Shown here one piece after another: positions 1 to 64,000 of a stretch of 64,000 bases of DNA. Under the pieces are notes generated by a model. That model was given only the letters and a program-made list of their open reading frames with translations, was not told the DNA's origin and did no database searches. Source of the DNA: an uncultured Fodinibius sp. Its GTDB lineage: Bacteria; Bacteroidota; Rhodothermia; Balneolales; Balneolaceae. Each line of letters begins with the position of its first letter. Within the stretch, counting starts at the first letter, position 1. A program made the translations under genes and the position numbers. The stretch is from assembly GCA_913056455.1 (NCBI GenBank), contig CAJXMJ010000001.1:558001-622000 (forward strand). Direction: 5' to 3'.

Positions 1-1
1 T

Positions 2-115
2 TGGCTTTTCGGTAAACGTATCATAGCCGGCAACTCTGGTGTTCATGCATTTCTATTAGATGAAATAGCAACCTATTTTGAAATGGATGAGATACAAGCA
101 AGGAGCGAGAAGTAA
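2..115 (+). CDS. C-terminal end of an unrecognised gene (partial)
   Basis: An open frame enters from the left edge and ends at a TAA at 113-115. The 37 visible residues begin WLFGKRIIAG and end IQARSEK. I do not recognise the family from so short a tail. A strong hairpin overlaps the stop codon, which supports this being a real gene end rather than a chance frame. Confidence 0.5.
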   Translation, partial: WLFGKRIIAGNSGVHAFLLDEIATYFEMDEIQARSEK

Positions 116-138
116 AGACAGGCTTCTTCTCGCTTTTT
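104..138 (+). terminator. Rho-independent terminator after the partial gene
   Basis: A perfect 9-bp stem (AGCGAGAAG at 104-112, CTTCTCGCT at 126-134) with a 13-base loop is followed by a run of T. It overlaps the stop codon of the rightward partial gene. It also lies just past the leftward bshB1 stop. Confidence 0.85.
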
Positions 139-149
139 AATTCCTACTT

Positions 150-893
150 TTATCTCATCGGATCTGTTTCAAACAGAGAATTAAAAGATGCCAACGGCAG
201 GGGACCATTGTGATATTTAAATGGTTCACCATAGGTTACTCCAATTAAATGTCCATAATGGCGGGCGCGGGCTTCAATACCCTCAAAAAATTGCTCGTTG
301 GAAATGTATGTTTCAGGTTCATCCCCGGGGTCTTGTACGTTAAACTGGGACTCAAACGCCAGGATTGCTTTTCTCTTCGTTTCAAAGGTATCCGAGATAT
401 CAAAAACGATATCGGGATCAAAGGGACGGTCTTGCATAAAATGGAGTACATGCGAAGGACGCCATCGCTTTTGTGGTTCTCCCTGTTCGTCATACGTTTT
501 TATTTTAGTCAATCCGCTATAGAAAATAGCATCCAGAGCCAGCTGCGTTCCATTTCCATGATCGGGATGGCGATCGGAGGGTGCTCCTACCAAACATACA
601 TGCGGCTGATATGTTCGAATTTTCTGAATGATCGCTTTTTGATATTCACGTGTACTTTCGAGCTTGGTGTCAGGCAAGCCTAAGTTGTCACGAACTTCAA
701 GTCCTATGATATCAGAAGCCTGTTGTGCTTCCTGCAATCGTTGTTCAGGCGTGCCCCGGCTTCCCATTTCACCCTGCGTAAAATCAATTACGCCCACTTT
801 TTTACCTTTATTAACCAATGCTGCCAACGTGCCTCCGCAGCAAAGTTCGGTATCATCGGGATGAGAAGAGAGTGCCAAAATATCTATTTTCAT
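150..893 (-). CDS. bshB1: Bacillithiol biosynthesis deacetylase BshB1
   Basis: This 247-residue PIG-L family zinc hydrolase is predicted to deacetylate GlcNAc-malate, the second step of bacillithiol synthesis in the cytoplasm. The N-terminal zinc motif HPDD is at residues 11-14, followed by TELCCGG. A second motif, RHPDHG, lies near residue 110. Length and the SSHPDDTE start match BshB1 of Bacteroidota and Firmicutes rather than mycothiol enzymes. It is transcribed divergently from the ABC permease pair. No bshA or bshC is in the window, so the pathway assignment rests on family resemblance. Confidence 0.9.
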   Translation of the reverse strand: MKIDILALSSHPDDTELCCGGTLAALVNKGKKVGVIDFTQGEMGSRGTPEQRLQEAQQASDIIGLEVRDNLGLPDTKLESTREYQKAIIQKIRTYQPHVCLVGAPSDRHPDHGNGTQLALDAIFYSGLTKIKTYDEQGEPQKRWRPSHVLHFMQDRPFDPDIVFDISDTFETKRKAILAFESQFNVQDPGDEPETYISNEQFFEGIEARARHYGHLIGVTYGEPFKYHNGPLPLASFNSLFETDPMR

Positions 894-1035
894 ATCATGT
901 AGTTACTTCAATTTGACCGTATAATATAGCTGAATTTTGAAGGATCGCTAAAAAATGAAATTCTTAATTTTCTTGAAACGATTCGTATTTTTATACGTAA
1001 GGGAGACGTTATAATTTTAAACCTGGACCAAGGGT

Positions 1036-2277
1036 ATGTCTAAAATAAGTAGATTTTTCAATAGCAGCTGGGAGGGACTCAAGATTTCTTTAAGCGCTTT
1101 GGGGATTAATAAAACTCGTTCCTTTCTTACAACGCTTTGCATCATCATTGGAATTGTAATGGTTACGCTGATGAATGCGGTGAGTAATGGCATGGATGCC
1201 GAATTTGATAAGAGCATGGCTATGATGGGCCAGAATGTGGTATATGTTGAAAAACACCCATGGAATCGGGGTCCTGATTATGAATGGTGGAAATATCGTA
1301 GCCGCAGAGATATCAAGTTGGATTATGTTGAAGACATCCGAGAATCAAGTCGCTTGGCATCAGCTGTTTCCGCATCAGCATCACGGGGAACTTCGATTAG
1401 GTATAAAGATGTGAGTGCCGATGGTGTTTTTATTGCGGGAGTTACGGATAACTATTTTGAAACAGCTGGTTTAGGTATTGAAACAGGGCGTGCTTTTACT
1501 CCCGAAGAAATTCAACGGGGAGCTAAAGTAACAATCTTGGGGGCAACACTGGCAGAGAACCTTTTTGATCGGCAGAATCCATTAAATGAAGAGGTTCGTA
1601 TCGGTGGACAGCGGTTTCGAGTTATCGGGTTATTGGAAAAGCAGGGGAAATTTCTGGGATTAGCTGATATGGATCGGCGTGCTATAACGCCAATTAAGGC
1701 ATATGGGCAACTTTTTAGTTTGCGAAGTAATATTCAGATCGCCGTGAAATTTCCGAATGAAAAGATATTAGAAGAAGGGGAGTATGAGATTGAGGGCATA
1801 ATGCGTCGTGTACGTGGACTCGAGGCCACTGAAGAAAATGATTTTGAGCTTAATAAACCTCAAGCTTTTGAGGCTCAGCTTTCATCATTCAAAGCCGGAC
1901 TTTATATGGTAGGGGGAGGACTTACGGCACTATCGTTAATCATTGGGGGCATTGGTGTCATGAATATCATGTTTGTTTCGGTACGTGAACGTACCAAAGA
2001 GATTGGAATTCGTAAGGCGGTAGGAGCCAAGGCCTGGGAAATTTTATACCAGTTTTTAATTGAGGCCGTGATCATGTGTCTTTTAGGCGGGTTGATAGGA
2101 CTCTTGCTCTCCTATCCGCTAAGTATGTTATTAAATCAGATCTTTGTGGCCAGCATTGATATCAGTGTTGTTATTGCAGCCATAGTGCTCTGTTCGATTG
2201 TAGGCCTTATTTTTGGGTTTATCCCGGCCTATCGTGCCGCAAAATCAGATCCTATAGAATCACTGAGATACGAATAA
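1036..2277 (+). CDS. MacB-type ABC transporter permease (first of pair)
   Basis: This 413-residue FtsX/MacB-like permease has one N-terminal membrane helix at about residues 22-45, a periplasmic MacB_PCD domain to about residue 280, and three C-terminal helices with the FtsX signature (GVMNIMFVSVRERTKEIGIRKA). It ends PIESLRYE, the same tail as the next gene. With a cytoplasmic ATPase, an adaptor and TolC it would form a mechanotransmission export pump. The stop is one base from the next start, so the two permeases are co-translated. The likely ATPase partner lies about 6 kb downstream (8774-9511). The substrate is not predictable. Confidence 0.9.
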   Translation: MSKISRFFNSSWEGLKISLSALGINKTRSFLTTLCIIIGIVMVTLMNAVSNGMDAEFDKSMAMMGQNVVYVEKHPWNRGPDYEWWKYRSRRDIKLDYVEDIRESSRLASAVSASASRGTSIRYKDVSADGVFIAGVTDNYFETAGLGIETGRAFTPEEIQRGAKVTILGATLAENLFDRQNPLNEEVRIGGQRFRVIGLLEKQGKFLGLADMDRRAITPIKAYGQLFSLRSNIQIAVKFPNEKILEEGEYEIEGIMRRVRGLEATEENDFELNKPQAFEAQLSSFKAGLYMVGGGLTALSLIIGGIGVMNIMFVSVRERTKEIGIRKAVGAKAWEILYQFLIEAVIMCLLGGLIGLLLSYPLSMLLNQIFVASIDISVVIAAIVLCSIVGLIFGFIPAYRAAKSDPIESLRYE

Positions 2278-2278
2278 G

Positions 2279-3502
2279 ATGAATATAAAAGAAGTTTTTA
2301 AACAGGCGTTTGATTCTCTTTGGGCCAATAAGTTGCGGTCCTCGCTAACTCTATTAGCTCTTGTTGTAGGCGTATTTTCGGTGATTGTTTCTACCACAGC
2401 AGTAGCGGTATTGGACAACTTTTTTCAGAATACGATGAGTATAATGGGAGGCGATGTCATTAATGTTTCCAAAACACCGTCTGTTCGATTGGGTGGTAGT
2501 GCAGAGAATGTACGAAACCGTCAGGATATTACATTTGAGACGGCCGAGCGTTTACAAGAAATGTTACGGCTGGCAGAGGATGTCAGTCCGGATGAGACCT
2601 TTGATTATACCAAAGTAATGTACGGGGATGAGGAAACCGATCCTACCGTACGGGTGGTCGGGAGTAATCAACATTACCTTGGCAATAATGCTTATGAACT
2701 TAGTGAGGGGCGCAATTTTAGTTCAGAAGATATCCAGTATGGACGGTTGTTGGCAATTATTGGGGATGATATTCAACAAGAGTTATTTCAGAATGTTAAT
2801 CCTCTTGGAAAAAGTATAAGAATAGCGGGTCAGAAATACAGGATTATTGGGACCTTGGATGAGAAAGGGAGTGTTTTTGGGCAGTCACAGGATGAGTTTG
2901 TACTAATTCCTTACACGGCAGGTCTTATGGTTTACGGAGGTGACCGCAATATTGATATACAGGTAAAAGCCCCGGCGATGGATTTTATAGAAGCCGCTAT
3001 GGACGAAATTACGGGAGTAATGCGGGTTATTCGAAAAGTGGCTCCGGGAGCTCAAAATGATTTTGAAATCGAAACAAATGACTCGCTTGCCGGCACCTTC
3101 GATCAGTTCACTTTTATTTTATATGCTGTAGGTTTTGTAATTGGAGGTATTACGTTGTTCGGAGCCGGCATTGGGGTAATGAATATAATGCTTGTTTCAG
3201 TAACAGAACGAACTCGGGAAATTGGACTCCGTAAAGCGGTGGGAGCTACGAAGAAGGCCATTGTATCGCAATTTCTTACAGAAACAATCTTTATTTGTCA
3301 GTTGGGGGGATTAATAGGAATTGGCCTAGGTATCCTGGCCGGTAATGGAGTGGCTATTTGGATTGAAACCGAGCCGGTTATCCCCATATGGGCAGTGCTG
3401 ACCGGTTTTTTCGGGATGTTTATAATTGCGTTATTATTTGGGGTGTATCCCGCTTATAAAGCAGCCCGTTTAGATCCCATTGACAGTCTTCGATACGAAT
3501 AA
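2279..3502 (+). CDS. MacB-type ABC transporter permease (second of pair)
   Basis: This 407-residue paralogue of the preceding gene has the same layout: N-terminal helix at about 20-42, periplasmic domain, and FtsX helices with GVMNIMLVSVTERTREIGLRKA. The shared C-terminus DPIDSLRYE suggests an old tandem duplication followed by divergence of the periplasmic domains. A heterodimeric permease is the simplest reading. Its stop lies 16 bases before the preferred start of the next gene, so read-through transcription is likely. Confidence 0.9.
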   Translation: MNIKEVFKQAFDSLWANKLRSSLTLLALVVGVFSVIVSTTAVAVLDNFFQNTMSIMGGDVINVSKTPSVRLGGSAENVRNRQDITFETAERLQEMLRLAEDVSPDETFDYTKVMYGDEETDPTVRVVGSNQHYLGNNAYELSEGRNFSSEDIQYGRLLAIIGDDIQQELFQNVNPLGKSIRIAGQKYRIIGTLDEKGSVFGQSQDEFVLIPYTAGLMVYGGDRNIDIQVKAPAMDFIEAAMDEITGVMRVIRKVAPGAQNDFEIETNDSLAGTFDQFTFILYAVGFVIGGITLFGAGIGVMNIMLVSVTERTREIGLRKAVGATKKAIVSQFLTETIFICQLGGLIGIGLGILAGNGVAIWIETEPVIPIWAVLTGFFGMFIIALLFGVYPAYKAARLDPIDSLRYE

Positions 3503-3518
3503 ATTTTATCACAGAAGA

Positions 3519-4772
3519 ATGGAAAAAGACCAACAGCATGTTCTGATCATTGGTTTTGTATGGCCCGAACCCAATTCCTCCGCCGCAGGAAAACGCATGC
3601 TTGAATTGATCCATCTATTTAAAGATCAGGGGTGGCAAGTAACATTTGCAAGCTCTGCTTCAGAAACAGATCACATGAGCAACCTGAAGGATATTGGCGT
3701 AGATCAGGTTTCTATCGAGATGAATAGCTCAACGTTTAATGATTTTGTCAGCGAGCTCAATCCTTCTGTTGTACTTTTTGATCGATTTGTCATTGAAGAG
3801 CAGTTTGGATGGCGGGTTGCAGAGGAGTGCCCGGATGCTTTACGTGTGTTGGATACCGAAGATTTGCATTTCCTGCGAAGGGCCCGAAAAAAGGCACATC
3901 ACGAAAATAGGGTCTGTTCAAAGGAAGATTTATTATCATCCAAAGATGCCAAACGGGAGATAGCCAGTATTTTTCGTTCAGATTTGTCCCTGATCATTTC
4001 TGAGTCAGAAATGGATTTGCTACGGAATGTATTCGACATAGACTCAAGGCTGCTTCAGTATCTTCCTTTCCTACTTGACCCAATAACGGAATTGGAAAAG
4101 AGGGCATTACCGGGTTTTAGTGAACGAAGTAACTTTGTGACAATTGGGAACTTTAGACATGCCCCAAATATGGATGCGGTCAGGTATTTGAAAAAGAAGA
4201 TTTGGCCGTTGATCAGGAGGCAATTGCCTGAAGCCCAGTTACATGTATACGGATCATACGTTACACAGGAAGCAGAACAGATGCACAATCCAAAAGAAGG
4301 TTTTTTGGTAAAGGGCAGGGCAGAGGATGCCAATGAAGTTGTTGCCAATGCAAAAGTATTGCTGGCACCGCTTCGCTTTGGTGCGGGGTTAAAGGGCAAG
4401 TTGATTGAAGCTATGCAATGCGGGACGCCAAATGTTACAAGTACTATAGGGGCAGAGGGTTTAATAAGTGATTCGGAAGATTGGGGAGGGGGAATTGCCG
4501 ATGATCCTGAAGAGTTTTCGGATTTTGCACGAACTCTTTATCGTGATGAAGAAGCGTGGAATAATGCACAGAGAAAAGGTTTTTCGATCCTCAAAAACAA
4601 GTTTATAAAACCGGATTTTGACAAACAGTTAATAGGAAAGATTGAGAAACTGCAGAAACATCTTGAAGAGCATCGTACCCACAACTTTATCGGGCAAATG
4701 TTAATGCACCATACCGCTGAAAGTACAAAGTATATGGGACGATGGATTGAGGCTAAAAATCAAAATATGTAA
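3519..4772 (+). CDS. Glycosyltransferase, GT-B fold (family 4-like)
   Basis: The C-terminal half has the nucleotide-sugar binding pattern of family 4-like enzymes: HAPNMDAV near residue 210, LHVYGS, and the segment LRFGAGLKGKLIEAMQCG with its conserved E. I prefer the ATG at 3519 (MEKDQQHVLIIGF, 417 residues). The alternative ATG at 3480 overlaps the upstream permease and adds 13 residues without homology. It sits between export permeases and small envelope proteins. The acceptor sugar cannot be told. Confidence 0.8.
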   Translation: MEKDQQHVLIIGFVWPEPNSSAAGKRMLELIHLFKDQGWQVTFASSASETDHMSNLKDIGVDQVSIEMNSSTFNDFVSELNPSVVLFDRFVIEEQFGWRVAEECPDALRVLDTEDLHFLRRARKKAHHENRVCSKEDLLSSKDAKREIASIFRSDLSLIISESEMDLLRNVFDIDSRLLQYLPFLLDPITELEKRALPGFSERSNFVTIGNFRHAPNMDAVRYLKKKIWPLIRRQLPEAQLHVYGSYVTQEAEQMHNPKEGFLVKGRAEDANEVVANAKVLLAPLRFGAGLKGKLIEAMQCGTPNVTSTIGAEGLISDSEDWGGGIADDPEEFSDFARTLYRDEEAWNNAQRKGFSILKNKFIKPDFDKQLIGKIEKLQKHLEEHRTHNFIGQMLMHHTAESTKYMGRWIEAKNQNM

Positions 4773-4843
4773 TATTTAATGTCTACATATTTCCTTATAA
4801 TTAAAGTGATGTAGCATATTACGTTAACAAGATTACCAAAGTC

Positions 4844-5056
4844 ATGGATGAAGAGATTTTAGAAAACTTGAATGAAGAGCTGGATAACGCACTCGATCGC
4901 GGTCGCCAAATGGTAGATGACGAAGAGCTGGCGGAACGTGTTGAGGAGTTAAAACTGCGAGCTGAAAATGTAATCCGTAAGCATCCTGTTAAAAGTGTGG
5001 CAGGTGGATTACTAATTGGTTATATCGTTGGTAAGTTGTTGAGTTCAGAAGATTAA
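4844..5056 (+). CDS. Small YqjD/ElaB (DUF883)-like membrane-anchored protein
   Basis: This 70-residue protein is a charged helical N-terminus followed by IRKHPVKS and a glycine-rich hydrophobic anchor (GGLLIGYIVGKLL). This is the layout of ElaB/YqjD proteins, which tether to the inner membrane by a C-terminal helix. The third gene of this set (5505-5891) carries the same IRKHP-glycine motif. The set is probably one operon with the DUF1469 protein between. The role is inferred only by family (stationary phase or stress). Confidence 0.75.
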   Translation: MDEEILENLNEELDNALDRGRQMVDDEELAERVEELKLRAENVIRKHPVKSVAGGLLIGYIVGKLLSSED

Positions 5057-5061
5057 AAATA

Positions 5062-5496
5062 ATGAAGACCAATAATCACAGAGATCAGTTAGGTAAACGG
5101 CTACGAGCAATTACTTCTGACTTGAAGTTATATCTTGAAAAACGCATTGAGCTTGCCATGCTCAATGTTGGCGAAGCTATTTCGGGATTGATGGCTGCAT
5201 CGGTGCAGCGTGGTATTGGTATTTTTCTGCTTCTGGGAGGCATTTGTTTTTTGCTATTTGCCTTGGCTATTTATCTTGGAGATCTGTTGGGAAGTGAAAG
5301 TCTGGGCTATGTTTTGGTTTCACTGCCGTTGTTACTGGTGGGAGGATTATTTATGTATTTAAAGCCTAAAAGTGTTTTTAAGCAATTACAGCATCGGTTC
5401 GAGAATGAAGTAATAAAGTCAATTGAGCAAAATGGAAAGACCGAAGAGTCTTTGAAGATTGAAGAAAAAGCACAGTCAAAATCCAAAGAAGGATAG
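5062..5496 (+). CDS. Phage holin family / DUF1469 (YqjE-like) membrane protein
   Basis: This 144-residue protein has a cytoplasmic amphipathic N-terminus, two membrane helices at about residues 53-77 and 87-107, and a charged C-terminal tail rich in K, E and S. This matches the YqjE/DUF1469 family, often labelled holin-like although chromosomal. It starts 5 bases after the preceding stop and ends 8 bases before the next gene, so the three are co-transcribed. Finding YqjD-like and YqjE-like genes together mirrors the enterobacterial yqjCDE cluster. Confidence 0.75.
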   Translation: MKTNNHRDQLGKRLRAITSDLKLYLEKRIELAMLNVGEAISGLMAASVQRGIGIFLLLGGICFLLFALAIYLGDLLGSESLGYVLVSLPLLLVGGLFMYLKPKSVFKQLQHRFENEVIKSIEQNGKTEESLKIEEKAQSKSKEG

Positions 5497-5504
5497 AAAC
5501 TATT

Positions 5505-5891
5505 ATGGCACAGAAAAAAGTTGATGAGCTGGAGAAAAAAAAGCAAGAGTTGGAAGCGGAATTAAATAAAATTCAGGGAGAGCTGGATAACTCTATTGAT
5601 CAGGTTCGAGAAGATGTAAGTAGCAGTTTGAATCCTAAAAATGTCATTCGAAAGCATCCTTTGCCTATTGTGGGGGCCTCAGCCTTGCTTGGATTTTTAC
5701 TGGGCCATAAGAGGAAATCATCTGCGGCCACCTCTGATAAAGGAGGAGATTTTAGCGGGGCGCTCTTGTCCGAATTAAAGAGACTTGCTACACGCAAGGC
5801 CATAAACTTTGCTACTGACTATGTGGAAAATATTCTTGAAGAAAAGGCTGAAGAGCATTTGTCATCCAGTAATGGTGAAAAGAGCGATTAA
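5505..5891 (+). CDS. YqjD/DUF883-like protein with N-terminal coiled coil
   Basis: This 128-residue protein has an N-terminal coiled-coil stretch of about 40 residues dense in K, E and L. It is followed by VIRKHPLPIVGASALLGFLLG, the same anchor motif as the 70-residue protein two genes upstream. A polar C-terminal region follows. It probably associates with the inner membrane. It ends the small operon; the following 109 bases lead to the tolC-like gene and hold no strong hairpin. Confidence 0.7.
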   Translation: MAQKKVDELEKKKQELEAELNKIQGELDNSIDQVREDVSSSLNPKNVIRKHPLPIVGASALLGFLLGHKRKSSAATSDKGGDFSGALLSELKRLATRKAINFATDYVENILEEKAEEHLSSSNGEKSD

Positions 5892-6000
5892 AAAAGCCTT
5901 TTACTTTTTTTAATGTAAAACCCCCTTCCTTTTCTGTAACAATTCATAATATTGATCGTGTAACCTTCCGAGTTGTAAACCCAAAAAATAAATTATCGAC

Positions 6001-7368
6001 ATGCGCAAAGGTATCTGTTTACTATTTAGTGTACTAATTTTGAGCGTCACCGCGTACGCTCAGGATTCCGAGTCCCAAGAGATCTCGCTGCAGGAGGCTA
6101 TTGATATAGCTCTGGAAAATAATTATCAGCTCCAGCAAGCCTCTAATAACTTAAATTTAGCGGAACGAGATATAATAAGTGAATACGCTGATTTTGCCCC
6201 TTCGATTTCAGGTAATCTCAGCGGATCAAGTAGAAAAGGACAACAGCTGGTTCGGCAGGGAGATACACAAATATTCGAAGATAATGTAACAAATGGATTA
6301 AGCGGGAGCCTTAGTGCTGATATATCCCTTTTTAATGGGTTTGAAAATATTATAAGTCTGAGGAGAAGCAGGGCCAATAAACTTTCTTCCCAAGAGAAGC
6401 TACAAAGAGCAAAAGAAAATGTGATTTTTAATGCGGCATCAAACTTTTTGCAAGTTCTGCTGGATGAGCAACTCGTGGAAATTGCCAAAGAAAATCTCGA
6501 AGCTTCTCAAAAACAGTTGGAGCAAGTTAAGGCGCAGGTAGAAGTTGGATCACGACCTACGGTAGATTTGTATAACCAAGAGTCTACGGTAGCGAGTAAT
6601 GAATTAACGCTGACACAGCGCGAGAATAATTTAAAAATGAGCAGACTTGCACTGGTCCGGCAGTTACAGATTGATCCACGGGGCGATTACGAATTTGTGC
6701 ATCCACAACTGGAAGCTGATAGCAGTATTCAGGTAGGAGTGCAAGAGTTTGACGTAGACGAATTAATAACCAATGCCCTGGATAATCGATCAGATCTAAA
6801 AAGTGAAATGGCTGATCTAACAGCTCTTGAACTTCAGTTAAAGCAGGCCAGATATAATCTCATTCCTACCTTAAGTGCAAGTGCGAGACTTTCATCTTCC
6901 TATAATGATCAATATTTCGGTGGAGGTATTCCTTTCAGCGATCAGTTTTATGATCAAAATTATACGATGTCGGTAGGGTTTTCGCTAAATATTCCGATTT
7001 TCAACAATTGGAACCGTATGAATCAGATACAAACAGCAAAGATTAATTTAAAAAATGCTAAGCTTGGATTAGAGAATACCAGATTACAGATCATTCAAGA
7101 AGTCACACAGGCATATAACGATTATTTGTCGTATCAAAAAGAGTTAGAGTCTACAAGAAAGGCACTGCGTGCTGCCGAACGAACGTATGAAACTCAGCAG
7201 GAACGCTATAATGTAGGTGCAAGCACGTTGATAGAACTCAGCGATGCCAATGCAAATTATGTCCAGGCTCAGTCAGATAATGCCCGTGCGTTATACAATC
7301 TAATATTTCAAGAGAAACTTCTGGATTATTACATAGGGAAATTGGATCAAGAAATGTCGCTAAATTAA
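6001..7368 (+). CDS. TolC family outer-membrane efflux protein
   Basis: This 455-residue protein has a signal peptide (about residues 1-20, cleavage after AYAQ) and two repeated OEP domains. The repeats show the typical long helices (AKENLEASQKQLEQVKAQVEVG and RAAERTYETQQERYNVGAS) and short beta segments. It would trimerise into the outer-membrane channel of a tripartite pump. It is followed 18 bases later by the periplasmic adaptor and then the ABC ATPase, so this is a TolC-adaptor-ATPase operon. Confidence 0.92.
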   Translation: MRKGICLLFSVLILSVTAYAQDSESQEISLQEAIDIALENNYQLQQASNNLNLAERDIISEYADFAPSISGNLSGSSRKGQQLVRQGDTQIFEDNVTNGLSGSLSADISLFNGFENIISLRRSRANKLSSQEKLQRAKENVIFNAASNFLQVLLDEQLVEIAKENLEASQKQLEQVKAQVEVGSRPTVDLYNQESTVASNELTLTQRENNLKMSRLALVRQLQIDPRGDYEFVHPQLEADSSIQVGVQEFDVDELITNALDNRSDLKSEMADLTALELQLKQARYNLIPTLSASARLSSSYNDQYFGGGIPFSDQFYDQNYTMSVGFSLNIPIFNNWNRMNQIQTAKINLKNAKLGLENTRLQIIQEVTQAYNDYLSYQKELESTRKALRAAERTYETQQERYNVGASTLIELSDANANYVQAQSDNARALYNLIFQEKLLDYYIGKLDQEMSLN

Positions 7369-7386
7369 GAGAATAAAATTAACACA

Positions 7387-8766
7387 ATGTCAAAAAAGAA
7401 AAAGTCAGCTACGCAGAAGCTATTATACGTTGGTATTGGTCTTATCGTTTTGTTGGGAGTAGGAGCAGTAATAGGCAAGACGATGGGATGGATGGGAGGC
7501 CAAACGGCAGCCAAGCAAGTTGAGGCAACCGAAGCTAAACTAAAAACAATTACACAGATTGTCTCGGCATCCGGAAAAATGCAGCCTGAAGTTGAGGTAA
7601 TCTTACGTCCGGAAGTATCGGGAGAGATTATTGAGTTGCCCATAAAGGAAGGGGACTATGTAAAGCAGGGAGAGCTCTTGGTGCGTATAAAACCGGATAT
7701 TTATCAGGCAAGAATTGATGAAACCAATGCCATGCTGCTCACGCAAAAAGCGCGCATGGAACAGGCACTGGCTTCGCTTTTAGAAGCCGAATCGGTCTAC
7801 GAGCAGAATAAGAAGCTTTATGAGAAAGGGGCCATCTCCAAAACGGAGTATGTGCAATCCAAAACAAATTATGAGGCTCAAAAGGCGAATTTTAACGCTG
7901 CCAAATATCAGGTCCAAAGCAGTGAAGCCCAGCTCGAACAGGCGAAAGAAGAGCTGCAAAAAACCATTATTCGATCACCTCGTGATGGAACCATCAGTAA
8001 GTTAGCTGTTGAGGTTGGGGAACGCGTGTTGGGCAATACCCAATCAATCGGAACGGAACTTCTTAGGATAGCCAATATGGATCAGATGGAAGTCCAAGTA
8101 CAGGTCAATGAAAATGATATTGTAAATGTTTCGGCCGGGGATACGGCAAATATTGAGGTCGATGCTTATCCAGATCGCTCATTTGACGGCGTAGTGACAG
8201 AAATAGCTAATTCTGCTGATATTTCCGGAGAAGGTACTAACGAGCAGGTTACCAATTATGAAGTAAAAATTAGGGTTGCTACCCCTCATAACCTTGATAT
8301 GGTTGGAGATAAGCAGCTGGTGCAGCAGGTTTCAGAAGAGATGCCTGAGGATAAGTTTGTTCCATCGTTCAAACCGGGGATGTCTGCCACCGTAGATGTG
8401 CAAACACAGACCGTGCGCAATGTTGTTTCGGTACCGATACAAGCAGTGACAGTACGTGACTTTGCTGATGAAAACAGATCTGTTCAGAGTGATACCACCG
8501 AAAGTGATACGACCAATGTGGATGAAGATTTGATTATCCCTGAAGAAGATATGCGAAAGGTAGTCTTTGTTGTAGAGGACGGAAAAGCCGAGCGAAAAGA
8601 GGTGAAAACGGGCATTAGTGATAATACCCATATTCAGGTATTGTCGGGACTTGAGGCCGGAGAGCAGGTTGTTACGGGGAGTTATCGGATGTTATCGCGT
8701 GAGCTTTCTGACGGTGATGAAGTGAATGTAAATAATGAAAAGTTCAGCCGAATGGCTTCAAATTAA
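7387..8766 (+). CDS. MacA/HlyD-type periplasmic adaptor protein
   Basis: This 459-residue membrane fusion protein has an N-terminal membrane helix at about residues 13-33, a lipoyl-like domain ([23 protein letters not shown]), and a coiled-coil hairpin rich in A, E, Q and K at about 95-190. The returning lipoyl half ([13 protein letters not shown]) and a beta-barrel domain follow. Adaptors of this type bridge the ABC permease and TolC. An acidic insertion at about residues 360-390 ([15 protein letters not shown]) is unusual and may be a linker. The ATPase start lies 8 bases past its stop. Confidence 0.92.
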
Positions 8767-8773
8767 GAGGATC

Positions 8774-9511
8774 ATGGCAAAACCGATTATTCAGGTAGAA
8801 GATTTAACCAAGATTTATCAAATGGGGACCCAGGAAGTGCGTGCACTTGACGGGGTTACTTTTGATCTGCAGGAAAATGAATATATCGCGATCATGGGTC
8901 CATCCGGATCGGGTAAATCTACACTGATGAACCTAATTGGCTGTCTGGATACCCCAACGTCGGGCACCTATATTTTAAACGGTGAGGATGTGAGCCAGTT
9001 TGATGATGCTGACCTTGCAGAGGTTCGCAATCGAGAAATTGGTTTTGTATTCCAAACGTTTAATTTGCTGCCGCGAACAGACTGCCTTTCAAATGTGGAA
9101 CTCCCGCTTATTTATTCTGGGGTGAAAACCGCTGAACGGCATGAGCGGTCAGCAAAAACATTAGAGCGGGTAGGGCTGGGGGACCGTATTGATCATAAAC
9201 CCAATGAGCTTTCGGGCGGCCAGCGTCAGCGCGTAGCTATTGCTCGTGCATTGGTAAATAATCCCTCTATTCTACTGGCTGATGAGCCTACCGGTAACCT
9301 TGATACTCAGACAGGGCAAGAGATTATGATGCTTTTTGAAGAGCTGTACCGTTCGGGGAATACGATTATCGTTGTTACGCATGAACCGGAAATTGCCGAG
9401 CATGCACGTCGAATTATTCGCTTGCGTGACGGTAAAATTGAGAGAGATGAGAAGGTTGCAGATCCGGTCCTGCAAAATGAAGATATTGAAATTGAAGCAG
9501 CTACAGCATAG
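8774..9511 (+). CDS. ABC transporter ATPase, MacB/LolD type
   Basis: This 245-residue ATPase has Walker A (GPSGSGKST), the Q-loop region ([11 protein letters not shown]), signature LSGGQRQRV, Walker B ([12 protein letters not shown]) and switch histidine (VTHEPE). I choose the ATG at 8774 ([11 protein letters not shown]) after AAGAGG. The longer frame from 8735 overlaps the adaptor gene and adds 13 residues unlike the family. It is the natural energy subunit for the two permeases at 1036-3502, since no permease gene adjoins it. Confidence 0.92.
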
Positions 9512-9619
9512 CTCTTGCATATTTTGTGTTGAAACTATTAACTCTATGAGATATTTGGGTTTTGTGGTAGTAAAATTATGATTAACATCATGCAAATGAT
9601 TTAATCAAAACATATTTAC

Positions 9620-10330
9620 ATGAAAATTCTTTACGTATTTCCCCATCCCGATGACGAATCATTTGGTCCGGCCCCGGCAATAGCGGCTCAGCGAAGAAAG
9701 GGGCATGACGTATATTTACTTACGCTAACGAAAGGAGAGGCGACCAAACAGCGATTTCGATTGGGTATCAATAAGGAGGAGATGGGAGAAATCCGTTATA
9801 AAGAGATGCAATGCGTAGAGCAAGTGCTTGATTTGAACGGAATGACGGTGTTGGATTTGCCTGACAGTGGGTTGAAAGAGATGGATCCGGCCGATATTGA
9901 GAAAGTTATTCATACACAAGTGCAGAAAATAAAACCTGATGTACTGGTAACTTATGCGGTTCATGGTATTAGTGGATTTGAGGATCACTTGGTAAGCCAT
10001 GCTGTTGTTAAAAGCGTCTATTGTGATTTAAAACGAGAAGGGTTTGACTATCCGCAACGACTGGCTTTTTTCACTCACTACAGCGAAGACAAAGGGGAGG
10101 GGAAGTTTAATCTGACCTCATCAAAACAGGGCGATATTGACTGTTGGGTGGAAGCCGATGATGGCGATTACCAAAAGTTTTTATCGGCACTTGATTGCTA
10201 TGAAACCTACCAAGAGGTGATTGAGGACAGTAATGTCAAGGAAGAAGTAGGGTATCGTGTACCATTTGAAATTTTCCAGGAAGATTTCGATCCGCCCCTC
10301 AATGATTTAGGAGATCAATTAGATGCGTAA
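9620..10330 (+). CDS. PIG-L family deacetylase
   Basis: This 236-residue protein has the zinc motif HPDDES at residues 10-15 and a later histidine pair in GFEDHLVSHAV. These are the hallmarks of LmbE/PIG-L N-acetylglucosamine deacetylases. It is clearly diverged from BshB1 at 150-893. It could be a second bacillithiol enzyme (BshB2- or Bca-like) or act on another GlcNAc conjugate; the sequence does not decide. It is 25 bases upstream of the AI-2E family gene. Confidence 0.8.
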   Translation: MKILYVFPHPDDESFGPAPAIAAQRRKGHDVYLLTLTKGEATKQRFRLGINKEEMGEIRYKEMQCVEQVLDLNGMTVLDLPDSGLKEMDPADIEKVIHTQVQKIKPDVLVTYAVHGISGFEDHLVSHAVVKSVYCDLKREGFDYPQRLAFFTHYSEDKGEGKFNLTSSKQGDIDCWVEADDGDYQKFLSALDCYETYQEVIEDSNVKEEVGYRVPFEIFQEDFDPPLNDLGDQLDA

Positions 10331-10355
10331 TATCAACTCAAATACTGAGTAGCTG

Positions 10356-11441
10356 ATGAAAAACGATTTTCCAATCTGGTTAAAAGGAACAACAATATTG
10401 TTTGGGATTATCCTGTTGTTCGTCGTTCTGTCTTATGGGAAATTTATCTTGATGCCACTCGCATTTGCTGCTCTTATCGCCATGTTATTAGATCCGATCA
10501 GTTCTTGGCTACAGCGATATAAATTTAATAGAGTACTGGCTATCTTAACCAGTATTATCTTAATTGCTGTAATTTTGGGTGGCATTATGTCGTTGCTTTC
10601 CATACAGTTTATTCAGTTTGCAGACCGGCTGCCCGAGGCCAACGCCAAGATTCAGACGATGAGCAGTGATCTGATACAGTTTTTTGAGTCAACTTTTAAT
10701 ATTTCTCCCGACCGACAAATACAGTTTTTAGAACGGGGACTCGAAACGGCTATTAATAAAAGCGGGGAGTATGTAAGTACTGTTCTTGGAGCTACAACAA
10801 GTGTCTTTACTACCTTAGGGCTGCTGCCATTTTTTGTGTTTTTTATGATGTACTATAAAAAGATGTACCGCACATTTTTGCATACCGCCGTAGATGGAAA
10901 AAACGATGCTATTGATTCTGTGATAGACAGCGTACAGACAGTGACACAGAATTACATTGTGGGGATGATGACAGTCATTACAATATTAGGCATTTTAAAT
11001 GCAATAGGGTTATGGATTGTCGGTATTGACCATGTATTATTTTTCGCAGCATTTGCGGCTATTCTTGCCGTGATTCCTTATATAGGTATTATCCTGGGAA
11101 GTTTACCGGCAATCATTTTTGCACTTTTGTTTACTGATTCTCTGTTAAATCCGATTGGAGTGGTGACCGTGTTTGCTGTGGTACAGTTTCTCGAAGGAAA
11201 TTTTATCACTCCAAATGTTATTGGTTCGCAGGTAAGCATTAATCCTTTTATGGCATTGATAGCCCTTGTTATTGGTGGTCAGCTGTGGGGTATTTCGGGG
11301 ATGATATTATTTGTGCCTTTGTTGGGGATTCTTAAATGTGTTTTTGATCAAGTTGAAGCCCTAAAGCCATACGGCTATCTATTGGGAAATCGCACCAAAT
11401 ATCAGGCTACAGAATCAGCGCCAAAAAATGGCGAGGATTAG
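10356..11441 (+). CDS. AI-2E family transporter (PerM/YdiK-like)
   Basis: This 361-residue membrane protein has about seven or eight helices. Two N-terminal helices are followed by a soluble segment, then further helices including the conserved AVIPYIGIILGSLPAII and FLEGNFITPNVIGSQVSINP motifs of the family. Members export small molecules or ions; the AI-2 label is historical. It ends 4 bases inside the end of the convergent lycopene cyclase gene. Confidence 0.88.
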   Translation: MKNDFPIWLKGTTILFGIILLFVVLSYGKFILMPLAFAALIAMLLDPISSWLQRYKFNRVLAILTSIILIAVILGGIMSLLSIQFIQFADRLPEANAKIQTMSSDLIQFFESTFNISPDRQIQFLERGLETAINKSGEYVSTVLGATTSVFTTLGLLPFFVFFMMYYKKMYRTFLHTAVDGKNDAIDSVIDSVQTVTQNYIVGMMTVITILGILNAIGLWIVGIDHVLFFAAFAAILAVIPYIGIILGSLPAIIFALLFTDSLLNPIGVVTVFAVVQFLEGNFITPNVIGSQVSINPFMALIALVIGGQLWGISGMILFVPLLGILKCVFDQVEALKPYGYLLGNRTKYQATESAPKNGED

Positions 11442-12601
11442 ATTTTTCGAAGACGGTTACGTGTCTTCCAAATGGCTCTCAAGAATGGAGTATAGGGTAC
11501 GCTGCTCATTATTTTCAGATCATCTTTGAGGGACGATTCCTCCGCGAGAAATCGAAAGACATCATCGAGGGAATTATTTTTTAAAAGATGATTAAAAACC
11601 TTAAAGGCGTCCTCAGGATACCGATCAATGATTTGTAGCAGCCACAGGTCATATGCTTTGAATCGTTTTTTAGAAGGAGGGTGTGGTCGTAATGTGCCCT
11701 CCGATAGCAGATCCGCTACAATTGCGTTCGTCTGTTTTTGGATACGCTTGAACGTATAGCCGGTGGAGGGTTTGGTTAGGCCCCCAACGGTACCAATATT
11801 GAGTATTCGGGGTTTATACCATGGCTTATGAGGGCGGTCTTCCATAGGGATTTTCCCAAATTCCTTTCGCTCGATATTATAATCAATGGGAGTCAGGTCA
11901 AACCGATTGCTCAGATAGAGCGATACCTTCTCTTCGTATTGTTTTTTATCAAGTAAATTATCAGAAAAAATAGTGTATTCAATGAGGGCGGATGTTTTAG
12001 ACCAGGGCAGTATATAAATGAATGCGATGCCATCCTTATACGTCTGATCAAAATCCATCAACGTAAAAAAGCCATCATCAAAAGTCGGTTTTGAGGTATT
12101 GATTTCCCATCCCACAAAATGTTGCAGCAGTGGATGGCAAGGCTGATCTTGGGCATCCTCCCAGGGATTAAAGCAGCTCTGAAAAATATAGTCTGCTTTA
12201 AATGTATGAGCATCAGTATGCAGCATTGGGGTGCTGCCGTTAAATGAAAGCTCTTGGATTGGAGTTTTACGCAGTTGAAAGTTCGGATGTTTCTCAAGCT
12301 TATCTAAAATATGCGTGCTTAAGTCGCCACTCCGCAGGCAGTAGTAAGTATAATTGTTTAGCTGTTTGATGGCACGTTTTCCAAAAATACTGACTTCTGC
12401 TTTGCTCCATTGACGATGTATTAAATTCGCAAAGGGAGGAGTCTCCGTATCCCAAAAACACCAGGTTTTATCATTTGATGGGGTAAGAGACTGATCAAGG
12501 ATAAGGATCTTCTTTTCGGATAATGGGGAATGCAGCATTTTCCAGGCCAGAGAAAGTCCCGATGCTCCTGCACCTGCTATAATGTAATCGTACTGCTGCA
12601 T
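11438..12601 (-). CDS. crtY: Lycopene beta-cyclase, CrtY type
   Basis: This 387-residue FAD/NAD-binding cyclase has the N-terminal dinucleotide motif DYIIAGAGASGLSLAWKM and the family segments DKTWCFWD and GGLTKPSTGYTFKRIQ, typical of bacterial lycopene cyclases. It converts lycopene end groups to beta-ionone rings. It is followed upstream by the tspO-like gene with an 11-base gap, so the two are one leftward unit. Other carotenoid genes lie at 48.6-51.7 kb and possibly 61.4 kb. Confidence 0.88.
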   Translation of the reverse strand: MQQYDYIIAGAGASGLSLAWKMLHSPLSEKKILILDQSLTPSNDKTWCFWDTETPPFANLIHRQWSKAEVSIFGKRAIKQLNNYTYYCLRSGDLSTHILDKLEKHPNFQLRKTPIQELSFNGSTPMLHTDAHTFKADYIFQSCFNPWEDAQDQPCHPLLQHFVGWEINTSKPTFDDGFFTLMDFDQTYKDGIAFIYILPWSKTSALIEYTIFSDNLLDKKQYEEKVSLYLSNRFDLTPIDYNIERKEFGKIPMEDRPHKPWYKPRILNIGTVGGLTKPSTGYTFKRIQKQTNAIVADLLSEGTLRPHPPSKKRFKAYDLWLLQIIDRYPEDAFKVFNHLLKNNSLDDVFRFLAEESSLKDDLKIMSSVPYTPFLRAIWKTRNRLRKI

Positions 12602-12612
12602 GATGAAAGGGA

Positions 12613-13071
12613 TTAATTAAGTTGCCAGATCGCAAAGTTAAGGGCAGAAGCATAGCTTATCCAAAGCAGGTAAGGGACGAGCAGCAAGCCGGCTATTCGG
12701 TTTTTCTTCCAGAATAGCAGCAAGGTAAAGGCAATAGCAATCCAAAGTAGCAAAATTTCAGCTAAGCCAGTTGAGATATAATGTTTGCCGAAAAATAGCC
12801 ATGACCAAAGCGCATTTAATATAAGCTGCACAAAAAACCATTTGAATTCGTAATCAGATAGGGACATAGCATCCTCCCGCCAAATGAGCCAGCCCGAGGT
12901 TCCCATCATGACATACAGGATGGGCCAAACAACAGGAAAAACCCAGTTCGGAGGAGTCCAGTTTGGCTTTTGCAATACTTCATACCAGATACCGGGTTCA
13001 AATTGAGCTCCAAATACTCCGGCCAAACTACATACGATAACCCAAACCGGTAACAATGCGATTTTTTTCAT
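12613..13071 (-). CDS. tspO: TspO/MBR family protein
   Basis: This 152-residue protein has five predicted membrane helices and a tryptophan-rich pattern (KPNWTPPNWVFPVVWPILYVMMGTS), which is diagnostic of TspO/benzodiazepine receptor homologues. I choose the ATG at 13071, preceded by AGGA about seven bases upstream; a start at 13110 lacks a site and adds 13 unrelated residues. TspO binds porphyrins and affects carotenoid or stress regulation in other bacteria. Pairing with crtY fits that. Confidence 0.9.
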   Translation of the reverse strand: MKKIALLPVWVIVCSLAGVFGAQFEPGIWYEVLQKPNWTPPNWVFPVVWPILYVMMGTSGWLIWREDAMSLSDYEFKWFFVQLILNALWSWLFFGKHYISTGLAEILLLWIAIAFTLLLFWKKNRIAGLLLVPYLLWISYASALNFAIWQLN

Positions 13072-13401
13072 ACGTATTCCTGCAATTGATTCACTGCCAA
13101 TAACAAACACTAAAGTTACTACAAAGGATTATAAACAAAAATCGTTTATGCTTTGCCTGTTTAATTATTTTGATTCGTTCCATCAGGGTAGGAAAATATT
13201 GAAAAGGAGGGATAATGAGACTTGTAGGTTCCTTTGAAAAGATGATATAAGTTATTTGTGAGCAATCATATAAAAAAACTTCTGGGATAGATTCTTATTT
13301 TATCGACCCAAAATAAAAATAACTCCTGCTCTATTGAGAACAGGAGTTATTCTTGTTGTATTTCTTATGCATTAATGATCCCTAATATCAATTAAGTCAT
13401 A
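13072..13401. other. Gene-free stretch between tspO and the chemoreceptor gene
   Basis: No convincing reading frame is present. The left part should hold the promoter of the leftward tspO-crtY unit. The right part holds the terminator of the leftward chemoreceptor gene. Confidence 0.6.
13308..13351 (-). terminator. Rho-independent terminator of the chemoreceptor gene
   Basis: A perfect 11-bp stem (13318-13328 with 13341-13351, core AATAACTCCTG) with a 12-base loop is followed on the minus strand by a T-rich tract. It lies about 50 bases past the stop of the leftward gene. Confidence 0.85.
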
Positions 13402-15027
13402 TTAGTAACTTGAACCATTCATTCCTGAGGAGTGTATGCCTGCTTTCGTACTGCTGCCATTTCTACTTTGTCCATTATTGAATGGAGCTGTATTCTGGGG
13501 AGAGTCCTGTGATTGTGTGCTGGATGCCGGATTCTCGTCATCCAGTTTGTAATAAGAAATCGATTTCTTTAGCCGCTCAGATTGACTCTTCAATTCGGTT
13601 GCCGAAGCAGCCAGCTCCTCACTGGAAGCCGCACTTTGCTGTGCCAGAGTATTCAGCTGTTGAATAGAGTCATTAACCTGATTGGCCCCTTTGCTCTGCT
13701 CCTCACTGGAAATAGAAATTTCACTGACCAAGTTTGAAGTCTTTTCCATTTTAGGGATGGTTTCAGACATTACTTCTCCCGCATTGGATGCTCGTTTATA
13801 GGCGCTCTGGGTAAGTTCTACAATTTCGTTTCCAACGGTCTTACTTTTTTCGGCAAGCATTTGCACTTCCGTAGCAACCACAGCAAATCCTTTGCCTGCA
13901 TCACCGGCGCGTGCGGCTTCAATAGCTGCATTCAGCGCGAGAATATTGGTTTGTAATGCAATTTCATTAATCTGATTAATTCTATCCGTAATGGTTTTAT
14001 TTGCTTCAATGACCTTTTTCGACTTTTCGCTCACATCATTCAGTCGGGTATTGGCTTCTCGGGATATTTTATTCGTTTGTTGGGCATTTTCGGCATTTTG
14101 GCTGATAGTAGCTGATACCTCTTCCATGGTACTTGATATCTCTTCAACAAATTCTGCCTGCTCATTAGATCCGCGAGCCATTTGGTTTGAGGTGGCTTCC
14201 AGGTTTCTACTGATCTCAGATATTTGACTCGATTCTCTTTGTACTCCAAGGATAACCTCTCTGAACTGGGAAACAAGGTTTTCCAGGGCTCGTGAGATAT
14301 CACCAATTTCATCTCTACGACGCAAATATTTTTCAGGAATATCAATATCAAGGTTACCCTCCGAAAGTCGGCGAATCTTGTCAACTGTTTTTCGCAATGC
14401 ACCTGAAATAGCCTGTGAGAGTAACAACGATATTCCAATAAATAATCCAAGGCTTATAGATAGTACCAGGTTAATAGTCTGTTTTAGCTCTGCCAACTGA
14501 TTGCGTGCATTATCAAATGCCTGGTCTACTTCCTGGTTAGACACCTTTGCTAAAAGACCTTTGAGCGTTTTCTGCTCATCAATCATCGCCTGCACTTTGT
14601 TGCTAACCTCTTCAGAATAATCCTCTTGTATCATCATTTTGGATGCCACAACACCCGCGTTATAGTATTTGTTGAATGAATGAATAGTACTATCCAATAA
14701 CACATAATTATTATCGGCCTTTATTGCTTTCGCGCTGTCGGCCAATTGCAAAAACGTTTTCTTTAGAGACTTTGTGTTTTCAATTGTGGTTACATTCTGG
14801 GCGGCTACAGCATCCTGAAACTTTTTCTGGATCTCGGATTGTGTGGACTCCATGCGATTGGTCAGATCATTGTAGGGGATATATGAATATTGAACGGTAT
14901 TCAACTCCTTCCCGATGGATTCATTACTCCATTGAGTAGTGTAATAAATGACTCCGACCACCATTATGAATATGGCAGGAAATACAAGAATTTTATATCT
15001 GAGTTTTATACTGTTGAAAATATTCAT
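13402..15027 (-). CDS. Methyl-accepting chemotaxis protein
   Basis: This 541-residue receptor has TM1 at about 12-30, a periplasmic four-helix-bundle-like domain at about 35-185, TM2 at about 186-208 and HAMP at about 209-262. The long cytoplasmic coiled coil carries the highly conserved hairpin tip ([20 protein letters not shown] and GFAVVATEV). The C-terminus is rich in S, N and Q and has no obvious CheR-docking pentapeptide. It lies downstream of a PstS-like protein and a porin, which may point to an anion ligand (inference). No che or flagellar gene is in the window. Confidence 0.93.
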
Positions 15028-15110
15028 AACGCTGTGAACCTAAAGTTTCTTGATTATGTGCCGTATGTTTATCCCGGTTTAAGGATTAGTGTTGCTTTGA
15101 ATCCGGGATT

Positions 15111-15147
15111 TAAAAGTAGTGCGAGTCACCGATTTGTGACCCGCACT
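15111..15147 (-). terminator. Hairpin terminator or attenuator between binding protein and chemoreceptor
   Basis: A 12-bp stem (15118-15129 with 15136-15147) has one G-U pair on the minus-strand RNA and a 6-base loop, then ACTTTTA. It lies just past the stop of the leftward 15158-15583 gene and 84 bases before the chemoreceptor start. Transcription into the receptor is therefore reduced or starts anew. Confidence 0.7.
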
Positions 15148-15157
15148 AAAAAATTAG

Positions 15158-15583
15158 TTAGTTGATGGTTAAAACTTTTACTCCGGAAGCTTCTGTGCCT
15201 TCAGAAATATATCCGACGCCCCCCGGGTTAGCTTTTACGAAGTCAATCACTTCGGCATCACTTGATCGTTCCAACGGAGCTGTACCGGCACCAGAAAAAG
15301 CAGCCTGCTGCCAGTGGTTACGTATAGCGCCCACTCCGCGTCCGTGAATTTCTTGTGAAAAGGCTTCACGAGTTTCTGATTGGGCATTTAGGTCTACCGG
15401 TTGAATGGACGAACCGTCATCCCATTTCACTTTTGTTTTCAGAAAAATTTCAGATAATTCTTCTTTTGAAATTGTTTCTGTGGCATTTGCTTCATTAACA
15501 ATCACTTTAAACGACTGTGCTGTAGCATCAGTAGCAAAGGCAATCAAGATAGTGGCCAATAATGTTGTTATAAGGTTTTTCAT
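15158..15583 (-). CDS. PstS-like substrate-binding protein (short)
   Basis: This 141-residue secreted protein has a signal peptide (about 1-22, cleavage after ATAQ). It is followed by a single lobe-like domain resembling phosphate-type binding proteins: SKEELSEIFLKTKVKWDDG, the SQEIHGRGVGAIRNHW segment and GGVGYISEG. Full PstS proteins are about twice as long, so this is a stand-alone short PBP-like domain. It sits 18 bases downstream of a porin gene and upstream of a chemoreceptor. No ABC permease is nearby, so sensing or capture seems more likely than classical uptake. Confidence 0.8.
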   Translation of the reverse strand: MKNLITTLLATILIAFATDATAQSFKVIVNEANATETISKEELSEIFLKTKVKWDDGSSIQPVDLNAQSETREAFSQEIHGRGVGAIRNHWQQAAFSGAGTAPLERSSDAEVIDFVKANPGGVGYISEGTEASGVKVLTIN

Positions 15584-15601
15584 CTTTCTATAACTTTGGA
15601 A

Positions 15602-16699
15602 TTAGAATGAGTAAATTAATGTACCAACGAAACCATTGATATCGCCACTTGAGTGTTCATATCGCATGTACTCAACCTTAAATGCCTTTCTAAAGCTTGG
15701 TTTGTAGTTAAGTCCAGCAGTGTAGCGTTGGTAATCAATGTCATCTGTAATCTGGTCTTCATAACGAACATAGGGTGTTACCTTGTTGATGCGATGACTT
15801 AGCTCAACAAAAGAACCTTCCAGATCAACATTACTGCCATCTGATTTAAGATCAGCAGTCCAGTATTCTCCTATTATTTTTGTGTTGTTATACTTCAGCT
15901 TCACATTAACTCCATAGCTGAATTTTTCAAACAAACGCTCAACTTTGATGGTTTGTCCCGGGGCGATAGTAGCTAAGATTGGGACTTGCTCATCATTTTG
16001 TCTAAAGGCGCTGAAGCCTACATCAATATTCGTTTTATAGGAGAGTCCAAGGCGACCACCAAAGCCAAAGTTGTATGTTTCATTGTATGAGGGGTGTATT
16101 GTTGCAGGGCTGCCGATTTGTCTTTTGAGATAATTTACTTCATCTCCAAAGAAGCGAATAGCTCCTGTTCGTAGCCATGTAGAGTTTTTGTAACCACCGG
16201 CAAAAAGGTTGTAGTTGAATTTCAAACCAGAACCAAAAGAACCATTTAGTGACGCACCGTCAATAGTTACGGGGTAGAATTCATGGTTAGTTACCAAAAT
16301 AGGGAGTGTTGCACTCGTATTCACTGGCGCGTAGTAAAACGTATTGCTTGGGCTCATTGGTAGAAGAAACCGACCAGCTTTGAATTTAGCTCCTTCTGAA
16401 AAAGTCAGTTCACCAAAGGCTTCATTCAACATTTGATCAAATTGAAACCCAGGGCGATAAACGAATACCCCTTTGATTCTAAAATTTGACTTGGGCTGAT
16501 AAGAAATTAAAATCCCTGCCTCTGAGACTGCTGCGGAATAATTTATATCATATCCTTCCAGATCGTCAAAATAGTTGACTTCTGTTGAGACATATCCTGT
16601 TATGTTTGTTTGTGGCTCCCAATTGCTTTGTGAAAAGGAGATGTTGGTGCCGATAAAAAGAAGTAATAACGTAATGATCGGTATTTTAAAGTGTGTCAT
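15602..16699 (-). CDS. Outer-membrane porin, beta-barrel
   Basis: This 365-residue protein has a signal peptide (about 1-23, ending SFSQ) and alternating amphipathic beta strands rich in Y, F and G. It ends in aromatic F (VGTLIYSF), the usual outer-membrane barrel signature. The segment AKFKAGRFLLPMSPSNTFYY resembles OprP/OprO-type phosphate-selective porins and related Bacteroidota porins. It is the first gene of the leftward porin, binding protein, chemoreceptor run. Confidence 0.82.
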   Translation of the reverse strand: MTHFKIPIITLLLLFIGTNISFSQSNWEPQTNITGYVSTEVNYFDDLEGYDINYSAAVSEAGILISYQPKSNFRIKGVFVYRPGFQFDQMLNEAFGELTFSEGAKFKAGRFLLPMSPSNTFYYAPVNTSATLPILVTNHEFYPVTIDGASLNGSFGSGLKFNYNLFAGGYKNSTWLRTGAIRFFGDEVNYLKRQIGSPATIHPSYNETYNFGFGGRLGLSYKTNIDVGFSAFRQNDEQVPILATIAPGQTIKVERLFEKFSYGVNVKLKYNNTKIIGEYWTADLKSDGSNVDLEGSFVELSHRINKVTPYVRYEDQITDDIDYQRYTAGLNYKPSFRKAFKVEYMRYEHSSGDINGFVGTLIYSF

Positions 16700-19342
<2,643 letters not shown>

Positions 19343-19402
19343 ATGTTATGACCACTGATGGTTCTTTTGTAGAACAGGAGGTGGTTATAATCAATAAATA
19401 TT

Positions 19403-19443
19403 AGAAAAGGTAGCCTGTTGAATAGGCTGCCTTTTCTGTTTTT
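19403..19443 (+). terminator. Rho-independent terminator of katG
   Basis: A 14-bp stem (19403-19416 with 19424-19437) has one mismatch or wobble and a 7-base loop, followed by GTTTTT. It lies 60 bases past the katG stop. Confidence 0.88.
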
Positions 19444-19513
19444 ATAATATTTGAGTGTGGCTACCCGTATCTGTAAATACGGTACGAATATTTTAGCCTT
19501 CGGAATTACTTAT

Positions 19514-20542
19514 TTATTCTGCTATGGTAAACGTTTTTAGCATATTATGATCAGCGGGATCAGGTATTTCGGCAATCCAGGCATAATCTCCGGGGGTTAA
19601 ATCGACATGGAAATAGGCTTTTCCACCCTCGGTCATTTCCATTGTACCTCCCATAAACGTGGCACCTTCTGGAGCTCGGTTTACAAGGCTTCCGGCTTGT
19701 CTCCAGTCCATCCAGGTTGAAAGATTGGCAAGCAGCTCTTCATCTTCTTTATTATTTAATTTTACCAACTGCACATTATGACCTTGGAGGTGAGCGTACG
19801 TATTCTGGTCCTTAAAAAGTATCTCAATGGTGTGGCTTCCTTCGGTCAATGGCTGGTTGAGCTGAATACCATTAGTGGAAGAAATCGTCAAAGTTTTTGT
19901 GGGTTCCGGTTCTTCGGTATCGGAGGCTTCATCAATAACACTGATATGTTCAAGCATACCGATATATGAATGGAATACTTCCGCCTCATTTTTTACGTAG
20001 CATTCAACAATATATTCGCCCGGTTCCAGATGAACAGTAGTCTTGGATGCTTTTCCGGCCGCCGTAAATCCGGGACCGCCCATTGTCTGGGCACCCGGCT
20101 CAAAAAACCAGGGAGCTTTTTCCGAAATGGTAGCGACTAAACTATCTGTAAATTCATTAAATTCCAGCTCTCCCTCTATATACGGATTAAATTCCTTCTG
20201 GAATGGTTGAGTGATTCCACGGTACCAATGGTCAAGGATTGATTCATTTGCAGATTTTGCAGCTTTTATCCCTTCTTCAGGAATCTGCCAAATTAAAAAG
20301 AAATGGTCATATCCTGAGGTATTTTGAAACTGAAATGTCGTCCACCCCGAAGAGATTTCATCAGAACTTAGTTCGAATAGGTGCTCATTTTCCTCAGCGT
20401 CGTGAGTAGCAGTTACTTTTACTGTACCCTTATTCTCTGTGTTAGTTTCATTGCAAGCTGTTATTGATATAATACTTGATAGCACTAAAGCCATTATTAG
20501 CGTAAATGCTGCCGGACGTTTTAAAAGTCTTGAAATATGCAT
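19514..20542 (-). CDS. Lipoprotein with two cupredoxin-like repeats, function unknown
   Basis: This 342-residue protein has a lipoprotein signal with the lipobox SITAC at about residues 26-30. Two similar halves follow. Each begins with a beta-rich segment (STNGIQLNQPLTEGSHTIEI in the second half) and ends with an ELEPGEY/DLTPGDYAWIAE-type hairpin before a histidine-containing strand (FHSYIGM; DHNMLKTF). This resembles duplicated cupredoxin-like or PKD-like folds, but I cannot confirm copper ligands. It is probably anchored to the outer or inner membrane, facing the periplasm. Confidence 0.6.
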   Translation of the reverse strand: MHISRLLKRPAAFTLIMALVLSSIISITACNETNTENKGTVKVTATHDAEENEHLFELSSDEISSGWTTFQFQNTSGYDHFFLIWQIPEEGIKAAKSANESILDHWYRGITQPFQKEFNPYIEGELEFNEFTDSLVATISEKAPWFFEPGAQTMGGPGFTAAGKASKTTVHLEPGEYIVECYVKNEAEVFHSYIGMLEHISVIDEASDTEEPEPTKTLTISSTNGIQLNQPLTEGSHTIEILFKDQNTYAHLQGHNVQLVKLNNKEDEELLANLSTWMDWRQAGSLVNRAPEGATFMGGTMEMTEGGKAYFHVDLTPGDYAWIAEIPDPADHNMLKTFTIAE

Positions 20543-20794
20543 ATCCCCCTCAATCTATTTTAATATTAACAATAAGATAGATACAATATTTCGGTTAAAG
20601 CTGCAATTAAAGGGGCTTTTACACCTTTCAAAAGGTGATATCTGCATTCGATTACAAAGATATCTTAGTACTTAGCCGGATGTGATACCTGTGTGCCGAG
20701 CGGTGACAATGAGCCGGGTACCCTTATTGGTTAGACCTGTCAAATGCTTATTAGAATGTCTAAAAGTAGAAAAGCCGTTGTTTGAATGTGCTAT

Positions 20795-21364
20795 TTAAAT
20801 AATGGAAGTTGACTTATTGTCTTTTGCAGCATGTCGAAACAGTAGAGCCGATAGAATATATAGCGTGATAAAAAATCCGTTTACGCCTATAATATGGAAT
20901 ACCGTGCTGGGAGGGGACTGGTAGAATCCACCGATTAGTGTAATAGCTGTAATAACTGCCTGAGTGATTGCCATTGCGAACATCGTTCGTTCCATGCCAC
21001 GGGACCAAAAACGGCCCATGAAGGCACCGAGGATACCGATAAAAATGACACCGAAGTACACCAAATTGATGGGATTGTCCTCCGATCCGATGATACCAAC
21101 GGCCAGGTTTACCCAGATGAGTAATAATCCTGTGAACAGTGCAAGTCCGATGGCGATTCGGTAGATGGGTAGGCCCGATTTTCTCGTCATCAGTCTATAC
21201 GAAAGTCCGGTGCCAAATAGAAGAGTGCCTGCAAAAACAAAATCGGATAGCGTCCAGACTACGTCATTGGAGAATTGCATTGCTATTAGTGGAATCATTA
21301 ATAACAATCCTACTGTGAGTGCTATTAAGGCGATCGACTTGTATAAAGATTGATTTTTGTTCAT
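20795..21364 (-). CDS. Hypothetical integral membrane protein
   Basis: This 189-residue protein has about six hydrophobic helices and charged termini. I do not recognise a named family. It is the last gene of a leftward group with a small membrane protein (21444), a winged-helix regulator (21655) and a second membrane protein (21967). That arrangement is common for membrane proteins controlled by their own PadR/MarR-like regulator. Confidence 0.65.
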   Translation of the reverse strand: MNKNQSLYKSIALIALTVGLLLMIPLIAMQFSNDVVWTLSDFVFAGTLLFGTGLSYRLMTRKSGLPIYRIAIGLALFTGLLLIWVNLAVGIIGSEDNPINLVYFGVIFIGILGAFMGRFWSRGMERTMFAMAITQAVITAITLIGGFYQSPPSTVFHIIGVNGFFITLYILSALLFRHAAKDNKSTSII

Positions 21365-21443
21365 GGGTATGCCTCTATTATTTTATTTGAAAGTACTTTT
21401 AATTACAAAGTTAAAGAGTAAAAAAATTCTTAGACACCTAAGG

Positions 21444-21632
21444 TTACGTGTGTTGGGAACGGCTATTGTGTCGGATGATAAAATGCCATCCGGTACCTAC
21501 GATAATAAGCAAGAGTGGAATAACTCCAGGTTCATTTTCTACAAGGATCATGAATATCATAAGCACCATTCCAATGGCGATAGTCAATGCCGACAGCAGG
21601 GAGGCTATTTTGAGGTTCTTTTTTGTATTCAT
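21444..21632 (-). CDS. Small two-helix membrane protein
   Basis: This 62-residue protein starts MNTKKNLKIASLLSAL and has two hydrophobic helices at about 8-32 and 37-52 with a short polar loop. It lies 22 bases downstream of the regulator gene on the same strand. The family is unrecognised. Its size and hydrophobicity match small helper proteins of such operons. Confidence 0.55.
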   Translation of the reverse strand: MNTKKNLKIASLLSALTIAIGMVLMIFMILVENEPGVIPLLLIIVGTGWHFIIRHNSRSQHT

Positions 21633-21654
21633 TTTTTAGATCTATTTTGATTTG

Positions 21655-21954
21655 TTATTTCTGTGATTTAATGATCTCCTCTAAAACATTAAGGTGCTCC
21701 TCAAACGCCTTTTTACCCTCTGTGGTCATGTAATATGTAGTGTTGGGCTTATTGTCGATAAAGGATTTTTCAACCTCTAGAAAACCTTCTTTTTCTAACT
21801 TTTTAATGTGAGTTGCTAAATTTCCGTCGGTTACATCCAGAAAATTCTTCAATGAGGTAAAATCAAGTCCATCATTTACCGCTAATGCCGACATAATTCC
21901 AAGTCGCACACGGCTTTCAAAAGCTTTATGTAAATCATCAATTGATAATTTCAT
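21655..21954 (-). CDS. Winged-helix transcriptional regulator
   Basis: This 99-residue protein is a compact winged helix-turn-helix: SRVRLGIMSALAVNDGLDFTSLKN, then VTDGNLATHIKKLEKEGFLEVEKS and a wing with TTYYMTTEGKKAFEEHL. It resembles short ArsR/MarR-like regulators of Bacteroidota that sit beside membrane proteins. It is 12 bases downstream of the 204-residue membrane gene and probably autoregulates this operon. Confidence 0.85.
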   Translation of the reverse strand: MKLSIDDLHKAFESRVRLGIMSALAVNDGLDFTSLKNFLDVTDGNLATHIKKLEKEGFLEVEKSFIDNKPNTTYYMTTEGKKAFEEHLNVLEEIIKSQK

Positions 21955-21966
21955 TAATAAATATCT

Positions 21967-22581
21967 TCACCGTTCGTACTTCAAATGCATGTAAATACCA
22001 TAGATGATATGGATAACTCCGAATCCCAGGGCCCATAAAAGTAAACTGTATTCAACAAACCAGGCACTTGCTAATCCCAACACTATCTGAATCAGGCCCA
22101 ATAGCTTTACATCGTTATATGTAAATTTGCTGGCCGTGTATAAGGCAAGTCCGTAAAATAGCAGGGTTGTGGGCGTAATCAATCCAATTAGATTTTTTTC
22201 AAGTAATATCAATATAAAAAATCCGCCGGCTATTAGGGGAACAGCCATGTTGATCATCATTTGCTGTGATGAAACATTCCATACATTTTCATTTCTTTGA
22301 TTAGCTTTTTTCCAGGAAAGAAAAATGGCTGTACCTATTGCCAGAAACAATATGGCGGTAGCTAAGAATATGAGGATTGAACCGCTTGATGAATCAAAGG
22401 AATTATAAACAACTTTATCGGGATTAAAGTCAAATAGCTCATATGCAACATAAGCGCCTGCTAACGCATAAACTCCGGCCATTACACCCGCCAAACCTGA
22501 AAGCGATAGAAACTTGGATGAACGCTCCATCATAGAACGTATCTCAGCTAAGTCTTGAATGTAATCCTGTTCTTCTTTCAT
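21967..22581 (-). CDS. Hypothetical membrane protein, six helices
   Basis: This 204-residue protein has an acidic N-terminal helix (DYIQDLAEIRSMMERSS) followed by about six membrane helices. Proteins of this look commonly precede a winged-helix regulator in Bacteroidota and Balneolota. The start ATG at 22581 is preceded by a 290-base intergenic region. The function is unknown. Confidence 0.7.
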   Translation of the reverse strand: MKEEQDYIQDLAEIRSMMERSSKFLSLSGLAGVMAGVYALAGAYVAYELFDFNPDKVVYNSFDSSSGSILIFLATAILFLAIGTAIFLSWKKANQRNENVWNVSSQQMMINMAVPLIAGGFFILILLEKNLIGLITPTTLLFYGLALYTASKFTYNDVKLLGLIQIVLGLASAWFVEYSLLLWALGFGVIHIIYGIYMHLKYER

Positions 22582-22871
22582 GAAAAGTACTTTTCATTTC
22601 AAAGTTAAAACTAAATTTGCTCGGATACAATAGTTATCAAAATTTAAATAAATGTTTAGAACTACCGAGTAGCCGAGGCTATTTTGGCCTATATTTTATT
22701 TGAATCCATTCATTACATTGAATATCAACATAGACAAACAGGGCTACTTGGTAATAGAGTGGGGAAGAGTAAAAAAGGATAGCAGAAATTGTAGGACCTA
22801 TAATCGGTAATAGGGCACAGCGAGAGAATTCTCATTTATTGGGTGGCTTTAAAAATTATTTAATTTAGTAT

Positions 22872-23576
22872 CTATTTCATTCTATATGTTACGCCAAATC
22901 TGATAAATCGAGAGAATCGTTCTCTGTTGCCCCCAACAATATTATTGGAATAATTTCGCAATCCATAAGAATAGCCCGTAGAGATACCCCAGTTTTGGTA
23001 GTAAATGATTAACGATGATCGAAGTCTAAAATCGGTACCGGGAACATTTCTCTTACGGTCTGTTTTTATAGTTATGCTGTTATTCGTTGTTGCCTCTCCC
23101 TTTTCTCTACTAACAACATTGAATCCCAATTCTGGTCCTATAGTCAGATCAATATTTAGATTGTTTAAACTAAACCTGCGACCGATAGCTGGATGAAAGA
23201 CTATAAACCCATTTTTAAATGTAGTTTCACCGGATGCCGACGAGGGAGGAAAAACCCCAGCTACATTATCTATTTTAACCTGGCTTCGCAATAATTCATA
23301 CCCTGCCTCGAGACCATAGGTTAACTTATATTTGCTAATACGTTTAAACTGAGCAGTAAGACCATATGAGAAGGTCTTTTGAGAACCATAGGGATTATTA
23401 GTGTAATGCCCTTCAGAACCTGCATCATTGACTACTATAGTAGAATAGGCTGTAGTTGATTCACCGGCAAAAGAAAATAATCCGGAATTTAAATGGAGAG
23501 AAAATTCTGAATGTTGTCCATAAGCTGTTGTTATGAAGAGTAGAGGGAGGAAGATTAAAAAAATTAATTTTTTCAT
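22872..23576 (-). CDS. Outer-membrane beta-barrel protein (small)
   Basis: This 234-residue protein has a signal peptide (about 1-20, ending TAYGQ) and about eight amphipathic beta strands. It ends FIRFGVTYRMK, a typical outer-membrane barrel close. It resembles OmpW/PorT-like small barrels of Bacteroidota; no catalytic motif is visible. It is 13 bases downstream of the 23590-24054 gene and may be co-transcribed with it. Confidence 0.7.
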   Translation of the reverse strand: MKKLIFLIFLPLLFITTAYGQHSEFSLHLNSGLFSFAGESTTAYSTIVVNDAGSEGHYTNNPYGSQKTFSYGLTAQFKRISKYKLTYGLEAGYELLRSQVKIDNVAGVFPPSSASGETTFKNGFIVFHPAIGRRFSLNNLNIDLTIGPELGFNVVSREKGEATTNNSITIKTDRKRNVPGTDFRLRSSLIIYYQNWGISTGYSYGLRNYSNNIVGGNRERFSRFIRFGVTYRMK

Positions 23577-23589
23577 AAGATAAAATGTT

Positions 23590-24054
23590 TTAGTCAGATT
23601 TTGTTAATCTCTCAAGTGATTTGTGATTAATAAAGCTCTTGATGATTCTTTCAGAACCATTTATGTCAAGTCGTAGCTCAACCAATCGATTGAAGTAGTT
23701 ATTCTGGCTCACCTCCTTGATATTTTCAACGGTAGTTTTACTTTCGGGTTGTGGCATATCATCTCTAAATAGAGGAATGTGAGGAGTAAGTATTGCAGAT
23801 CCGTTATCATACTCTGTTATTTCTAGAATTCTGAGAGATTTAGTCAATCTATAACTGGGTGCCGCCAGAAATAAACAAAGCATGCCTAAGATAGTAGAAG
23901 TGATATTTTCTGAGAAAGCATCTATAAAACCTATCTGGCTGGCTTCCTTTACAACGTTAATGAGGGCAAAGACTCCGAAAATATAGATGAATATTGAAAG
24001 GCAGACCGTACTATAAATTAAAAAGCTGTTTGATATTTTATGGACTTTCTTCAT
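23590..24054 (-). CDS. Hypothetical two-helix membrane protein
   Basis: This 154-residue protein has hydrophobic helices at about 12-33 and 48-65 and a cytoplasmic C-terminal domain of about 85 residues. I do not recognise the family. It is adjacent to the small outer-membrane barrel gene on the same strand. Confidence 0.6.
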   Translation of the reverse strand: MKKVHKISNSFLIYSTVCLSIFIYIFGVFALINVVKEASQIGFIDAFSENITSTILGMLCLFLAAPSYRLTKSLRILEITEYDNGSAILTPHIPLFRDDMPQPESKTTVENIKEVSQNNYFNRLVELRLDINGSERIIKSFINHKSLERLTKSD

Positions 24055-24124
24055 GAATGAAATGTTTAAAAGTAGGAGGTAGTAGGTAGATGTACGGCAG
24101 CGTTCATTCCTGAGAGTTATAGTA

Positions 24125-24643
24125 TTAATTTGTGTCGCTATTATTTTGACGGATCAAGTCAAACTGTGATAAATGATGGAAACAATGTTTGAAGTGAAAC
24201 TTTCGCCACTGTTCTCGTCCCAATTTTCCGAAGGTGGGATTGATTTCAGTGGCGTCAGGGTTGTTTTGGTAATAGGTTAAATAGTATTGAATTTCCTCTT
24301 TCAGTTTTGCTTTTGCATGTTCTAAGCTTGGATATTTTAGATCTAAGAGTTCCGTTCCCGTTACCGGATTTGTGAAGCCTTTGGGCATGGGACGATTTAT
24401 ATTTAAAAAAGCTTGAAGTTTAGCTCTTTTTTCGTCCGGCGTATTACATTCAAGATCCAGCTTATCTGTTGACATCTGAAATGCAAAGATTAAATGTTCA
24501 ATCATATGCTGGGCACTCATCTCACCCCAATTAGGTTCCTTGTCTTCATCCAAAGCATCAATACACTTTGGTAACGTCTCTCGAAAAAGTGTTTCCCTTA
24601 TATCGGAATCATTGACATCATATGATAATTGTATTGGTGACAT
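24125..24643 (-). CDS. DUF1569/DinB-like protein
   Basis: This 172-residue soluble protein has an early histidine in MSAQHMIEHLIFAF and a C-terminal HFKHCFHHLSQFDLI. The spacing of these histidines matches DUF1569 and the DinB-like four-helix metal-binding superfamily. The exact reaction is unknown. It stands alone, with about 70 bases on each side. Confidence 0.7.
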   Translation of the reverse strand: MSPIQLSYDVNDSDIRETLFRETLPKCIDALDEDKEPNWGEMSAQHMIEHLIFAFQMSTDKLDLECNTPDEKRAKLQAFLNINRPMPKGFTNPVTGTELLDLKYPSLEHAKAKLKEEIQYYLTYYQNNPDATEINPTFGKLGREQWRKFHFKHCFHHLSQFDLIRQNNSDTN

Positions 24644-24710
24644 GATAACCGGTTATTTAGATTGGTGATATTGCTACCTGGCGTATACTCTGTCGTAAAT
24701 CAGGGTTTAT

Positions 24711-24896
24711 TCAATCGTTGAATTGCAAAGCAATATAAGCTGTGCAAATAATAATTGAGATGGATATCAGAATAGTTGGAATCCACTGCTGATCCGTAAA
24801 TAGGGCAATCAGGTTTCCAATAGCTAAAAATCCAAATCCTGCTGCCAATAAGACATTATCTCTTAGAGGATTACTTTGTGCTCTCTCAGCTCTCAT
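24711..24896 (-). CDS. Small two-helix membrane protein
   Basis: This 61-residue protein has a charged N-terminus (MRAERAQSNPLRDN) and two hydrophobic helices. It lies just left of the leftmost well-supported attC-like palindrome (24934-25028). It could be the first cassette beyond that site or the first non-cassette gene. No family was recognised. Confidence 0.45.
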   Translation of the reverse strand: MRAERAQSNPLRDNVLLAAGFGFLAIGNLIALFTDQQWIPTILISISIIICTAYIALQFND

Positions 24897-24933
24897 AAGA
24901 CTATCTCTTTGAAGTTTTACTTTTTTGATAAAG

Positions 24934-25028
24934 CTATACCATAACGGTAAGGTGGCATGAGTTTATGTTAAATTGATAAATAATAATTGGGAAGCAAAAA
25001 AGCCAAAAGGCAACAGGTGTTAGCCTAC
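24934..25028 (-). repeat. attC-like site K
   Basis: The left core CTATACCATAAC and the right core GTTAGCCTAC bracket a 95-base element whose interior (24966-25015) is closely similar to that of site C at 33615-33672. Both share TTGATAAATAAT and AAAAAGC blocks. It lies downstream of the leftward thioredoxin-like gene, as expected for that cassette's attC. Confidence 0.65.
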
Positions 25029-25183
25029 AGATTGGATATTGATAGTTGGAGCCAAACTTCAGTGGCACTTTTACTCCATTGTCATGAAGAACCACAGGCT
25101 GATTTTCCAGTCCATAGTTCAAACAAATAGTCCCGAGTTATTATAGAGCATACAAACAATACAACGGTCTCAATAAATATCAA

Positions 25184-26320
25184 TTATGGATTTTGCTCTG
25201 AAAATAATTCCTCAAGCTTCTCTTCAAGTTCTCGACCGTGAATATCTTTTGCGATGATGATGCCGTTCTCATCAACAAGAAAATTTTTAGGGATTGCCGT
25301 GATGGCATACTCTTCAGCAATCTGGTTTGAATAGCCGTCAACCGTAGATACGTTGATCCAGGTTCGGTTGTCCTCGTTGAGTGCTCGGATCCATCGATCC
25401 ATTTGATATTCGATGCCAAAGCCGAAAATCTCGAACCCCGAGCTATGGTACCGATTGTACATTTTTCTCAAATGATCACTTTCTGATCTACAGGGGCCAC
25501 ACCAACTGCCAAAAAAGTCAATTAAAGTGTACTTGCCGAGATTATTATAAAGGGACCGTTCCACGCCGGAGGTATCCGGGGCAACTATTTCTGAAACTTT
25601 ACCACCGATAGAAACCTGCTTTAAGATTCTTACTTTCTCTGATACCAATTCCGCTACTTCAAGTCCTTTATGGCGTTCTGAGAAATCGGTGGCCAGCTGT
25701 TTATAATAATCCATGTGTTTGTCGCCGTTCCAGCGAACCATGGTGGGGTAAATGGCGATAGATGTCCCCATCTTTTTTACTGCATGTATTAAAGTATCCC
25801 GATACTGTTCTTCTGCCTTTAACACCCGGTCCCCAAGCTTTTCAATCCGCGCTGAATCCTTTGGTTTGTCTTCCTCCAACAGGTCTTCCAATTGTGTCCT
25901 TATCGGATAAACCGTTTCTCTCAGAACCTGCATCCGGAATTTTTCATATTCTTTAAACAGCTCTGTATCCGGCGACCCCGAGACGTCATACTCTCCTTTG
26001 CGATGAAATCTTATAGAAATTTGTTGCCCGGAATCAGCAATAAAGGGCACACGTAGAGAGTCGTGAATGCGCAACCGGTAATAGTGAGGCTCAAGACGGT
26101 AGGAGGATGAGAAAGTGCTGTCCGTCTTTACCGACAAGGTATCAACAATATCAAATTGAGTGGCGTTAAGGCCTTTTGCCTGATGCAGTAACACATTCTC
26201 AGTATCAATGTTATTGAGCTCTCCTTCCACAGAAAATACCGGTTCTTTTTTCTGGGTAGTACAGGAGAGAAACAGAACTATTGAAACAGCCAGGATGGTT
26301 AGAGATGTCTTCGAAATCAC
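25184..26320 (-). CDS. TlpA/ResA-type thioredoxin lipoprotein with N-terminal DUF4369-like domain
   Basis: This 378-residue protein has a lipobox (FLSC at about residues 17-20) and an N-terminal beta-rich domain (about 30-130) like DUF4369. A helical linker and a C-terminal thioredoxin fold with active site WCGPC follow (in FFGSWCGPCRSES). The cis-proline region is AITAIPKNFLVDENG. It probably reduces or matures periplasmic proteins such as cytochromes c. It sits alone between attC-like sites, so it may be an integron cassette gene, though large for one. Confidence 0.85.
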   Translation of the reverse strand: MISKTSLTILAVSIVLFLSCTTQKKEPVFSVEGELNNIDTENVLLHQAKGLNATQFDIVDTLSVKTDSTFSSSYRLEPHYYRLRIHDSLRVPFIADSGQQISIRFHRKGEYDVSGSPDTELFKEYEKFRMQVLRETVYPIRTQLEDLLEEDKPKDSARIEKLGDRVLKAEEQYRDTLIHAVKKMGTSIAIYPTMVRWNGDKHMDYYKQLATDFSERHKGLEVAELVSEKVRILKQVSIGGKVSEIVAPDTSGVERSLYNNLGKYTLIDFFGSWCGPCRSESDHLRKMYNRYHSSGFEIFGFGIEYQMDRWIRALNEDNRTWINVSTVDGYSNQIAEEYAITAIPKNFLVDENGIIIAKDIHGRELEEKLEELFSEQNP

Positions 26321-26445
26321 GATGTAATAATTATTTTAAGTTGAATATTGATGTAGACGGCTATAGTGAAATGTTTCCTGTCTTAGGGCGTCGTCAGAGT
26401 CGAGGAAACATATTGTGGTTTGTATGACTACTGCTAAGGTTACAT

Positions 26446-27066
26446 TCAAGACTTTTGTGCAACCATCAAAAAAATAGGAAATAATTTGCTTTCACCATGG
26501 TCATTAATTTCTCGTTCCATTTTGTAGGCGGTGGAAAAGTCTATATTTGTAAAGCCAAGTTTTTCTGTTAAACTTGCCAGCTCTTTTCGATCAAATCCTT
26601 TATGGACATCATCAACATCCTGACCATGAAAAGATCCGTCTTCTTTATCAAGATCGGCTACAAAAAGATATCCTCCGGGATTTAAGAGCTCATAAAATTG
26701 GTTAAGGATAAGTTGGGTATCCGGAATATGGTGAAGAGTCATCATGGTATACACCAAGTCAAATTGCTTGTTCGGTATTGGATCCTTGGTCAGATCAAGA
26801 CTGATTGGCTCCATATCATCCACCGACCTGCTTCTTATTTTATCCCGCAATACTTCAAGCATGCCGGTTGAACTATCAGCTAAAGTAATGGGACCAATTT
26901 TATTACGGAGCTCAAAACTTAGTTGGCCGGTTCCACAACCATACTCAAAAGCAGTCATTTCGTTAGAAAGCGGCACATGCGAACAAATGGCCTTAGCAAT
27001 ATTTCGGGCACGTTCTTGACTCTCAGGGGTATCCCAATCTTTGGCTTCTTCATCAAATCGAGACAT
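26446..27066 (-). CDS. Class I SAM-dependent methyltransferase
   Basis: This 206-residue protein has motif I FEYGCGTGQLSFEL, the acidic residue after strand 2 (LADSS), motif IV (FDLVYTMMTLHHIPD) and post-motif LNPGGYLFVADLD. It is a Methyltransf_11-type enzyme; the substrate is unknown. I choose ATG 27066 (MSRFDEEAKDW); the longer frame would start with TTG. A short palindrome (ATGTTTCCT with AGGAAACAT) lies between its stop and the next gene. Confidence 0.85.
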   Translation of the reverse strand: MSRFDEEAKDWDTPESQERARNIAKAICSHVPLSNEMTAFEYGCGTGQLSFELRNKIGPITLADSSTGMLEVLRDKIRSRSVDDMEPISLDLTKDPIPNKQFDLVYTMMTLHHIPDTQLILNQFYELLNPGGYLFVADLDKEDGSFHGQDVDDVHKGFDRKELASLTEKLGFTNIDFSTAYKMEREINDHGESKLFPIFLMVAQKS

Positions 27067-27341
27067 AAGTATCAAAGAAAATTTAAATTTTGGAGGGATA
27101 TGTATAAATGCAACTAATATACTTCATATTTGTCACTAATTTTCTAACTCACAAACAACCTTTCAGATGGGTTGCGTTCAGACGAACGTTAATTGCCAAG
27201 ATGTAATTCAGAAATTGGAAACAAGCGTTTATCCTTTGAAGCTTCAGCAAAGAGAGAGGCGACCCTCGGGAGACTTCTGAACACACGGGTAATACTACCC
27301 AGATTGCATCATCCAACTGCCGTATTTTATACAATAATTTG

Positions 27342-27686
27342 TTATATCATACAGTCGATCCAATCGAGTGCCATGTGGATAAGTAGTCCAAGACCTGCCA
27401 AGTGTAGTACACGAGCGGAGGAATGGAAACCCTGCCTCTCAGCTTTTCGTCCAAAAACAAGAGGAAGAGCAAATATCAATACATAGATTATGATGGCTGG
27501 TGCAGTGTGCAACGGATGGAAACCAATGGAGCATCGACTGGGATCGTATATAGGGTCGGCCAGCAAGTGATCTAGATCAACAAGCAATGTCGCAACCATG
27601 ATCACCGTCGCGTTTTGCCATCGGCTATGATAAAAAGCGAACGCAACAATCAGGGGAACGATGAAATGCAGAACGATATGAATCAT
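27342..27686 (-). CDS. DUF6122 family small membrane protein
   Basis: This 114-residue protein has three or four hydrophobic helices and conserved-looking histidine and aspartate pairs (LLVDLDHLLADPIYDP, GFHPLHTAPA, HMALDWIDC). The pattern matches the DUF6122 family and distantly the DUF457/YdjM-like metal-dependent hydrolases. It occupies one slot of the leftward array between attC-like elements. Confidence 0.75.
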   Translation of the reverse strand: MIHIVLHFIVPLIVAFAFYHSRWQNATVIMVATLLVDLDHLLADPIYDPSRCSIGFHPLHTAPAIIIYVLIFALPLVFGRKAERQGFHSSARVLHLAGLGLLIHMALDWIDCMI

Positions 27687-27696
27687 CTTTTAGGAA

Positions 27697-27850
27697 TTGT
27701 TATCGAGTGAAGCGATATAAGGACTGGCGCTTATGCGGAAGGTGTCCAGATGTTGAATTTATTTAAAACGAAACATTAATTAATAAGTGAAAGGAAGGCA
27801 AGGAGAGGGTGAGATCTATTCTACTTGATGCCGGAATATGCACATATTGA
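27697..27850 (-). repeat. attC-like site I (degenerate)
   Basis: The left side (GCGATATAAGGACTGGCGCTT) aligns with the TAAC-N5-TGCGCATAAG half of better sites. The interior 27774-27813 matches site C2 at 34020-34060 almost base for base (shared TGAAAGGRAGGCAAGGAGA). The right core is not recognisable. It lies downstream of the leftward glyoxalase-like gene. Confidence 0.5.
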
Positions 27851-27859
27851 GATGAATGT

Positions 27860-28249
27860 TTAATGATCAGTCACAAGCATCCATTGAATATCAAACTTGT
27901 CTTTTACCATCCCAAAATCTTTTTCGAGAGGGAAGAGTATTTTGCCGGATTCTGATAGCTTTTTGAAAACTTCTTCTCTAAATGTTTTGTCTGTAAAAGT
28001 AACGAAAAGAGAAATATTGTTTCCAATGGTAACGGAATGGTTCGGTAAATCATCAGATGCTTTAATTCGAATTTTTTCAGCATGTAGTTCTGAATCGAAA
28101 ATTCGATTTTGATAGTCATTTGGCACCTCGATTGGTGAGTCACTAAAAGTCTTCATGGAGATGATTTCTCCATTCAGGACTTGAGCGTAAAATTTCATTG
28201 CCTCTTTGCATGTGCCCGGAAAAACAAGATAAGGTATTATTCCTGTCAT
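27860..28249 (-). CDS. VOC/PhnB-like glyoxalase-fold protein
   Basis: This 129-residue protein matches the PhnB/DUF1338-free VOC layout: IIPYLVFPGTCKEAMKFYAQVLNGE at the start, MKTFSDSPIEVP, and a C-terminal FGMVKDKFDIQWMLV. I choose ATG 28249 (MTGIIPYL) since family members begin there; the longer frame to 28318 adds 23 unlike residues. The substrate is unknown. It is a cassette-sized single gene in the array. Confidence 0.85.
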   Translation of the reverse strand: MTGIIPYLVFPGTCKEAMKFYAQVLNGEIISMKTFSDSPIEVPNDYQNRIFDSELHAEKIRIKASDDLPNHSVTIGNNISLFVTFTDKTFREEVFKKLSESGKILFPLEKDFGMVKDKFDIQWMLVTDH

Positions 28250-28431
28250 AGTTATACATTTTTGATTTAGATAATAATATAAAGATATAACTTTAATCCG
28301 GGTTTTTGATATTCGCAATCAGGGCAACTGATTATTGATGTTTGGGTTATTCCATTATATAAATTGCCTAACCTTGGTAATTCAAATTAAAATTTTCAGA
28401 GTTTTTTATTGGCAATCCAACTAAGTGCAAA

Positions 28432-28562
28432 GACCGATAACAATCCTGCGCATAAGTTGGATGCGAAGGTATGTTGAATTATTACTAATGATTGGAGAGG
28501 GAATAAGCCAAAAAGAGGCAAGGCCTGGAGAGCGACTGCATAAATCCGTTAGACCTATAGCT
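28432..28562 (-). repeat. attC-like site H
   Basis: The left half GATAAC-AATCC-TGCGCATAAG has the same spacing as the best site near attI. The right core is GTTAGACCTATAGC. The interior carries ATGTTGAATTATT and AAGAGGCAAGG, shared with sites I and C. Its right core overlaps the stop codon of the leftward alpha/beta hydrolase gene. The start of that gene's slot (GTTAGGCTTCT) agrees with this core at 8 of 11 bases, as the cassette rule predicts. Confidence 0.7.
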
Positions 28563-29415
28563 TATAATTTACTAGAAAAGACATTACGTTTTTATTGTAT
28601 GCTTCAGTATTGTCTTCATGCATGATATGCGAAGCATTTGGAATTTGAACCCGCTTGGTATGGGGTAGCAGTTCTTTAAGCCTATGCGATAGTTGATGAA
28701 AAACATTAGGACTTTTCTCCCCATTAACCAGTAATGTAGGAATTTCTATCTCACGTAATTCTTCAGGTCTCAGTGGGGCAAAGCCCGAACCGAGCAATTC
28801 TGCCTTTATTGTATTGACGCGTACTTGTTCACGACGTGATTCGGATAGTTGATTATAGAATTCCTCACCAAGTATTGCACGCCCCATCAGTCGCGAAACT
28901 TCTTCAATGTCATCTCTTTTTGCAGCTTTTTTGGCAGGCTCTATGCCTTTCATTCCAAGTTTAAGTATTGCTATAGCAGTCAGCGGCCGTTTTAGAAATA
29001 AGGTAAGTAATTCGAGTGGCTTCGGAGTGTTACTAACAAACAACGTAATGACCGGGGGTTCCGCTAAAACCATGGTTTGAATCAGACTTGGATTCTTAAT
29101 CGCTAGTAATAAACAAAGAAAAGCCCCATAAGAGTGACCTATCAAGTGGGCTGGTACTGCGTCCAGTTTTTGAAGCAGGATTTCTAAATCATTCACATGT
29201 TCGCTCATCCTGTAGTCAGCACCTTCCGGAATTTTTTCATTGGGCCAGTGGTAGCGGCGGCTGTAAGTTATCGTACGGAAGTGATTGCTAAAATCATTGA
29301 TCTGATCTTGCCACGTTCGATAATCACTGGTCGAACCATGGACAAGTACCACCGGTTCGCCATTTCCGTATTCTGAGTATTCAAAAGAGGTGTTATTTAT
29401 ACGAATACTAGTCAT
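28555..29415 (-). CDS. Alpha/beta hydrolase
   Basis: This 286-residue soluble hydrolase has an oxyanion-hole segment VVLVHGSTSDYRTW, the nucleophile elbow IGHSYGAFL (Ser), a helical cap, and a late catalytic Asp/His region (LLVNGEKSP; NASHIMHED). The closest look is epoxide hydrolase or haloperoxidase-type esterases; the substrate is unknown. It fills the whole slot between attC-like sites G and H and ends inside the core of site H. Confidence 0.88.
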   Translation of the reverse strand: MTSIRINNTSFEYSEYGNGEPVVLVHGSTSDYRTWQDQINDFSNHFRTITYSRRYHWPNEKIPEGADYRMSEHVNDLEILLQKLDAVPAHLIGHSYGAFLCLLLAIKNPSLIQTMVLAEPPVITLFVSNTPKPLELLTLFLKRPLTAIAILKLGMKGIEPAKKAAKRDDIEEVSRLMGRAILGEEFYNQLSESRREQVRVNTIKAELLGSGFAPLRPEELREIEIPTLLVNGEKSPNVFHQLSHRLKELLPHTKRVQIPNASHIMHEDNTEAYNKNVMSFLVNYKL

Positions 29416-29457
29416 AAGGAATTAGTATCAATATAAGCTAAAACAAATCATAAGCAA

Positions 29458-29562
29458 GAAGCCTAACGCCCAGGCGATAATCTAAAGGTGCAGAAAGTTG
29501 ATTTAGCTTAACAAAAAGGAGGTAAGCAGGGATAGCCAAAGTCTGTGCGGGCTAAGTTATTA
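29458..29562 (-). repeat. attC-like site G
   Basis: A left core GCCTAAC (29461-29467) is followed by GCCCAGGCGATAATC, and the right side is CTGTGCGGGCTAAGTTAT. The interior shares GTTGATTTA and a GGAGGTAAGC block with the other sites. The right core is altered (GCTAAG in place of GTTAG). It lies downstream of the leftward glycine-zipper gene. Confidence 0.6.
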
Positions 29563-29649
29563 AGCGTTTTTATTAAGGAAAGAAGTTCTAATGGTTAGTA
29601 TAAACGGTGTGAAAATATGATTTATACACTGTTAACAGCTTCCTTAACA

Positions 29650-29826
29650 TTAGTTCTCATCGCCATTCTCATTTTCTTGTTCTTGACTTATAGTTATACC
29701 AATTCCAGCACCCAACGCTATTCCTAAACTAATCCATAAAGCTAAATTATCTGTCAGAACGCCAATAACTGCTCCAATTGCAGCACCGAATGCTGCTCCT
29801 AAACCTATATTTTTTTCGTTGTTCAT
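29650..29826 (-). CDS. Small glycine-zipper membrane protein
   Basis: This 58-residue protein starts MNNEKNIGLGAAFGAAIG and has two glycine-zipper helices and an acidic tail (EQENENGDEN). I prefer ATG 29826; the longer frame from 29862 adds 12 polar residues. Glycine-zipper peptides of this size are often membrane-active. It lies at the attC side of a group with an XRE regulator and a membrane protein. Confidence 0.6.
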   Translation of the reverse strand: MNNEKNIGLGAAFGAAIGAVIGVLTDNLALWISLGIALGAGIGITISQEQENENGDEN

Positions 29827-29933
29827 AATTTTATAATCAGAATTACCGGTTGCATAACACAAACTCTAGCATGTTATGTCTATTTTTACTTCTGTTGGTT
29901 CTTTAAAACTTGTTTGATTTTTAGTCTAGTCAG

Positions 29934-30128
29934 TTATTCCTCATCGTCAAAAATTTCTTCGATCTGCTTATCAAAAAGTCTCGCAATGCTAAATGCCAAG
30001 GGGAGACTTGGATCATACTTCCCGTTTTCAATTGCATTGACGGTCTGCCGTGATACATCTAATGCCTTGGCCAGATCAGCCTGGGTCCAGTCACGTTCAG
30101 CCCGAAGTACTTTTAGTCGGTTTTTCAT
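29934..30128 (-). CDS. XRE family helix-turn-helix regulator
   Basis: This 64-residue HTH_3 protein starts MKNRLKVLRAERDWTQADLAKAL, then DVSRQTVNAIENGKYDPSL, with tail LFDKQIEEIFDDEE. It is the small YgzD/Cro-like type typical of two-gene units with a DUF2178-like membrane protein. Its start overlaps the stop of the upstream gene by 4 bases, so translation is coupled. Confidence 0.9.
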   Translation of the reverse strand: MKNRLKVLRAERDWTQADLAKALDVSRQTVNAIENGKYDPSLPLAFSIARLFDKQIEEIFDDEE

Positions 30129-30544
30129 TTGTATCGTCTTAGGTTTATTAGCAGAGAAACTAAATAGGAGAGCCCGATTAACACGATGACTCCAGCAATT
30201 TCCGCATCAAAAGGGATCACATTTGTAGCGTCTAACATTGAATAGCTAATGCCACCCACCACGGCCAAGCCCAATGAAATGCCCATCGACTCTAAGTGAA
30301 CTTTTTGCAGCATCTCATCCAGTTCCCTCAAATGTTTGATGTTCGCTATGATCATACCGATACCAATACCGAAATTCAGAAGTATGACAAGTGTGTTTAT
30401 CAGATTATTTGATCCCCAGAACAACTCATGTCCGAAGGCTGCCAGGGCAACCGATAAAACCCAGAGCAAGGTCCAAATTGCAAGGGAGACCGTTTTCTTC
30501 TTGGTCTTCTTCTCCTTATCACTTGATTGTCCTTTGTTATCCAT
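30125..30544 (-). CDS. Four-helix membrane protein paired with the XRE regulator
   Basis: This 139-residue protein has a highly charged N-terminus (KEKKTKKK) and four membrane helices at about 22-41, 47-68, 88-106 and 110-132. It is usually annotated as a hypothetical or DUF2178-like partner of a small Cro-like regulator. The stop overlaps the regulator start. The function is unknown; the pair may sense membrane state. Confidence 0.75.
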   Translation of the reverse strand: MDNKGQSSDKEKKTKKKTVSLAIWTLLWVLSVALAAFGHELFWGSNNLINTLVILLNFGIGIGMIIANIKHLRELDEMLQKVHLESMGISLGLAVVGGISYSMLDATNVIPFDAEIAGVIVLIGLSYLVSLLINLRRYK

Positions 30545-30879
30545 TTGTAATCTTTATCTATTTTATGTTAAGGAAACTTTACATATAGTATTGCTTATTT
30601 TAATTAATGTCAACTTAGCTTTACAACTTAATTAAGAGATCAATCTGTTACAGGGGGGGGGAACGAGCTATTTAGAAGGGCAGTTGAGAATTTTTTTAAT
30701 GTGAAAATCTGTATGAGAAAAAGCTTAAACCCATTAGTGAAGTGAAATGGACTGTGGTTTTAAAAGAGCATCCACCCCGCTACCTTGTAGTGCAAATAAC
30801 TGCATTACAGGGGGATACCAGCAGAATGGATGGTATTTAGAACCTAATAAAGCTCTCAAATGGAAAGTGTATATACTTT
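30545..30879. other. Gene-free stretch with inverted repeats
   Basis: No credible gene was found. It contains a run of nine G near 30652-30660. It also has a near-perfect palindrome, about 12 bp per arm, at 30792-30820 (CTTGTAGTGCA with TGCATTACAGG), and a small symmetric element GAAAGTGTATATACTTTC near 30860. Its position suggests the remains of a cassette boundary, but no attC core is clear. Confidence 0.4.
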
Positions 30880-31161
30880 CTATAAGGTAAATTCCTTCAA
30901 AGTATGAAGTGATTTAACATCTAGTCCATCTTCTTTCATGGCTTGCTTGGCTTCATCCGATGCCATAAAAGTTTGAAACTTATCCATATCTGGTATATCC
31001 AGGATCAGACCTGTTGTGTTAGGATTCTGTTCATCTCTAAAGGTACGTGCCTTGACACCTATTTTGGCAAACATCTCATGTCGGCTACCCGGTGATTTTT
31101 TCCATGCTTTTGCCCAATGATTTCCATCTTTTACATCGTGATAAACAATTACTGTTGCCAT
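30880..31161 (-). CDS. Small dimeric alpha-beta barrel-like protein
   Basis: This 93-residue protein starts MATVIVYHDVKDGNHW and contains GLILDIPDMDKFQTFMASDEAKQAM. This is the layout of small ferredoxin-like (antibiotic monooxygenase/EthD-type) domains in which a loop precedes a strand with a conserved aspartate. No cofactor residues are obvious. It is a cassette-sized single gene. Confidence 0.65.
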   Translation of the reverse strand: MATVIVYHDVKDGNHWAKAWKKSPGSRHEMFAKIGVKARTFRDEQNPNTTGLILDIPDMDKFQTFMASDEAKQAMKEDGLDVKSLHTLKEFTL

Positions 31162-31573
31162 AAATACCTCACCAATTGATTGTTTTTGATATGAAGAAAG
31201 CCAAAGCTTTCTTTTAACGTATATTAAATAAAAATAACTATTTGGGGGTCAACTTCCTACTATAAGAAACTCTTAAACGGCCTAAGGATTGCAAAAATGG
31301 TGGGCCTATTACGCTCTGGCGTATAAGCGGCCCTTTTGGAATTCAACAAAGTCGGCTACGCAGTGGCATTCCATGGCCCCTTAATGTGCAGGTTAGGTGA
31401 CCAGACTTTTGGAAGTGGAAGTAGAAATTTTTGATTCCTGAAATTATACACAGTCGTTCATTAATTCCCATTATATGTTTAATAACAAGTATATATAGGA
31501 CAATTTAATATCAAAATGGTAAGTTTGTAATAGAAATGAGAATCAGTCAATAGTAAAATAAATAGTTGATATT
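31162..31573. other. Gene-free stretch with attC-like site E and the ferritin promoter region
   Basis: Apart from site E (31301-31402) there is an AT-rich region at 31430-31573 upstream of the ferritin gene. No iron-box-like operator is clear. Confidence 0.5.
31301..31402 (-). repeat. attC-like site E
   Basis: The left half TATTAC-GCTCT-GGCGTATAAG and the right half CTTAATGTGCAGGTTAGGTGACC match the core layout of the site next to attI. The interior shares TGGAAT...GCAGYGGCATTCCA with site D at 32212-32316, so E and D are sister sites. It is followed to the right by the rightward ferritin gene. Confidence 0.75.
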
Positions 31574-32101
31574 ATGATTAAGCAGAATATAGAAGAAGAA
31601 ATAAACAATCAGATTCAGGAAGAATTTCAGTCCGCATATGCTTATTTGGCAATGTCGGCATGGTTTGAAGAGAAAAACCTTAGTGGCTTTGCAAGCTGGC
31701 TTAAAGCCCAGTGGCAAGAGGAAATTGAACATGCCATGAAGTTTTACAATCACCTGATTCAAAGAGACGGGCGGCCAATATTGCAAGATATTGAAAAACC
31801 AAAAGTGCAATTTGATTCTCCCCGGAAAGCGTTCAAACTGGCTCTTGAACAGGAGCAGCATATTACGAAACGTATTCACAAGTTGTATAAGCTGGCCAGG
31901 GAGGAAGACGATTATCCGCTCGAAAGTTTATTACTTTGGTTTATTGATGAACAGGTAGAGGAAGAAGAGATGGTGCAAGATGTTATTGATAAACTAAAAT
32001 TAGTCGGAGAAGACGGTTCTGGACTGTACTTACTGGATCGCGAGATGGGCGAAAGACAAGGTCAGGATGGTAACGAAGCAGAACAAAGTGAAGACCAATA
32101 A
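31574..32101 (+). CDS. ftnA: Ferritin (non-heme)
   Basis: This 175-residue ferritin-like four-helix protein stores iron in the cytoplasm. Ferroxidase-centre residues are visible in INNQIQEEFQSAYAYLAM (Glu), WQEEIEHAMKFY (Glu and His) and WFIDEQVEEEEM (Glu and Gln). Length matches bacterial FtnA. It is the only clear rightward gene lying between two attC-like sites (E on its left, D on its right), opposite to the array direction. It has its own terminator. Confidence 0.93.
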   Translation: MIKQNIEEEINNQIQEEFQSAYAYLAMSAWFEEKNLSGFASWLKAQWQEEIEHAMKFYNHLIQRDGRPILQDIEKPKVQFDSPRKAFKLALEQEQHITKRIHKLYKLAREEDDYPLESLLLWFIDEQVEEEEMVQDVIDKLKLVGEDGSGLYLLDREMGERQGQDGNEAEQSEDQ

Positions 32102-32132
32102 TAGCGTCAATATTATAAGATATTCGTAAATG

Positions 32133-32163
32133 AAATCCCCCCCCCAAATTAGGGGGGATTTAT
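32133..32163 (+). terminator. Rho-independent terminator of the ferritin gene
   Basis: A perfect 10-bp stem AAATCCCCCC (32133-32142) pairs with GGGGGGATTT (32152-32161), 32 bases past the stop codon. A TTTATATAA tract begins at the 3' arm. Confidence 0.8.
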
Positions 32164-32211
32164 ATAATGCAGTCAAAAAAATTGCATTGCTGGCTGATAT
32201 GCCGAGAAATA

Positions 32212-32316
32212 GGACAAACGACGTTGCGCATAACGGGCCAGTGGAATCTCCCGATATCTCGGGAGGTCACGCAGCGGCATTCCACAGGATCCGACTTACT
32301 GCGCGGGATATATGGC
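32212..32316 (-). repeat. attC-like site D
   Basis: The left half CAAAC-GACGT-TGCGCATAAC and the right half CTTACTGCGCGGGATATATGGC align with the attI-proximal site. The interior is a long nested palindrome (CTCCCGA with TCGGGAG inside GTGGAAT with ATTCCAC). The right core GATATATGGC agrees at 8 of 10 bases with the start of the alcohol dehydrogenase slot (GTTACATGGC), as the cassette rule predicts. Confidence 0.75.
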
Positions 32317-32352
32317 GATTAGAACATAAGGGTGGATATAAACCCTGATTTA

Positions 32353-33327
32353 TTATTTTTCAGTTTCAACTACAATCTTTCCCAAATGCTTGCCCTCACC
32401 GAAATATTGAAGTAAGGCAGGGATTTTATCAAAATCGTAGGGACCATCAATAACGGGTTTGATTTGTCCCTTTTCTACAAGTTTAGATATCTGGTCTAAA
32501 CCTTTATTTGGTTCATGAAAGAGTACACTTAGCTTTTTGCTGGTAAAAAGTGATATGAGTGAGCCAATCAGTGCTATTTCGAGCAGCCTGAACATCGATC
32601 CACCGATGGTAATATACGTGCCGTTTTTTTTGAGGGCTCGTGCATATTTAAATACGGATCTGTTTGATTTTGCATCGAGGATGAGATCATATTTTTCTCC
32701 GGTAGCGGTAAAGTCCGTTTTTTTATAATCAATCACACTGTCAAAGCCTAGCGATTTCATTAAATCAAGCTTTTCGGCACTGTCAACCCCGGTTACCTTT
32801 TTAGGCTTGTATGATTCCAGGATTTGGATCCCAAGGGTCCCGACCCCGCCTCCGGCACCATTGATGAGAATACTCTGCCCGGATTTCACCTTTCCCTTTT
32901 GCACAAGTCCCTGGAGAGCAAGTATTCCTGCATGGGGCAGGGCAGAGGCATCATTGTGACTTATATTCATCGGTTTTTTTGAGAGTATTTTTTCCGGAAC
33001 GCAGACGTATTCGGCAAATCCGCCAAATCCGCATTCCGATAGATCACAATATATCTCATCACCGATGTTAAAGGAAGTCACCTTATCGCCCACTGCTTCG
33101 ACTTTCCCGGAAATATCTATCCCGGGAATAGCTATTTTTGGCTTTTTTAGACCGGAAAACAAACGGATCACAAATGGTTTACCCCTTAATAACCCCCAGT
33201 CCGAATCATTGATGGATGCTGCATGAACTTTTACCAGCACTTCATCGTCGTTTGGTAACGGTTTTGGAACTTCCCCGCTTTCGAGAGTATTCGGCAATCC
33301 ATATTCCTCTAATAGTATCGCTTTCAT
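32353..33327 (-). CDS. NAD(P)-dependent alcohol dehydrogenase, zinc-free MDR/quinone oxidoreductase type
   Basis: This protein of about 324 residues in the medium-chain dehydrogenase family begins MKAILLEEYGLP, with the Rossmann motif INGAGGGVGTLGIQI and the family signature PGIDISGKVEAVGDKV. Structural zinc cysteines are absent, so it belongs with quinone oxidoreductase-like members. I place the start at 33327 where homologues begin; upstream in-frame ATGs at 33357 and 33366 are possible. It fills one cassette slot between attC-like sites C and D. Confidence 0.88.
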   Translation of the reverse strand: MKAILLEEYGLPNTLESGEVPKPLPNDDEVLVKVHAASINDSDWGLLRGKPFVIRLFSGLKKPKIAIPGIDISGKVEAVGDKVTSFNIGDEIYCDLSECGFGGFAEYVCVPEKILSKKPMNISHNDASALPHAGILALQGLVQKGKVKSGQSILINGAGGGVGTLGIQILESYKPKKVTGVDSAEKLDLMKSLGFDSVIDYKKTDFTATGEKYDLILDAKSNRSVFKYARALKKNGTYITIGGSMFRLLEIALIGSLISLFTSKKLSVLFHEPNKGLDQISKLVEKGQIKPVIDGPYDFDKIPALLQYFGEGKHLGKIVVETEK

Positions 33328-33578
33328 GAGATTTTTAAATTGGTCATGATTACTCATAACATTCACATAACACCAATGTTATTTATTCTCTCCTTACTTC
33401 CTAAATCAGTTTTATCCAGGTTTTTACTAAAAGTATGAAGGCAATATGAACAAAGCCGATTTAATATCAAATTACTACCGCCGTCTTACGATTAAATACT
33501 ATTGAGATTGCAAGCTTATTTTTTGCTAGCTTTAAGACAGAGAATAGGAATAGAACTACTGTATGGTAGTAAGCTCAA

Positions 33579-33710
33579 GCCATGTAACGACACTGCACAT
33601 AACCGGTGCACAGATGAATGTTGAGTTGATAAATAATGAACGAGGAGCTAAAAAGCTAAAAGCTGGCAAGACCAAGGGAGGCGTTTCCGATTAATTAGCG
33701 GGTAAGGTGT
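33579..33710 (-). repeat. attC-like site C
   Basis: The left half is GTAAC-GACAC-TGCACATAAC. The right half is CCGATTAATTAGCGGGTAAGG. The interior shares long blocks with site K (TTGATAAATAAT, AAAAAGC). It lies directly downstream of the frameshifted leftward gene at 33738-33954. Confidence 0.7.
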
Positions 33711-33737
33711 AATTGTAAAGGTGAGAAGTTTAGTTGA

Positions 33738-33954
33738 TTATTGACTCTTATATTTTTGCAGCCATGTAACTTCAAAATAGCTTAAACCAAATTTCCAGTA
33801 TAAGAACGAAAAAACAATTAACATACTCCCAAAAGTAGATCCAAGCCCGTATTCACCTTGGATAAAAAAGTTGCTCAAGCAGTAAAGGAGCAATGATAAA
33901 ATTAAAAACGATGATGATGTTTAGAACTTTTAATGCTTTTTCTCCTGATTTCAT
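33738..33954 (-). pseudogene. Frameshifted small membrane protein cassette gene
   Basis: From ATG 33954 the frame reads MKSGEKALKVLNIIIVF then FIIAPLLLEQL, and stops early. Removing one base from the run of six A (33864-33869 on the + strand) continues it as FIQGEYGLGSTFG, a second hydrophobic helix and the end LQKYKSQ at 33738, giving about 71 residues with two helices. It is either a decayed gene or a sequencing error in the homopolymer. It is followed at once by attC-like site C. Confidence 0.65.
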
Positions 33955-33962
33955 ACTGATTA

Positions 33963-34085
33963 GAGATTAAATTGTGCTTAATGGAGATTCGTTATGGTGT
34001 TAAAATTGATTTAAATGAAATGTTAACTAATAAATGAAAGGGAGGCAAGGAGATGACGAGGCCTTTTCGTGTTATACTGTTAATT
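33963..34085 (-). repeat. attC-like remnant C2
   Basis: The left side ATTAAATTGTGCTTAATGG resembles the TGCGCATAAG half. The interior 34020-34060 is nearly the same as in site I (AACTAATAAATGAAAGG, GGCAAGGAGA). The right core is lost. It lies between the cupin gene and the frameshifted gene, where a cassette boundary is expected. Confidence 0.45.
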
Positions 34086-34188
34086 CAATATTTGAGAGGG
34101 TATCATACAAAAACAATTTCTCCCTCAAGAAACTGCAATAATAACTGTCCTTGCTCATTATTTAGGAAAAGTTCAATCAGCATCGAGA

Positions 34189-34575
34189 TTAACTCTTTGT
34201 TTTCTCAACCATGTGGTTTATGACATGGGTGTGTTCCTGTTCAGGACTAAACATAATAATCTCTGCGTCTTTATTAACCTTAACATTATGTCCGGCAGGC
34301 CAGTAAAAAAGATCATTTGTATTAACGGTCTCCTGTATACCATCGGCGTCTGTTGTGGTAAGCTGCCCACCTAAGACAAAACCCCAATGGGGACACTGAC
34401 ATAAATCACCTTCCAATCCCTCGAAAAGGGGAGTTGTATCAACACCTTTTGAGAGGCTAAAATATTCACCACTGATCTTGCCCAATCCAGTGACGTCGCC
34501 GAAATCCGTTTGCTGGCGTATGGTGGCTCCTGGTATTTCCATCTTAACGGTTACATCATTTTTGGATATTCTCAT
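34189..34575 (-). CDS. Cupin-like protein
   Basis: This 128-residue soluble protein is all beta, with cupin-like segments (CQCPHWGFVLGGQLTT; DLFYWPAGHNVKV; EQEHTHVINHM). Histidines are present in the two motif regions, so a metal site is possible. No named function is recognised. It is a leftward single gene in the array. Confidence 0.7.
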   Translation of the reverse strand: MRISKNDVTVKMEIPGATIRQQTDFGDVTGLGKISGEYFSLSKGVDTTPLFEGLEGDLCQCPHWGFVLGGQLTTTDADGIQETVNTNDLFYWPAGHNVKVNKDAEIIMFSPEQEHTHVINHMVEKTKS

Positions 34576-35021
34576 AATTACTCTCCTTATAGGTATGTAG
34601 ATGCTATAATATGAATAATATATTTATTACAGCATCTTATTAATCAATAGGTACTAAATGATACCGATGAAATAGTATGTTACGACATCAACTCTTGGTA
34701 TCCTACACTTATTTAATTTTCACCCAATACATGCAGGATCAGATCTTATTTTTGAAACCTTTTCGAGGGAAGCAGTATAACGGTCGCGGAGCTTACCAAC
34801 TTAAGTACAACACAGAATATGGACAGCAAAAGATGGGATAGGTTGGGGGTGGATGAATTTATTTCCTTGCTTAACAAATTCGCTTTCTCTATAAGTACGG
34901 CGAATGATCGATAAAAACAGTAGGGTATCAACAAAGAATAGTGTATATATAAGTAACTGGCATTTTATCTATTTAGGATCAAAAGAGCACAAGAGTAGAT
35001 AGCATCTCAAAAATTACTACA
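34576..35021. promoter_or_regulatory. Divergent intergenic region, cupin gene and AraC-type regulator
   Basis: 446 bases without a supported gene separate the leftward cupin-like gene from the rightward regulator. Both promoters must lie here. A 62-residue minus-strand frame at 34746-34934 has no homology or start site and is not called. No attC core was found. Confidence 0.5.
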
Positions 35022-36125
35022 ATGCCACTTTACATGGATATTCATTTTGTTGACCAAGTATCTGTAGAGGATACACGAGAAGCCCATCTCAAGGATTTGG
35101 CCGTACAGGAGAAGTATGGAGTCAAATATCATCAATACTGGTTTAATGAAGAAGCCGGAACCGTATTTTGCCTGATGGAGGGCCCAGACAAAGAATCCTG
35201 TGCAGCCACACACAGAGAAGCCAATGGTGTTGCAGCTTGCCAGATTACAGAAGTGGAAGGTGGGTTGTACGATCTTTTTATGGGAGAAAATCAAAAAGTA
35301 GATCACGGACTGGTTCGGCAAGAAAATGGACAGATCGATACGGGGCATCGCTATATCCTGACCCTCGATATTATTGCTAAAACCATCAGCAGGAAATCCA
35401 TCAATTTCAACCAGCTAAAACTGCCTGAAAAATCCAAAAATATCGCTCTCCAATGTATTGCTGAGTACAATGGAAAAGAAGTTCGAACAAGTGGCTTCGA
35501 TAGTATCGTTGCTGTGTTCAAAACTCCTGAAAAAGTGCTTCGATGTGCTCACGAAATACAAAAAGAATTACTGGAGGGCCACAGAAATTCTGAACCGGAT
35601 TCAGTTGATATCATATTCAATATGGGGATTAGTGTGGGCCAGCCCTTAACAGAGAAGGAGGGATTCTTTGTAGAGGCCATACGGATGAGCAAACGTTTAT
35701 GTTTAATTGCAGGAGAGAATGAAATTATCACATCAACACTTTTTGAAGAACTCTGCGATGTGAATAAATTGATTAAAAACCATATAAGCTTTCGAACCAT
35801 CAAGCCTGCGGAACAGCAATTTTTAGACAACCTGCTAGACATTGTTGAGAACAGGATTTCTTATCATGACTTTGGTGTTGATTTCCTGAGCCGCGATATG
35901 GGCATCAGTCGCCCACAACTCTACAGGAAAATTACTGCTCTTACCAGCCGATCTCCGGTTACATTCATTCGAGATATTCGCTTAACCAAAGCTCTTTCAC
36001 TCATTAAAGAAAACAAATACAATCTCTCTGAGATAGCCTTGGAAATCGGATACCACAGCCCCTCTTATTTCTCCAAATGCTTCCATGATAAATTTGGCGT
36101 CAAAGCATCAAGCATATCCGTTTAA
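35022..36125 (+). CDS. Three-domain regulator: DUF4242, cyclase-like, AraC HTH
   Basis: This 367-residue protein has three parts. Residues 1-90 (MPLYMDIHFVDQVSVED to GGLYDLFMG) match DUF4242, a small ferredoxin-like domain. Residues about 105-245 resemble a class III nucleotidyl cyclase fold (SGFDSIVAVFKTPEKVLRCA; FNMGISVGQPLTEKEGFFVEAI), but the metal-binding aspartates of active cyclases are not obvious. Residues about 275-367 are an AraC DNA-binding domain (DMGISRPQLYRKI; IALEIGYHSPSYFSKCF). The first two parts probably sense a signal. It likely controls the next two rightward genes. Confidence 0.85.
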   Translation: MPLYMDIHFVDQVSVEDTREAHLKDLAVQEKYGVKYHQYWFNEEAGTVFCLMEGPDKESCAATHREANGVAACQITEVEGGLYDLFMGENQKVDHGLVRQENGQIDTGHRYILTLDIIAKTISRKSINFNQLKLPEKSKNIALQCIAEYNGKEVRTSGFDSIVAVFKTPEKVLRCAHEIQKELLEGHRNSEPDSVDIIFNMGISVGQPLTEKEGFFVEAIRMSKRLCLIAGENEIITSTLFEELCDVNKLIKNHISFRTIKPAEQQFLDNLLDIVENRISYHDFGVDFLSRDMGISRPQLYRKITALTSRSPVTFIRDIRLTKALSLIKENKYNLSEIALEIGYHSPSYFSKCFHDKFGVKASSISV

Positions 36126-36305
36126 CATTTTAACATTACTCGATCTTTCCTGTCTTCCAGCGGACGATGAATCAAAATTTACATTCATTGATTGAAATGT
36201 GATGGAATAATGCCTTTCACCTCAGATATATTGATTCATGATAACGCAACATTAAACCAGCAATGGTGGAATTTGCATATAACCAACACATAAAATCATA
36301 CAATC

Positions 36306-36815
36306 ATGAACACATCAAAAAACCTATTATTCATTGTAGCACTCTTTTATTTTATCGCTGGATGTGATGTAAATGCAGCGGATAACAAATGTAATGACCA
36401 GCCCGTCAATCTCCTAACAGAACAATTCCAGGAATCCCAGGCTGAAATACAAATCGTGTTAGACGGCATATTTACAAGCATTCAGGAAAAGGATGCCGAT
36501 AAACTTATCTCCTATCACGCCTATGTGGAAAAGTTCACGGAATTCAGAGATAGCGAGCCGCGATTTAATTCCCAAGAGAATGAAGCGTATGAACGAGGAT
36601 TCGTGGGAGCTATCTCCGGCTTTGACTATAATCTCGGGGATCTGAAAATAGCTGTTTACGGCGACGTAGCAGTGGTCACCTTCCATGCGGATTTTCGACC
36701 GACCATCGGTGAAGATGTTATGCAGATATGGGGATCTACAACACTGGTGTTTGTCAAAACCGTCAATGGATGGAAAATTACCCATGAACACCATTCGCCA
36801 CTGAATGTAGGATAA
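36306..36815 (+). CDS. SnoaL/DUF4440-like lipoprotein
   Basis: This 169-residue protein has a lipobox (FIAGC at about residues 17-21) and a nuclear-transport-factor-2 fold: a helical start IQIVLDGIFTSIQEKDADKLISYH, then AVVTFHADFRP and the closing strands TTLVFVKTVNGWKITHEHHS. Proteins of this type bind or isomerise small molecules; the ligand is unknown. It lies between the AraC-type regulator and the FAD oxidase on the same strand. Confidence 0.82.
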   Translation: MNTSKNLLFIVALFYFIAGCDVNAADNKCNDQPVNLLTEQFQESQAEIQIVLDGIFTSIQEKDADKLISYHAYVEKFTEFRDSEPRFNSQENEAYERGFVGAISGFDYNLGDLKIAVYGDVAVVTFHADFRPTIGEDVMQIWGSTTLVFVKTVNGWKITHEHHSPLNVG

Positions 36816-37034
36816 AACATGGATTGCCATTAGAGGATCATCAAGCGTTCCCGCTGTTTTGGCTGGATCCTTGATGCGTCCTTATTAATTAAAACCCGTC
36901 CATGAATCAAAATTGATATTTATTTATAGAATTCTCAGGATCAAAAGGCTTATTTTTAGAAAAGCTCTACCAATCACATTCTATCTCTTACAGGATTAGA
37001 ATACCATCAAACAACCTCTGTTTACGGGATTAAT

Positions 37035-38411
37035 ATGGAACAACTAACAGCGATCAGAGACTTACAAGAAAAACTGAAAATTCAAGTTATCCTGCCCCAG
37101 GATGATACTTATGACAAGGAGCGTTCGATCTACAATGCGATGATTGACAAGCGGCCTGCCATGATTGTAAAATGTAAAAACAAAAAAGATGTTCAGGCAG
37201 CCGTACTATTTGCCCGAAAAGAAGGGATTGAAGTATCTGTTCGGGGTGGCGGTCACAATGGGCCCGGGCTTGCATTGGTTGACGAGGGGATGGTCATCGA
37301 TTTGTCCCTGATGAAGGACATTCAAATTGATCCGAATAAACAAACGGCCGTTCTTGAGGCAGGCTGCCTACTGAAAGAAGTGGATAAAGCTACTCACGAG
37401 CATGGTCTGGCACTTCCAAGCGGTATCATCGGTACGACGGGCGTCGGCGGCCTCACACTGGGGGGTGGTATAGGATATCTCAGTCGGAAAGCCGGTTTGA
37501 CGATTGATCACCTGCGAGAAGCAGAGATTGTACTGGCTTCGGGAGAAGTGGTAACGGCTAATGAAACCAGTCACCCGGACTTGTTTTGGGCGATTCGCGG
37601 GGGTGGCGGTAATTTTGGCATTGTAACTTCTTTTACATTCAATCTTTCACCTATTAAAAATGTCTATGCCGGGCCGATGTTCTGGCCCATCGAGCAGGCC
37701 CATGAAGCAATGACCTTTTATGATGAATTTACTAAAAATGCTTCGAATGACCTTTACGGGTTTTTTGCCTTTCTGATTGTCCCTCCCGGCGATCCGTTTC
37801 CCGAACATTTACATTCGAAAAATGTTTGCGGAGTGGTTTGGTGTTATACCGGCCCGATGGAAAAAGCGGAAGAGGTGTTTAAGCCGATCCGGCAATTTGG
37901 TCCGCCCATACTTGATTTTGTTAGCGAAATTCCGATGCCGGCTCTGAACGGAATGTTCGACGAACTCTACCCGCCCGGAATGCAGTGGTACTGGAGAGCT
38001 CATTTTATCAAAGAACTGACTGATGATGCGATTCGTGAAAATATTAAACATGGTTCCAAGATCCCTTCGATGCACTCAACTACACACCTATATCCAATCG
38101 ATGGCACTGTCCACGATGTAAAATCGGAAGACACCGCTTGGGCAAAACGGGATGTACGCTGGTCTCAAGTTATTGTTGGCGTAGATCCGGACTCCGAAAA
38201 TGCGGATAAAGTTACCAAGTGGTGCAAGGACTATTACGATGGATTGATACCGCATGCCGAGGAAGGAGCATACGTCAACTTTATGATGGAAGAGGGAGAA
38301 TCACGAATCAAAGCTTCCTATGGCGACAATTACAAACGGCTGGCTGAAATCAAAGCCAAATATGATCCGGATAACTTTTTCCATGTAAATCAAAACATCA
38401 AGCCAATTTGA
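37035..38411 (+). CDS. FAD-linked oxidoreductase, berberine-bridge type
   Basis: This 458-residue enzyme has the FAD_binding_4 domain (residues about 35-210) with VRGGGHNGPG, whose histidine is the usual covalent FAD attachment site, and GTTGVGGLTLGGGIGYLSR. The cysteine used for the second covalent link in bicovalent members is replaced by isoleucine (SGIIGTTG), so attachment is probably single. The C-terminal BBE motif is YDPDNFFHVNQNIKP. It oxidises an unknown alcohol or sugar-like substrate. It lacks a signal peptide. Confidence 0.92.
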   Translation: MEQLTAIRDLQEKLKIQVILPQDDTYDKERSIYNAMIDKRPAMIVKCKNKKDVQAAVLFARKEGIEVSVRGGGHNGPGLALVDEGMVIDLSLMKDIQIDPNKQTAVLEAGCLLKEVDKATHEHGLALPSGIIGTTGVGGLTLGGGIGYLSRKAGLTIDHLREAEIVLASGEVVTANETSHPDLFWAIRGGGGNFGIVTSFTFNLSPIKNVYAGPMFWPIEQAHEAMTFYDEFTKNASNDLYGFFAFLIVPPGDPFPEHLHSKNVCGVVWCYTGPMEKAEEVFKPIRQFGPPILDFVSEIPMPALNGMFDELYPPGMQWYWRAHFIKELTDDAIRENIKHGSKIPSMHSTTHLYPIDGTVHDVKSEDTAWAKRDVRWSQVIVGVDPDSENADKVTKWCKDYYDGLIPHAEEGAYVNFMMEEGESRIKASYGDNYKRLAEIKAKYDPDNFFHVNQNIKPI

Positions 38412-38445
38412 TGAATATGTGATGGAAGGAGTAAAAAAAGTTGTA

Positions 38446-38556
38446 GACGTGGTCTTACCTTTTATGCGAGAATTTATTTAGTACATACCACACTTGATGG
38501 TTTTATTGCACATCTCAACAGGTAGGGAAGTCTAATAAATGCGCGGGTTAGGGTGC
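38446..38556 (-). repeat. attC-like site B, attC of the second cassette
   Basis: The right half ATAAATGCGCGGGTTAGGGTGC (38535-38556) is an excellent core pair. Its outer core GTTAGGGTGC is exactly the complement-matched start of the same cassette at site A (39364-39373). The left half (TTACCTTTTATGCGAG) is degenerate, so the far side may be damaged. Confidence 0.75.
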
Positions 38557-38561
38557 TGTGG

Positions 38562-39341
38562 TTAATAATGTTTTAATTTAGCTTTATCATTTGGCATTGA
38601 GTGACCGATCATATCAAGAATTATTTTGTAGGATTTCATTGCTTCAAATTCATCATCTATAGAATTCATTAGTCTCAATAAACCAAGATAAGCGCTACTT
38701 TCTTTTCCCAATGTCATTTTTTCTTTGGGATCATTATTCTGTTTCAGAATAATATTAAACTCATGCTTTTTAAGTTTAAATTTGATCGAAAGTACTTTCG
38801 TGAAGCTAGTTCCTTTTTTATGATTGTCTTTATCACTGATAAAAAAATCAGTTTCTGGAAATAAAACTTTATGGCTAATTGCTTTAATAAATAATTCTGC
38901 AATATCTGCAGCATTTTCGACTTCTTCATTTGGTGGTTTTCTATATTCATGTTCCAGTTTATTACGAAGAGTTCTAGTTTGTGAGACTAATAAACTGGGA
39001 GCCAGATTTAGAGCCTGAATTAGTTTTAATTTCCAGGTTAACTCTTCTTCAATATCAAAATAGTTTAAAAAATTAGTTAGGCACTGAATTTCATCTTTAT
39101 CATGAACACCGAATCTTGATAAAGCCTCATCGACTTGACAGTCAATTGCTCTTTTTGAATTGGTTAAACTGTTAATTAGGCCTTTGTTAGTTTGATTTGC
39201 TAAATCTTCTTTTGCGAACCGTAAGAAATCTTTTGGTTTGAAATCAAATTCGTCATAATGACCGCCCATGCTAGCATCAGCAACCAAAATGGCATTGGTT
39301 AAGTCTAACTTTGATTTGTTTAAGATTTCTAAAAAAGTCAT
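38562..39341 (-). CDS. Cassette 2 protein with HEPN-like RX4H motif, function unknown
   Basis: This 259-residue soluble, mostly helical protein is not a recognised family. Within it, TLRNKLEHEYRKPPNEEVENA carries an R-x4-H motif (RNKLEH) in an all-helical setting, as in HEPN ribonuclease or nucleic-acid-binding domains. This is a pattern-based inference only. It fills the second cassette of the integron, from 39372 down to site B, and reads in the usual cassette direction. Such proteins are common in integron arrays and in defence contexts. Confidence 0.6.
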   Translation of the reverse strand: MTFLEILNKSKLDLTNAILVADASMGGHYDEFDFKPKDFLRFAKEDLANQTNKGLINSLTNSKRAIDCQVDEALSRFGVHDKDEIQCLTNFLNYFDIEEELTWKLKLIQALNLAPSLLVSQTRTLRNKLEHEYRKPPNEEVENAADIAELFIKAISHKVLFPETDFFISDKDNHKKGTSFTKVLSIKFKLKKHEFNIILKQNNDPKEKMTLGKESSAYLGLLRLMNSIDDEFEAMKSYKIILDMIGHSMPNDKAKLKHY

Positions 39342-39363
39342 TAATGCTGGATTATATTACTAA

Positions 39364-39500
39364 GCACCCTAACGACATTGCGCATAAGGGGCGTGCAAAG
39401 TCGCGCTGAAATTATTTTAAAATGTACTACGGAAACTGACCAAATCGAAACCGGCAGCCGGTGGCGAGGCACGTCCCACTTAATGCGCGGGTTAGAGCAC
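39364..39500 (-). repeat. attC site A of the first cassette
   Basis: This is a 137-base imperfect palindrome with paired cores: GCACCCTAAC-GACAT-TGCGCATAAGG on the left and CCACTTAATGCGCGGGTTAGAGCAC on the right. The inner boxes (TGCGCATAAG with CTTAATGCGC) and outer cores show the attC layout. The right core GTTAGAGCAC equals the start of the first cassette at 39868-39877. Confidence 0.9.
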
Positions 39501-39512
39501 TGTTAGTTTTTG

Positions 39513-39848
39513 TTAAGTTTCATTTCCTTGCTTAATCATTTGCACAGGGGGGATAAGCGGAACGCTAAATTGTATACGACTTACATTGCTACTTTTAGTT
39601 ATATCTTGACCATCTGCACCTAATTTAAGACCAACTACTTTTATTCCACCGCCCGCTGAAACAGAAGCTTCTTCAGTTGTAGTTACAGCAATATCAAATT
39701 TGACTTCTTGGACGAGTTCTTCTAAATCTTTTTCTCCTCCAAATGATGGATTAATGGCACCATTGTCATCTGAAGTTTTTTTGATAGCAGAATCCACACC
39801 TTTTTGAATTTCAGAAAGTGTCTCAGAAATAAACTTTTCTAATTCCAT
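39513..39848 (-). CDS. Cassette 1 protein, trypsin-co-occurring-domain-like (trypco2)
   Basis: This 111-residue protein has a helical start (KFISETLSEIQKGVDSAIKK) and a beta sandwich: VKFDIAVTTTEEASVSAGGGIKV, then GLKLGADGQ and RIQFSVPLIPP. This is the look of the trypco2 / CU044_2847 domain linked to predicted conflict systems. The match is from memory of the family pattern. The gene fills the first cassette next to attI, so it would be the cassette expressed most strongly. Confidence 0.7.
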   Translation of the reverse strand: MELEKFISETLSEIQKGVDSAIKKTSDDNGAINPSFGGEKDLEELVQEVKFDIAVTTTEEASVSAGGGIKVVGLKLGADGQDITKSSNVSRIQFSVPLIPPVQMIKQGNET

Positions 39849-39867
39849 AACTTAATTTTTGATTGAA

Positions 39868-39900
39868 GTGCTCTAACCTAGTCTTATACATATCATTCAA
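39868..39900 (-). other. attI / first-cassette junction
   Basis: GTGCTCTAAC (39868-39877), read on the minus strand as G^TTAGAGCAC, is identical to the outer core of attC A. This marks the recombination point between 39877 and 39876, 213 bases upstream of intI. The extent of attI beyond this core cannot be set from one example. Confidence 0.8.
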
Positions 39901-40090
39901 ATACTATCTATTGTATGCATAATATGCAAAAAAGCGGATAAGGTAATTTAAGGGATGGTTTTAGCAATATTATGTGTATCAATAGGGGTAGGGCGAATAC
40001 ACATAACATGTATGCATAATATATATTATTTGTAAGGTTTTGGGTGTTAGTTGGTCTTACTTATAAACGGTTCATCAGAGATAGAAAGAA
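39901..40090. promoter_or_regulatory. intI upstream region with repeats
   Basis: A 14-base direct repeat TGTATGCATAATAT occurs at 39912-39925 and 40009-40022. A perfect 10-base inverted repeat TTATGTGTAT / ATACACATAA lies at 39970-39979 and 39997-40006. The region must hold the intI promoter and, on the minus strand, the cassette promoter. The repeats are candidate operators or integrase accessory sites. Confidence 0.6.
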
Positions 40091-41050
40091 ATGAGTAAGA
40101 GCAAGCTGTTAACAAAAGTAAGAGAGGAAATCCGGAGAAGAAATTATAGCTATCGCACTGAGAAGTCCTATCTGCGATGGATTATTCGGTTTATAAAATT
40201 TCATGGACGTAGAAATCCCCTTAAGATGGAAAAGGAGGAGGTCGTGGAGTTTTTAAATTGGATGGCAAATGAACGTGATGTGGCGGCATCTACACAAAAT
40301 CAGGCCCTGTGTGCAATTGTTTTTCTGTACAAACAGGTGCTTGACAAACCTTTGGGAGCATTTGATAATTTGCAGCGGGCAAAGGAGCCGAAGCGTTTGC
40401 CGGTGGTGTTGTCTTCCAAAGAGGCCCGGCGAATTTTGGCTAATATGGAGGGCGATACACGTTTGATGGTTCAATTGTTATACGGCAGTGGCTTGCGTCA
40501 GTCGGAGTGTCTGCGGCTTAGGGTTAAGGATATCGATTTTGAATTTAATCAGATCTGGGTGCGCAATGGCAAGGGGAAGAAGGATCGGACGACAGTGTTA
40601 CCGGAGATCAGCAAAGAGAAGCTCAAAAATCAGATTAAGAGAGTAAAGCTACTGCATCAAAAAGATCTGGATAAGGGATTTGGGAAAGTGGTTTTACCCA
40701 AAGCCCTGTCAAAAAAATATCCTTCCATGGCTAAAGAGTTCGGATGGCAATATCTGTTCCCGTCCGCCCGGCGTGCCAGGGATCCGCGATCGGGACTAAC
40801 CCAGCGGTACCATAAATCTTCTTCCTATCTGCATAAGGCTATTAAAACAGCCGTACGTCAAACAAACATTGTTAAAAAAGTGAGCAGCCATACTTTTCGG
40901 CATTCGTTTGCAACACATCTATTGCAGGATGGGTACGATATTCGGACGGTACAGGAACTGTTGGGACATAAAAATGTAAGTACGACCATGATTTACACGC
41001 ACGTCCTTAAAAAAGGGGGACGTGGAGTGAAGAGTCCTATTGATAATTAA
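40091..41050 (+). CDS. intI: Integron integrase IntI
   Basis: This 319-residue tyrosine recombinase has catalytic residues R136, H267, R270, H293 and Y302, each ten less than in class 1 IntI. The IntI-specific additional domain is present at about residues 200-225 (VVLPKALSKKYPSMAKEFGWQ then YLFPS). The end reads THVLKKGGRGVKSPID, as in chromosomal IntI proteins. It folds back single-stranded attC sites and joins cassettes at attI. It reads away from the cassette array, the usual integron layout. It appears intact. Confidence 0.96.
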   Translation: MSKSKLLTKVREEIRRRNYSYRTEKSYLRWIIRFIKFHGRRNPLKMEKEEVVEFLNWMANERDVAASTQNQALCAIVFLYKQVLDKPLGAFDNLQRAKEPKRLPVVLSSKEARRILANMEGDTRLMVQLLYGSGLRQSECLRLRVKDIDFEFNQIWVRNGKGKKDRTTVLPEISKEKLKNQIKRVKLLHQKDLDKGFGKVVLPKALSKKYPSMAKEFGWQYLFPSARRARDPRSGLTQRYHKSSSYLHKAIKTAVRQTNIVKKVSSHTFRHSFATHLLQDGYDIRTVQELLGHKNVSTTMIYTHVLKKGGRGVKSPIDN

Positions 41051-41107
41051 TGATTATCTGAATCTTTGGCAGAAAATCTTAGAGCAATTAATACTCAATA
41101 CAAAATT

Positions 41108-42112
41108 TTATTCTGCCGCTTGAACTTTGTTGGGAATATGTTCCTCTTTTGCATCTTTAAAAGCTTCACGAGGTTCTAATCCAAGGATGTCGAACATACG
41201 TTTGTCTTCTTCCAGTTTGTTATTGTCTGTGGTCAGCAGTTTATCCCCGGTAAAGATAGAGTTTGCTCCGGCCATGAAGCAGAGGGCCTGCTCTTCCATA
41301 CTCATGTCCACACGTCCGGCAGAAAGGCGTACCATGGAGTCGGGCATCGTAATGCGTGCGGTGGCAATCATCCTGGCCATGTCGTACCAAGGTACTTTAG
41401 GCTGATCCTCAAGCGGAGTTCCCTCCACTGCAATAAGAGCATTGACAGGAACCGATTCGGGATGCTCGGGCATGGTTGAAAGGTTGTGAATGAGCTCAAT
41501 ACGATCTTCATCAGTTTCGCCCATCCCGATAATACCGCCACTGCACACGCTGATGTCATTTTTACGTACCCGTTCAATAGTATCCAAACGATCCTGATAT
41601 TTGCGAGTAGAAATAATGCGATTGTAGAAATATTCGCTGGAATCAAGGTTGTGGTTGTATGCATAAAGTCCGGCTTTTTTAAGTTTTTCAGCCTGTTCAT
41701 CAGTGAGCATTCCCAGCGTACAGCATACCTCCATACCCATGTCAGTAATCTCACTTACCATATCCAATACTTGATCAAAATCGTTGGTTTCGCGACCGCA
41801 TCGCCAGGCGGCTCCCATGCAAAATCGGGTACTGCCGGCTTCTTTTGCTCGTTTGGCAGCTGAAAGAATCTCTTTGGGTTCCAGCATATCTTCGGCTTCC
41901 ACATCAGTATCATGATGAGCCGACTGGGGGCAATAGGCGCAGTCTTCCGGACATCCTCCGGTTTTAATAGACAGCAGAGTACAAACTTGGACTTCACCCG
42001 TTTCATGATGCTCCCGATGTACCGTGGCGGCCTTGTATATGAGTTCCATTAAAGAGGTGTGATAGATGTTGGAGATCTCTTCTTTGGTCCAATCTGTTCG
42101 CAAATCAGCCAT
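41108..42112 (-). CDS. bioB: Biotin synthase
   Basis: This 334-residue radical-SAM enzyme inserts sulfur into dethiobiotin. The SAM cluster motif CPEDCAYCPQS lies near residue 53. The auxiliary-cluster region includes GAAWRCGRETNDF, VCCTLGML, NHNLDSSEYFYN and ICSGGIIGMGE-like segments (here SVCSGGIIGMGET). Length is normal. It faces intI tail to tail and marks the right flank of the integron in conserved chromosome. No other bio gene is in the window. Confidence 0.97.
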   Translation of the reverse strand: MADLRTDWTKEEISNIYHTSLMELIYKAATVHREHHETGEVQVCTLLSIKTGGCPEDCAYCPQSAHHDTDVEAEDMLEPKEILSAAKRAKEAGSTRFCMGAAWRCGRETNDFDQVLDMVSEITDMGMEVCCTLGMLTDEQAEKLKKAGLYAYNHNLDSSEYFYNRIISTRKYQDRLDTIERVRKNDISVCSGGIIGMGETDEDRIELIHNLSTMPEHPESVPVNALIAVEGTPLEDQPKVPWYDMARMIATARITMPDSMVRLSAGRVDMSMEEQALCFMAGANSIFTGDKLLTTDNNKLEEDKRMFDILGLEPREAFKDAKEEHIPNKVQAAE

Positions 42113-42284
42113 GTCCTTTGAGGTATTAGGTCTGTTGTAATTAATTGCAAGTCAATGAATTAGGTCGCTAAAACTATTTACTGAAAACATATAATACAAT
42201 CGCCATTTCAATTTTTCTTTTTTGATGAGTAGTTTAACCGCAACCCAATTCATATTCTATATACCCCTTATTCATAAAACGAAA

Positions 42285-42986
42285 ATGAAAGATATCCTCA
42301 AATTTGGTCAAGCCACCTTTAATATTGACGTCCCCTACAAGCTGATTGAAAGCGGTGAATCATCCGGGGAAAAGCCATTGATCATCTATCTGCATGGTTT
42401 CAATCAGAATATAAAACAGTTCCAGAAGCTGGTTGCTCCCATGCTAAAGCTGAATGCTTATCATCTGTTTATTCAGGGTCCGTATCCCATTTATGATCGC
42501 AGCCGCAAAAAGAAAGTTGAAGATTGGGGACGCTCTTGGTATCTGTATGATGGAGAACAAGAGCAGTTTGTAAAATCACTGGAGTCGGCCTCAGCATTTT
42601 TACAGGATGTGATTGAGGAAATTCTGAAGCAGCTTTCCACAAGCCGGGTAGCCATTTTCGGGTATTCGATGGGGGGATATTTGGCAGGCTATTTTGCGCT
42701 ATCGCGACCGAAGCTTGTAGATGAGTTGATCGTTATCGGGGCACGCATCAAAACAGAGATGTTTGAAGATAGGAACGAAAGTTATGATGCCCTGAAGGTG
42801 TTGGCGTTGCATGGGGCCCGAGACAAAAGTGTGAAAAGTGAGCCACAGCAAAAGAGTTGTGAACAGTTATCTGAATGGGGGACAGAGGTGACCTTTAAAA
42901 CGGTGAATAGTGCTCATAAGTTGGATGAGATATATCTGGAAGAAGCTCTTAAATGGATGGAATCTTTGGGATATGTTTATGGATAA
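42285..42986 (+). CDS. Phospholipase/carboxylesterase-type alpha/beta hydrolase
   Basis: This 233-residue hydrolase contains PLIIYLHGFNQNIKQF, the nucleophile elbow IFGYSMGGYLAG, LALHGARDKSV (Asp) and VNSAHKLDE (His). This is the YpfH/carboxylesterase pattern. I choose ATG 42285 (MKDILKFG); the longer frame from 42222 adds 21 residues outside the fold. It stands alone, followed by an orphan response regulator. Confidence 0.85.
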   Translation: MKDILKFGQATFNIDVPYKLIESGESSGEKPLIIYLHGFNQNIKQFQKLVAPMLKLNAYHLFIQGPYPIYDRSRKKKVEDWGRSWYLYDGEQEQFVKSLESASAFLQDVIEEILKQLSTSRVAIFGYSMGGYLAGYFALSRPKLVDELIVIGARIKTEMFEDRNESYDALKVLALHGARDKSVKSEPQQKSCEQLSEWGTEVTFKTVNSAHKLDEIYLEEALKWMESLGYVYG

Positions 42987-43079
42987 TTTGAAATATAAAC
43001 TTAGCATGTTTACCATCAGTTGGTTATAATCCATCAAGTTTAACATGGTTACAAATAGGGAACAGAGATTTTTACTATC

Positions 43080-43757
43080 ATGAATGTACTTGTCATTGAA
43101 GATGATCCTTCAGTACGCACACTGGTAAAGGCAGTGTTAGAAAAAAATGAGTATAACGTTGATATTGCCGAAACAGCCCAAAGTGGCGAAAAGCATGCCG
43201 TCGATAATTCTTATGATATAATTATTCTTGATCTGGGACTCCCTGATGGTGATGGTTTTGACTTAGCTAAGGATGTACGAGACCAAGAGATAACGACTCC
43301 CATTTTAGTTCTTTCTGCAGAACAAGAAACAGATGTTAAAATTAAATGTCTGCGAGCGGGAGTTGATGATTATTTGACGAAGCCCTTTAATACCGAAGAG
43401 CTCTTGGCTCGAATTGAGGCGATCAGCCGACGCAGCGGGGAAGTGAATGGCGATCGCACCCTCGAATGCGGTGAGCTTAAAGTGGATATGCTGGAGCGCG
43501 AGTTTTGGGTGAACGATACCAAGGTAGATCTAACCAATAATGAGTACAACCTGTTGGTATATCTGCTAAAACGAAAAAACAACATCGTTACCCAGGAAGA
43601 GATTGCTGAGAATGTCTGGGATATCCATTTTGATACGCAGACCAACTATATCAATGTATATATCAGTTATCTGCGAAAGAAAATTCGCAGTCATTCCGAA
43701 GAGGAGTATATCGATACCGTTCGTAAGAAAGGATTTATTATCCGCTGTAACGATTAA
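43080..43757 (+). CDS. OmpR/PhoB family response regulator
   Basis: This 225-residue two-domain regulator has a receiver domain with acidic pocket E7, D8, D9, phosphoacceptor D51 (IIILDLGLPDGDG) and the conserved lysine in DDYLTKPFN. The C-terminal winged helix (LTNNEYNLLVYLLKRKNNIVTQEEI; YINVYISYLRKKI) binds DNA. No histidine kinase is adjacent, so it is an orphan. A strong shared terminator follows. Confidence 0.95.
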   Translation: MNVLVIEDDPSVRTLVKAVLEKNEYNVDIAETAQSGEKHAVDNSYDIIILDLGLPDGDGFDLAKDVRDQEITTPILVLSAEQETDVKIKCLRAGVDDYLTKPFNTEELLARIEAISRRSGEVNGDRTLECGELKVDMLEREFWVNDTKVDLTNNEYNLLVYLLKRKNNIVTQEEIAENVWDIHFDTQTNYINVYISYLRKKIRSHSEEEYIDTVRKKGFIIRCND

Positions 43758-43782
43758 GAGATTGCAGATCATTAATTACATA

Positions 43783-43823
43783 AAAAGCCCTTGCGAGAAG
43801 ATGTATTCTTGCAAGGGCTTTTG
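43783..43823. terminator. Bidirectional rho-independent terminator
   Basis: A 17-bp stem with one wobble (43783-43799 with 43806-43822) has flanking A and T tracts. It lies between the ends of the convergent response regulator and CBS-domain genes and serves both strands. Confidence 0.9.
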
Positions 43824-43845
43824 TGTAAAAGGAAGTTTATGGATA

Positions 43846-44289
43846 TCAGCCAGGGTATCTTGCTTCTCCCTGTATGTACTGACGCATATTCTTTATTTCA
43901 AATTTCTGTTTAGAGATGATGGATTTCACTAAATCGCCAATTGAGACGACCCCAGTTACGGTATCATCTTTCATCACAGGGAGGTGGCGTATTTTTTTAT
44001 CCGTCATAATCGACATGCAGGCCTCCACAGACTCCTCTGAAGTTACACAATACACATCATCGGTCATAATTTCGTGAACCTTCGTACTTTTCGAAGAACG
44101 CCCCTTTAATATGACGTTGCTACGATAATCGCGCTCGCTGATTATTCCTTTTAACTGTTGATCTTCCAAGACGATAAGCGCTCCAATATCATGTTTATCC
44201 ATCTTGCTAATGGCTTGATAAACAGTTTCATTGGGAGCTATAGAATAGACTTTGGTTCCCTTGTTTTTTAAGATATCCCGCACAAGCAT
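43846..44289 (-). CDS. Tandem CBS-domain protein
   Basis: This 147-residue stand-alone CBS pair has repeats at about 8-62 and 73-128 (DKHDIGALIVLEDQQLKGIISERDY; DKKIRHLPVMKDDTVTGVVSIGDLV). Such proteins bind adenosine nucleotides and regulate partners. No fused catalytic domain is present. It converges on the response regulator gene. Confidence 0.92.
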   Translation of the reverse strand: MLVRDILKNKGTKVYSIAPNETVYQAISKMDKHDIGALIVLEDQQLKGIISERDYRSNVILKGRSSKSTKVHEIMTDDVYCVTSEESVEACMSIMTDKKIRHLPVMKDDTVTGVVSIGDLVKSIISKQKFEIKNMRQYIQGEARYPG

Positions 44290-44379
44290 AAGACCTCCGT
44301 TTTTTTATGTAAGAAATAAAGAACAACTCAAAAACATTATAACATTTCTGAAGATTAAAAACATACACCCCGATTTTTT

Positions 44380-45066
44380 ATGAATAACGCCTTAAAATCA
44401 CAACTGATAGAATACTTACGGCAATTTGCTACCGAAGATCGCTGGCAGAGAATTAATAATGTGATTGATAAACGCACGCGCTATCTGTCCGTCATTCTTG
44501 AAGATATTTATCAGCCGCATAACGCGAGTGCGGTTTTGCGCAGCTGTGATTGTTTTGGGATTCAGGATGTGCATATCATTGAAAACAAAAATGAGTTTGA
44601 CCCCAATAAAGGCGTAACTATTGGGGCCGATCAGTGGATTACGTTAGAGTCATATAATCAGCCGGGTATAAATAATACAGAACAGTGCTATAGGCAGCTA
44701 AAAGAGAAGGGATATCAAATTATTGCCACGTCTCCACACGAGAATGACGAAACTATTGATGAAGTTTCACTTGATCAAAAGACGGCCTTGGTTTTCGGAG
44801 CGGAGCTTACAGGATTGTCGGATTATGCACTGGAGCATGCCGACGGCTATGCCAAAATTCCGATGGTAGGATTCAGCGAAAGTTTTAATATCTCGGTAAG
44901 TGCGGCACTCTGTTTGTATGAATTGAGTACAAGGCTCCGAAAAAGCAGGGACGACTGGGCTCTTGAGGAATCTGAGAAGTTGGACTTACAGTTTGAATGG
45001 CTTAAAAAATCAGTAAGAGCTCCCGAAAAACTTATCGAGCGATATTTGGAAGAACAGGAAAAATAG
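44380..45066 (+). CDS. trmH: tRNA (guanosine-18-2'-O)-methyltransferase, TrmH
   Basis: This 228-residue SPOUT methyltransferase contains DIYQPHNASAVLRSCDCFGIQDVHIIE, LVFGAELTGLSDYAL, and the C-terminal knot PMVGFSESFNISVSAALCLYEL. The glutamate and arginine positions typical of TrmH are present, and length matches TrmH rather than RlmB. It would modify G18 of tRNAs. Confidence 0.93.
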   Translation: MNNALKSQLIEYLRQFATEDRWQRINNVIDKRTRYLSVILEDIYQPHNASAVLRSCDCFGIQDVHIIENKNEFDPNKGVTIGADQWITLESYNQPGINNTEQCYRQLKEKGYQIIATSPHENDETIDEVSLDQKTALVFGAELTGLSDYALEHADGYAKIPMVGFSESFNISVSAALCLYELSTRLRKSRDDWALEESEKLDLQFEWLKKSVRAPEKLIERYLEEQEK

Positions 45067-45095
45067 GGGTATCACCTGACTTTTAAGTATCAGTA

Positions 45096-45125
45096 AATAA
45101 AAAAGGCTGCCCTAAAAGCAGCCTT
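45096..45125 (-). terminator. Rho-independent terminator of the M23 peptidase gene
   Basis: An 8-bp stem (45103-45110 with 45118-45125, AAGGCTGC / GCAGCCTT) is followed on the minus strand by a T7 run and TATTTACTG. It lies 32 bases past the stop of the leftward gene. Confidence 0.8.
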
Positions 45126-45156
45126 CGATAAAAAGTAGTAAAATAATAGTATGCAG

Positions 45157-46131
45157 TTAATCCATGGATCGGTGATTATTCTCAACAATCTCCTTATACA
45201 TCATATATTCTTCGGGAGTAGTATCGGCGAATAAAAAGTTAAGTGGATCAACGGGATTACTGCTTCGTCGTACTTCATAGTGTAAGTGCGGACCTTCAAC
45301 CATACCCGACTGACCGCTAAAGCCAACCAGGTCGCCACGTTTTACCTTTGTTCCGGGCTTAATACCTTTGGCAAAAGAAGAGAGGTGAGCATAGTAACTT
45401 TCGTAGCCGTATTCATGATCAATAATCAATAATCGACCGTACGTTCCTTTCAATCCGGCATATTTAACAACACCGTCCCCGGTGGCAAAAATTTCGCTGC
45501 CTACATTTGCTCTAAAGTCAAGTCCTTCGTGCTGGCGTTCATACTGCAGTACCGGGTGATAGCGCATCCCGAACCCACTCAGAATAATTCCCTCAGTTGG
45601 CTTGATAGCAGGAATATGCTTCATCTTCTTCTGGTTTTTATTGTAATACTCCTTAATTTCATTAAAACTTACCTGCTGTATGTTGATGCTTCGTTCCAGG
45701 TTTTCCAGGTTTTCTGCAGTCCATTTTAGAATCTCTGCGGTCTCTTGGCTGTATACGTCAAACTCAGAATATACATCAGCACCACCGGCACCGGCCTGAC
45801 GCTCATCATAAGGAATCTTATCCATTCCTAATACCGATCGATACATCTCATTATCGGCTTTGGCCAGTTGATCAACTTCCTGGTCTAAATCCTTAATTTT
45901 GGTCTTTGTTTGCTCCAGCTGATCGATAAGTTCTTGGTTCTCAGCTTTGAGGGCAATTTCTGCCGGTGTTCCTACGGTAAAGGAGAGAATAGAGATGCCA
46001 ATCCCTGAAAGTACAACACCGCACAAAATCCAGATACAAGCCGTATAGACAATACGTTCTAAGCTGTTATATTCGACGGGCACGAACTCACAGCTCTGCT
46101 CGTCGTAATAGTAATAGTTTTTTAAAGCCAT
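45157..46131 (-). CDS. M23 family metallopeptidase
   Basis: This 324-residue protein has an N-terminal membrane helix (about 30-50), a coiled coil (about 55-95) and a C-terminal LytM domain. Zinc ligands are seen in YERQHEGLDFRA and LHYEVRRSSNPVDP (HxH pattern GPHLHYEV). It acts on peptidoglycan in the periplasm, or activates another amidase. Domain order matches Bacteroidota M23 envelope proteins. Confidence 0.92.
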   Translation of the reverse strand: MALKNYYYYDEQSCEFVPVEYNSLERIVYTACIWILCGVVLSGIGISILSFTVGTPAEIALKAENQELIDQLEQTKTKIKDLDQEVDQLAKADNEMYRSVLGMDKIPYDERQAGAGGADVYSEFDVYSQETAEILKWTAENLENLERSINIQQVSFNEIKEYYNKNQKKMKHIPAIKPTEGIILSGFGMRYHPVLQYERQHEGLDFRANVGSEIFATGDGVVKYAGLKGTYGRLLIIDHEYGYESYYAHLSSFAKGIKPGTKVKRGDLVGFSGQSGMVEGPHLHYEVRRSSNPVDPLNFLFADTTPEEYMMYKEIVENNHRSMD

Positions 46132-46246
46132 AGATGATTTTTTATTTCATACTGATCTATAAGCAAGAGAGACTAAAAAGCCGTTTGTTACAAACGATCT
46201 TAAAGTACTGATACATTACAAATTTTCAAAAGGTGAATCTGTCTCC

Positions 46247-47275
46247 TTATTCGATATCCCCCTCAAAATATTCGATGGCTCTGCGAGGCATAGCATTGGG
46301 GTCGGTTTTGTTGGCAATATGTGATTTTACCTTGTCTTGAAATGCTTCTGCAGCATCATAACCGTAATGGCGGAGTAGATAATTCATGGCAATGACTTCG
46401 GCAATAACGGTGATGTTCTTACCGGGCGTTATAGGTAAGTTAATAAGTGGAATATCAACGCCGAGAATGGAGGTTGTGTCACGATTCAAGCCGGTGCGTT
46501 CAATATCCTTGGATTCATCCCAAAGCGATAGCTCAAGAACTACCTCAAGTCGCTTTTGATATCGAATAGCACGTACTCCAAACATCGACATAATATCGAT
46601 GATGCCGAGGCCACGTATTTCCATGAAATGTTTATTCATCTCTGTGGCAGAGGTCATTAATACGTTGTTTTTCTTGGTAAGAATTACAACATCATCGGCT
46701 ACCAGGCGGTGGCCGCGTTCAACCAGGTCAAGGGCAACCTCACTTTTTCCGATCCCTGATTTTCCCGCAATTAAAATCCCAATACCATATACATCCACCA
46801 TAGAGCCATGTACCATGGTTTGCAGGGCAAATTGGTCTTCCAGAAAATCTCGCGTCAAATGCATGAAGTGTGTCGTCTCCTGGGAAGTCCCATACACAGG
46901 GATGCCTGCCTCGTCGGCCATTTCTAACAGGTAATCGGGCAGAACATTATCATGCGTTAAAATCAGAACAGGAATGTCGAACTGGGTTAGATTTTTAAAA
47001 GCCTCAACCTGTTCTTCTTTGGAGAGATCTTTCAGATAGTTTGTCTCGGTATTACCGATAATTTGTATACGCTGATGGGTAAAAAGCTTTACAAATCCGG
47101 CCAACGCCAGCCCGGGACGGTGTAAATCCGCCTCGGTAACATGACGTTGATCGGCATTACTTTCGGCAACAAAGTTATGCAAATCTATTTGAACGCGTTC
47201 TTGAAGGCGTTCAATAAGATAGGAAACAGCTATCTTTTCTTTTTTAGGTATTGATTCGTGGTCACCGAAAGGCAT
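46247..47275 (-). CDS. hprK: HPr kinase/phosphorylase
   Basis: This 342-residue protein has an N-terminal substrate-sensing half and a C-terminal kinase with P-loop GKSGIGKSEVALDL, VADDVVIL and the HprK signature EIRGLGIIDIMSMFG. In Bacteroidota and Balneolota it often occurs without a full PTS, so the target may differ from sugar-PTS HPr. It is the last gene of an operon with hpf and xerC (5- and 23-base gaps). Confidence 0.95.
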   Translation of the reverse strand: MPFGDHESIPKKEKIAVSYLIERLQERVQIDLHNFVAESNADQRHVTEADLHRPGLALAGFVKLFTHQRIQIIGNTETNYLKDLSKEEQVEAFKNLTQFDIPVLILTHDNVLPDYLLEMADEAGIPVYGTSQETTHFMHLTRDFLEDQFALQTMVHGSMVDVYGIGILIAGKSGIGKSEVALDLVERGHRLVADDVVILTKKNNVLMTSATEMNKHFMEIRGLGIIDIMSMFGVRAIRYQKRLEVVLELSLWDESKDIERTGLNRDTTSILGVDIPLINLPITPGKNITVIAEVIAMNYLLRHYGYDAAEAFQDKVKSHIANKTDPNAMPRRAIEYFEGDIE

Positions 47276-47280
47276 AATGA

Positions 47281-47580
47281 TTATCGCTTGTGTAGCGTTT
47301 TTTGTTTATACTTTTTTAGCTGGCGGGTTACGTTTTCGATAACCATGTTGATCGCCTGCTCATATGAGGAAGCTTGCTCTTTGGCATTAATTAACTTTTG
47401 TGGAACCTTAACATTGAGTTCAGCCTGTTGGGGATTTTCATCATCGGGTACGGGTTGTAGAACGATGTCACAGGTTAAAATTCGATCATAAAACTGGTCC
47501 AATTTCTGTACCGCATCTTCGGCATATTCATGGAGTTCTGTGCTTGCATCAAAATGTCTTGCCGTGAACGTAGTTTTCAT
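47281..47580 (-). CDS. hpf: Ribosome hibernation-promoting factor, HPF/RaiA
   Basis: This 99-residue protein has the S30AE domain only: FTARHFDASTELHEYAEDAVQKLDQFYDR, then LNVKVPQKLINAKEQASSYEQAINMVIENV. The short form lacks the C-terminal dimerisation domain. It binds the decoding centre of stalled ribosomes. Linkage to xerC is common in this phylum. Confidence 0.93.
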   Translation of the reverse strand: MKTTFTARHFDASTELHEYAEDAVQKLDQFYDRILTCDIVLQPVPDDENPQQAELNVKVPQKLINAKEQASSYEQAINMVIENVTRQLKKYKQKTLHKR

Positions 47581-47603
47581 AAAATGTACCTCCTAAATTA
47601 ACT

Positions 47604-48521
47604 TTAATTTTTAGCTCGTGGATGAGCGGTTTCATATACGTTTTTCAGTCGTTCAACTGAAGTATGCGTGTAAACTTGTGTGGCCGCCAAATTTGCATGG
47701 CCTAATAATTCTTTAATAACTCTGATATCGGCACCCTGATCAAGTAAGTGTGTAGCAAAACTGTGTCGTAACACATGTGGACTTTTTTGCGTCACCTCAC
47801 TGGCTCGCTGCAGGTAATCCTTCACAATGCGCTGTACTGCACGCGCATACAGGCGCTGTCCGCTTGACGCAATAAAAACAGCTTTTCGGGCATCGGCATC
47901 GGTTCGTTCTCCGTAAAGCTGAGGCTTTGTTTCAAGGTGACTTTTTAAAGCGTTACCGGCTTGCTTGCCAAAAGGCACAATACGTTGCTTCGCACCCTTA
48001 CCCAATACCTTAATCTGGTTGAGTTTAAAATTGATGTCTTCTTCATTGAGGTTTACTAACTCGCTTAACCGGATACCCGTTCCATACAAGAGTTCCAAAA
48101 TAGCTCGGTTTTGGGCTGTCTTTGGGGTATTGCCTTCGGCCAGTTCCATCATCCTGTTTAAGTCTTCAGCATTGGCCGTTTTAGGCAGTGGCTTATCTTT
48201 CTTCGGTACGATCAGTAAATGTGCGGGGTTTTGTTCTACGATGCCACGTTTAAAACAGTACTTACAAAAGGAACGAACGGCAGCTACTTTTCTTGCAATG
48301 GTACTTTTGGCCAGACCACGCTCAGATAGGTGTCCCAGCCAAAGACGAATGGTCAATCGTTCAACTTCAGTGATATCAATATTCTTTTCCGACTCATCAA
48401 AATGAATGGTGCAAAATTCGAGGAATTGAGTCAGATCATTTTTATACGAGGTGATGGTATGGTCGGAGGCGTTTCGCTCGACCTTTAAATAGCGCAAATA
48501 TTTATTAATGGCTTTCTTCAT
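47604..48521 (-). CDS. xerC: Tyrosine recombinase XerC/XerD
   Basis: This 305-residue protein has catalytic Arg in TGIRLSELVNL, HVLRHSFATHLL (His and Arg), LLGHANLAATQVYTHT (His and Tyr). It has the standard Xer N-terminal SAM-like domain and lacks the IntI insertion seen in the integron integrase at 40.1 kb. It resolves chromosome dimers. It is the first gene of the xerC-hpf-hprK operon. Confidence 0.93.
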   Translation of the reverse strand: MKKAINKYLRYLKVERNASDHTITSYKNDLTQFLEFCTIHFDESEKNIDITEVERLTIRLWLGHLSERGLAKSTIARKVAAVRSFCKYCFKRGIVEQNPAHLLIVPKKDKPLPKTANAEDLNRMMELAEGNTPKTAQNRAILELLYGTGIRLSELVNLNEEDINFKLNQIKVLGKGAKQRIVPFGKQAGNALKSHLETKPQLYGERTDADARKAVFIASSGQRLYARAVQRIVKDYLQRASEVTQKSPHVLRHSFATHLLDQGADIRVIKELLGHANLAATQVYTHTSVERLKNVYETAHPRAKN

Positions 48522-48595
48522 CTACTCGCAATATGGATACTTTGCGGATAAAAATAAACAGCGATTCATTGAGATTTCAGACTATAACCAAAGAA

Positions 48596-49765
48596 TTAAA
48601 TATCGCGATCTTTCCACTGTGCCGATACCCCGTTGAAGTAATCCGAAAGTACTTGGAGCCCAAGCATTTGATACCAACCAACGCTCAGGGGATGCAGGAA
48701 ACCATATCTAATTTTCCAGCCAAACCATCTATCAACAATGAAGCGTTGCAGGTACATCAGCAGGATGGCAGCGAGCGACAAGAGAATGAGCTTGGTAGAT
48801 CCCCATAGTAATATAAAGGGCAGGCTTAGAATGGGAATAATAAAGGTGATAATATGCAGCAGCCCCATTCCGATAAACAGAATAGGATTATGTCCGAAGC
48901 CGGCAAAAAAGTTTTTGCGGAATCCTTGCCACAGTTCATCTGCTGACTCATACATGCGGCAGCTTACGGCATTCTGTCCATGATACATCCTCATACGATA
49001 TCCGCCTCGTTTAATACTTTTCGCTAGCTCCACATCCTCAACGACCTCATCCTTTACGGATTGGTGGCCGCCGATATCCTGATAGGCATTCTTTTTAAAA
49101 GCCATAAACTGTCCGTTAGCGGCAGCAAAAAGAGCACCTATTTTCTGTTTTAAAAAGCCCGGCAGCCATTTTGGAGATTGATAGACATAGCGGGTGGGTA
49201 GGAGGGTGAGCAGGGCAAAATAGACAAGCGGAATTACAACTTTCTCCCAGAAGGTACCGAACTTTTGTTGCGGCCAGAGAGTAACAAAATCGACAATGTC
49301 ACTGCCCATCGTGCGAACGACCTTGGATGTTGCTTCTGGCTCCAACCAGGTGTCAGCGTCAATAAAAATGAGGATATGGCCAAGCGCCTGCTTAGAAAGC
49401 TGGTGACAAGCCCACGATTTGCCCAGCCAGTCTTCGGGTTTGGGTTGACCGCTCATTACTGTTAACAACTCAGGGTATTGTTGGGTTAGCGAATCTAAAA
49501 TTTCAGAAGTTCCGTCGGTAGATCCATCGTCAAGAACTAACACATGGTGATTGGGATATTGCTGGTCGATGACGGAACGCACACACCGCTCAATAGAGTT
49601 AGCTTCATTGCGGGCGGGAATACAGATGGTTACTGCCGGGGCCTGCTCGTCAAAATAATTGCGCGGGGTAGGCGGTAAGGGCATAAAGTCCCGTTTATTA
49701 AGAAATAAAATACTGCCCGTAATCAGCAGGTAACCCAGCGCTATGTAGAGTAAAATCGTCATCAC
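48596..49765 (-). CDS. Family 2 glycosyltransferase, carotenoid type
   Basis: This 389-residue GT2 has an N-terminal hydrophobic helix, the nucleotide-binding VTICIPARNEANSIERCV, the DxD-like LIFIDADTW, a KAIKRGGY-type motif (here LAKSIKRGGYRMR), and three or four C-terminal helices. The layout resembles CruG/CrtQ carotenoid glycosyltransferases. The neighbouring CrtC-like hydratase (divergent) and acyltransferase support a carotenoid role. Confidence 0.78.
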   Translation of the reverse strand: MMTILLYIALGYLLITGSILFLNKRDFMPLPPTPRNYFDEQAPAVTICIPARNEANSIERCVRSVIDQQYPNHHVLVLDDGSTDGTSEILDSLTQQYPELLTVMSGQPKPEDWLGKSWACHQLSKQALGHILIFIDADTWLEPEATSKVVRTMGSDIVDFVTLWPQQKFGTFWEKVVIPLVYFALLTLLPTRYVYQSPKWLPGFLKQKIGALFAAANGQFMAFKKNAYQDIGGHQSVKDEVVEDVELAKSIKRGGYRMRMYHGQNAVSCRMYESADELWQGFRKNFFAGFGHNPILFIGMGLLHIITFIIPILSLPFILLWGSTKLILLSLAAILLMYLQRFIVDRWFGWKIRYGFLHPLSVGWYQMLGLQVLSDYFNGVSAQWKDRDI

Positions 49766-49838
49766 TAAAAGGTAGCAGTGTCAGTCCTAAGATCAAACAG
49801 CTTGCGGCTGATCATTTAAACTATTTAATTGGCAGCTC

Positions 49839-50918
49839 ATGCAAATAATATCTGATTTTTCGAAAGACATACGTCAGCCTGCCCATTCCTCCGGCGGTTA
49901 TCAATGGTGGTACTTCGATGGGATTTCTTTGGATGATCGATTTAGTTTTGTAGTCATTCTCTATGAGGGCAATCCTTTTTCCACACGGTATAATGAGGCA
50001 CTTTTGGCGGATGAAAACCCTTCTCCTGCAGATTATCCGGCGATCAGTATTTCCATTTACGAGTATGGAGCCCCCATTTATTACAGTTTTACTGAATTTG
50101 ATAACAAGGAGTGCCATTTCGATGAAGATAACCCTCACGTTCAAATTGGAAGTCATAGGATGAAAGGAGGGGGGAAAGATGAACGTTTACAGTATGAGCT
50201 ACACCTTAGCGAACAACTTCCTAATGGAGATCAATTGAACGGGACCATTACGTTTAATAGTGAAGGCAACGGTTATCTTTTTTCTGACCGTAACAAAATA
50301 TCTATGGGACACACTTGGAACTTGGTGCAGCCAAGGGCGGATATTTTTGCAGATTTACATCTCGATATCAAAGGGAAAGAGAAAGCTTTCAAATTTGAGG
50401 GGCACGGATATCACGATCAGAATTACGGAAATGAGCCCATGAGAAATGAGTTCGACGACTGGTACTGGGGACGTTTCCATTTTGATTATGCTACACTGGT
50501 ATATTATGTGATGAATAGAAAAAACGAGCAACAGCACCGGGCTTGGCTGATAAACAATCAGAATGCAGAAGTATTGAAAACCTTTGAAGAGGTTCAGTTA
50601 GCCGATGAGGGACTTACGTTATTTGGACTAAATACGGCTCGAAAATTAGGATTCCGTTCTGGTGACATTGAAACCCGTGTACAGCAGTCGCAGTTGCTCG
50701 ACAATGGTCCGTTTTACCAGCGTTATAAAAGTGATGCCTTCTTAAAAATCCCCGATCAGCAAGTCGTTGAATCAACAAAAGGGATTACTGAGTATATTCG
50801 CCCCGATCGTATTTACAGTAAACTATTTTGGCCATTTGTGAATATGCGGATCTGGTATAAACCTGAGGGATCGCACTGGGTACAGCGATCCAAGCGGTTA
50901 TATCGGTGGACGTGGTAA
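49839..50918 (+). CDS. crtC: Carotenoid 1,2-hydratase-like protein
   Basis: This 359-residue lipocalin-like protein starts with SGGYQWWYFDGISLDDRF, the CrtC/AttH signature. Later motifs are GHGYHDQNYGNEPM and WYWGRFHF. CrtC adds water to the psi end group of acyclic carotenoids; the hydroxyl is then a site for glycosylation. It sits divergently beside a GT2 and near an acyltransferase, and crtY is in the window, so the product could be a monocyclic, hydroxylated and glycosylated carotenoid. Confidence 0.82.
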   Translation: MQIISDFSKDIRQPAHSSGGYQWWYFDGISLDDRFSFVVILYEGNPFSTRYNEALLADENPSPADYPAISISIYEYGAPIYYSFTEFDNKECHFDEDNPHVQIGSHRMKGGGKDERLQYELHLSEQLPNGDQLNGTITFNSEGNGYLFSDRNKISMGHTWNLVQPRADIFADLHLDIKGKEKAFKFEGHGYHDQNYGNEPMRNEFDDWYWGRFHFDYATLVYYVMNRKNEQQHRAWLINNQNAEVLKTFEEVQLADEGLTLFGLNTARKLGFRSGDIETRVQQSQLLDNGPFYQRYKSDAFLKIPDQQVVESTKGITEYIRPDRIYSKLFWPFVNMRIWYKPEGSHWVQRSKRLYRWTW

Positions 50919-51072
50919 TTTCTCTATGGAGTTACTTCCTATTCGATGTAAAAATAAGATGTCATGCTGAACTTGTTTCAGCATCTATTATAACCTTGTC
51001 ATCTCGACCAACGGGAGAGATCTTTGTTATTTAGCAAATACATAAAGATAAACCAGATAGTTTGGCGATGAA

Positions 51073-51735
51073 TCATAAAAACTGCTCAAATTTACTATTG
51101 TCAAATCCTGCCGTTTGACGTAAATCATTCAGCATATGGTTAAGAACGATTTCAAAATGAGCCGTTTTTTCTTCTTTGGATGATGACTCATTCATTCGAA
51201 CAGGACGCCCTACATGCAAGTGAAGCTCCGGCTTGCTATGGCGAATAGTGTGCATGTGAATTCCAACGGGGACAAAGTCGACCTCATCTAATTTGTCGTA
51301 CAGCCAGGCCAGGCCGCCCTCAAAATCCATAGAACATCCCGCCGGTGTTATGGTGCCTTCCGGATAAATGAATAGGCTGGCATGGGGGCGATTAAATGAT
51401 TCTACGGCATAGCGCAGGGAAGTGACAGCACTTCGGGGATCATCTCTGTTAATTGAAAAAGCACCTATTTTCTGGAAAAGGGAATAGGTGTTCATCTGTT
51501 TATCTTCCATGATGGCACGAGCCTGCTGGTGAAACCGGTATTCGTTGAGCATCAGGGGAATTAAACCATCCCACCAGGAGTGATGGTTTAGAAAGTAAAC
51601 GGTTTTGCATTCTGAGCAGGGCTCGTATTCCTGCTTAAGCCATACTGTTTTGAACCGCCATTTAAAAAGGAGTTTGGTATAAAACCGAAATATTTTAATA
51701 AAAACCGGTGATTCCTTTGCGGGAATAAAATCCAC
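51073..51735 (-). CDS. PlsC-like acyltransferase
   Basis: This 220-residue protein has the HX4D motif in NHHSWWDG, the FSINRDDPRS region and FIYPEGTITPAG (substrate-binding EGT). These are typical 1-acylglycerol-phosphate acyltransferase motifs. Beside the carotenoid GT2 and CrtC-like genes it could acylate a carotenoid glycoside, as in salinixanthin-type pigments; ordinary phospholipid synthesis is equally possible. Confidence 0.85.
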   Translation of the reverse strand: MDFIPAKESPVFIKIFRFYTKLLFKWRFKTVWLKQEYEPCSECKTVYFLNHHSWWDGLIPLMLNEYRFHQQARAIMEDKQMNTYSLFQKIGAFSINRDDPRSAVTSLRYAVESFNRPHASLFIYPEGTITPAGCSMDFEGGLAWLYDKLDEVDFVPVGIHMHTIRHSKPELHLHVGRPVRMNESSSKEEKTAHFEIVLNHMLNDLRQTAGFDNSKFEQFL

Positions 51736-51817
51736 AGCGAAAATATTTGTTGAGTGTTGACGACCTGAATATCTTTAGCCTGCTTTAGAGTTTCCAGTAT
51801 TAAAAAAAGTATTTACT

Positions 51818-52444
51818 ATGGATCAACAGGCAATTGAAAGATATGCTAAAAATCACACCACAGACCATTCAGAACTGATTAAAGAATTGATAGGCGTTTC
51901 CGACGAAAATCTCGAGCACATTGATATGCTCAGCGGACGATTGGTGGGCAGATTGCTGAGTTTGCTTATCAAAATATCCGGGGCCGGGCGTGTGCTGGAA
52001 GTGGGTACATTCACAGGGTTTTCAGCGCTGACGATGGCAGAGTCCTTGCCAGAAGATGGTGAGCTATTTACCTGTGAATACAATGAGCGTTACGAAGGTA
52101 TTGCCCGCACATTTTTTGACAAAAGTAAGGTTGGAACCAAGATAACGCTGTTGATGGGTAAAGCATTGGAGACTATTCCCACTATCTCGGGCAGTTTTGA
52201 CTTTGTATTCTTGGATGCGGATAAGATAAACTATCCCAAGTATTATGAAATGATTTTACCACGACTTGAACAGGGAGGTATCATGGTGGTTGACAACGTA
52301 TTCTGGAGTGGCGAGGTATTAGATTCCGAATCTGATAAAGGACGTGCTATTGATGAGCTGAATAGGATGATTCGGGATGATGATTCCGTCGAGCAGGTGA
52401 TGCTGCCGGTACGCGATGGGGTAACGGTGTTGCGTAAAAAATAA
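51818..52444 (+). CDS. Class I O-methyltransferase (caffeoyl-CoA type)
   Basis: This 208-residue SAM-dependent methyltransferase has SAM motif I VLEVGTFTGFSALTMAES, DFVFLDADKINYPKYYE with the metal-binding aspartate, and MVVDNVFWSGEVLD. It belongs to Methyltransf_3. The acceptor is unknown; nearby pigment genes make a catechol-like or carotenoid-linked substrate possible but unproven. Confidence 0.92.
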   Translation: MDQQAIERYAKNHTTDHSELIKELIGVSDENLEHIDMLSGRLVGRLLSLLIKISGAGRVLEVGTFTGFSALTMAESLPEDGELFTCEYNERYEGIARTFFDKSKVGTKITLLMGKALETIPTISGSFDFVFLDADKINYPKYYEMILPRLEQGGIMVVDNVFWSGEVLDSESDKGRAIDELNRMIRDDDSVEQVMLPVRDGVTVLRKK

Positions 52445-52476
52445 AAAGCCCGAATCCGAGTAACCGGATTCAGGCT
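52442..52476 (-). terminator. Rho-independent terminator of the FKBP gene
   Basis: A 12-bp stem with one wobble (52447-52458 with 52465-52476) is followed on the minus strand by TTTTTAT. It lies 26 bases past the leftward stop and also at the end of the rightward O-methyltransferase gene. Confidence 0.85.
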
Positions 52477-52501
52477 CCAAATATGTTAGAGTCTTGCAAA
52501 A

Positions 52502-52939
52502 TCAGTCAACGATTTCAACAAGCTCAATATCAAATGTTAAGTCTTTACCAGCCAGTGGATGGTTGGCATCGAGCTTAACGAATTCGTCTTCGACAGCAGT
52601 AATCTGGACTGGAATAGCTTGTCCATTTTCTTGCTGTTGCATCTGAAGCTGCATACCAACCTCCGGGTCGATGTTGTCGGGGAGATCAGATTTTGCTACT
52701 TCCAGCTCCAGGTCTTCTCGTCGCTGACCATAAGCGTCACCGGATTCAATTTCTACGGTGGTCTCGTCGCCTTCTTCCATGCCGACGACCGCTTTTTCAA
52801 AACCGGGAATCAACTTTCCTTCTCCCAGTGTAAACTCTAAAGGTTCGCGATCTTCAGAACTGTCAAATACAGTTCCTTCTTCTGTTAATGTTCCTGTGTA
52901 GTGCACTTTTACGGTGTCACCGTCTTTAACTTTAGACAA
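52502..52939 (-). CDS. FKBP-type peptidyl-prolyl isomerase, SlyD-like
   Basis: This 145-residue protein starts with KVKDGDTVKVHYTGTLTEEGTVFDSS, then EFTLGEGKLIPGFEKAVVGM and an inserted flap domain (DAYGQRREDLELEV to DEFVKLDANHPLAGKDLTFDIELV). This is the SlyD layout, but the histidine-rich metal tail is absent. It is cytoplasmic. Confidence 0.92.
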   Translation of the reverse strand: MSKVKDGDTVKVHYTGTLTEEGTVFDSSEDREPLEFTLGEGKLIPGFEKAVVGMEEGDETTVEIESGDAYGQRREDLELEVAKSDLPDNIDPEVGMQLQMQQQENGQAIPVQITAVEDEFVKLDANHPLAGKDLTFDIELVEIVD

Positions 52940-53016
52940 AATACTTTCGGTTTGTTTCTAATTGTCGTGAATGTTTTTGAATATAAGGGTTTTTAGTGAG
53001 AATTGAGACCCTATTA

Positions 53017-54111
53017 TTATTCAAATCTTACCGTAGAAAGTCGCGATTTATCAAAGGTTGAATCGGAAATAACCGTGAAGTCTAACTTTCCTAAGACCAG
53101 TCCTTCTTTGGTTATTACATTTACTCTCCAGATTCCGGGGGTGATGTTTTCTTTGTAAGTATATCCCCTGAAACCGCCTTTACGACCTCCTATAACCTCA
53201 TAGCTGATGTTATCAGAAGTATTCCATTCTTCCAAAGATCGATTATAGCGCTGCCATTGATGTTGTACGGACTTCGACAAATCAGTTGGAGCAAAAATAG
53301 AGGTATAAACAAAAACGGTATCACTGGGAGCATAGTTAAAGGTTTTGTCATAGGTCTCCCAAACGTTAAAAAGGGCAGATTGTTCGTAAGATACAGCAAA
53401 TATATTATCTTCTTTCTCTACGTTGTGCGCAACAATCCCGTTTTGTAGAGATAGGGGTACGGGGGGTATCAAGTTGAAATAATAGAATACATTGATGGTC
53501 GCATAAATACCTACAATAATTAGCGTAACCTTAAAACGTGAAATATCGCTGCGGGTTGAGGGGCTTTTCTTATAGATATAGTTGATAAAAGTTAGAGTCA
53601 GCAGCAGACTGATTAATCCAGATAGAACAAATAGAAAGGTATTCATGACTCCAAAAATGACAGGCGTAAAGAAGGTGAAAAAAGTAAAAGTGACAAAGAA
53701 ATAGGCTCCGAATTGCAGATACTTGTTCGATATGCGATCTCGTAGCAATTCATTAGATAAAAGTAAGATCACCAGGATAACAAAGAATACCATGGTGCGG
53801 GAGAATGTTACGCTCTGGAAAAAGAAAATAACGTAAGCACTGGAAAGTCCACCTAAGAAGAATTGTATTGCCAGCGGTGCATAATGTTGATAGGGGCCTA
53901 AAATAGTGTTTTCCCATCGGCCGTCATCGGCAAGGTTGTAAATATATAAACTGCCTGTTAAGCTGATTAGGTAAAACAACAGTACCGAATTGCTGTACCA
54001 GCCGTCAATGCGTCCAAGGGTGAGACTATCCCAGATAAAACCCCCAATGAAAAATATCATCGGGGCATATTTTTTATGTTTAATCAGAAAGTTTTTGGCA
54101 GCAGAAACCAC
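53017..54111 (-). CDS. DUF2914 / DUF5924-like membrane protein
   Basis: This 364-residue protein has about seven membrane helices in the first 210 residues, then a soluble beta domain with FAPTDLSKSVQHQWQRYNRS and KGGFRGYTYKENITPGIWRVNV. The latter is the DUF2914 pattern (tryptophan and glycine signature near GIWRVNVITKEG). The function is unknown. Confidence 0.82.
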   Translation of the reverse strand: MVSAAKNFLIKHKKYAPMIFFIGGFIWDSLTLGRIDGWYSNSVLLFYLISLTGSLYIYNLADDGRWENTILGPYQHYAPLAIQFFLGGLSSAYVIFFFQSVTFSRTMVFFVILVILLLSNELLRDRISNKYLQFGAYFFVTFTFFTFFTPVIFGVMNTFLFVLSGLISLLLTLTFINYIYKKSPSTRSDISRFKVTLIIVGIYATINVFYYFNLIPPVPLSLQNGIVAHNVEKEDNIFAVSYEQSALFNVWETYDKTFNYAPSDTVFVYTSIFAPTDLSKSVQHQWQRYNRSLEEWNTSDNISYEVIGGRKGGFRGYTYKENITPGIWRVNVITKEGLVLGKLDFTVISDSTFDKSRLSTVRFE

Positions 54112-54238
54112 TTATCTGTACACGTTGTTTATGAAAATTGAGGGCAAAATATGGTATAATGATCAATGATGCAGAACCTAAAAACTGAATATAGTGTTAT
54201 ATTTGCCATAACTATCATGAATTAAAGGGAATAATAAG

Positions 54239-54646
54239 ATGAAGGAACTGCTTGAGAATATGAAATCGGTGGCAATTATTGGCTGTTCAGCAAATAAGTA
54301 TCGAACCAGTTATCATATTGCCAATTATTTGAAGGAAAATGGGATTCGTATCTTTCCGATAAATCCCAATTACGAGGAGGTGTTGGGGATTAAATGTCTT
54401 CCAAGTCTCGATGAAATTCCCGAAAATATTACCATTGATGTGGTGGATATTTTTAGAGATTCCAAATATACGGCTGATATGGTTCGAGAAATTATTGACT
54501 GGGCACAAAAAACGGGACAAAAGCCGGTAATATGGACCCAGTTGAATGTTTCTTCTGAGGAAGCAAAGGCTCTGGCCGAAGATTCCGGGTTTAAGTATAT
54601 TGAAAATGAATGCATGATGGTACAACACGAAAGAGTTACGGCTTAA
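54239..54646 (+). CDS. CoA-binding protein (YccU-like)
   Basis: This 135-residue Rossmann-fold CoA_binding_2 protein contains VAIIGCSANKYRTSYHIANYLKENG, FPINPNYEEVLGIKCLPSLDEI and PVIWTQLNVSSEEAKALAEDSGF. It closes with a conserved ENECMMVQH. The role is unknown. Its end overlaps the convergent gene by 4 bases. Confidence 0.92.
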   Translation: MKELLENMKSVAIIGCSANKYRTSYHIANYLKENGIRIFPINPNYEEVLGIKCLPSLDEIPENITIDVVDIFRDSKYTADMVREIIDWAQKTGQKPVIWTQLNVSSEEAKALAEDSGFKYIENECMMVQHERVTA

Positions 54647-55356
54647 AAATCCTCTTCAACTTGCTCCATCATTTCCTTTCGATCCTGATGATATTCCTTC
54701 AGTTTTTTTGCAAGCAGGCGTTCAATTTGAAGCTCATCTTCCGGGGGAATATATGTGGTAAAATCAGTAAGCTTTTCATCAGTAGTATAATACTCGATAA
54801 GTAATACATTCTCTGAGTCCCAGCGGTAGGCAACAACTTGTTTCCAACTTACGCATTGATCTAAAATAAGAATCCCCTTGTTCCTGAATTCCGGAACAAT
54901 CTTGACAGTGAGTCCCCAGAATCCAAATCCCAGCAGCGATAATCCTGAAGTGATCCCAATGCCGGTATAGGGCCCTAACTGTAACAGGCCGGTGCGGTAA
55001 ATTCCGAAAACAATAATTAGTATCGCAATAATATTGGGAGCAGCGTCGCTCCAGAAAGATCGATACACGTACTCGGTTTTACTAACAGATTGTTTGAGGG
55101 AAATCATTTTAAAGGCAAAGCCCGTAAAGAAACCGGCGGCCAGACAGTAAAGGAACATGGTGAAATGGGCGGCGAGGTCATGGGATATGAGGTCGAGCCA
55201 CTGACCCACTGAGATAAGAGTAAGAAGTGCCATTGCGCCAACAAAACCATTTAGGACCCTGCGCTGATTAAGATGCTGCAGGCGAAGTATTCGGCGATAT
55301 CCCAACCAAAACGAAAGCATAAAAGCTACTGTAAACAAGCTAAGTATGAGATACAT
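54643..55356 (-). CDS. Hypothetical membrane protein
   Basis: This 237-residue protein has about five membrane helices in the first 150 residues and a cytoplasmic PH-like C-terminal part (KIVPEFRNKGILILDQCVSWKQV to FTTYIPPEDELQIERLL). I do not recognise a named family. The C-terminal layout is like bacterial DUF5673-type membrane proteins. Confidence 0.65.
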   Translation of the reverse strand: MYLILSLFTVAFMLSFWLGYRRILRLQHLNQRRVLNGFVGAMALLTLISVGQWLDLISHDLAAHFTMFLYCLAAGFFTGFAFKMISLKQSVSKTEYVYRSFWSDAAPNIIAILIIVFGIYRTGLLQLGPYTGIGITSGLSLLGFGFWGLTVKIVPEFRNKGILILDQCVSWKQVVAYRWDSENVLLIEYYTTDEKLTDFTTYIPPEDELQIERLLAKKLKEYHQDRKEMMEQVEEDF

Positions 55357-55438
55357 GGAGTGTTTATTATCTATTAAAACTGTTGGAATCCGTGACGTGA
55401 ACGCCTTACCTTTCGATCCAATATAATAAAAGATACCT

Positions 55439-55780
55439 ATGCAAAGCGATATTTTACCTACCGGAATTGAAGTTTCTAACAGTGATCAGGTTTTGGAAAT
55501 TGAGTGGTCCGATGGCCATCATTCGGAGTATACTCTGTTTGGTCTTCGTAAAAACTGTCCCTGCGTGATGTGCCGCGGCGGTCATGGGAATATGAATACC
55601 TTTGACCGATCACTGTTTTTTGTTGAGCCGACACAGCATTTTGAAATCGAGGATATAAAGCAGATTGGTAATCATGCCATTAAAATATTCTGGAACGATG
55701 GCCATAACAACGGCATGTATCAGTGGGATACCCTACGGGATATGTGTCCCTGTAAGGAGTGCTATCCTGAACAGGAGTAA
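55439..55780 (+). CDS. DUF971 protein
   Basis: This 113-residue protein contains LEIEWSDGHHSEYTLFGLRKNCPCVMCRGG and IKIFWNDGHNNGMYQWDTLRDMCPCKECYP. The two cysteine groups and the WSDGH repeats are typical of DUF971 (gamma-butyrobetaine hydroxylase N-terminal-like). The family is often linked to iron-sulfur protein maturation. It is a single gene. Confidence 0.9.
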   Translation: MQSDILPTGIEVSNSDQVLEIEWSDGHHSEYTLFGLRKNCPCVMCRGGHGNMNTFDRSLFFVEPTQHFEIEDIKQIGNHAIKIFWNDGHNNGMYQWDTLRDMCPCKECYPEQE

Positions 55781-55802
55781 GAGCTGGTTATCTTGTTATT
55801 GA

Positions 55803-58115
55803 TCACTTCTCAGAAAGCAGATCTTCAAGCTCGACTTTCGTTTTCCAAATGGTAGCATCAGAGCTTAGCACCGAGTAGGGGGCCGGAATAACATGGTCTG
55901 GGCGGGATCGAAAATTGTTAAGTAATTGGATGGGTAGATTGGGATCCACAAATGTGAATTCGAATGTCGGAAGATCTACCGATTTTTCTTGGCTTAAATT
56001 GATTTCAACACCCTCTGAAAAATTATGAAAGTAATACAAATACCGTCCCATATTATCTTGATCAAAAATAGTTTTCCCTTCGATGCCAATATGTGAGATG
56101 GTTGAACGCTGATTCCATTTCATTTGCATGGCAATACCACGTTTTGCATCCATATGGATGGTGAGATGTTGCTCGCTGCCGGAGCTGCTGTCGCTTAAAA
56201 TCTCAAAAGAGGGGCTCGGTATATCGACGGGACTCGCTTTTTGGTAAAGCACTTTTCCTCTGAATGGTAAATCTATGTCGTTGGGACTTCCAATCTTGTA
56301 GTTATAAGACAAAAACTGTTGGGTCCATTCATCGGCTTTGGGATCGCGGCTGACCCAATAAGCTGTATTGGTATCTAAATTCTGAACAAAATTTATGCTG
56401 TTCTGCTTTTTATGACTTTGATTGAAGCTGGATGTCAGTGATGCTATTACAAAACAGGTGAGAGCTATAATGGTAAGGCCGCCGCTCCATTTGTATGGGT
56501 GCCTTTTGATGACTTGACGGATAAGCGGCCAGGTTAGTCCGAGCAATAATCCTAATAGAATCATGCTCACAAAAAGCATTTCGGTAGTGAGCATAATCTG
56601 TACAAGCCTGATGTAGGGGGAAATAATAAAAAATCCCCAAAAGAAAGCGATAGCCAGAACGGCTGTGTTTTTCCAGGAATAGCTCGAAAGATCATCTCCT
56701 AAAATAATCCATCCGGCAAGTCCCATCAGAGCTGGCCAAGTAAAGATATAGGAGGCCGTTGGTAGGTACCAGGCCGTTACAACCGACAGGATGACCCATA
56801 TTGTAAACGGACCGCTGATTAGCTCTTGTACCGATAGTGTGTTTTGAATCCAGCTGTAAATCCCAGTAAAAATACCGGCATTTAATATAGTAAAGCCCCA
56901 GAAATACCAAGTGTGATTATAAACTTCTCCCTGTATAATCCACCGATATTCGGGATGAAATGCCTTTAGACCTTGCCAGCCGAAATAGGTAATAAGGGCT
57001 CCAATGGCAACAGTTATCAAAAATAGCAGTAGACTGCCGAGATATTTTCCGATAGTAATTTGGTCCATTCGAAAAAGATAACTCAGGAAGGCAATGAAAA
57101 GAAGGGCGGTGACGATGGCCAAGGGCAGTGACCATCCGGAAGGATAGTACAGCAGTCCGCCGGTTACATTATTGAAATAGACAAAATCGGAATCACTTTG
57201 AAGATCAAAATCTGTATTTGCAAAATGTCTGACATTTCCCAGTAAGTTAGATCCATGATGCTGAACGGAAGCCCGCGAAAGGTTTGCGGGGGTGTCCAAC
57301 ATAGTGTGATAATGCAGAAAATCTTTAGTAAAGGCGAAATTAAGCCCATTAAGACCGGCCCGCTTGGTAACCGACATATCGGTATCGTTGGGCAACAACT
57401 TATAAACAGTGTACATCAGTGAGTTGGCCACTGGGTAAGGGGTGGCTTTTGCAAAATGGGGGATAAGGTGAGCGTTATTTTCGCTGGTTTCGAACATCAT
57501 CGACGGGCCGCTGGAGCCGCGTGATTCAAAGTTGAGAACGAGATCGATTTGATCCAGCGCTTCAAACTCATCTTCAAAAAGTTCGGCCCCCAGGAGACCG
57601 CGTTCCTCACCGTCGGTCAAAAGTATCCATACATTATTTTTCATGGACTGTTTTTGGGATCTTAGCGCTCGAATAGACTCCAAGATAGCTGCAACGCCGG
57701 AGGCGTCATCGCCCGCACCAAAGGTGTTTGGCTTTGAATCATAGTGGGCCATCAGTAAGATAGTGCGCTGAGAGTTGGTGCCATCCATTTTGGCAATGAT
57801 GTTATTCGTAGATCCCACCAGTCCGCGATCAAAGCTGGCCCCGATGCCGATACCTGATTGAACCGTGGGATTTAATCCCAGTTTTCGAAGCTCATCCATA
57901 ATATAGCTTCGGGCACTTTCATTGGCGGCGGTACCGAGGGGACGAGGAGTCTGTGACAGGGCGTCTATGTGCTTAAAGGCACGTTCGGCTGAGAAATCAG
58001 TCGCAGGAGCTGATTCAGGCTGGGGCGTCGGCGGCTGAATAATATATGAGCTAAGCCAGATTGCAAAGGCCCCGATGATGAATAGTGTGACTTGTTGCAG
58101 CGTCGTTGATTTCAT
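55803..58115 (-). CDS. M28 family peptidase with polytopic membrane domain
   Basis: This 770-residue protein has an N-terminal helix (about 8-26), a periplasmic M28 zinc peptidase domain (about 45-300) with LLMAHYDSKPNTFGAGDDASGVAAI and LLTDGEERGLLGAELF, and DFLHYHTMLDTPAN. Eight or so membrane helices follow (about 320-550), then a C-terminal beta-rich domain. This is the ER-peptidase-like (Fxna/ERMP1) layout found in many Bacteroidota. It is probably an aminopeptidase. Confidence 0.92.
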   Translation of the reverse strand: MKSTTLQQVTLFIIGAFAIWLSSYIIQPPTPQPESAPATDFSAERAFKHIDALSQTPRPLGTAANESARSYIMDELRKLGLNPTVQSGIGIGASFDRGLVGSTNNIIAKMDGTNSQRTILLMAHYDSKPNTFGAGDDASGVAAILESIRALRSQKQSMKNNVWILLTDGEERGLLGAELFEDEFEALDQIDLVLNFESRGSSGPSMMFETSENNAHLIPHFAKATPYPVANSLMYTVYKLLPNDTDMSVTKRAGLNGLNFAFTKDFLHYHTMLDTPANLSRASVQHHGSNLLGNVRHFANTDFDLQSDSDFVYFNNVTGGLLYYPSGWSLPLAIVTALLFIAFLSYLFRMDQITIGKYLGSLLLFLITVAIGALITYFGWQGLKAFHPEYRWIIQGEVYNHTWYFWGFTILNAGIFTGIYSWIQNTLSVQELISGPFTIWVILSVVTAWYLPTASYIFTWPALMGLAGWIILGDDLSSYSWKNTAVLAIAFFWGFFIISPYIRLVQIMLTTEMLFVSMILLGLLLGLTWPLIRQVIKRHPYKWSGGLTIIALTCFVIASLTSSFNQSHKKQNSINFVQNLDTNTAYWVSRDPKADEWTQQFLSYNYKIGSPNDIDLPFRGKVLYQKASPVDIPSPSFEILSDSSSGSEQHLTIHMDAKRGIAMQMKWNQRSTISHIGIEGKTIFDQDNMGRYLYYFHNFSEGVEINLSQEKSVDLPTFEFTFVDPNLPIQLLNNFRSRPDHVIPAPYSVLSSDATIWKTKVELEDLLSEK

Positions 58116-58150
58116 AATGCCGAATTTTTTTTGATAGATGACCTCAACTC

Positions 58151-58855
58151 TTACTGAGGGTTGGTAGCCCAGACACTGGTTTCAGTAATAAAACCACGAT
58201 CGTGGAGCGAAAGCATGTTGCAAATCGCCTTGGCAATATCGTCAGCAATCAGTTTTGTGGGATTGAAATCACGTCCGCCGCGACCCGCCTTATCGAAGAA
58301 TTCAGTCTGCACTTCGCTGGGGTTAATCTGCATCACTCGGATGTTGTGGGGACGCAGTTCTGCTCTCCAGCATTCGGTCATTCCGCTTAGTGCAAACTTA
58401 CTGGCACAATAGGCCGTTCCGCCCTCAAAACCGCGTTTACCGGCCGACGAAGAAACGTTGATGATATTTCCGTAATCTTGATCAACAAAGTGTTTTGCAC
58501 ATTCGCGTCCCACCATCATGGCACCAACAGTATTAACTTGCAGTACACTTTTTAAGGCTTTTTCAGAAAGATCTGTGAGTTTGGAGAACTGACCGTAGCC
58601 GGCATTGTTGACAAGCACGTTAAAGCCATTTAGTTCATCAATCGTTTCTTCAACTAAATTTATAACCTGCTCTTCTTCTCGTACATCACACTGTACGGGA
58701 ATAGCCCCGATTTCCTTAGCGGTGGATTCCAACTTATTCTTTCCGCGTGCAGCAATCACTGCTTCTCCGCCGCTTTCAATAATGGTCTTTGCCGTTGCTT
58801 TTCCAATGCCTGAGCTTCCGCCCGTTACCAATGCTTTAATTTTAGATAATTCCAT
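58151..58855 (-). CDS. Short-chain dehydrogenase/reductase
   Basis: This 234-residue SDR has TGGSSGIGKATA near the N-terminus, the NNAGYGQ stretch, catalytic YCASK (in TAYCASKFAL) and Ser in INVSSSAGKRG. Substrate and cofactor are not decided. It lies 36 bases upstream of the M28 peptidase gene on the same strand. Confidence 0.92.
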   Translation of the reverse strand: MELSKIKALVTGGSSGIGKATAKTIIESGGEAVIAARGKNKLESTAKEIGAIPVQCDVREEEQVINLVEETIDELNGFNVLVNNAGYGQFSKLTDLSEKALKSVLQVNTVGAMMVGRECAKHFVDQDYGNIINVSSSAGKRGFEGGTAYCASKFALSGMTECWRAELRPHNIRVMQINPSEVQTEFFDKAGRGGRDFNPTKLIADDIAKAICNMLSLHDRGFITETSVWATNPQ

Positions 58856-59040
58856 ACGTGAATAGTTTTAGGATTAGATACTCAGTTTTCAACGTAATAT
58901 TCATAGCAATCTGTTGAGATACAAATTCATCTTGTTGCTCAAGAAGCACAAAAATGTTAGTAAATAGACATTTGTGTAATGCCGACCAACTATTTGTCTA
59001 TAAAGTATTGTCTATCTGCAATGCAACCTGATGATAGATC

Positions 59041-60462
59041 CTAAGAAATTAAGCTCTCAGCAATTTTTCGGATAAGCTTCCAGGCATTATCTACATGTTG
59101 CTTTTCAAGATTTGTATTTCCCATGACAATACGGATCGTATATTTTCCATCCAGTTTGGTGTGGGTTAGAAACAGTTTTCCACTTTCCTGTATTTGATTT
59201 AGAAGCTTCTCATTAAGTTCATTTAGTTTCTTTTCATCGTCAATATATAGGGGATGAAAACGAAAACAGATAGCATTCAAAGGAACCGGTGCCATAAGTT
59301 CAAAATCATCATTCTGTTCTATTTCTTCTGTTAAAGATTTAGACAAAGAAATATGGTGACGAATTTTCTTTCGTAATCCATCAAGGCCAAAACTGCGGAT
59401 AACAAACCACAACTTTAGAGCTCGGAACCGACGTCCGAGCGGAATTCCCCAGTCCCGGTAGTTTTTTACCCGTTGGTCTTCGGGTGTTTTAAGGTATTCC
59501 GGCATAATTTCAAAGGTACGTACCAGCAGGGCCTCATCCTGTACATAAAAGGCTGAGCAGTCAAAGTTGGTAAACATCCATTTGTGGGGATTGAAAACGA
59601 ATGAATCGGCATGCTCAATTCCTTCATTCATCCATCGCATTTCGGGTAACAATAGCGCTGTGCCGGCATAGGCGGCATCCACATGTAAAAAGACATCGTA
59701 CCTTGAACAGATTTGACCGATCTCTTTGAGCGGATCAATAGCAGTTGAACCGGTAGTACCTATGGTTGCCACTACTGCAGCAGGCTTGCAGCCATTTTCG
59801 AGATCTTCTCGTATGGCTTCTTCCAGTGCCTTCGGTTTCATGGCATATTTATTATTAACCGGAATTTTCCGAAGGTTTTGTCGTCCGAAGCCGGCTATCT
59901 TAACATCTTTTTCTATAGATGAATGGGTCTCAGAGGAACAGTAGATGGTAAAGGTTTCATCTTTGGGGAACCCGGTTTCGTTAACTTCGAAGTCAGTGAT
60001 TTGTTCTCGGGCCATCAGTAGGGCGCAAAGGGTAGAGGTAGACGCTGTGCTTTGAATGACTCCGGTAAATGGTTCGGGTAATCCTATAGCTTTACGCAGC
60101 CATTCCATCATCTGTTCCTCAAGTTCGGTAGCGGCAGGAGAGGTCAGCCAGCTCATACATTGGGCGCCAAGAGTGGCGGTTAACATTTCTGCCAGCACCG
60201 AGGGATAACTTTTATTGGCGGGAAAGTATCCCATAAAGTTGGGACTTTCCCAGTGCGTCATTCCCGGTATGATGGTATGTTTAAAATCCTGAAACATAGC
60301 TTCAAATGATTCTCCCTGAACGGGGGCTTCATCCGGAAGCTGTTTCAAGATCTCACCGGGCTGTACATCCGGCTTTACGGGATAGTCTTCGACCTCTTCA
60401 AAATAATCAGCCATCCAGTCAACGAGTTGATGGGCATGCTCACGGAATTTATTATTGTCCAT
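59041..60462 (-). CDS. PLP-dependent aromatic-L-amino-acid decarboxylase-like enzyme
   Basis: This 473-residue group II decarboxylase contains HWESPNFMGYFPANKSYPS, ATIGTTGSTAIDPLKEIG, HVDAAYAGTALLLPE and the PLP lysine in NPHKWMFTNFDCSAFYV. Length and motifs match tyrosine/DOPA/tryptophan decarboxylases. The substrate is not decided from sequence alone. It is divergent from endonuclease V. Confidence 0.93.
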   Translation of the reverse strand: MDNNKFREHAHQLVDWMADYFEEVEDYPVKPDVQPGEILKQLPDEAPVQGESFEAMFQDFKHTIIPGMTHWESPNFMGYFPANKSYPSVLAEMLTATLGAQCMSWLTSPAATELEEQMMEWLRKAIGLPEPFTGVIQSTASTSTLCALLMAREQITDFEVNETGFPKDETFTIYCSSETHSSIEKDVKIAGFGRQNLRKIPVNNKYAMKPKALEEAIREDLENGCKPAAVVATIGTTGSTAIDPLKEIGQICSRYDVFLHVDAAYAGTALLLPEMRWMNEGIEHADSFVFNPHKWMFTNFDCSAFYVQDEALLVRTFEIMPEYLKTPEDQRVKNYRDWGIPLGRRFRALKLWFVIRSFGLDGLRKKIRHHISLSKSLTEEIEQNDDFELMAPVPLNAICFRFHPLYIDDEKKLNELNEKLLNQIQESGKLFLTHTKLDGKYTIRIVMGNTNLEKQHVDNAWKLIRKIAESLIS

Positions 60463-60536
60463 TGTATTGATTAGTTAATCTGCCAATATTTATCTCCATG
60501 TTAAATAACAAATTATTTCGAAAAGTTTGATTCCCG

Positions 60537-61238
60537 ATGAATACAAACAAGCTGGAATATTACAAATCAATAGATCCGCAAAGAGCGAAAGAACTTCAGC
60601 AGGAGTTACGAAAAAAGATATCGTTGCAACCCCTGCCTGAAACTCCAAAGTATGTGGCCGGCGGGGATATTTCTTTCGATCGGGGATCAGATGAGCTGCA
60701 TGCTGCTATTATTATACTGGAATTGGATACATTAACTCCCATAGCACGGTCGTTGGCTTCTGATCAGACTTCATTTCCATATATCCCCGGATTATTAGCT
60801 TTTCGGGAGATCCCCGTTCTATTGAAAGCATGGAATCAGCTTAAACAAAAGCCTGATGTACTCTTGTTAGATGGACACGGAGTTGCACATCCCCGACGGA
60901 TGGGTATTGCTACTCATTTTGGTATTGATGTTGATCACCCAACCATTGGTTGTGCCAAAAATATATTAACCGGTAGGCATGCTAAGCTGGGAATACAAAA
61001 GGGGGATAAGGCCTATCTTGTAGATGATGAAGAAAAAGTCGGAATTGCCTTGCGAAGCCGAACAAATGTAAATCCTATTTATGTATCGCCGGGACACCAG
61101 TGTTCTTTTGGCGATGTCTATAAAATCGTGATGCAATCATTGACGAAATATAAATTGCCGAAGACCACACGGCTTGCTCATCAGTGGGCGAATAAGTTAC
61201 GGAAGGGAGAAGTTGAAGAAGGATATGAAGATTTGTAG
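60537..61238 (+). CDS. nfi: Endonuclease V
   Basis: This 233-residue enzyme cuts DNA near deoxyinosine. Family motifs are VAGGDISFDRG (catalytic Asp), SFPYIPGLLAFREIP, LLLDGHGVAHPRRMGIATHFG and HPTIGCAKNIL. Cytoplasmic; single gene. Confidence 0.95.
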   Translation: MNTNKLEYYKSIDPQRAKELQQELRKKISLQPLPETPKYVAGGDISFDRGSDELHAAIIILELDTLTPIARSLASDQTSFPYIPGLLAFREIPVLLKAWNQLKQKPDVLLLDGHGVAHPRRMGIATHFGIDVDHPTIGCAKNILTGRHAKLGIQKGDKAYLVDDEEKVGIALRSRTNVNPIYVSPGHQCSFGDVYKIVMQSLTKYKLPKTTRLAHQWANKLRKGEVEEGYEDL

Positions 61239-61352
61239 TAAGCAGTGGCGGGTGCCAGTTTGGATCTTAAATTATTACTGTGAATTAAGTCATACATGAA
61301 ACTTTCAACTGTATCGAAATACAGAAAACTGCATACCGCTATCTGTCAACTG

Positions 61353-62771
61353 CTATATTCTTCGTAATACTGACTCCGCGGCATGATATCCACACATACC
61401 ATGAACTCCGCCACCGGGTGGAGTGGAAGATGAAGCGATATACATATTGGTTTTTGGGATATGATAGGGATCAAATAATCCTGTCGGACGTGTAAAGAGT
61501 TGTGTAATATCCGCGCGTCCTCCGTTTATATCTCCGCCTATGTAATTTGGATTATACGTCTGCATGTCCTGCGCATGCATGGCATGTTTCGCGATAATGC
61601 AATCCCGAAATCCCGGGGCAAAGCGCTCAATCTGACGAATGATGGGTTCCGTCATATCTTCGGTTGAACCATTGGGAACATGGCAATACGCCCATCCGGT
61701 ATGTTGTCCGTCTGGTGCTCGGCTGTCGTCGTACAAACTTTGCTGGGCAACTAATACATATGGCTTTTCTGGATGTTGCCCGTTTGCCGACTGCTCTTCG
61801 GAGGCTGCAATTTCTTCCAGCGTACCTCCCACATGCACGGTACCTGCTTTTCGGCATAGTTCGTCATTCCACGGAATAGGATCACTGAGAGCAAAATCTA
61901 ATTTGAAAACCCCCTGACCGTACTCATACCCTTGAAGTTTTTTGGCGTAAGACTGTGGGATTTTTGAGTCGGCGATATCCAAAATTTGTTGTGGGGTGTT
62001 GTTGAATAGAATAACTTGTGATTCGGGCAAGTCATCAACAGAAGTTACCTCAGTTCCGGTTTCTATGTCACCACCAAGCGACTCAAAATGCTTTACCATA
62101 GCTTTGGTGATAGCATGAGATCCCCCTTTGGGATAGGGCCACCCAACGGTGTGTCCAGATATGCCAAGTACTAATCCAATAGCAGCGGTAGCGGTGGCAT
62201 CAAAAGGCATAATGCCATGGGCTGCTAATCCTGCGAAAAGGGCTCGTGTTTGGGTAGATTTAAATCTTTTGGCAAATCTATTGGCTGATTGAAGGGCTTG
62301 AAGACCAAATCGAGCCATTAAAAGAGGATGATTCGGTAATAGCGAAAAAGGTCCCAGAAGATCGGATAGCAGACCATCCCATTTATTAAGGAAAGGGGCA
62401 ATACTGTGAGCGTAATTGCTCTTATCTTCATCTTTTTGAATGTATGATACTGTTTTATCAAACGATCGAAAAAGGACCCCGGCAGGTTCATCATCCAGGG
62501 GATGAGCTACAGGCACTTCGGGTTGAATCCATTCGAGTCCGTAATCTTCAAGCGGCAGACTTTTTAAAAAAGGGGAGGCTTTTGCTAATGGATGGATGGC
62601 CGAGCAAACATCGTGATAGAAGCCGGGCTGGGTTAACTCCAGCGTTCGGGTTCCGCCGCCTATGGTATTTTCTTTCTCTAATATTTTAACCGAAAGTCCT
62701 TCTTGGGCTAAGCGGATACCCGCGGCTAAACCGTTAGGTCCGGATCCAATGATAATTGCGTCGTATTTCAT
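61353..62771 (-). CDS. CrtI-like FAD-dependent oxidoreductase (COG1233)
   Basis: This 472-residue protein starts with the FAD motif IIGSGPNGLAAGIRLA, then EKENTIGGGTRT, and ends with SSTPPGGGVHGMCGYHAAESVL. This is the phytoene desaturase/carotene isomerase superfamily. It differs from true CrtI in the absence of the usual C-terminal end, so it may act on another hydrophobic or retinoid-like substrate. It is not clustered with crtY. Confidence 0.85.
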   Translation of the reverse strand: MKYDAIIIGSGPNGLAAGIRLAQEGLSVKILEKENTIGGGTRTLELTQPGFYHDVCSAIHPLAKASPFLKSLPLEDYGLEWIQPEVPVAHPLDDEPAGVLFRSFDKTVSYIQKDEDKSNYAHSIAPFLNKWDGLLSDLLGPFSLLPNHPLLMARFGLQALQSANRFAKRFKSTQTRALFAGLAAHGIMPFDATATAAIGLVLGISGHTVGWPYPKGGSHAITKAMVKHFESLGGDIETGTEVTSVDDLPESQVILFNNTPQQILDIADSKIPQSYAKKLQGYEYGQGVFKLDFALSDPIPWNDELCRKAGTVHVGGTLEEIAASEEQSANGQHPEKPYVLVAQQSLYDDSRAPDGQHTGWAYCHVPNGSTEDMTEPIIRQIERFAPGFRDCIIAKHAMHAQDMQTYNPNYIGGDINGGRADITQLFTRPTGLFDPYHIPKTNMYIASSSTPPGGGVHGMCGYHAAESVLRRI

Positions 62772-63026
62772 GTATGGTAAATACTATTGATCAATAAAAG
62801 CAGAAAGAACTTAAAAAATCTTATGATAAACTGAATATTAATGGATAGAAAAACTAATAAATATGAATGTAAGATATCTAAAACCAATTTTGTGATATTC
62901 TATAAGCAATTCTTACATTCTGAACGGAATCAATGAGAGCGTAAGTTCCAAATTGGAATCATTTGTTTGGACACTATTTGATTGATAACGGTGCTATTAA
63001 AGTAAAGCTTAGAACTTGACTTCTTT

Positions 63027-64000
63027 ATGATCGTCCATCTGTTAAAACCGGAATTTGAAGAGCTTATTAAAGAAAAGGATTGGGTAGCTCTGAAGGATAT
63101 CCTGAATGATGTTCCTGCCGTTGACGTGGCTGAACTATTGGAAGAGCTGGATGCAGAGATTGCCATTGTAATATTCCGATTGCTTAAGAAGCAGAAGGCG
63201 GCCGATGTCTTTACCTACCTGAGTTCGGGCAAGGGCGTTGAGCTTCTCAATATGTTTACCGCGCAGCAGCTTAGTGAGGTAATGTCGAATTTGGAACCCG
63301 ACGAACGTGTATCACTGATGGAAGAGTTACCGGGTCATCTCACCCAGCGGGTGATGAATTCCATGAATGTGGAAGATCGCAAACAGTCGCAAAAGCTGCT
63401 CGGCTATCCAGAAGAAAGTGTAGGGCGACTGATGACGCCCCGCTATGTCAAGGTGAAAAAGGATTGGACCGTCCAGCGAGCGATGGATCATATTAGAAAG
63501 TTTGGTCACAGCGTAGAAACGGTGAATGTGATCTATGTGGTTGATGCTGATGAACATTTGATTGATGACCTTCGTTTGAATCAGCTTATTTTAGCTGATC
63601 CGGAAGCACCGATTTCATCACTGATGGATGAAAGTTTTGAAGCATTAAGTGCTTTCGATGATCAGGAGGATGCCGTAAAAATGCTCAGTAAGTATGATCG
63701 GGTGGCTATGCCGGTGGTTGACTCTGATGGTATTTTAGTGGGGATTGTGACTATTGATGATGTTATTGATGTTGCCGAAGAGGAGACTACCGAGGATATG
63801 CAGCTGATGGCCGGTATGAGTGCGCTGGATGATTATTATTCAGAGACTTCTATTTTCCAAATGGTCAAGAAGCGTGTGGGTTGGTTGTTTATGCTGTTCA
63901 TGGGGCAGATGCTTACGGTTACGGCCATGGCCAGTTATGAAGATGCGTTGGCTGCTGCAGCGATGCTTTCGTTTTTTATTCCTATGATTATATCCAGCGG
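63027..64000 (+). CDS. mgtE: Magnesium transporter MgtE (partial, cut by the window end)
   Basis: The open frame from ATG 63027 reads on to the window edge (about 324 residues). It has the MgtE N-domain (LLEELDAEIAIVIFRLL; LPGHLTQRVMN), a CBS pair (ESVGRLMTPRYVKVKKD; DRVAMPVVDSDGILVGIVT) and the start of the membrane part (RVGWLFMLFMGQMLTV). It would be a Mg2+ channel gated by cytosolic Mg2+. Confidence 0.95.
   Translation, partial: MIVHLLKPEFEELIKEKDWVALKDILNDVPAVDVAELLEELDAEIAIVIFRLLKKQKAADVFTYLSSGKGVELLNMFTAQQLSEVMSNLEPDERVSLMEELPGHLTQRVMNSMNVEDRKQSQKLLGYPEESVGRLMTPRYVKVKKDWTVQRAMDHIRKFGHSVETVNVIYVVDADEHLIDDLRLNQLILADPEAPISSLMDESFEALSAFDDQEDAVKMLSKYDRVAMPVVDSDGILVGIVTIDDVIDVAEEETTEDMQLMAGMSALDDYYSETSIFQMVKKRVGWLFMLFMGQMLTVTAMASYEDALAAAAMLSFFIPMIISS

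Follow-up and report, generated by a model that had tools for sequence, protein, structure and literature searches.

The window analysed here, a stretch of 64,000 nucleotides, contains a recombinase gene followed leftward by some 15 kb of small genes and palindromic spacers. This raises the question of whether these parts form an integron and, if so, what switches its integrase on. Judged from its sequence, the locus, which lies next to bioB in a salt-loving, Fodinibius-like bacterium, is a chromosomal integron with intact intI and attI and an array that is largely eroded past the first cassette. Its anatomy is that of an integron of familiar type; what is new is its apparent wiring to a DNA-uptake regulon. 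As an explanation of the whole locus, we consider it quite probable that this is an integron whose intI would be read from an ECF sigma competence promoter.

The integrase and its attachment site

The integrase gene intI (40091-41050, plus strand) is intact and encodes 319 amino acids. Its product scores 442.6 bits against the NCBIfam model TIGR02249 (cut-off 265), whereas all Xer models score under their own cut-offs, and its top PDB match is the IntI4 structure 2a3v (7.5e-87), which we take to be from V. cholerae. In an alignment with IntI1, residues R136, H267, R270, H293 and Y302 correspond to R146, H277, R280, H303 and Y312, confirming the catalytic set, offset by ten from class 1 IntI, that the preliminary description had read from the letters. 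The family model, the structural match, this alignment and the tree also bear out its identification of an IntI-type recombinase with the IntI-specific region.

A quick maximum-likelihood tree built from 87 proteins groups the window IntI with those of G014, G019 and G015 (a starred set of four, 99), and this set is nested in 36 Balneolaceae IntI (support 91, not starred). A split with an SH-aLRT of 100 separates it from two Xer-like recombinases that the genome also encodes, and one long-branched Balneolaceae row, L153, falls apart from the other IntI of the family. The integrase belongs to the same superfamily as the phage and Xer-type enzymes, and one of these might simply adjoin unrelated palindromes. 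However, the TIGR02249 score with the Xer models below their cut-offs, the tree split and the attC matches described below leave this reading practically no chance, and the clustering with Xer or phage integrases that would have told for it did not appear. The nearest named relative of the protein, 92% identical, is from Aliifodinibius (now Fodinibius) salipaludis, where intI likewise lies beside bioB; NCBI assigns this genus to Balneolaceae.

Beside intI, the region at 39873-40006 (minus strand) reads as an attI with a G^TTRRRY-type junction and an insertion point, G^TTAGAGCAC, at 39877/39876. The junction GTTAGAGCAC at 39877 pairs 10/10 with the R'' of the first attC, which was matched in 3 of 300 shuffles, and the 134-nt region is conserved in a second copy, 89.6% identical, at C2:620.7 kb of the same genome. 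Both results uphold the junction that had been proposed upstream of intI. A TTTG...TATTTG stretch near attI, seen by eye, may be the context of a putative Pc.

Cassette 1 (39373-39876, minus strand), whose ends pair 10/10, carries an ORF of 111 aa (39513-39848) with a match to Pfam PF19631 (Trypco2) under the cut-off of 24.2 (19.9 bits, E 9e-4). Its attC (39367-39497, minus strand) is intact and scores 109.5 bits (E 2e-31) with the covariance model R1 introduced below. Cassette 2 (38537-39372, minus strand) carries an ORF of 259 aa (38562-39341) that has no match in Pfam, PADLOC or NCBIfam and four weak relatives among 72,556 plasmid records; it contains an RxxxxH motif, presumably as in HEPN proteins. 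The attC of this cassette (38537-38556, minus strand) is truncated: read directly, CTAACCCGCGCATT is followed by unrelated sequence, so that R'' and the first bases of L'' remain, and the site breaks off after about 20 nt with a one-mismatch motif match. We nevertheless regard cassette 2 as genuine because its two ends, GTTAGGGTGC at 39373 and GCACCCTAAC at 38556, pair 10/10 (0/300 shuffles as good).

The cassette array and the bioB site

The model R1 was built from 27 attC of related genomes, with 21 pairs and no window sequence. In these training attC, 94.4% of cells are paired and the covariation score is 0.230, compared with 0.099 after shuffling (0/500 shuffles as high); neither the pairs with double changes nor the pair types exceeded the shuffles. 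Searched over the whole window with filters off and reporting to E 10, R1 gave 18 matches, eight of them with E below 0.05 (109.5, 74.7, 36.3, 30.9, 24.8, 23.5, 19.8 and 15.7 bits). All eight are minus-strand matches within 24959-39497, so that minus-strand attC are indeed present between 25 and 40 kb, where the preliminary description had placed its array. One is intact, and seven are eroded, with stem pairs lost, or partial. The other ten matches (E 0.19 to 7.7) occur on both strands, in and outside the array, and were treated as noise. Two short attC motifs were found at 4 and 6 places in the window (0/100 shuffles as many), one of the six (49656) falling outside the array, and an Rfam gathering scan of the window gave 0 matches. 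Cassette ends also pair in relatives: over 45 consecutive attC pairs, as listed by the script and including some false and one repeated, pairing averages 8.42/10 versus 6.07 with shuffled partners (maximum 6.67 in 1000 shuffles). Because the catalytic residues are conserved and the attC stems covary, IntI would be expected to insert cassettes at attI through recombination of folded single-stranded attC, as other integrons do.

Further from attI, the attC are relics, all on the minus strand. An eroded attC at 33964-34086 (30.9 bits, E 3e-7) stands behind the ORF 34189-34575, and 62 nt of it are 88.7% identical to part of the array of G009 (L120). The next, at 33582-33708 (74.7 bits, E 1e-20), has mutated stem bases; four more eroded sites follow at 32214-32313 (23.5 bits, E 7e-5), 31304-31398 (15.7 bits, E 0.016), 28435-28560 (24.8 bits, E 3e-5) and 27715-27841 (36.3 bits, E 8e-9). 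The far end of the recognisable array is a remnant of the central part of an attC at 24959-25024 (19.8 bits, E 9e-4), which spans model positions 33-98 and covers no stem.

Between these relics, a zinc-type alcohol dehydrogenase-like gene (32353-33366, minus strand; PF13602, PF08240) is a probable fossil cassette flanked by two eroded attC. Its R'' GCCATATATC fits GTTACATGGC at 8/10 positions (15/300 shuffles as good), and the latter 10-mer is the R' of the preceding attC (33588) and is present again at 33770. The stretch at 31392-32163 (plus strand), which carries a ferritin-like gene (31574-32101; PF00210) opposite to the array, is 84.6% identical over 787 nt to positions 7565-8345 of L139, a locus of another genus (G037). 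There the ferritin-like gene sits within an array, with cassette ends GTTAGGTGGC...GCCACCTAAC that pair, and the IntI of the two genomes are only 57.7% identical. To judge from this ferritin-like unit, which lies in an array of another genus as well, the fossil units are genuine cassettes. The partner search for the other eroded attC stayed mostly at chance level, with shuffles as good in 82/300 cases for the relic at 34086, 300/300 for 33708, 103/300 for 31398, 23/300 for 28560 and 122/300 for 27841. Around the ORF 34189-34575, GTTATACTGC at 34781 and ACAGTATAAC at 34080 agree at 9/10 positions, a possible pairing seen by eye. Three plus-strand genes at 35.0-38.4 kb, AraC-like and SnoaL-like (both named by eye) and FAD-oxidase, form a block with no R1 match at E below 0.05, and this block probably arrived by another route.

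The leftward cassette array of about 15 kb that had been proposed is thus real, with minus-strand R1 matches from 25.0 to 39.5 kb, but mostly fossil. Nor do the single-gene units ending in attC form a tidy series: one attC is intact, the rest are truncated or eroded, and the block at 35.0-38.4 kb has no match at E below 0.05. A superintegron, or large sedentary integron, has 20 or more cassettes; here at most nine attC are recognisable, counting the R1 matches and the truncated site of cassette 2. We also considered whether attC erode strictly with their distance from attI, but make no such claim: the bit scores fall overall, though not monotonically, and the array of G009 at the same site has high scores far out, for example 103.9 bits for the match at L262 3042-3171, some 33 kb away from intI.

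With one intact attC among eight matches, a truncated second site and a second intI in the genome (C1:999 kb) shortened to 117 aa, the integron might be dead, its intI intact and its array no longer recombining as most attC are eroded. We consider this unlikely. The reading frame and the catalytic residues of IntI are intact, attI and the first cassette are clean, and attC elsewhere in the genome score up to 121.9 bits. In addition, G009 keeps a long array at the same bioB site (L262 and L120), which spans about 33 kb and counts 38 R1 matches, 30 of them above 90 bits; two of the 38 are the halves of a single site divided by the border between the two loci.

The preliminary description had suggested looking for the same platform beside bioB in relatives, and we found it in G014, G009 and G016 (a shortened copy). 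Including the window genome, intI therefore stands at the bioB site in 4 of the 12 genomes of the genus; in five more, the intI that was found and bioB lie apart, and the remaining three have no BioB match passing E 1e-60. BioB of the window genome and of G009 are 94% identical, compared with 59% for IntI, and this difference therefore suggests that the integron platform has been exchanged at a fixed bioB site.

A promoter-like element shared with DNA-uptake genes

Comparison of the intI upstream regions yielded a promoter-like element, TGTAAGG-N16-GTCTTAC (40031-40060, plus strand), which stands 30 nt ahead of the ATG of intI and is the sole exact match in the window. At no more than one mismatch, the genome has 16 such sites (11 exact, 5 with one mismatch) versus 4 for a reversed control pattern, and each of the 12 genus genomes has 10-31 sites versus 0-4 for the control. 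Exact copies occur in only 37 of the 244 genomes of the class. With up to 2 mismatches and the spacing of 16 only, the element was found ahead of intI in 33 of 36 Balneolaceae loci (12 exact), which were drawn from 33 of the 50 Balneolaceae genomes above the TIGR02249 cut-off; the loci failing this limit are L122, L133 and L154. Among integrons not labelled Balneolales, it was found ahead of intI in 0 of 69, the best having 3 mismatches (one locus) and the others 4-7, after four Balneolales-labelled loci and four with too little upstream sequence had been set aside from L042-L118. The Balneolales-labelled L041, L045, L049, L057 and L092 gave three that pass, one that fails (5 mismatches) and one that is too short. 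Six of the ten other tyrosine recombinases of the genome were tested and came no closer to the element than 4-6 mismatches; two of the six gave equal values and may be copies.

The genes behind the element give it a functional context. Nine of the 16 sites in the window genome precede genes of DNA uptake or processing, counting intI and its fragment together with those for ComEC, a ComEA-like protein, ComM/YifB, RadC, SSB, RecA and RecN. The ComEA-like protein, RecN and ComEC score under the cut-offs of TIGR01259, TIGR00634 and TIGR00361, respectively, RecN and ComEC having been scanned as fragments; HHH_3 and TIGR00360 pass their own cut-offs among the proteins behind the element. One further site precedes the gene of an anti-sigma-like protein. 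The remaining six lack a gene of clear function: behind them lie a lipoprotein (judged by eye), ORFs of 51 aa and 206 aa (the latter at a distance of 316 nt), a Big_5-domain protein and a protein of the 23S_rRNA_IVP family, and at the site beside lexA there is no convincing gene. Further sites were fetched from three relatives: 18 of the 19 in G009 and 12 of the 13 exact ones in G002, which belongs to another genus (the one left over being that of intI in both cases), and 8 of the 14 in G015. ComM recurs behind the element in all three, RadC in G009 and G002, SSB, RecN and the ComEA-like protein in G009 and G015, and RecA in G009; in addition, G009 has HU-like proteins at such sites and G002 has a GIY-YIG protein. 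Most of these genes in relatives were identified by eye through their similarity to tested proteins, whereas an HU-like protein and the GIY-YIG protein were tested themselves. Many further sites in the three genomes stand ahead of genes without a clear role.

The copy ahead of the anti-sigma-like gene, which encodes a TPR protein, directly follows the stop codon of an ECF sigma gene (C2:579470-580012; 181 aa). The sigma factor scores 57 bits against TIGR02937 (cut-off 42.9), with the Pfam sigma-70 regions under cut-off, and the TPR protein has one weak anti-sigma match (E 8.8e-5), far below cut-off. Within Balneolaceae, the element is found within 10 nt of the sigma stop codon at 2 mismatches or fewer in 28 of 30 loci, the exceptions being G030 and G069; the 30 loci are those with the best matches to this sigma, at 40% identity or more, and 84 of 89 genomes have some match. 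In G002, G003, G004, G007 and G035, the coordinates place the sigma gene 5.9-7.0 kb away from intI. The element is thus common, at a fixed spacing, to the sigma/anti-sigma-like locus and the putative target genes, and its place between ECF sigma and anti-sigma-like genes is the arrangement that would be expected for an autoregulated ECF sigma promoter. In the genus g3, the right box starts with C instead of G in 9/9 intI and 2/2 sigma loci seen, an initial that occurs outside g3 too (L145, L151). The sigma-adjacent sites and the g3 variant of the box point, on sequence grounds, to one sigma factor. A related ECF gene (C4:119504-120043; 38% identical) is also present in the window genome, which leaves either sigma as a candidate reader of the element.

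The 42 aligned sites of the genus read TTGTAAGGATT-N12-GGTCTTACT, in which the two boxes are fixed by the way the sites were selected. In the unselected columns, ATT after the left box reaches 1.05-1.30 bits, the G just before the right box 1.59 and the T just after it 0.91, so that flanking conservation differs between the two sides as in a -35/-10 pair. From the pattern itself, the two boxes are partly inverted repeats (GTAAG...CTTAC), and this dyad could mark the binding site of a dimeric transcription factor and not a sigma promoter. Such a site is quite unlikely given the asymmetric conservation in columns not used for selection, the adjoining ECF gene and the distance to the ATG, which is often 28-40 nt; a spacing of 16 also beat 15 and 17 at the sigma loci, under a half-point penalty that favoured 16.

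Under the sigma-promoter reading, which we prefer, the ECF sigma would switch on a DNA-uptake (competence) programme, and intI would be one gene of this competence-like regulon. The production of IntI would then coincide with the import of DNA in single-stranded form, the form in which attC serves as substrate. On balance we lean towards Balneolaceae intI being a direct member of an ECF-run natural-competence regulon, with capture timed to DNA import and not only to DNA damage. If true, this would represent a second, independent solution to integron control, link gene capture directly to transformation and hint at how integrons persist outside Proteobacteria, and the ECF sigma gives natural competence in Balneolaceae a concrete candidate regulator.

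SOS control and known systems

A 2022 review describes SOS-dependent integrase expression as highly conserved and associates the few cases independent of SOS with disruption of the integron (PMC8946536). An intI that shares its promoter element with DNA-uptake genes would qualify this view. SOS control being described as the norm for integrases (PMC3108266, PMC8946536, in the sections consulted), the locus might be an ordinary eroding chromosomal integron under LexA, and the element a general or DNA-damage promoter unrelated to competence. In favour of this, recA and recN both count as DNA-damage genes, and the element has a copy beside lexA. However, that copy points away from lexA, and ComEC, the ComEA-like protein, ComM, RadC and SSB are among the products of the element-bearing genes. 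Moreover, the Balneolaeota LexA consensus given in the part consulted of PMC7739468, which may not be the box of this genus, has no clear fit at these promoters: it shows 5 mismatches at the window intI (7/60 shuffles as good), 5 at L130 (3/60), 6 at lexA (8/60) and 8 at recA (58/60). Since intI, lexA and recA all lack a clear fit, perhaps another box is used in this genus. We regard ordinary SOS control with no link to competence as fairly unlikely, although an SOS input to intI may well exist besides, and keep to the reading in which intI would belong to the competence regulon.

Further inputs to integrase expression named in the parts of the literature consulted are CRP, the stringent response, RpoS (indirectly) and nucleoid proteins (PMC3108266, PMC8876359, PMC8946536), and in V. 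cholerae competence is described there as raising IntIA through SOS (PMC8946536, PMC8876359). In the open-licence literature, judged by titles and the starts of abstracts, we found no report of an ECF or competence sigma promoter for intI. In one paper of that literature that joins integron and Balneola, the integron is only cited in the text examined, and the IntegronFinder 2.0 text (PMC9024848) has 0 occurrences of 'balneol'.

The locus resembles the V. cholerae superintegron (VchIntIA / VCR) in being chromosomal and in its closest solved integrase, 2a3v. Unlike in V. cholerae, the integrase promoter itself bears the element of the DNA-uptake genes, and the window array is short and mostly eroded. 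Firmicutes offer an analogy, since their competence regulons place the DNA-uptake genes under a single alternative sigma factor (SigH, ComX/SigX), as is proposed here; unlike in Firmicutes, the Balneolaceae sigma is of ECF type with an anti-sigma-like partner, and an integron integrase is among its putative targets.

The genome also resembles those with CALIN, attC clusters without an integrase. In a whole-genome search that scored 150 of 1020 candidates, R1 gave 25 matches with E no higher than 1, with clusters at C6:85.5-88.1 kb (3), C2:616.6-618.5 kb (4), C1:980.6-987.6 kb (6) and C1:295.8-296.7 kb (2). Unlike a CALIN, the window locus has both integrase and attI; the C2 cluster has the attI copy but no intI, there being no IntI match in the 6 kb of that region covered by L270. 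In its occurrence across the wider group, the integron is like the chromosomal integrons of Salinibacter and the Bacteroidetes/Chlorobi group, which the sections consulted of PMC9024848 and PMC2426708 show to be already in print; those sections do not deal with regulation. TIGR02249 is above cut-off in 105 of the 244 genomes of the window's class and in 50 of 92 Balneolaceae genomes. R1 matches were found in 50 of 88 Balneolaceae genomes, in a scan with stricter filters and 39 candidates scored per genome, the per-genome counts of which are lower bounds.

Attachment sites and the interrupted array

The genome carries a second attI copy at 620.7 kb of contig C2 (732-865 of locus L270), which is 89.6% identical to the window attI and has no intI beside it. 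It is adjoined by a minus-strand ORF (899-1903 of L270, 334 aa) that appears purM-like by eye, and four attC matches (locus L264) lie on its array side. This attI copy and its attC sites constitute an integrase-less integron, for which recombination could be supplied in trans only. In the window itself, a plus-strand block of three genes at 35022-38411, encoding AraC-like, SnoaL-like and FAD oxidase proteins, adjoins the truncated attC2 and breaks up the array.

Further copies of the promoter element

A second intI, shortened to 117 aa (locus L181; L266:9188-9469, at 999 kb of contig C1), has kept an exact copy of the promoter element, which lies 30 nt upstream of it. In both element copies L183 and L188, a similar stretch, ATAAGCCGTTGAA...AGAGAG, directly follows the element. 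Because a terminator-like hairpin, recognized by eye, comes after this stretch in the copy beside lexA, a small RNA might be produced.

In G002, a genome of another genus, the element is also found upstream of small proteins that by eye resemble REP-associated transposases (loci L213, L221 and L222); the one scanned, that of L221, had no Pfam match.

The palindrome upstream of recA

Inspection by eye revealed a TGACACTATGTTGTCA-like palindrome, with slight variants, upstream of recA in all 12 genomes of the genus (L166-L177). This palindrome is unlike the published Balneolaeota LexA consensus (PMC7739468) and may be the SOS box of the genus.
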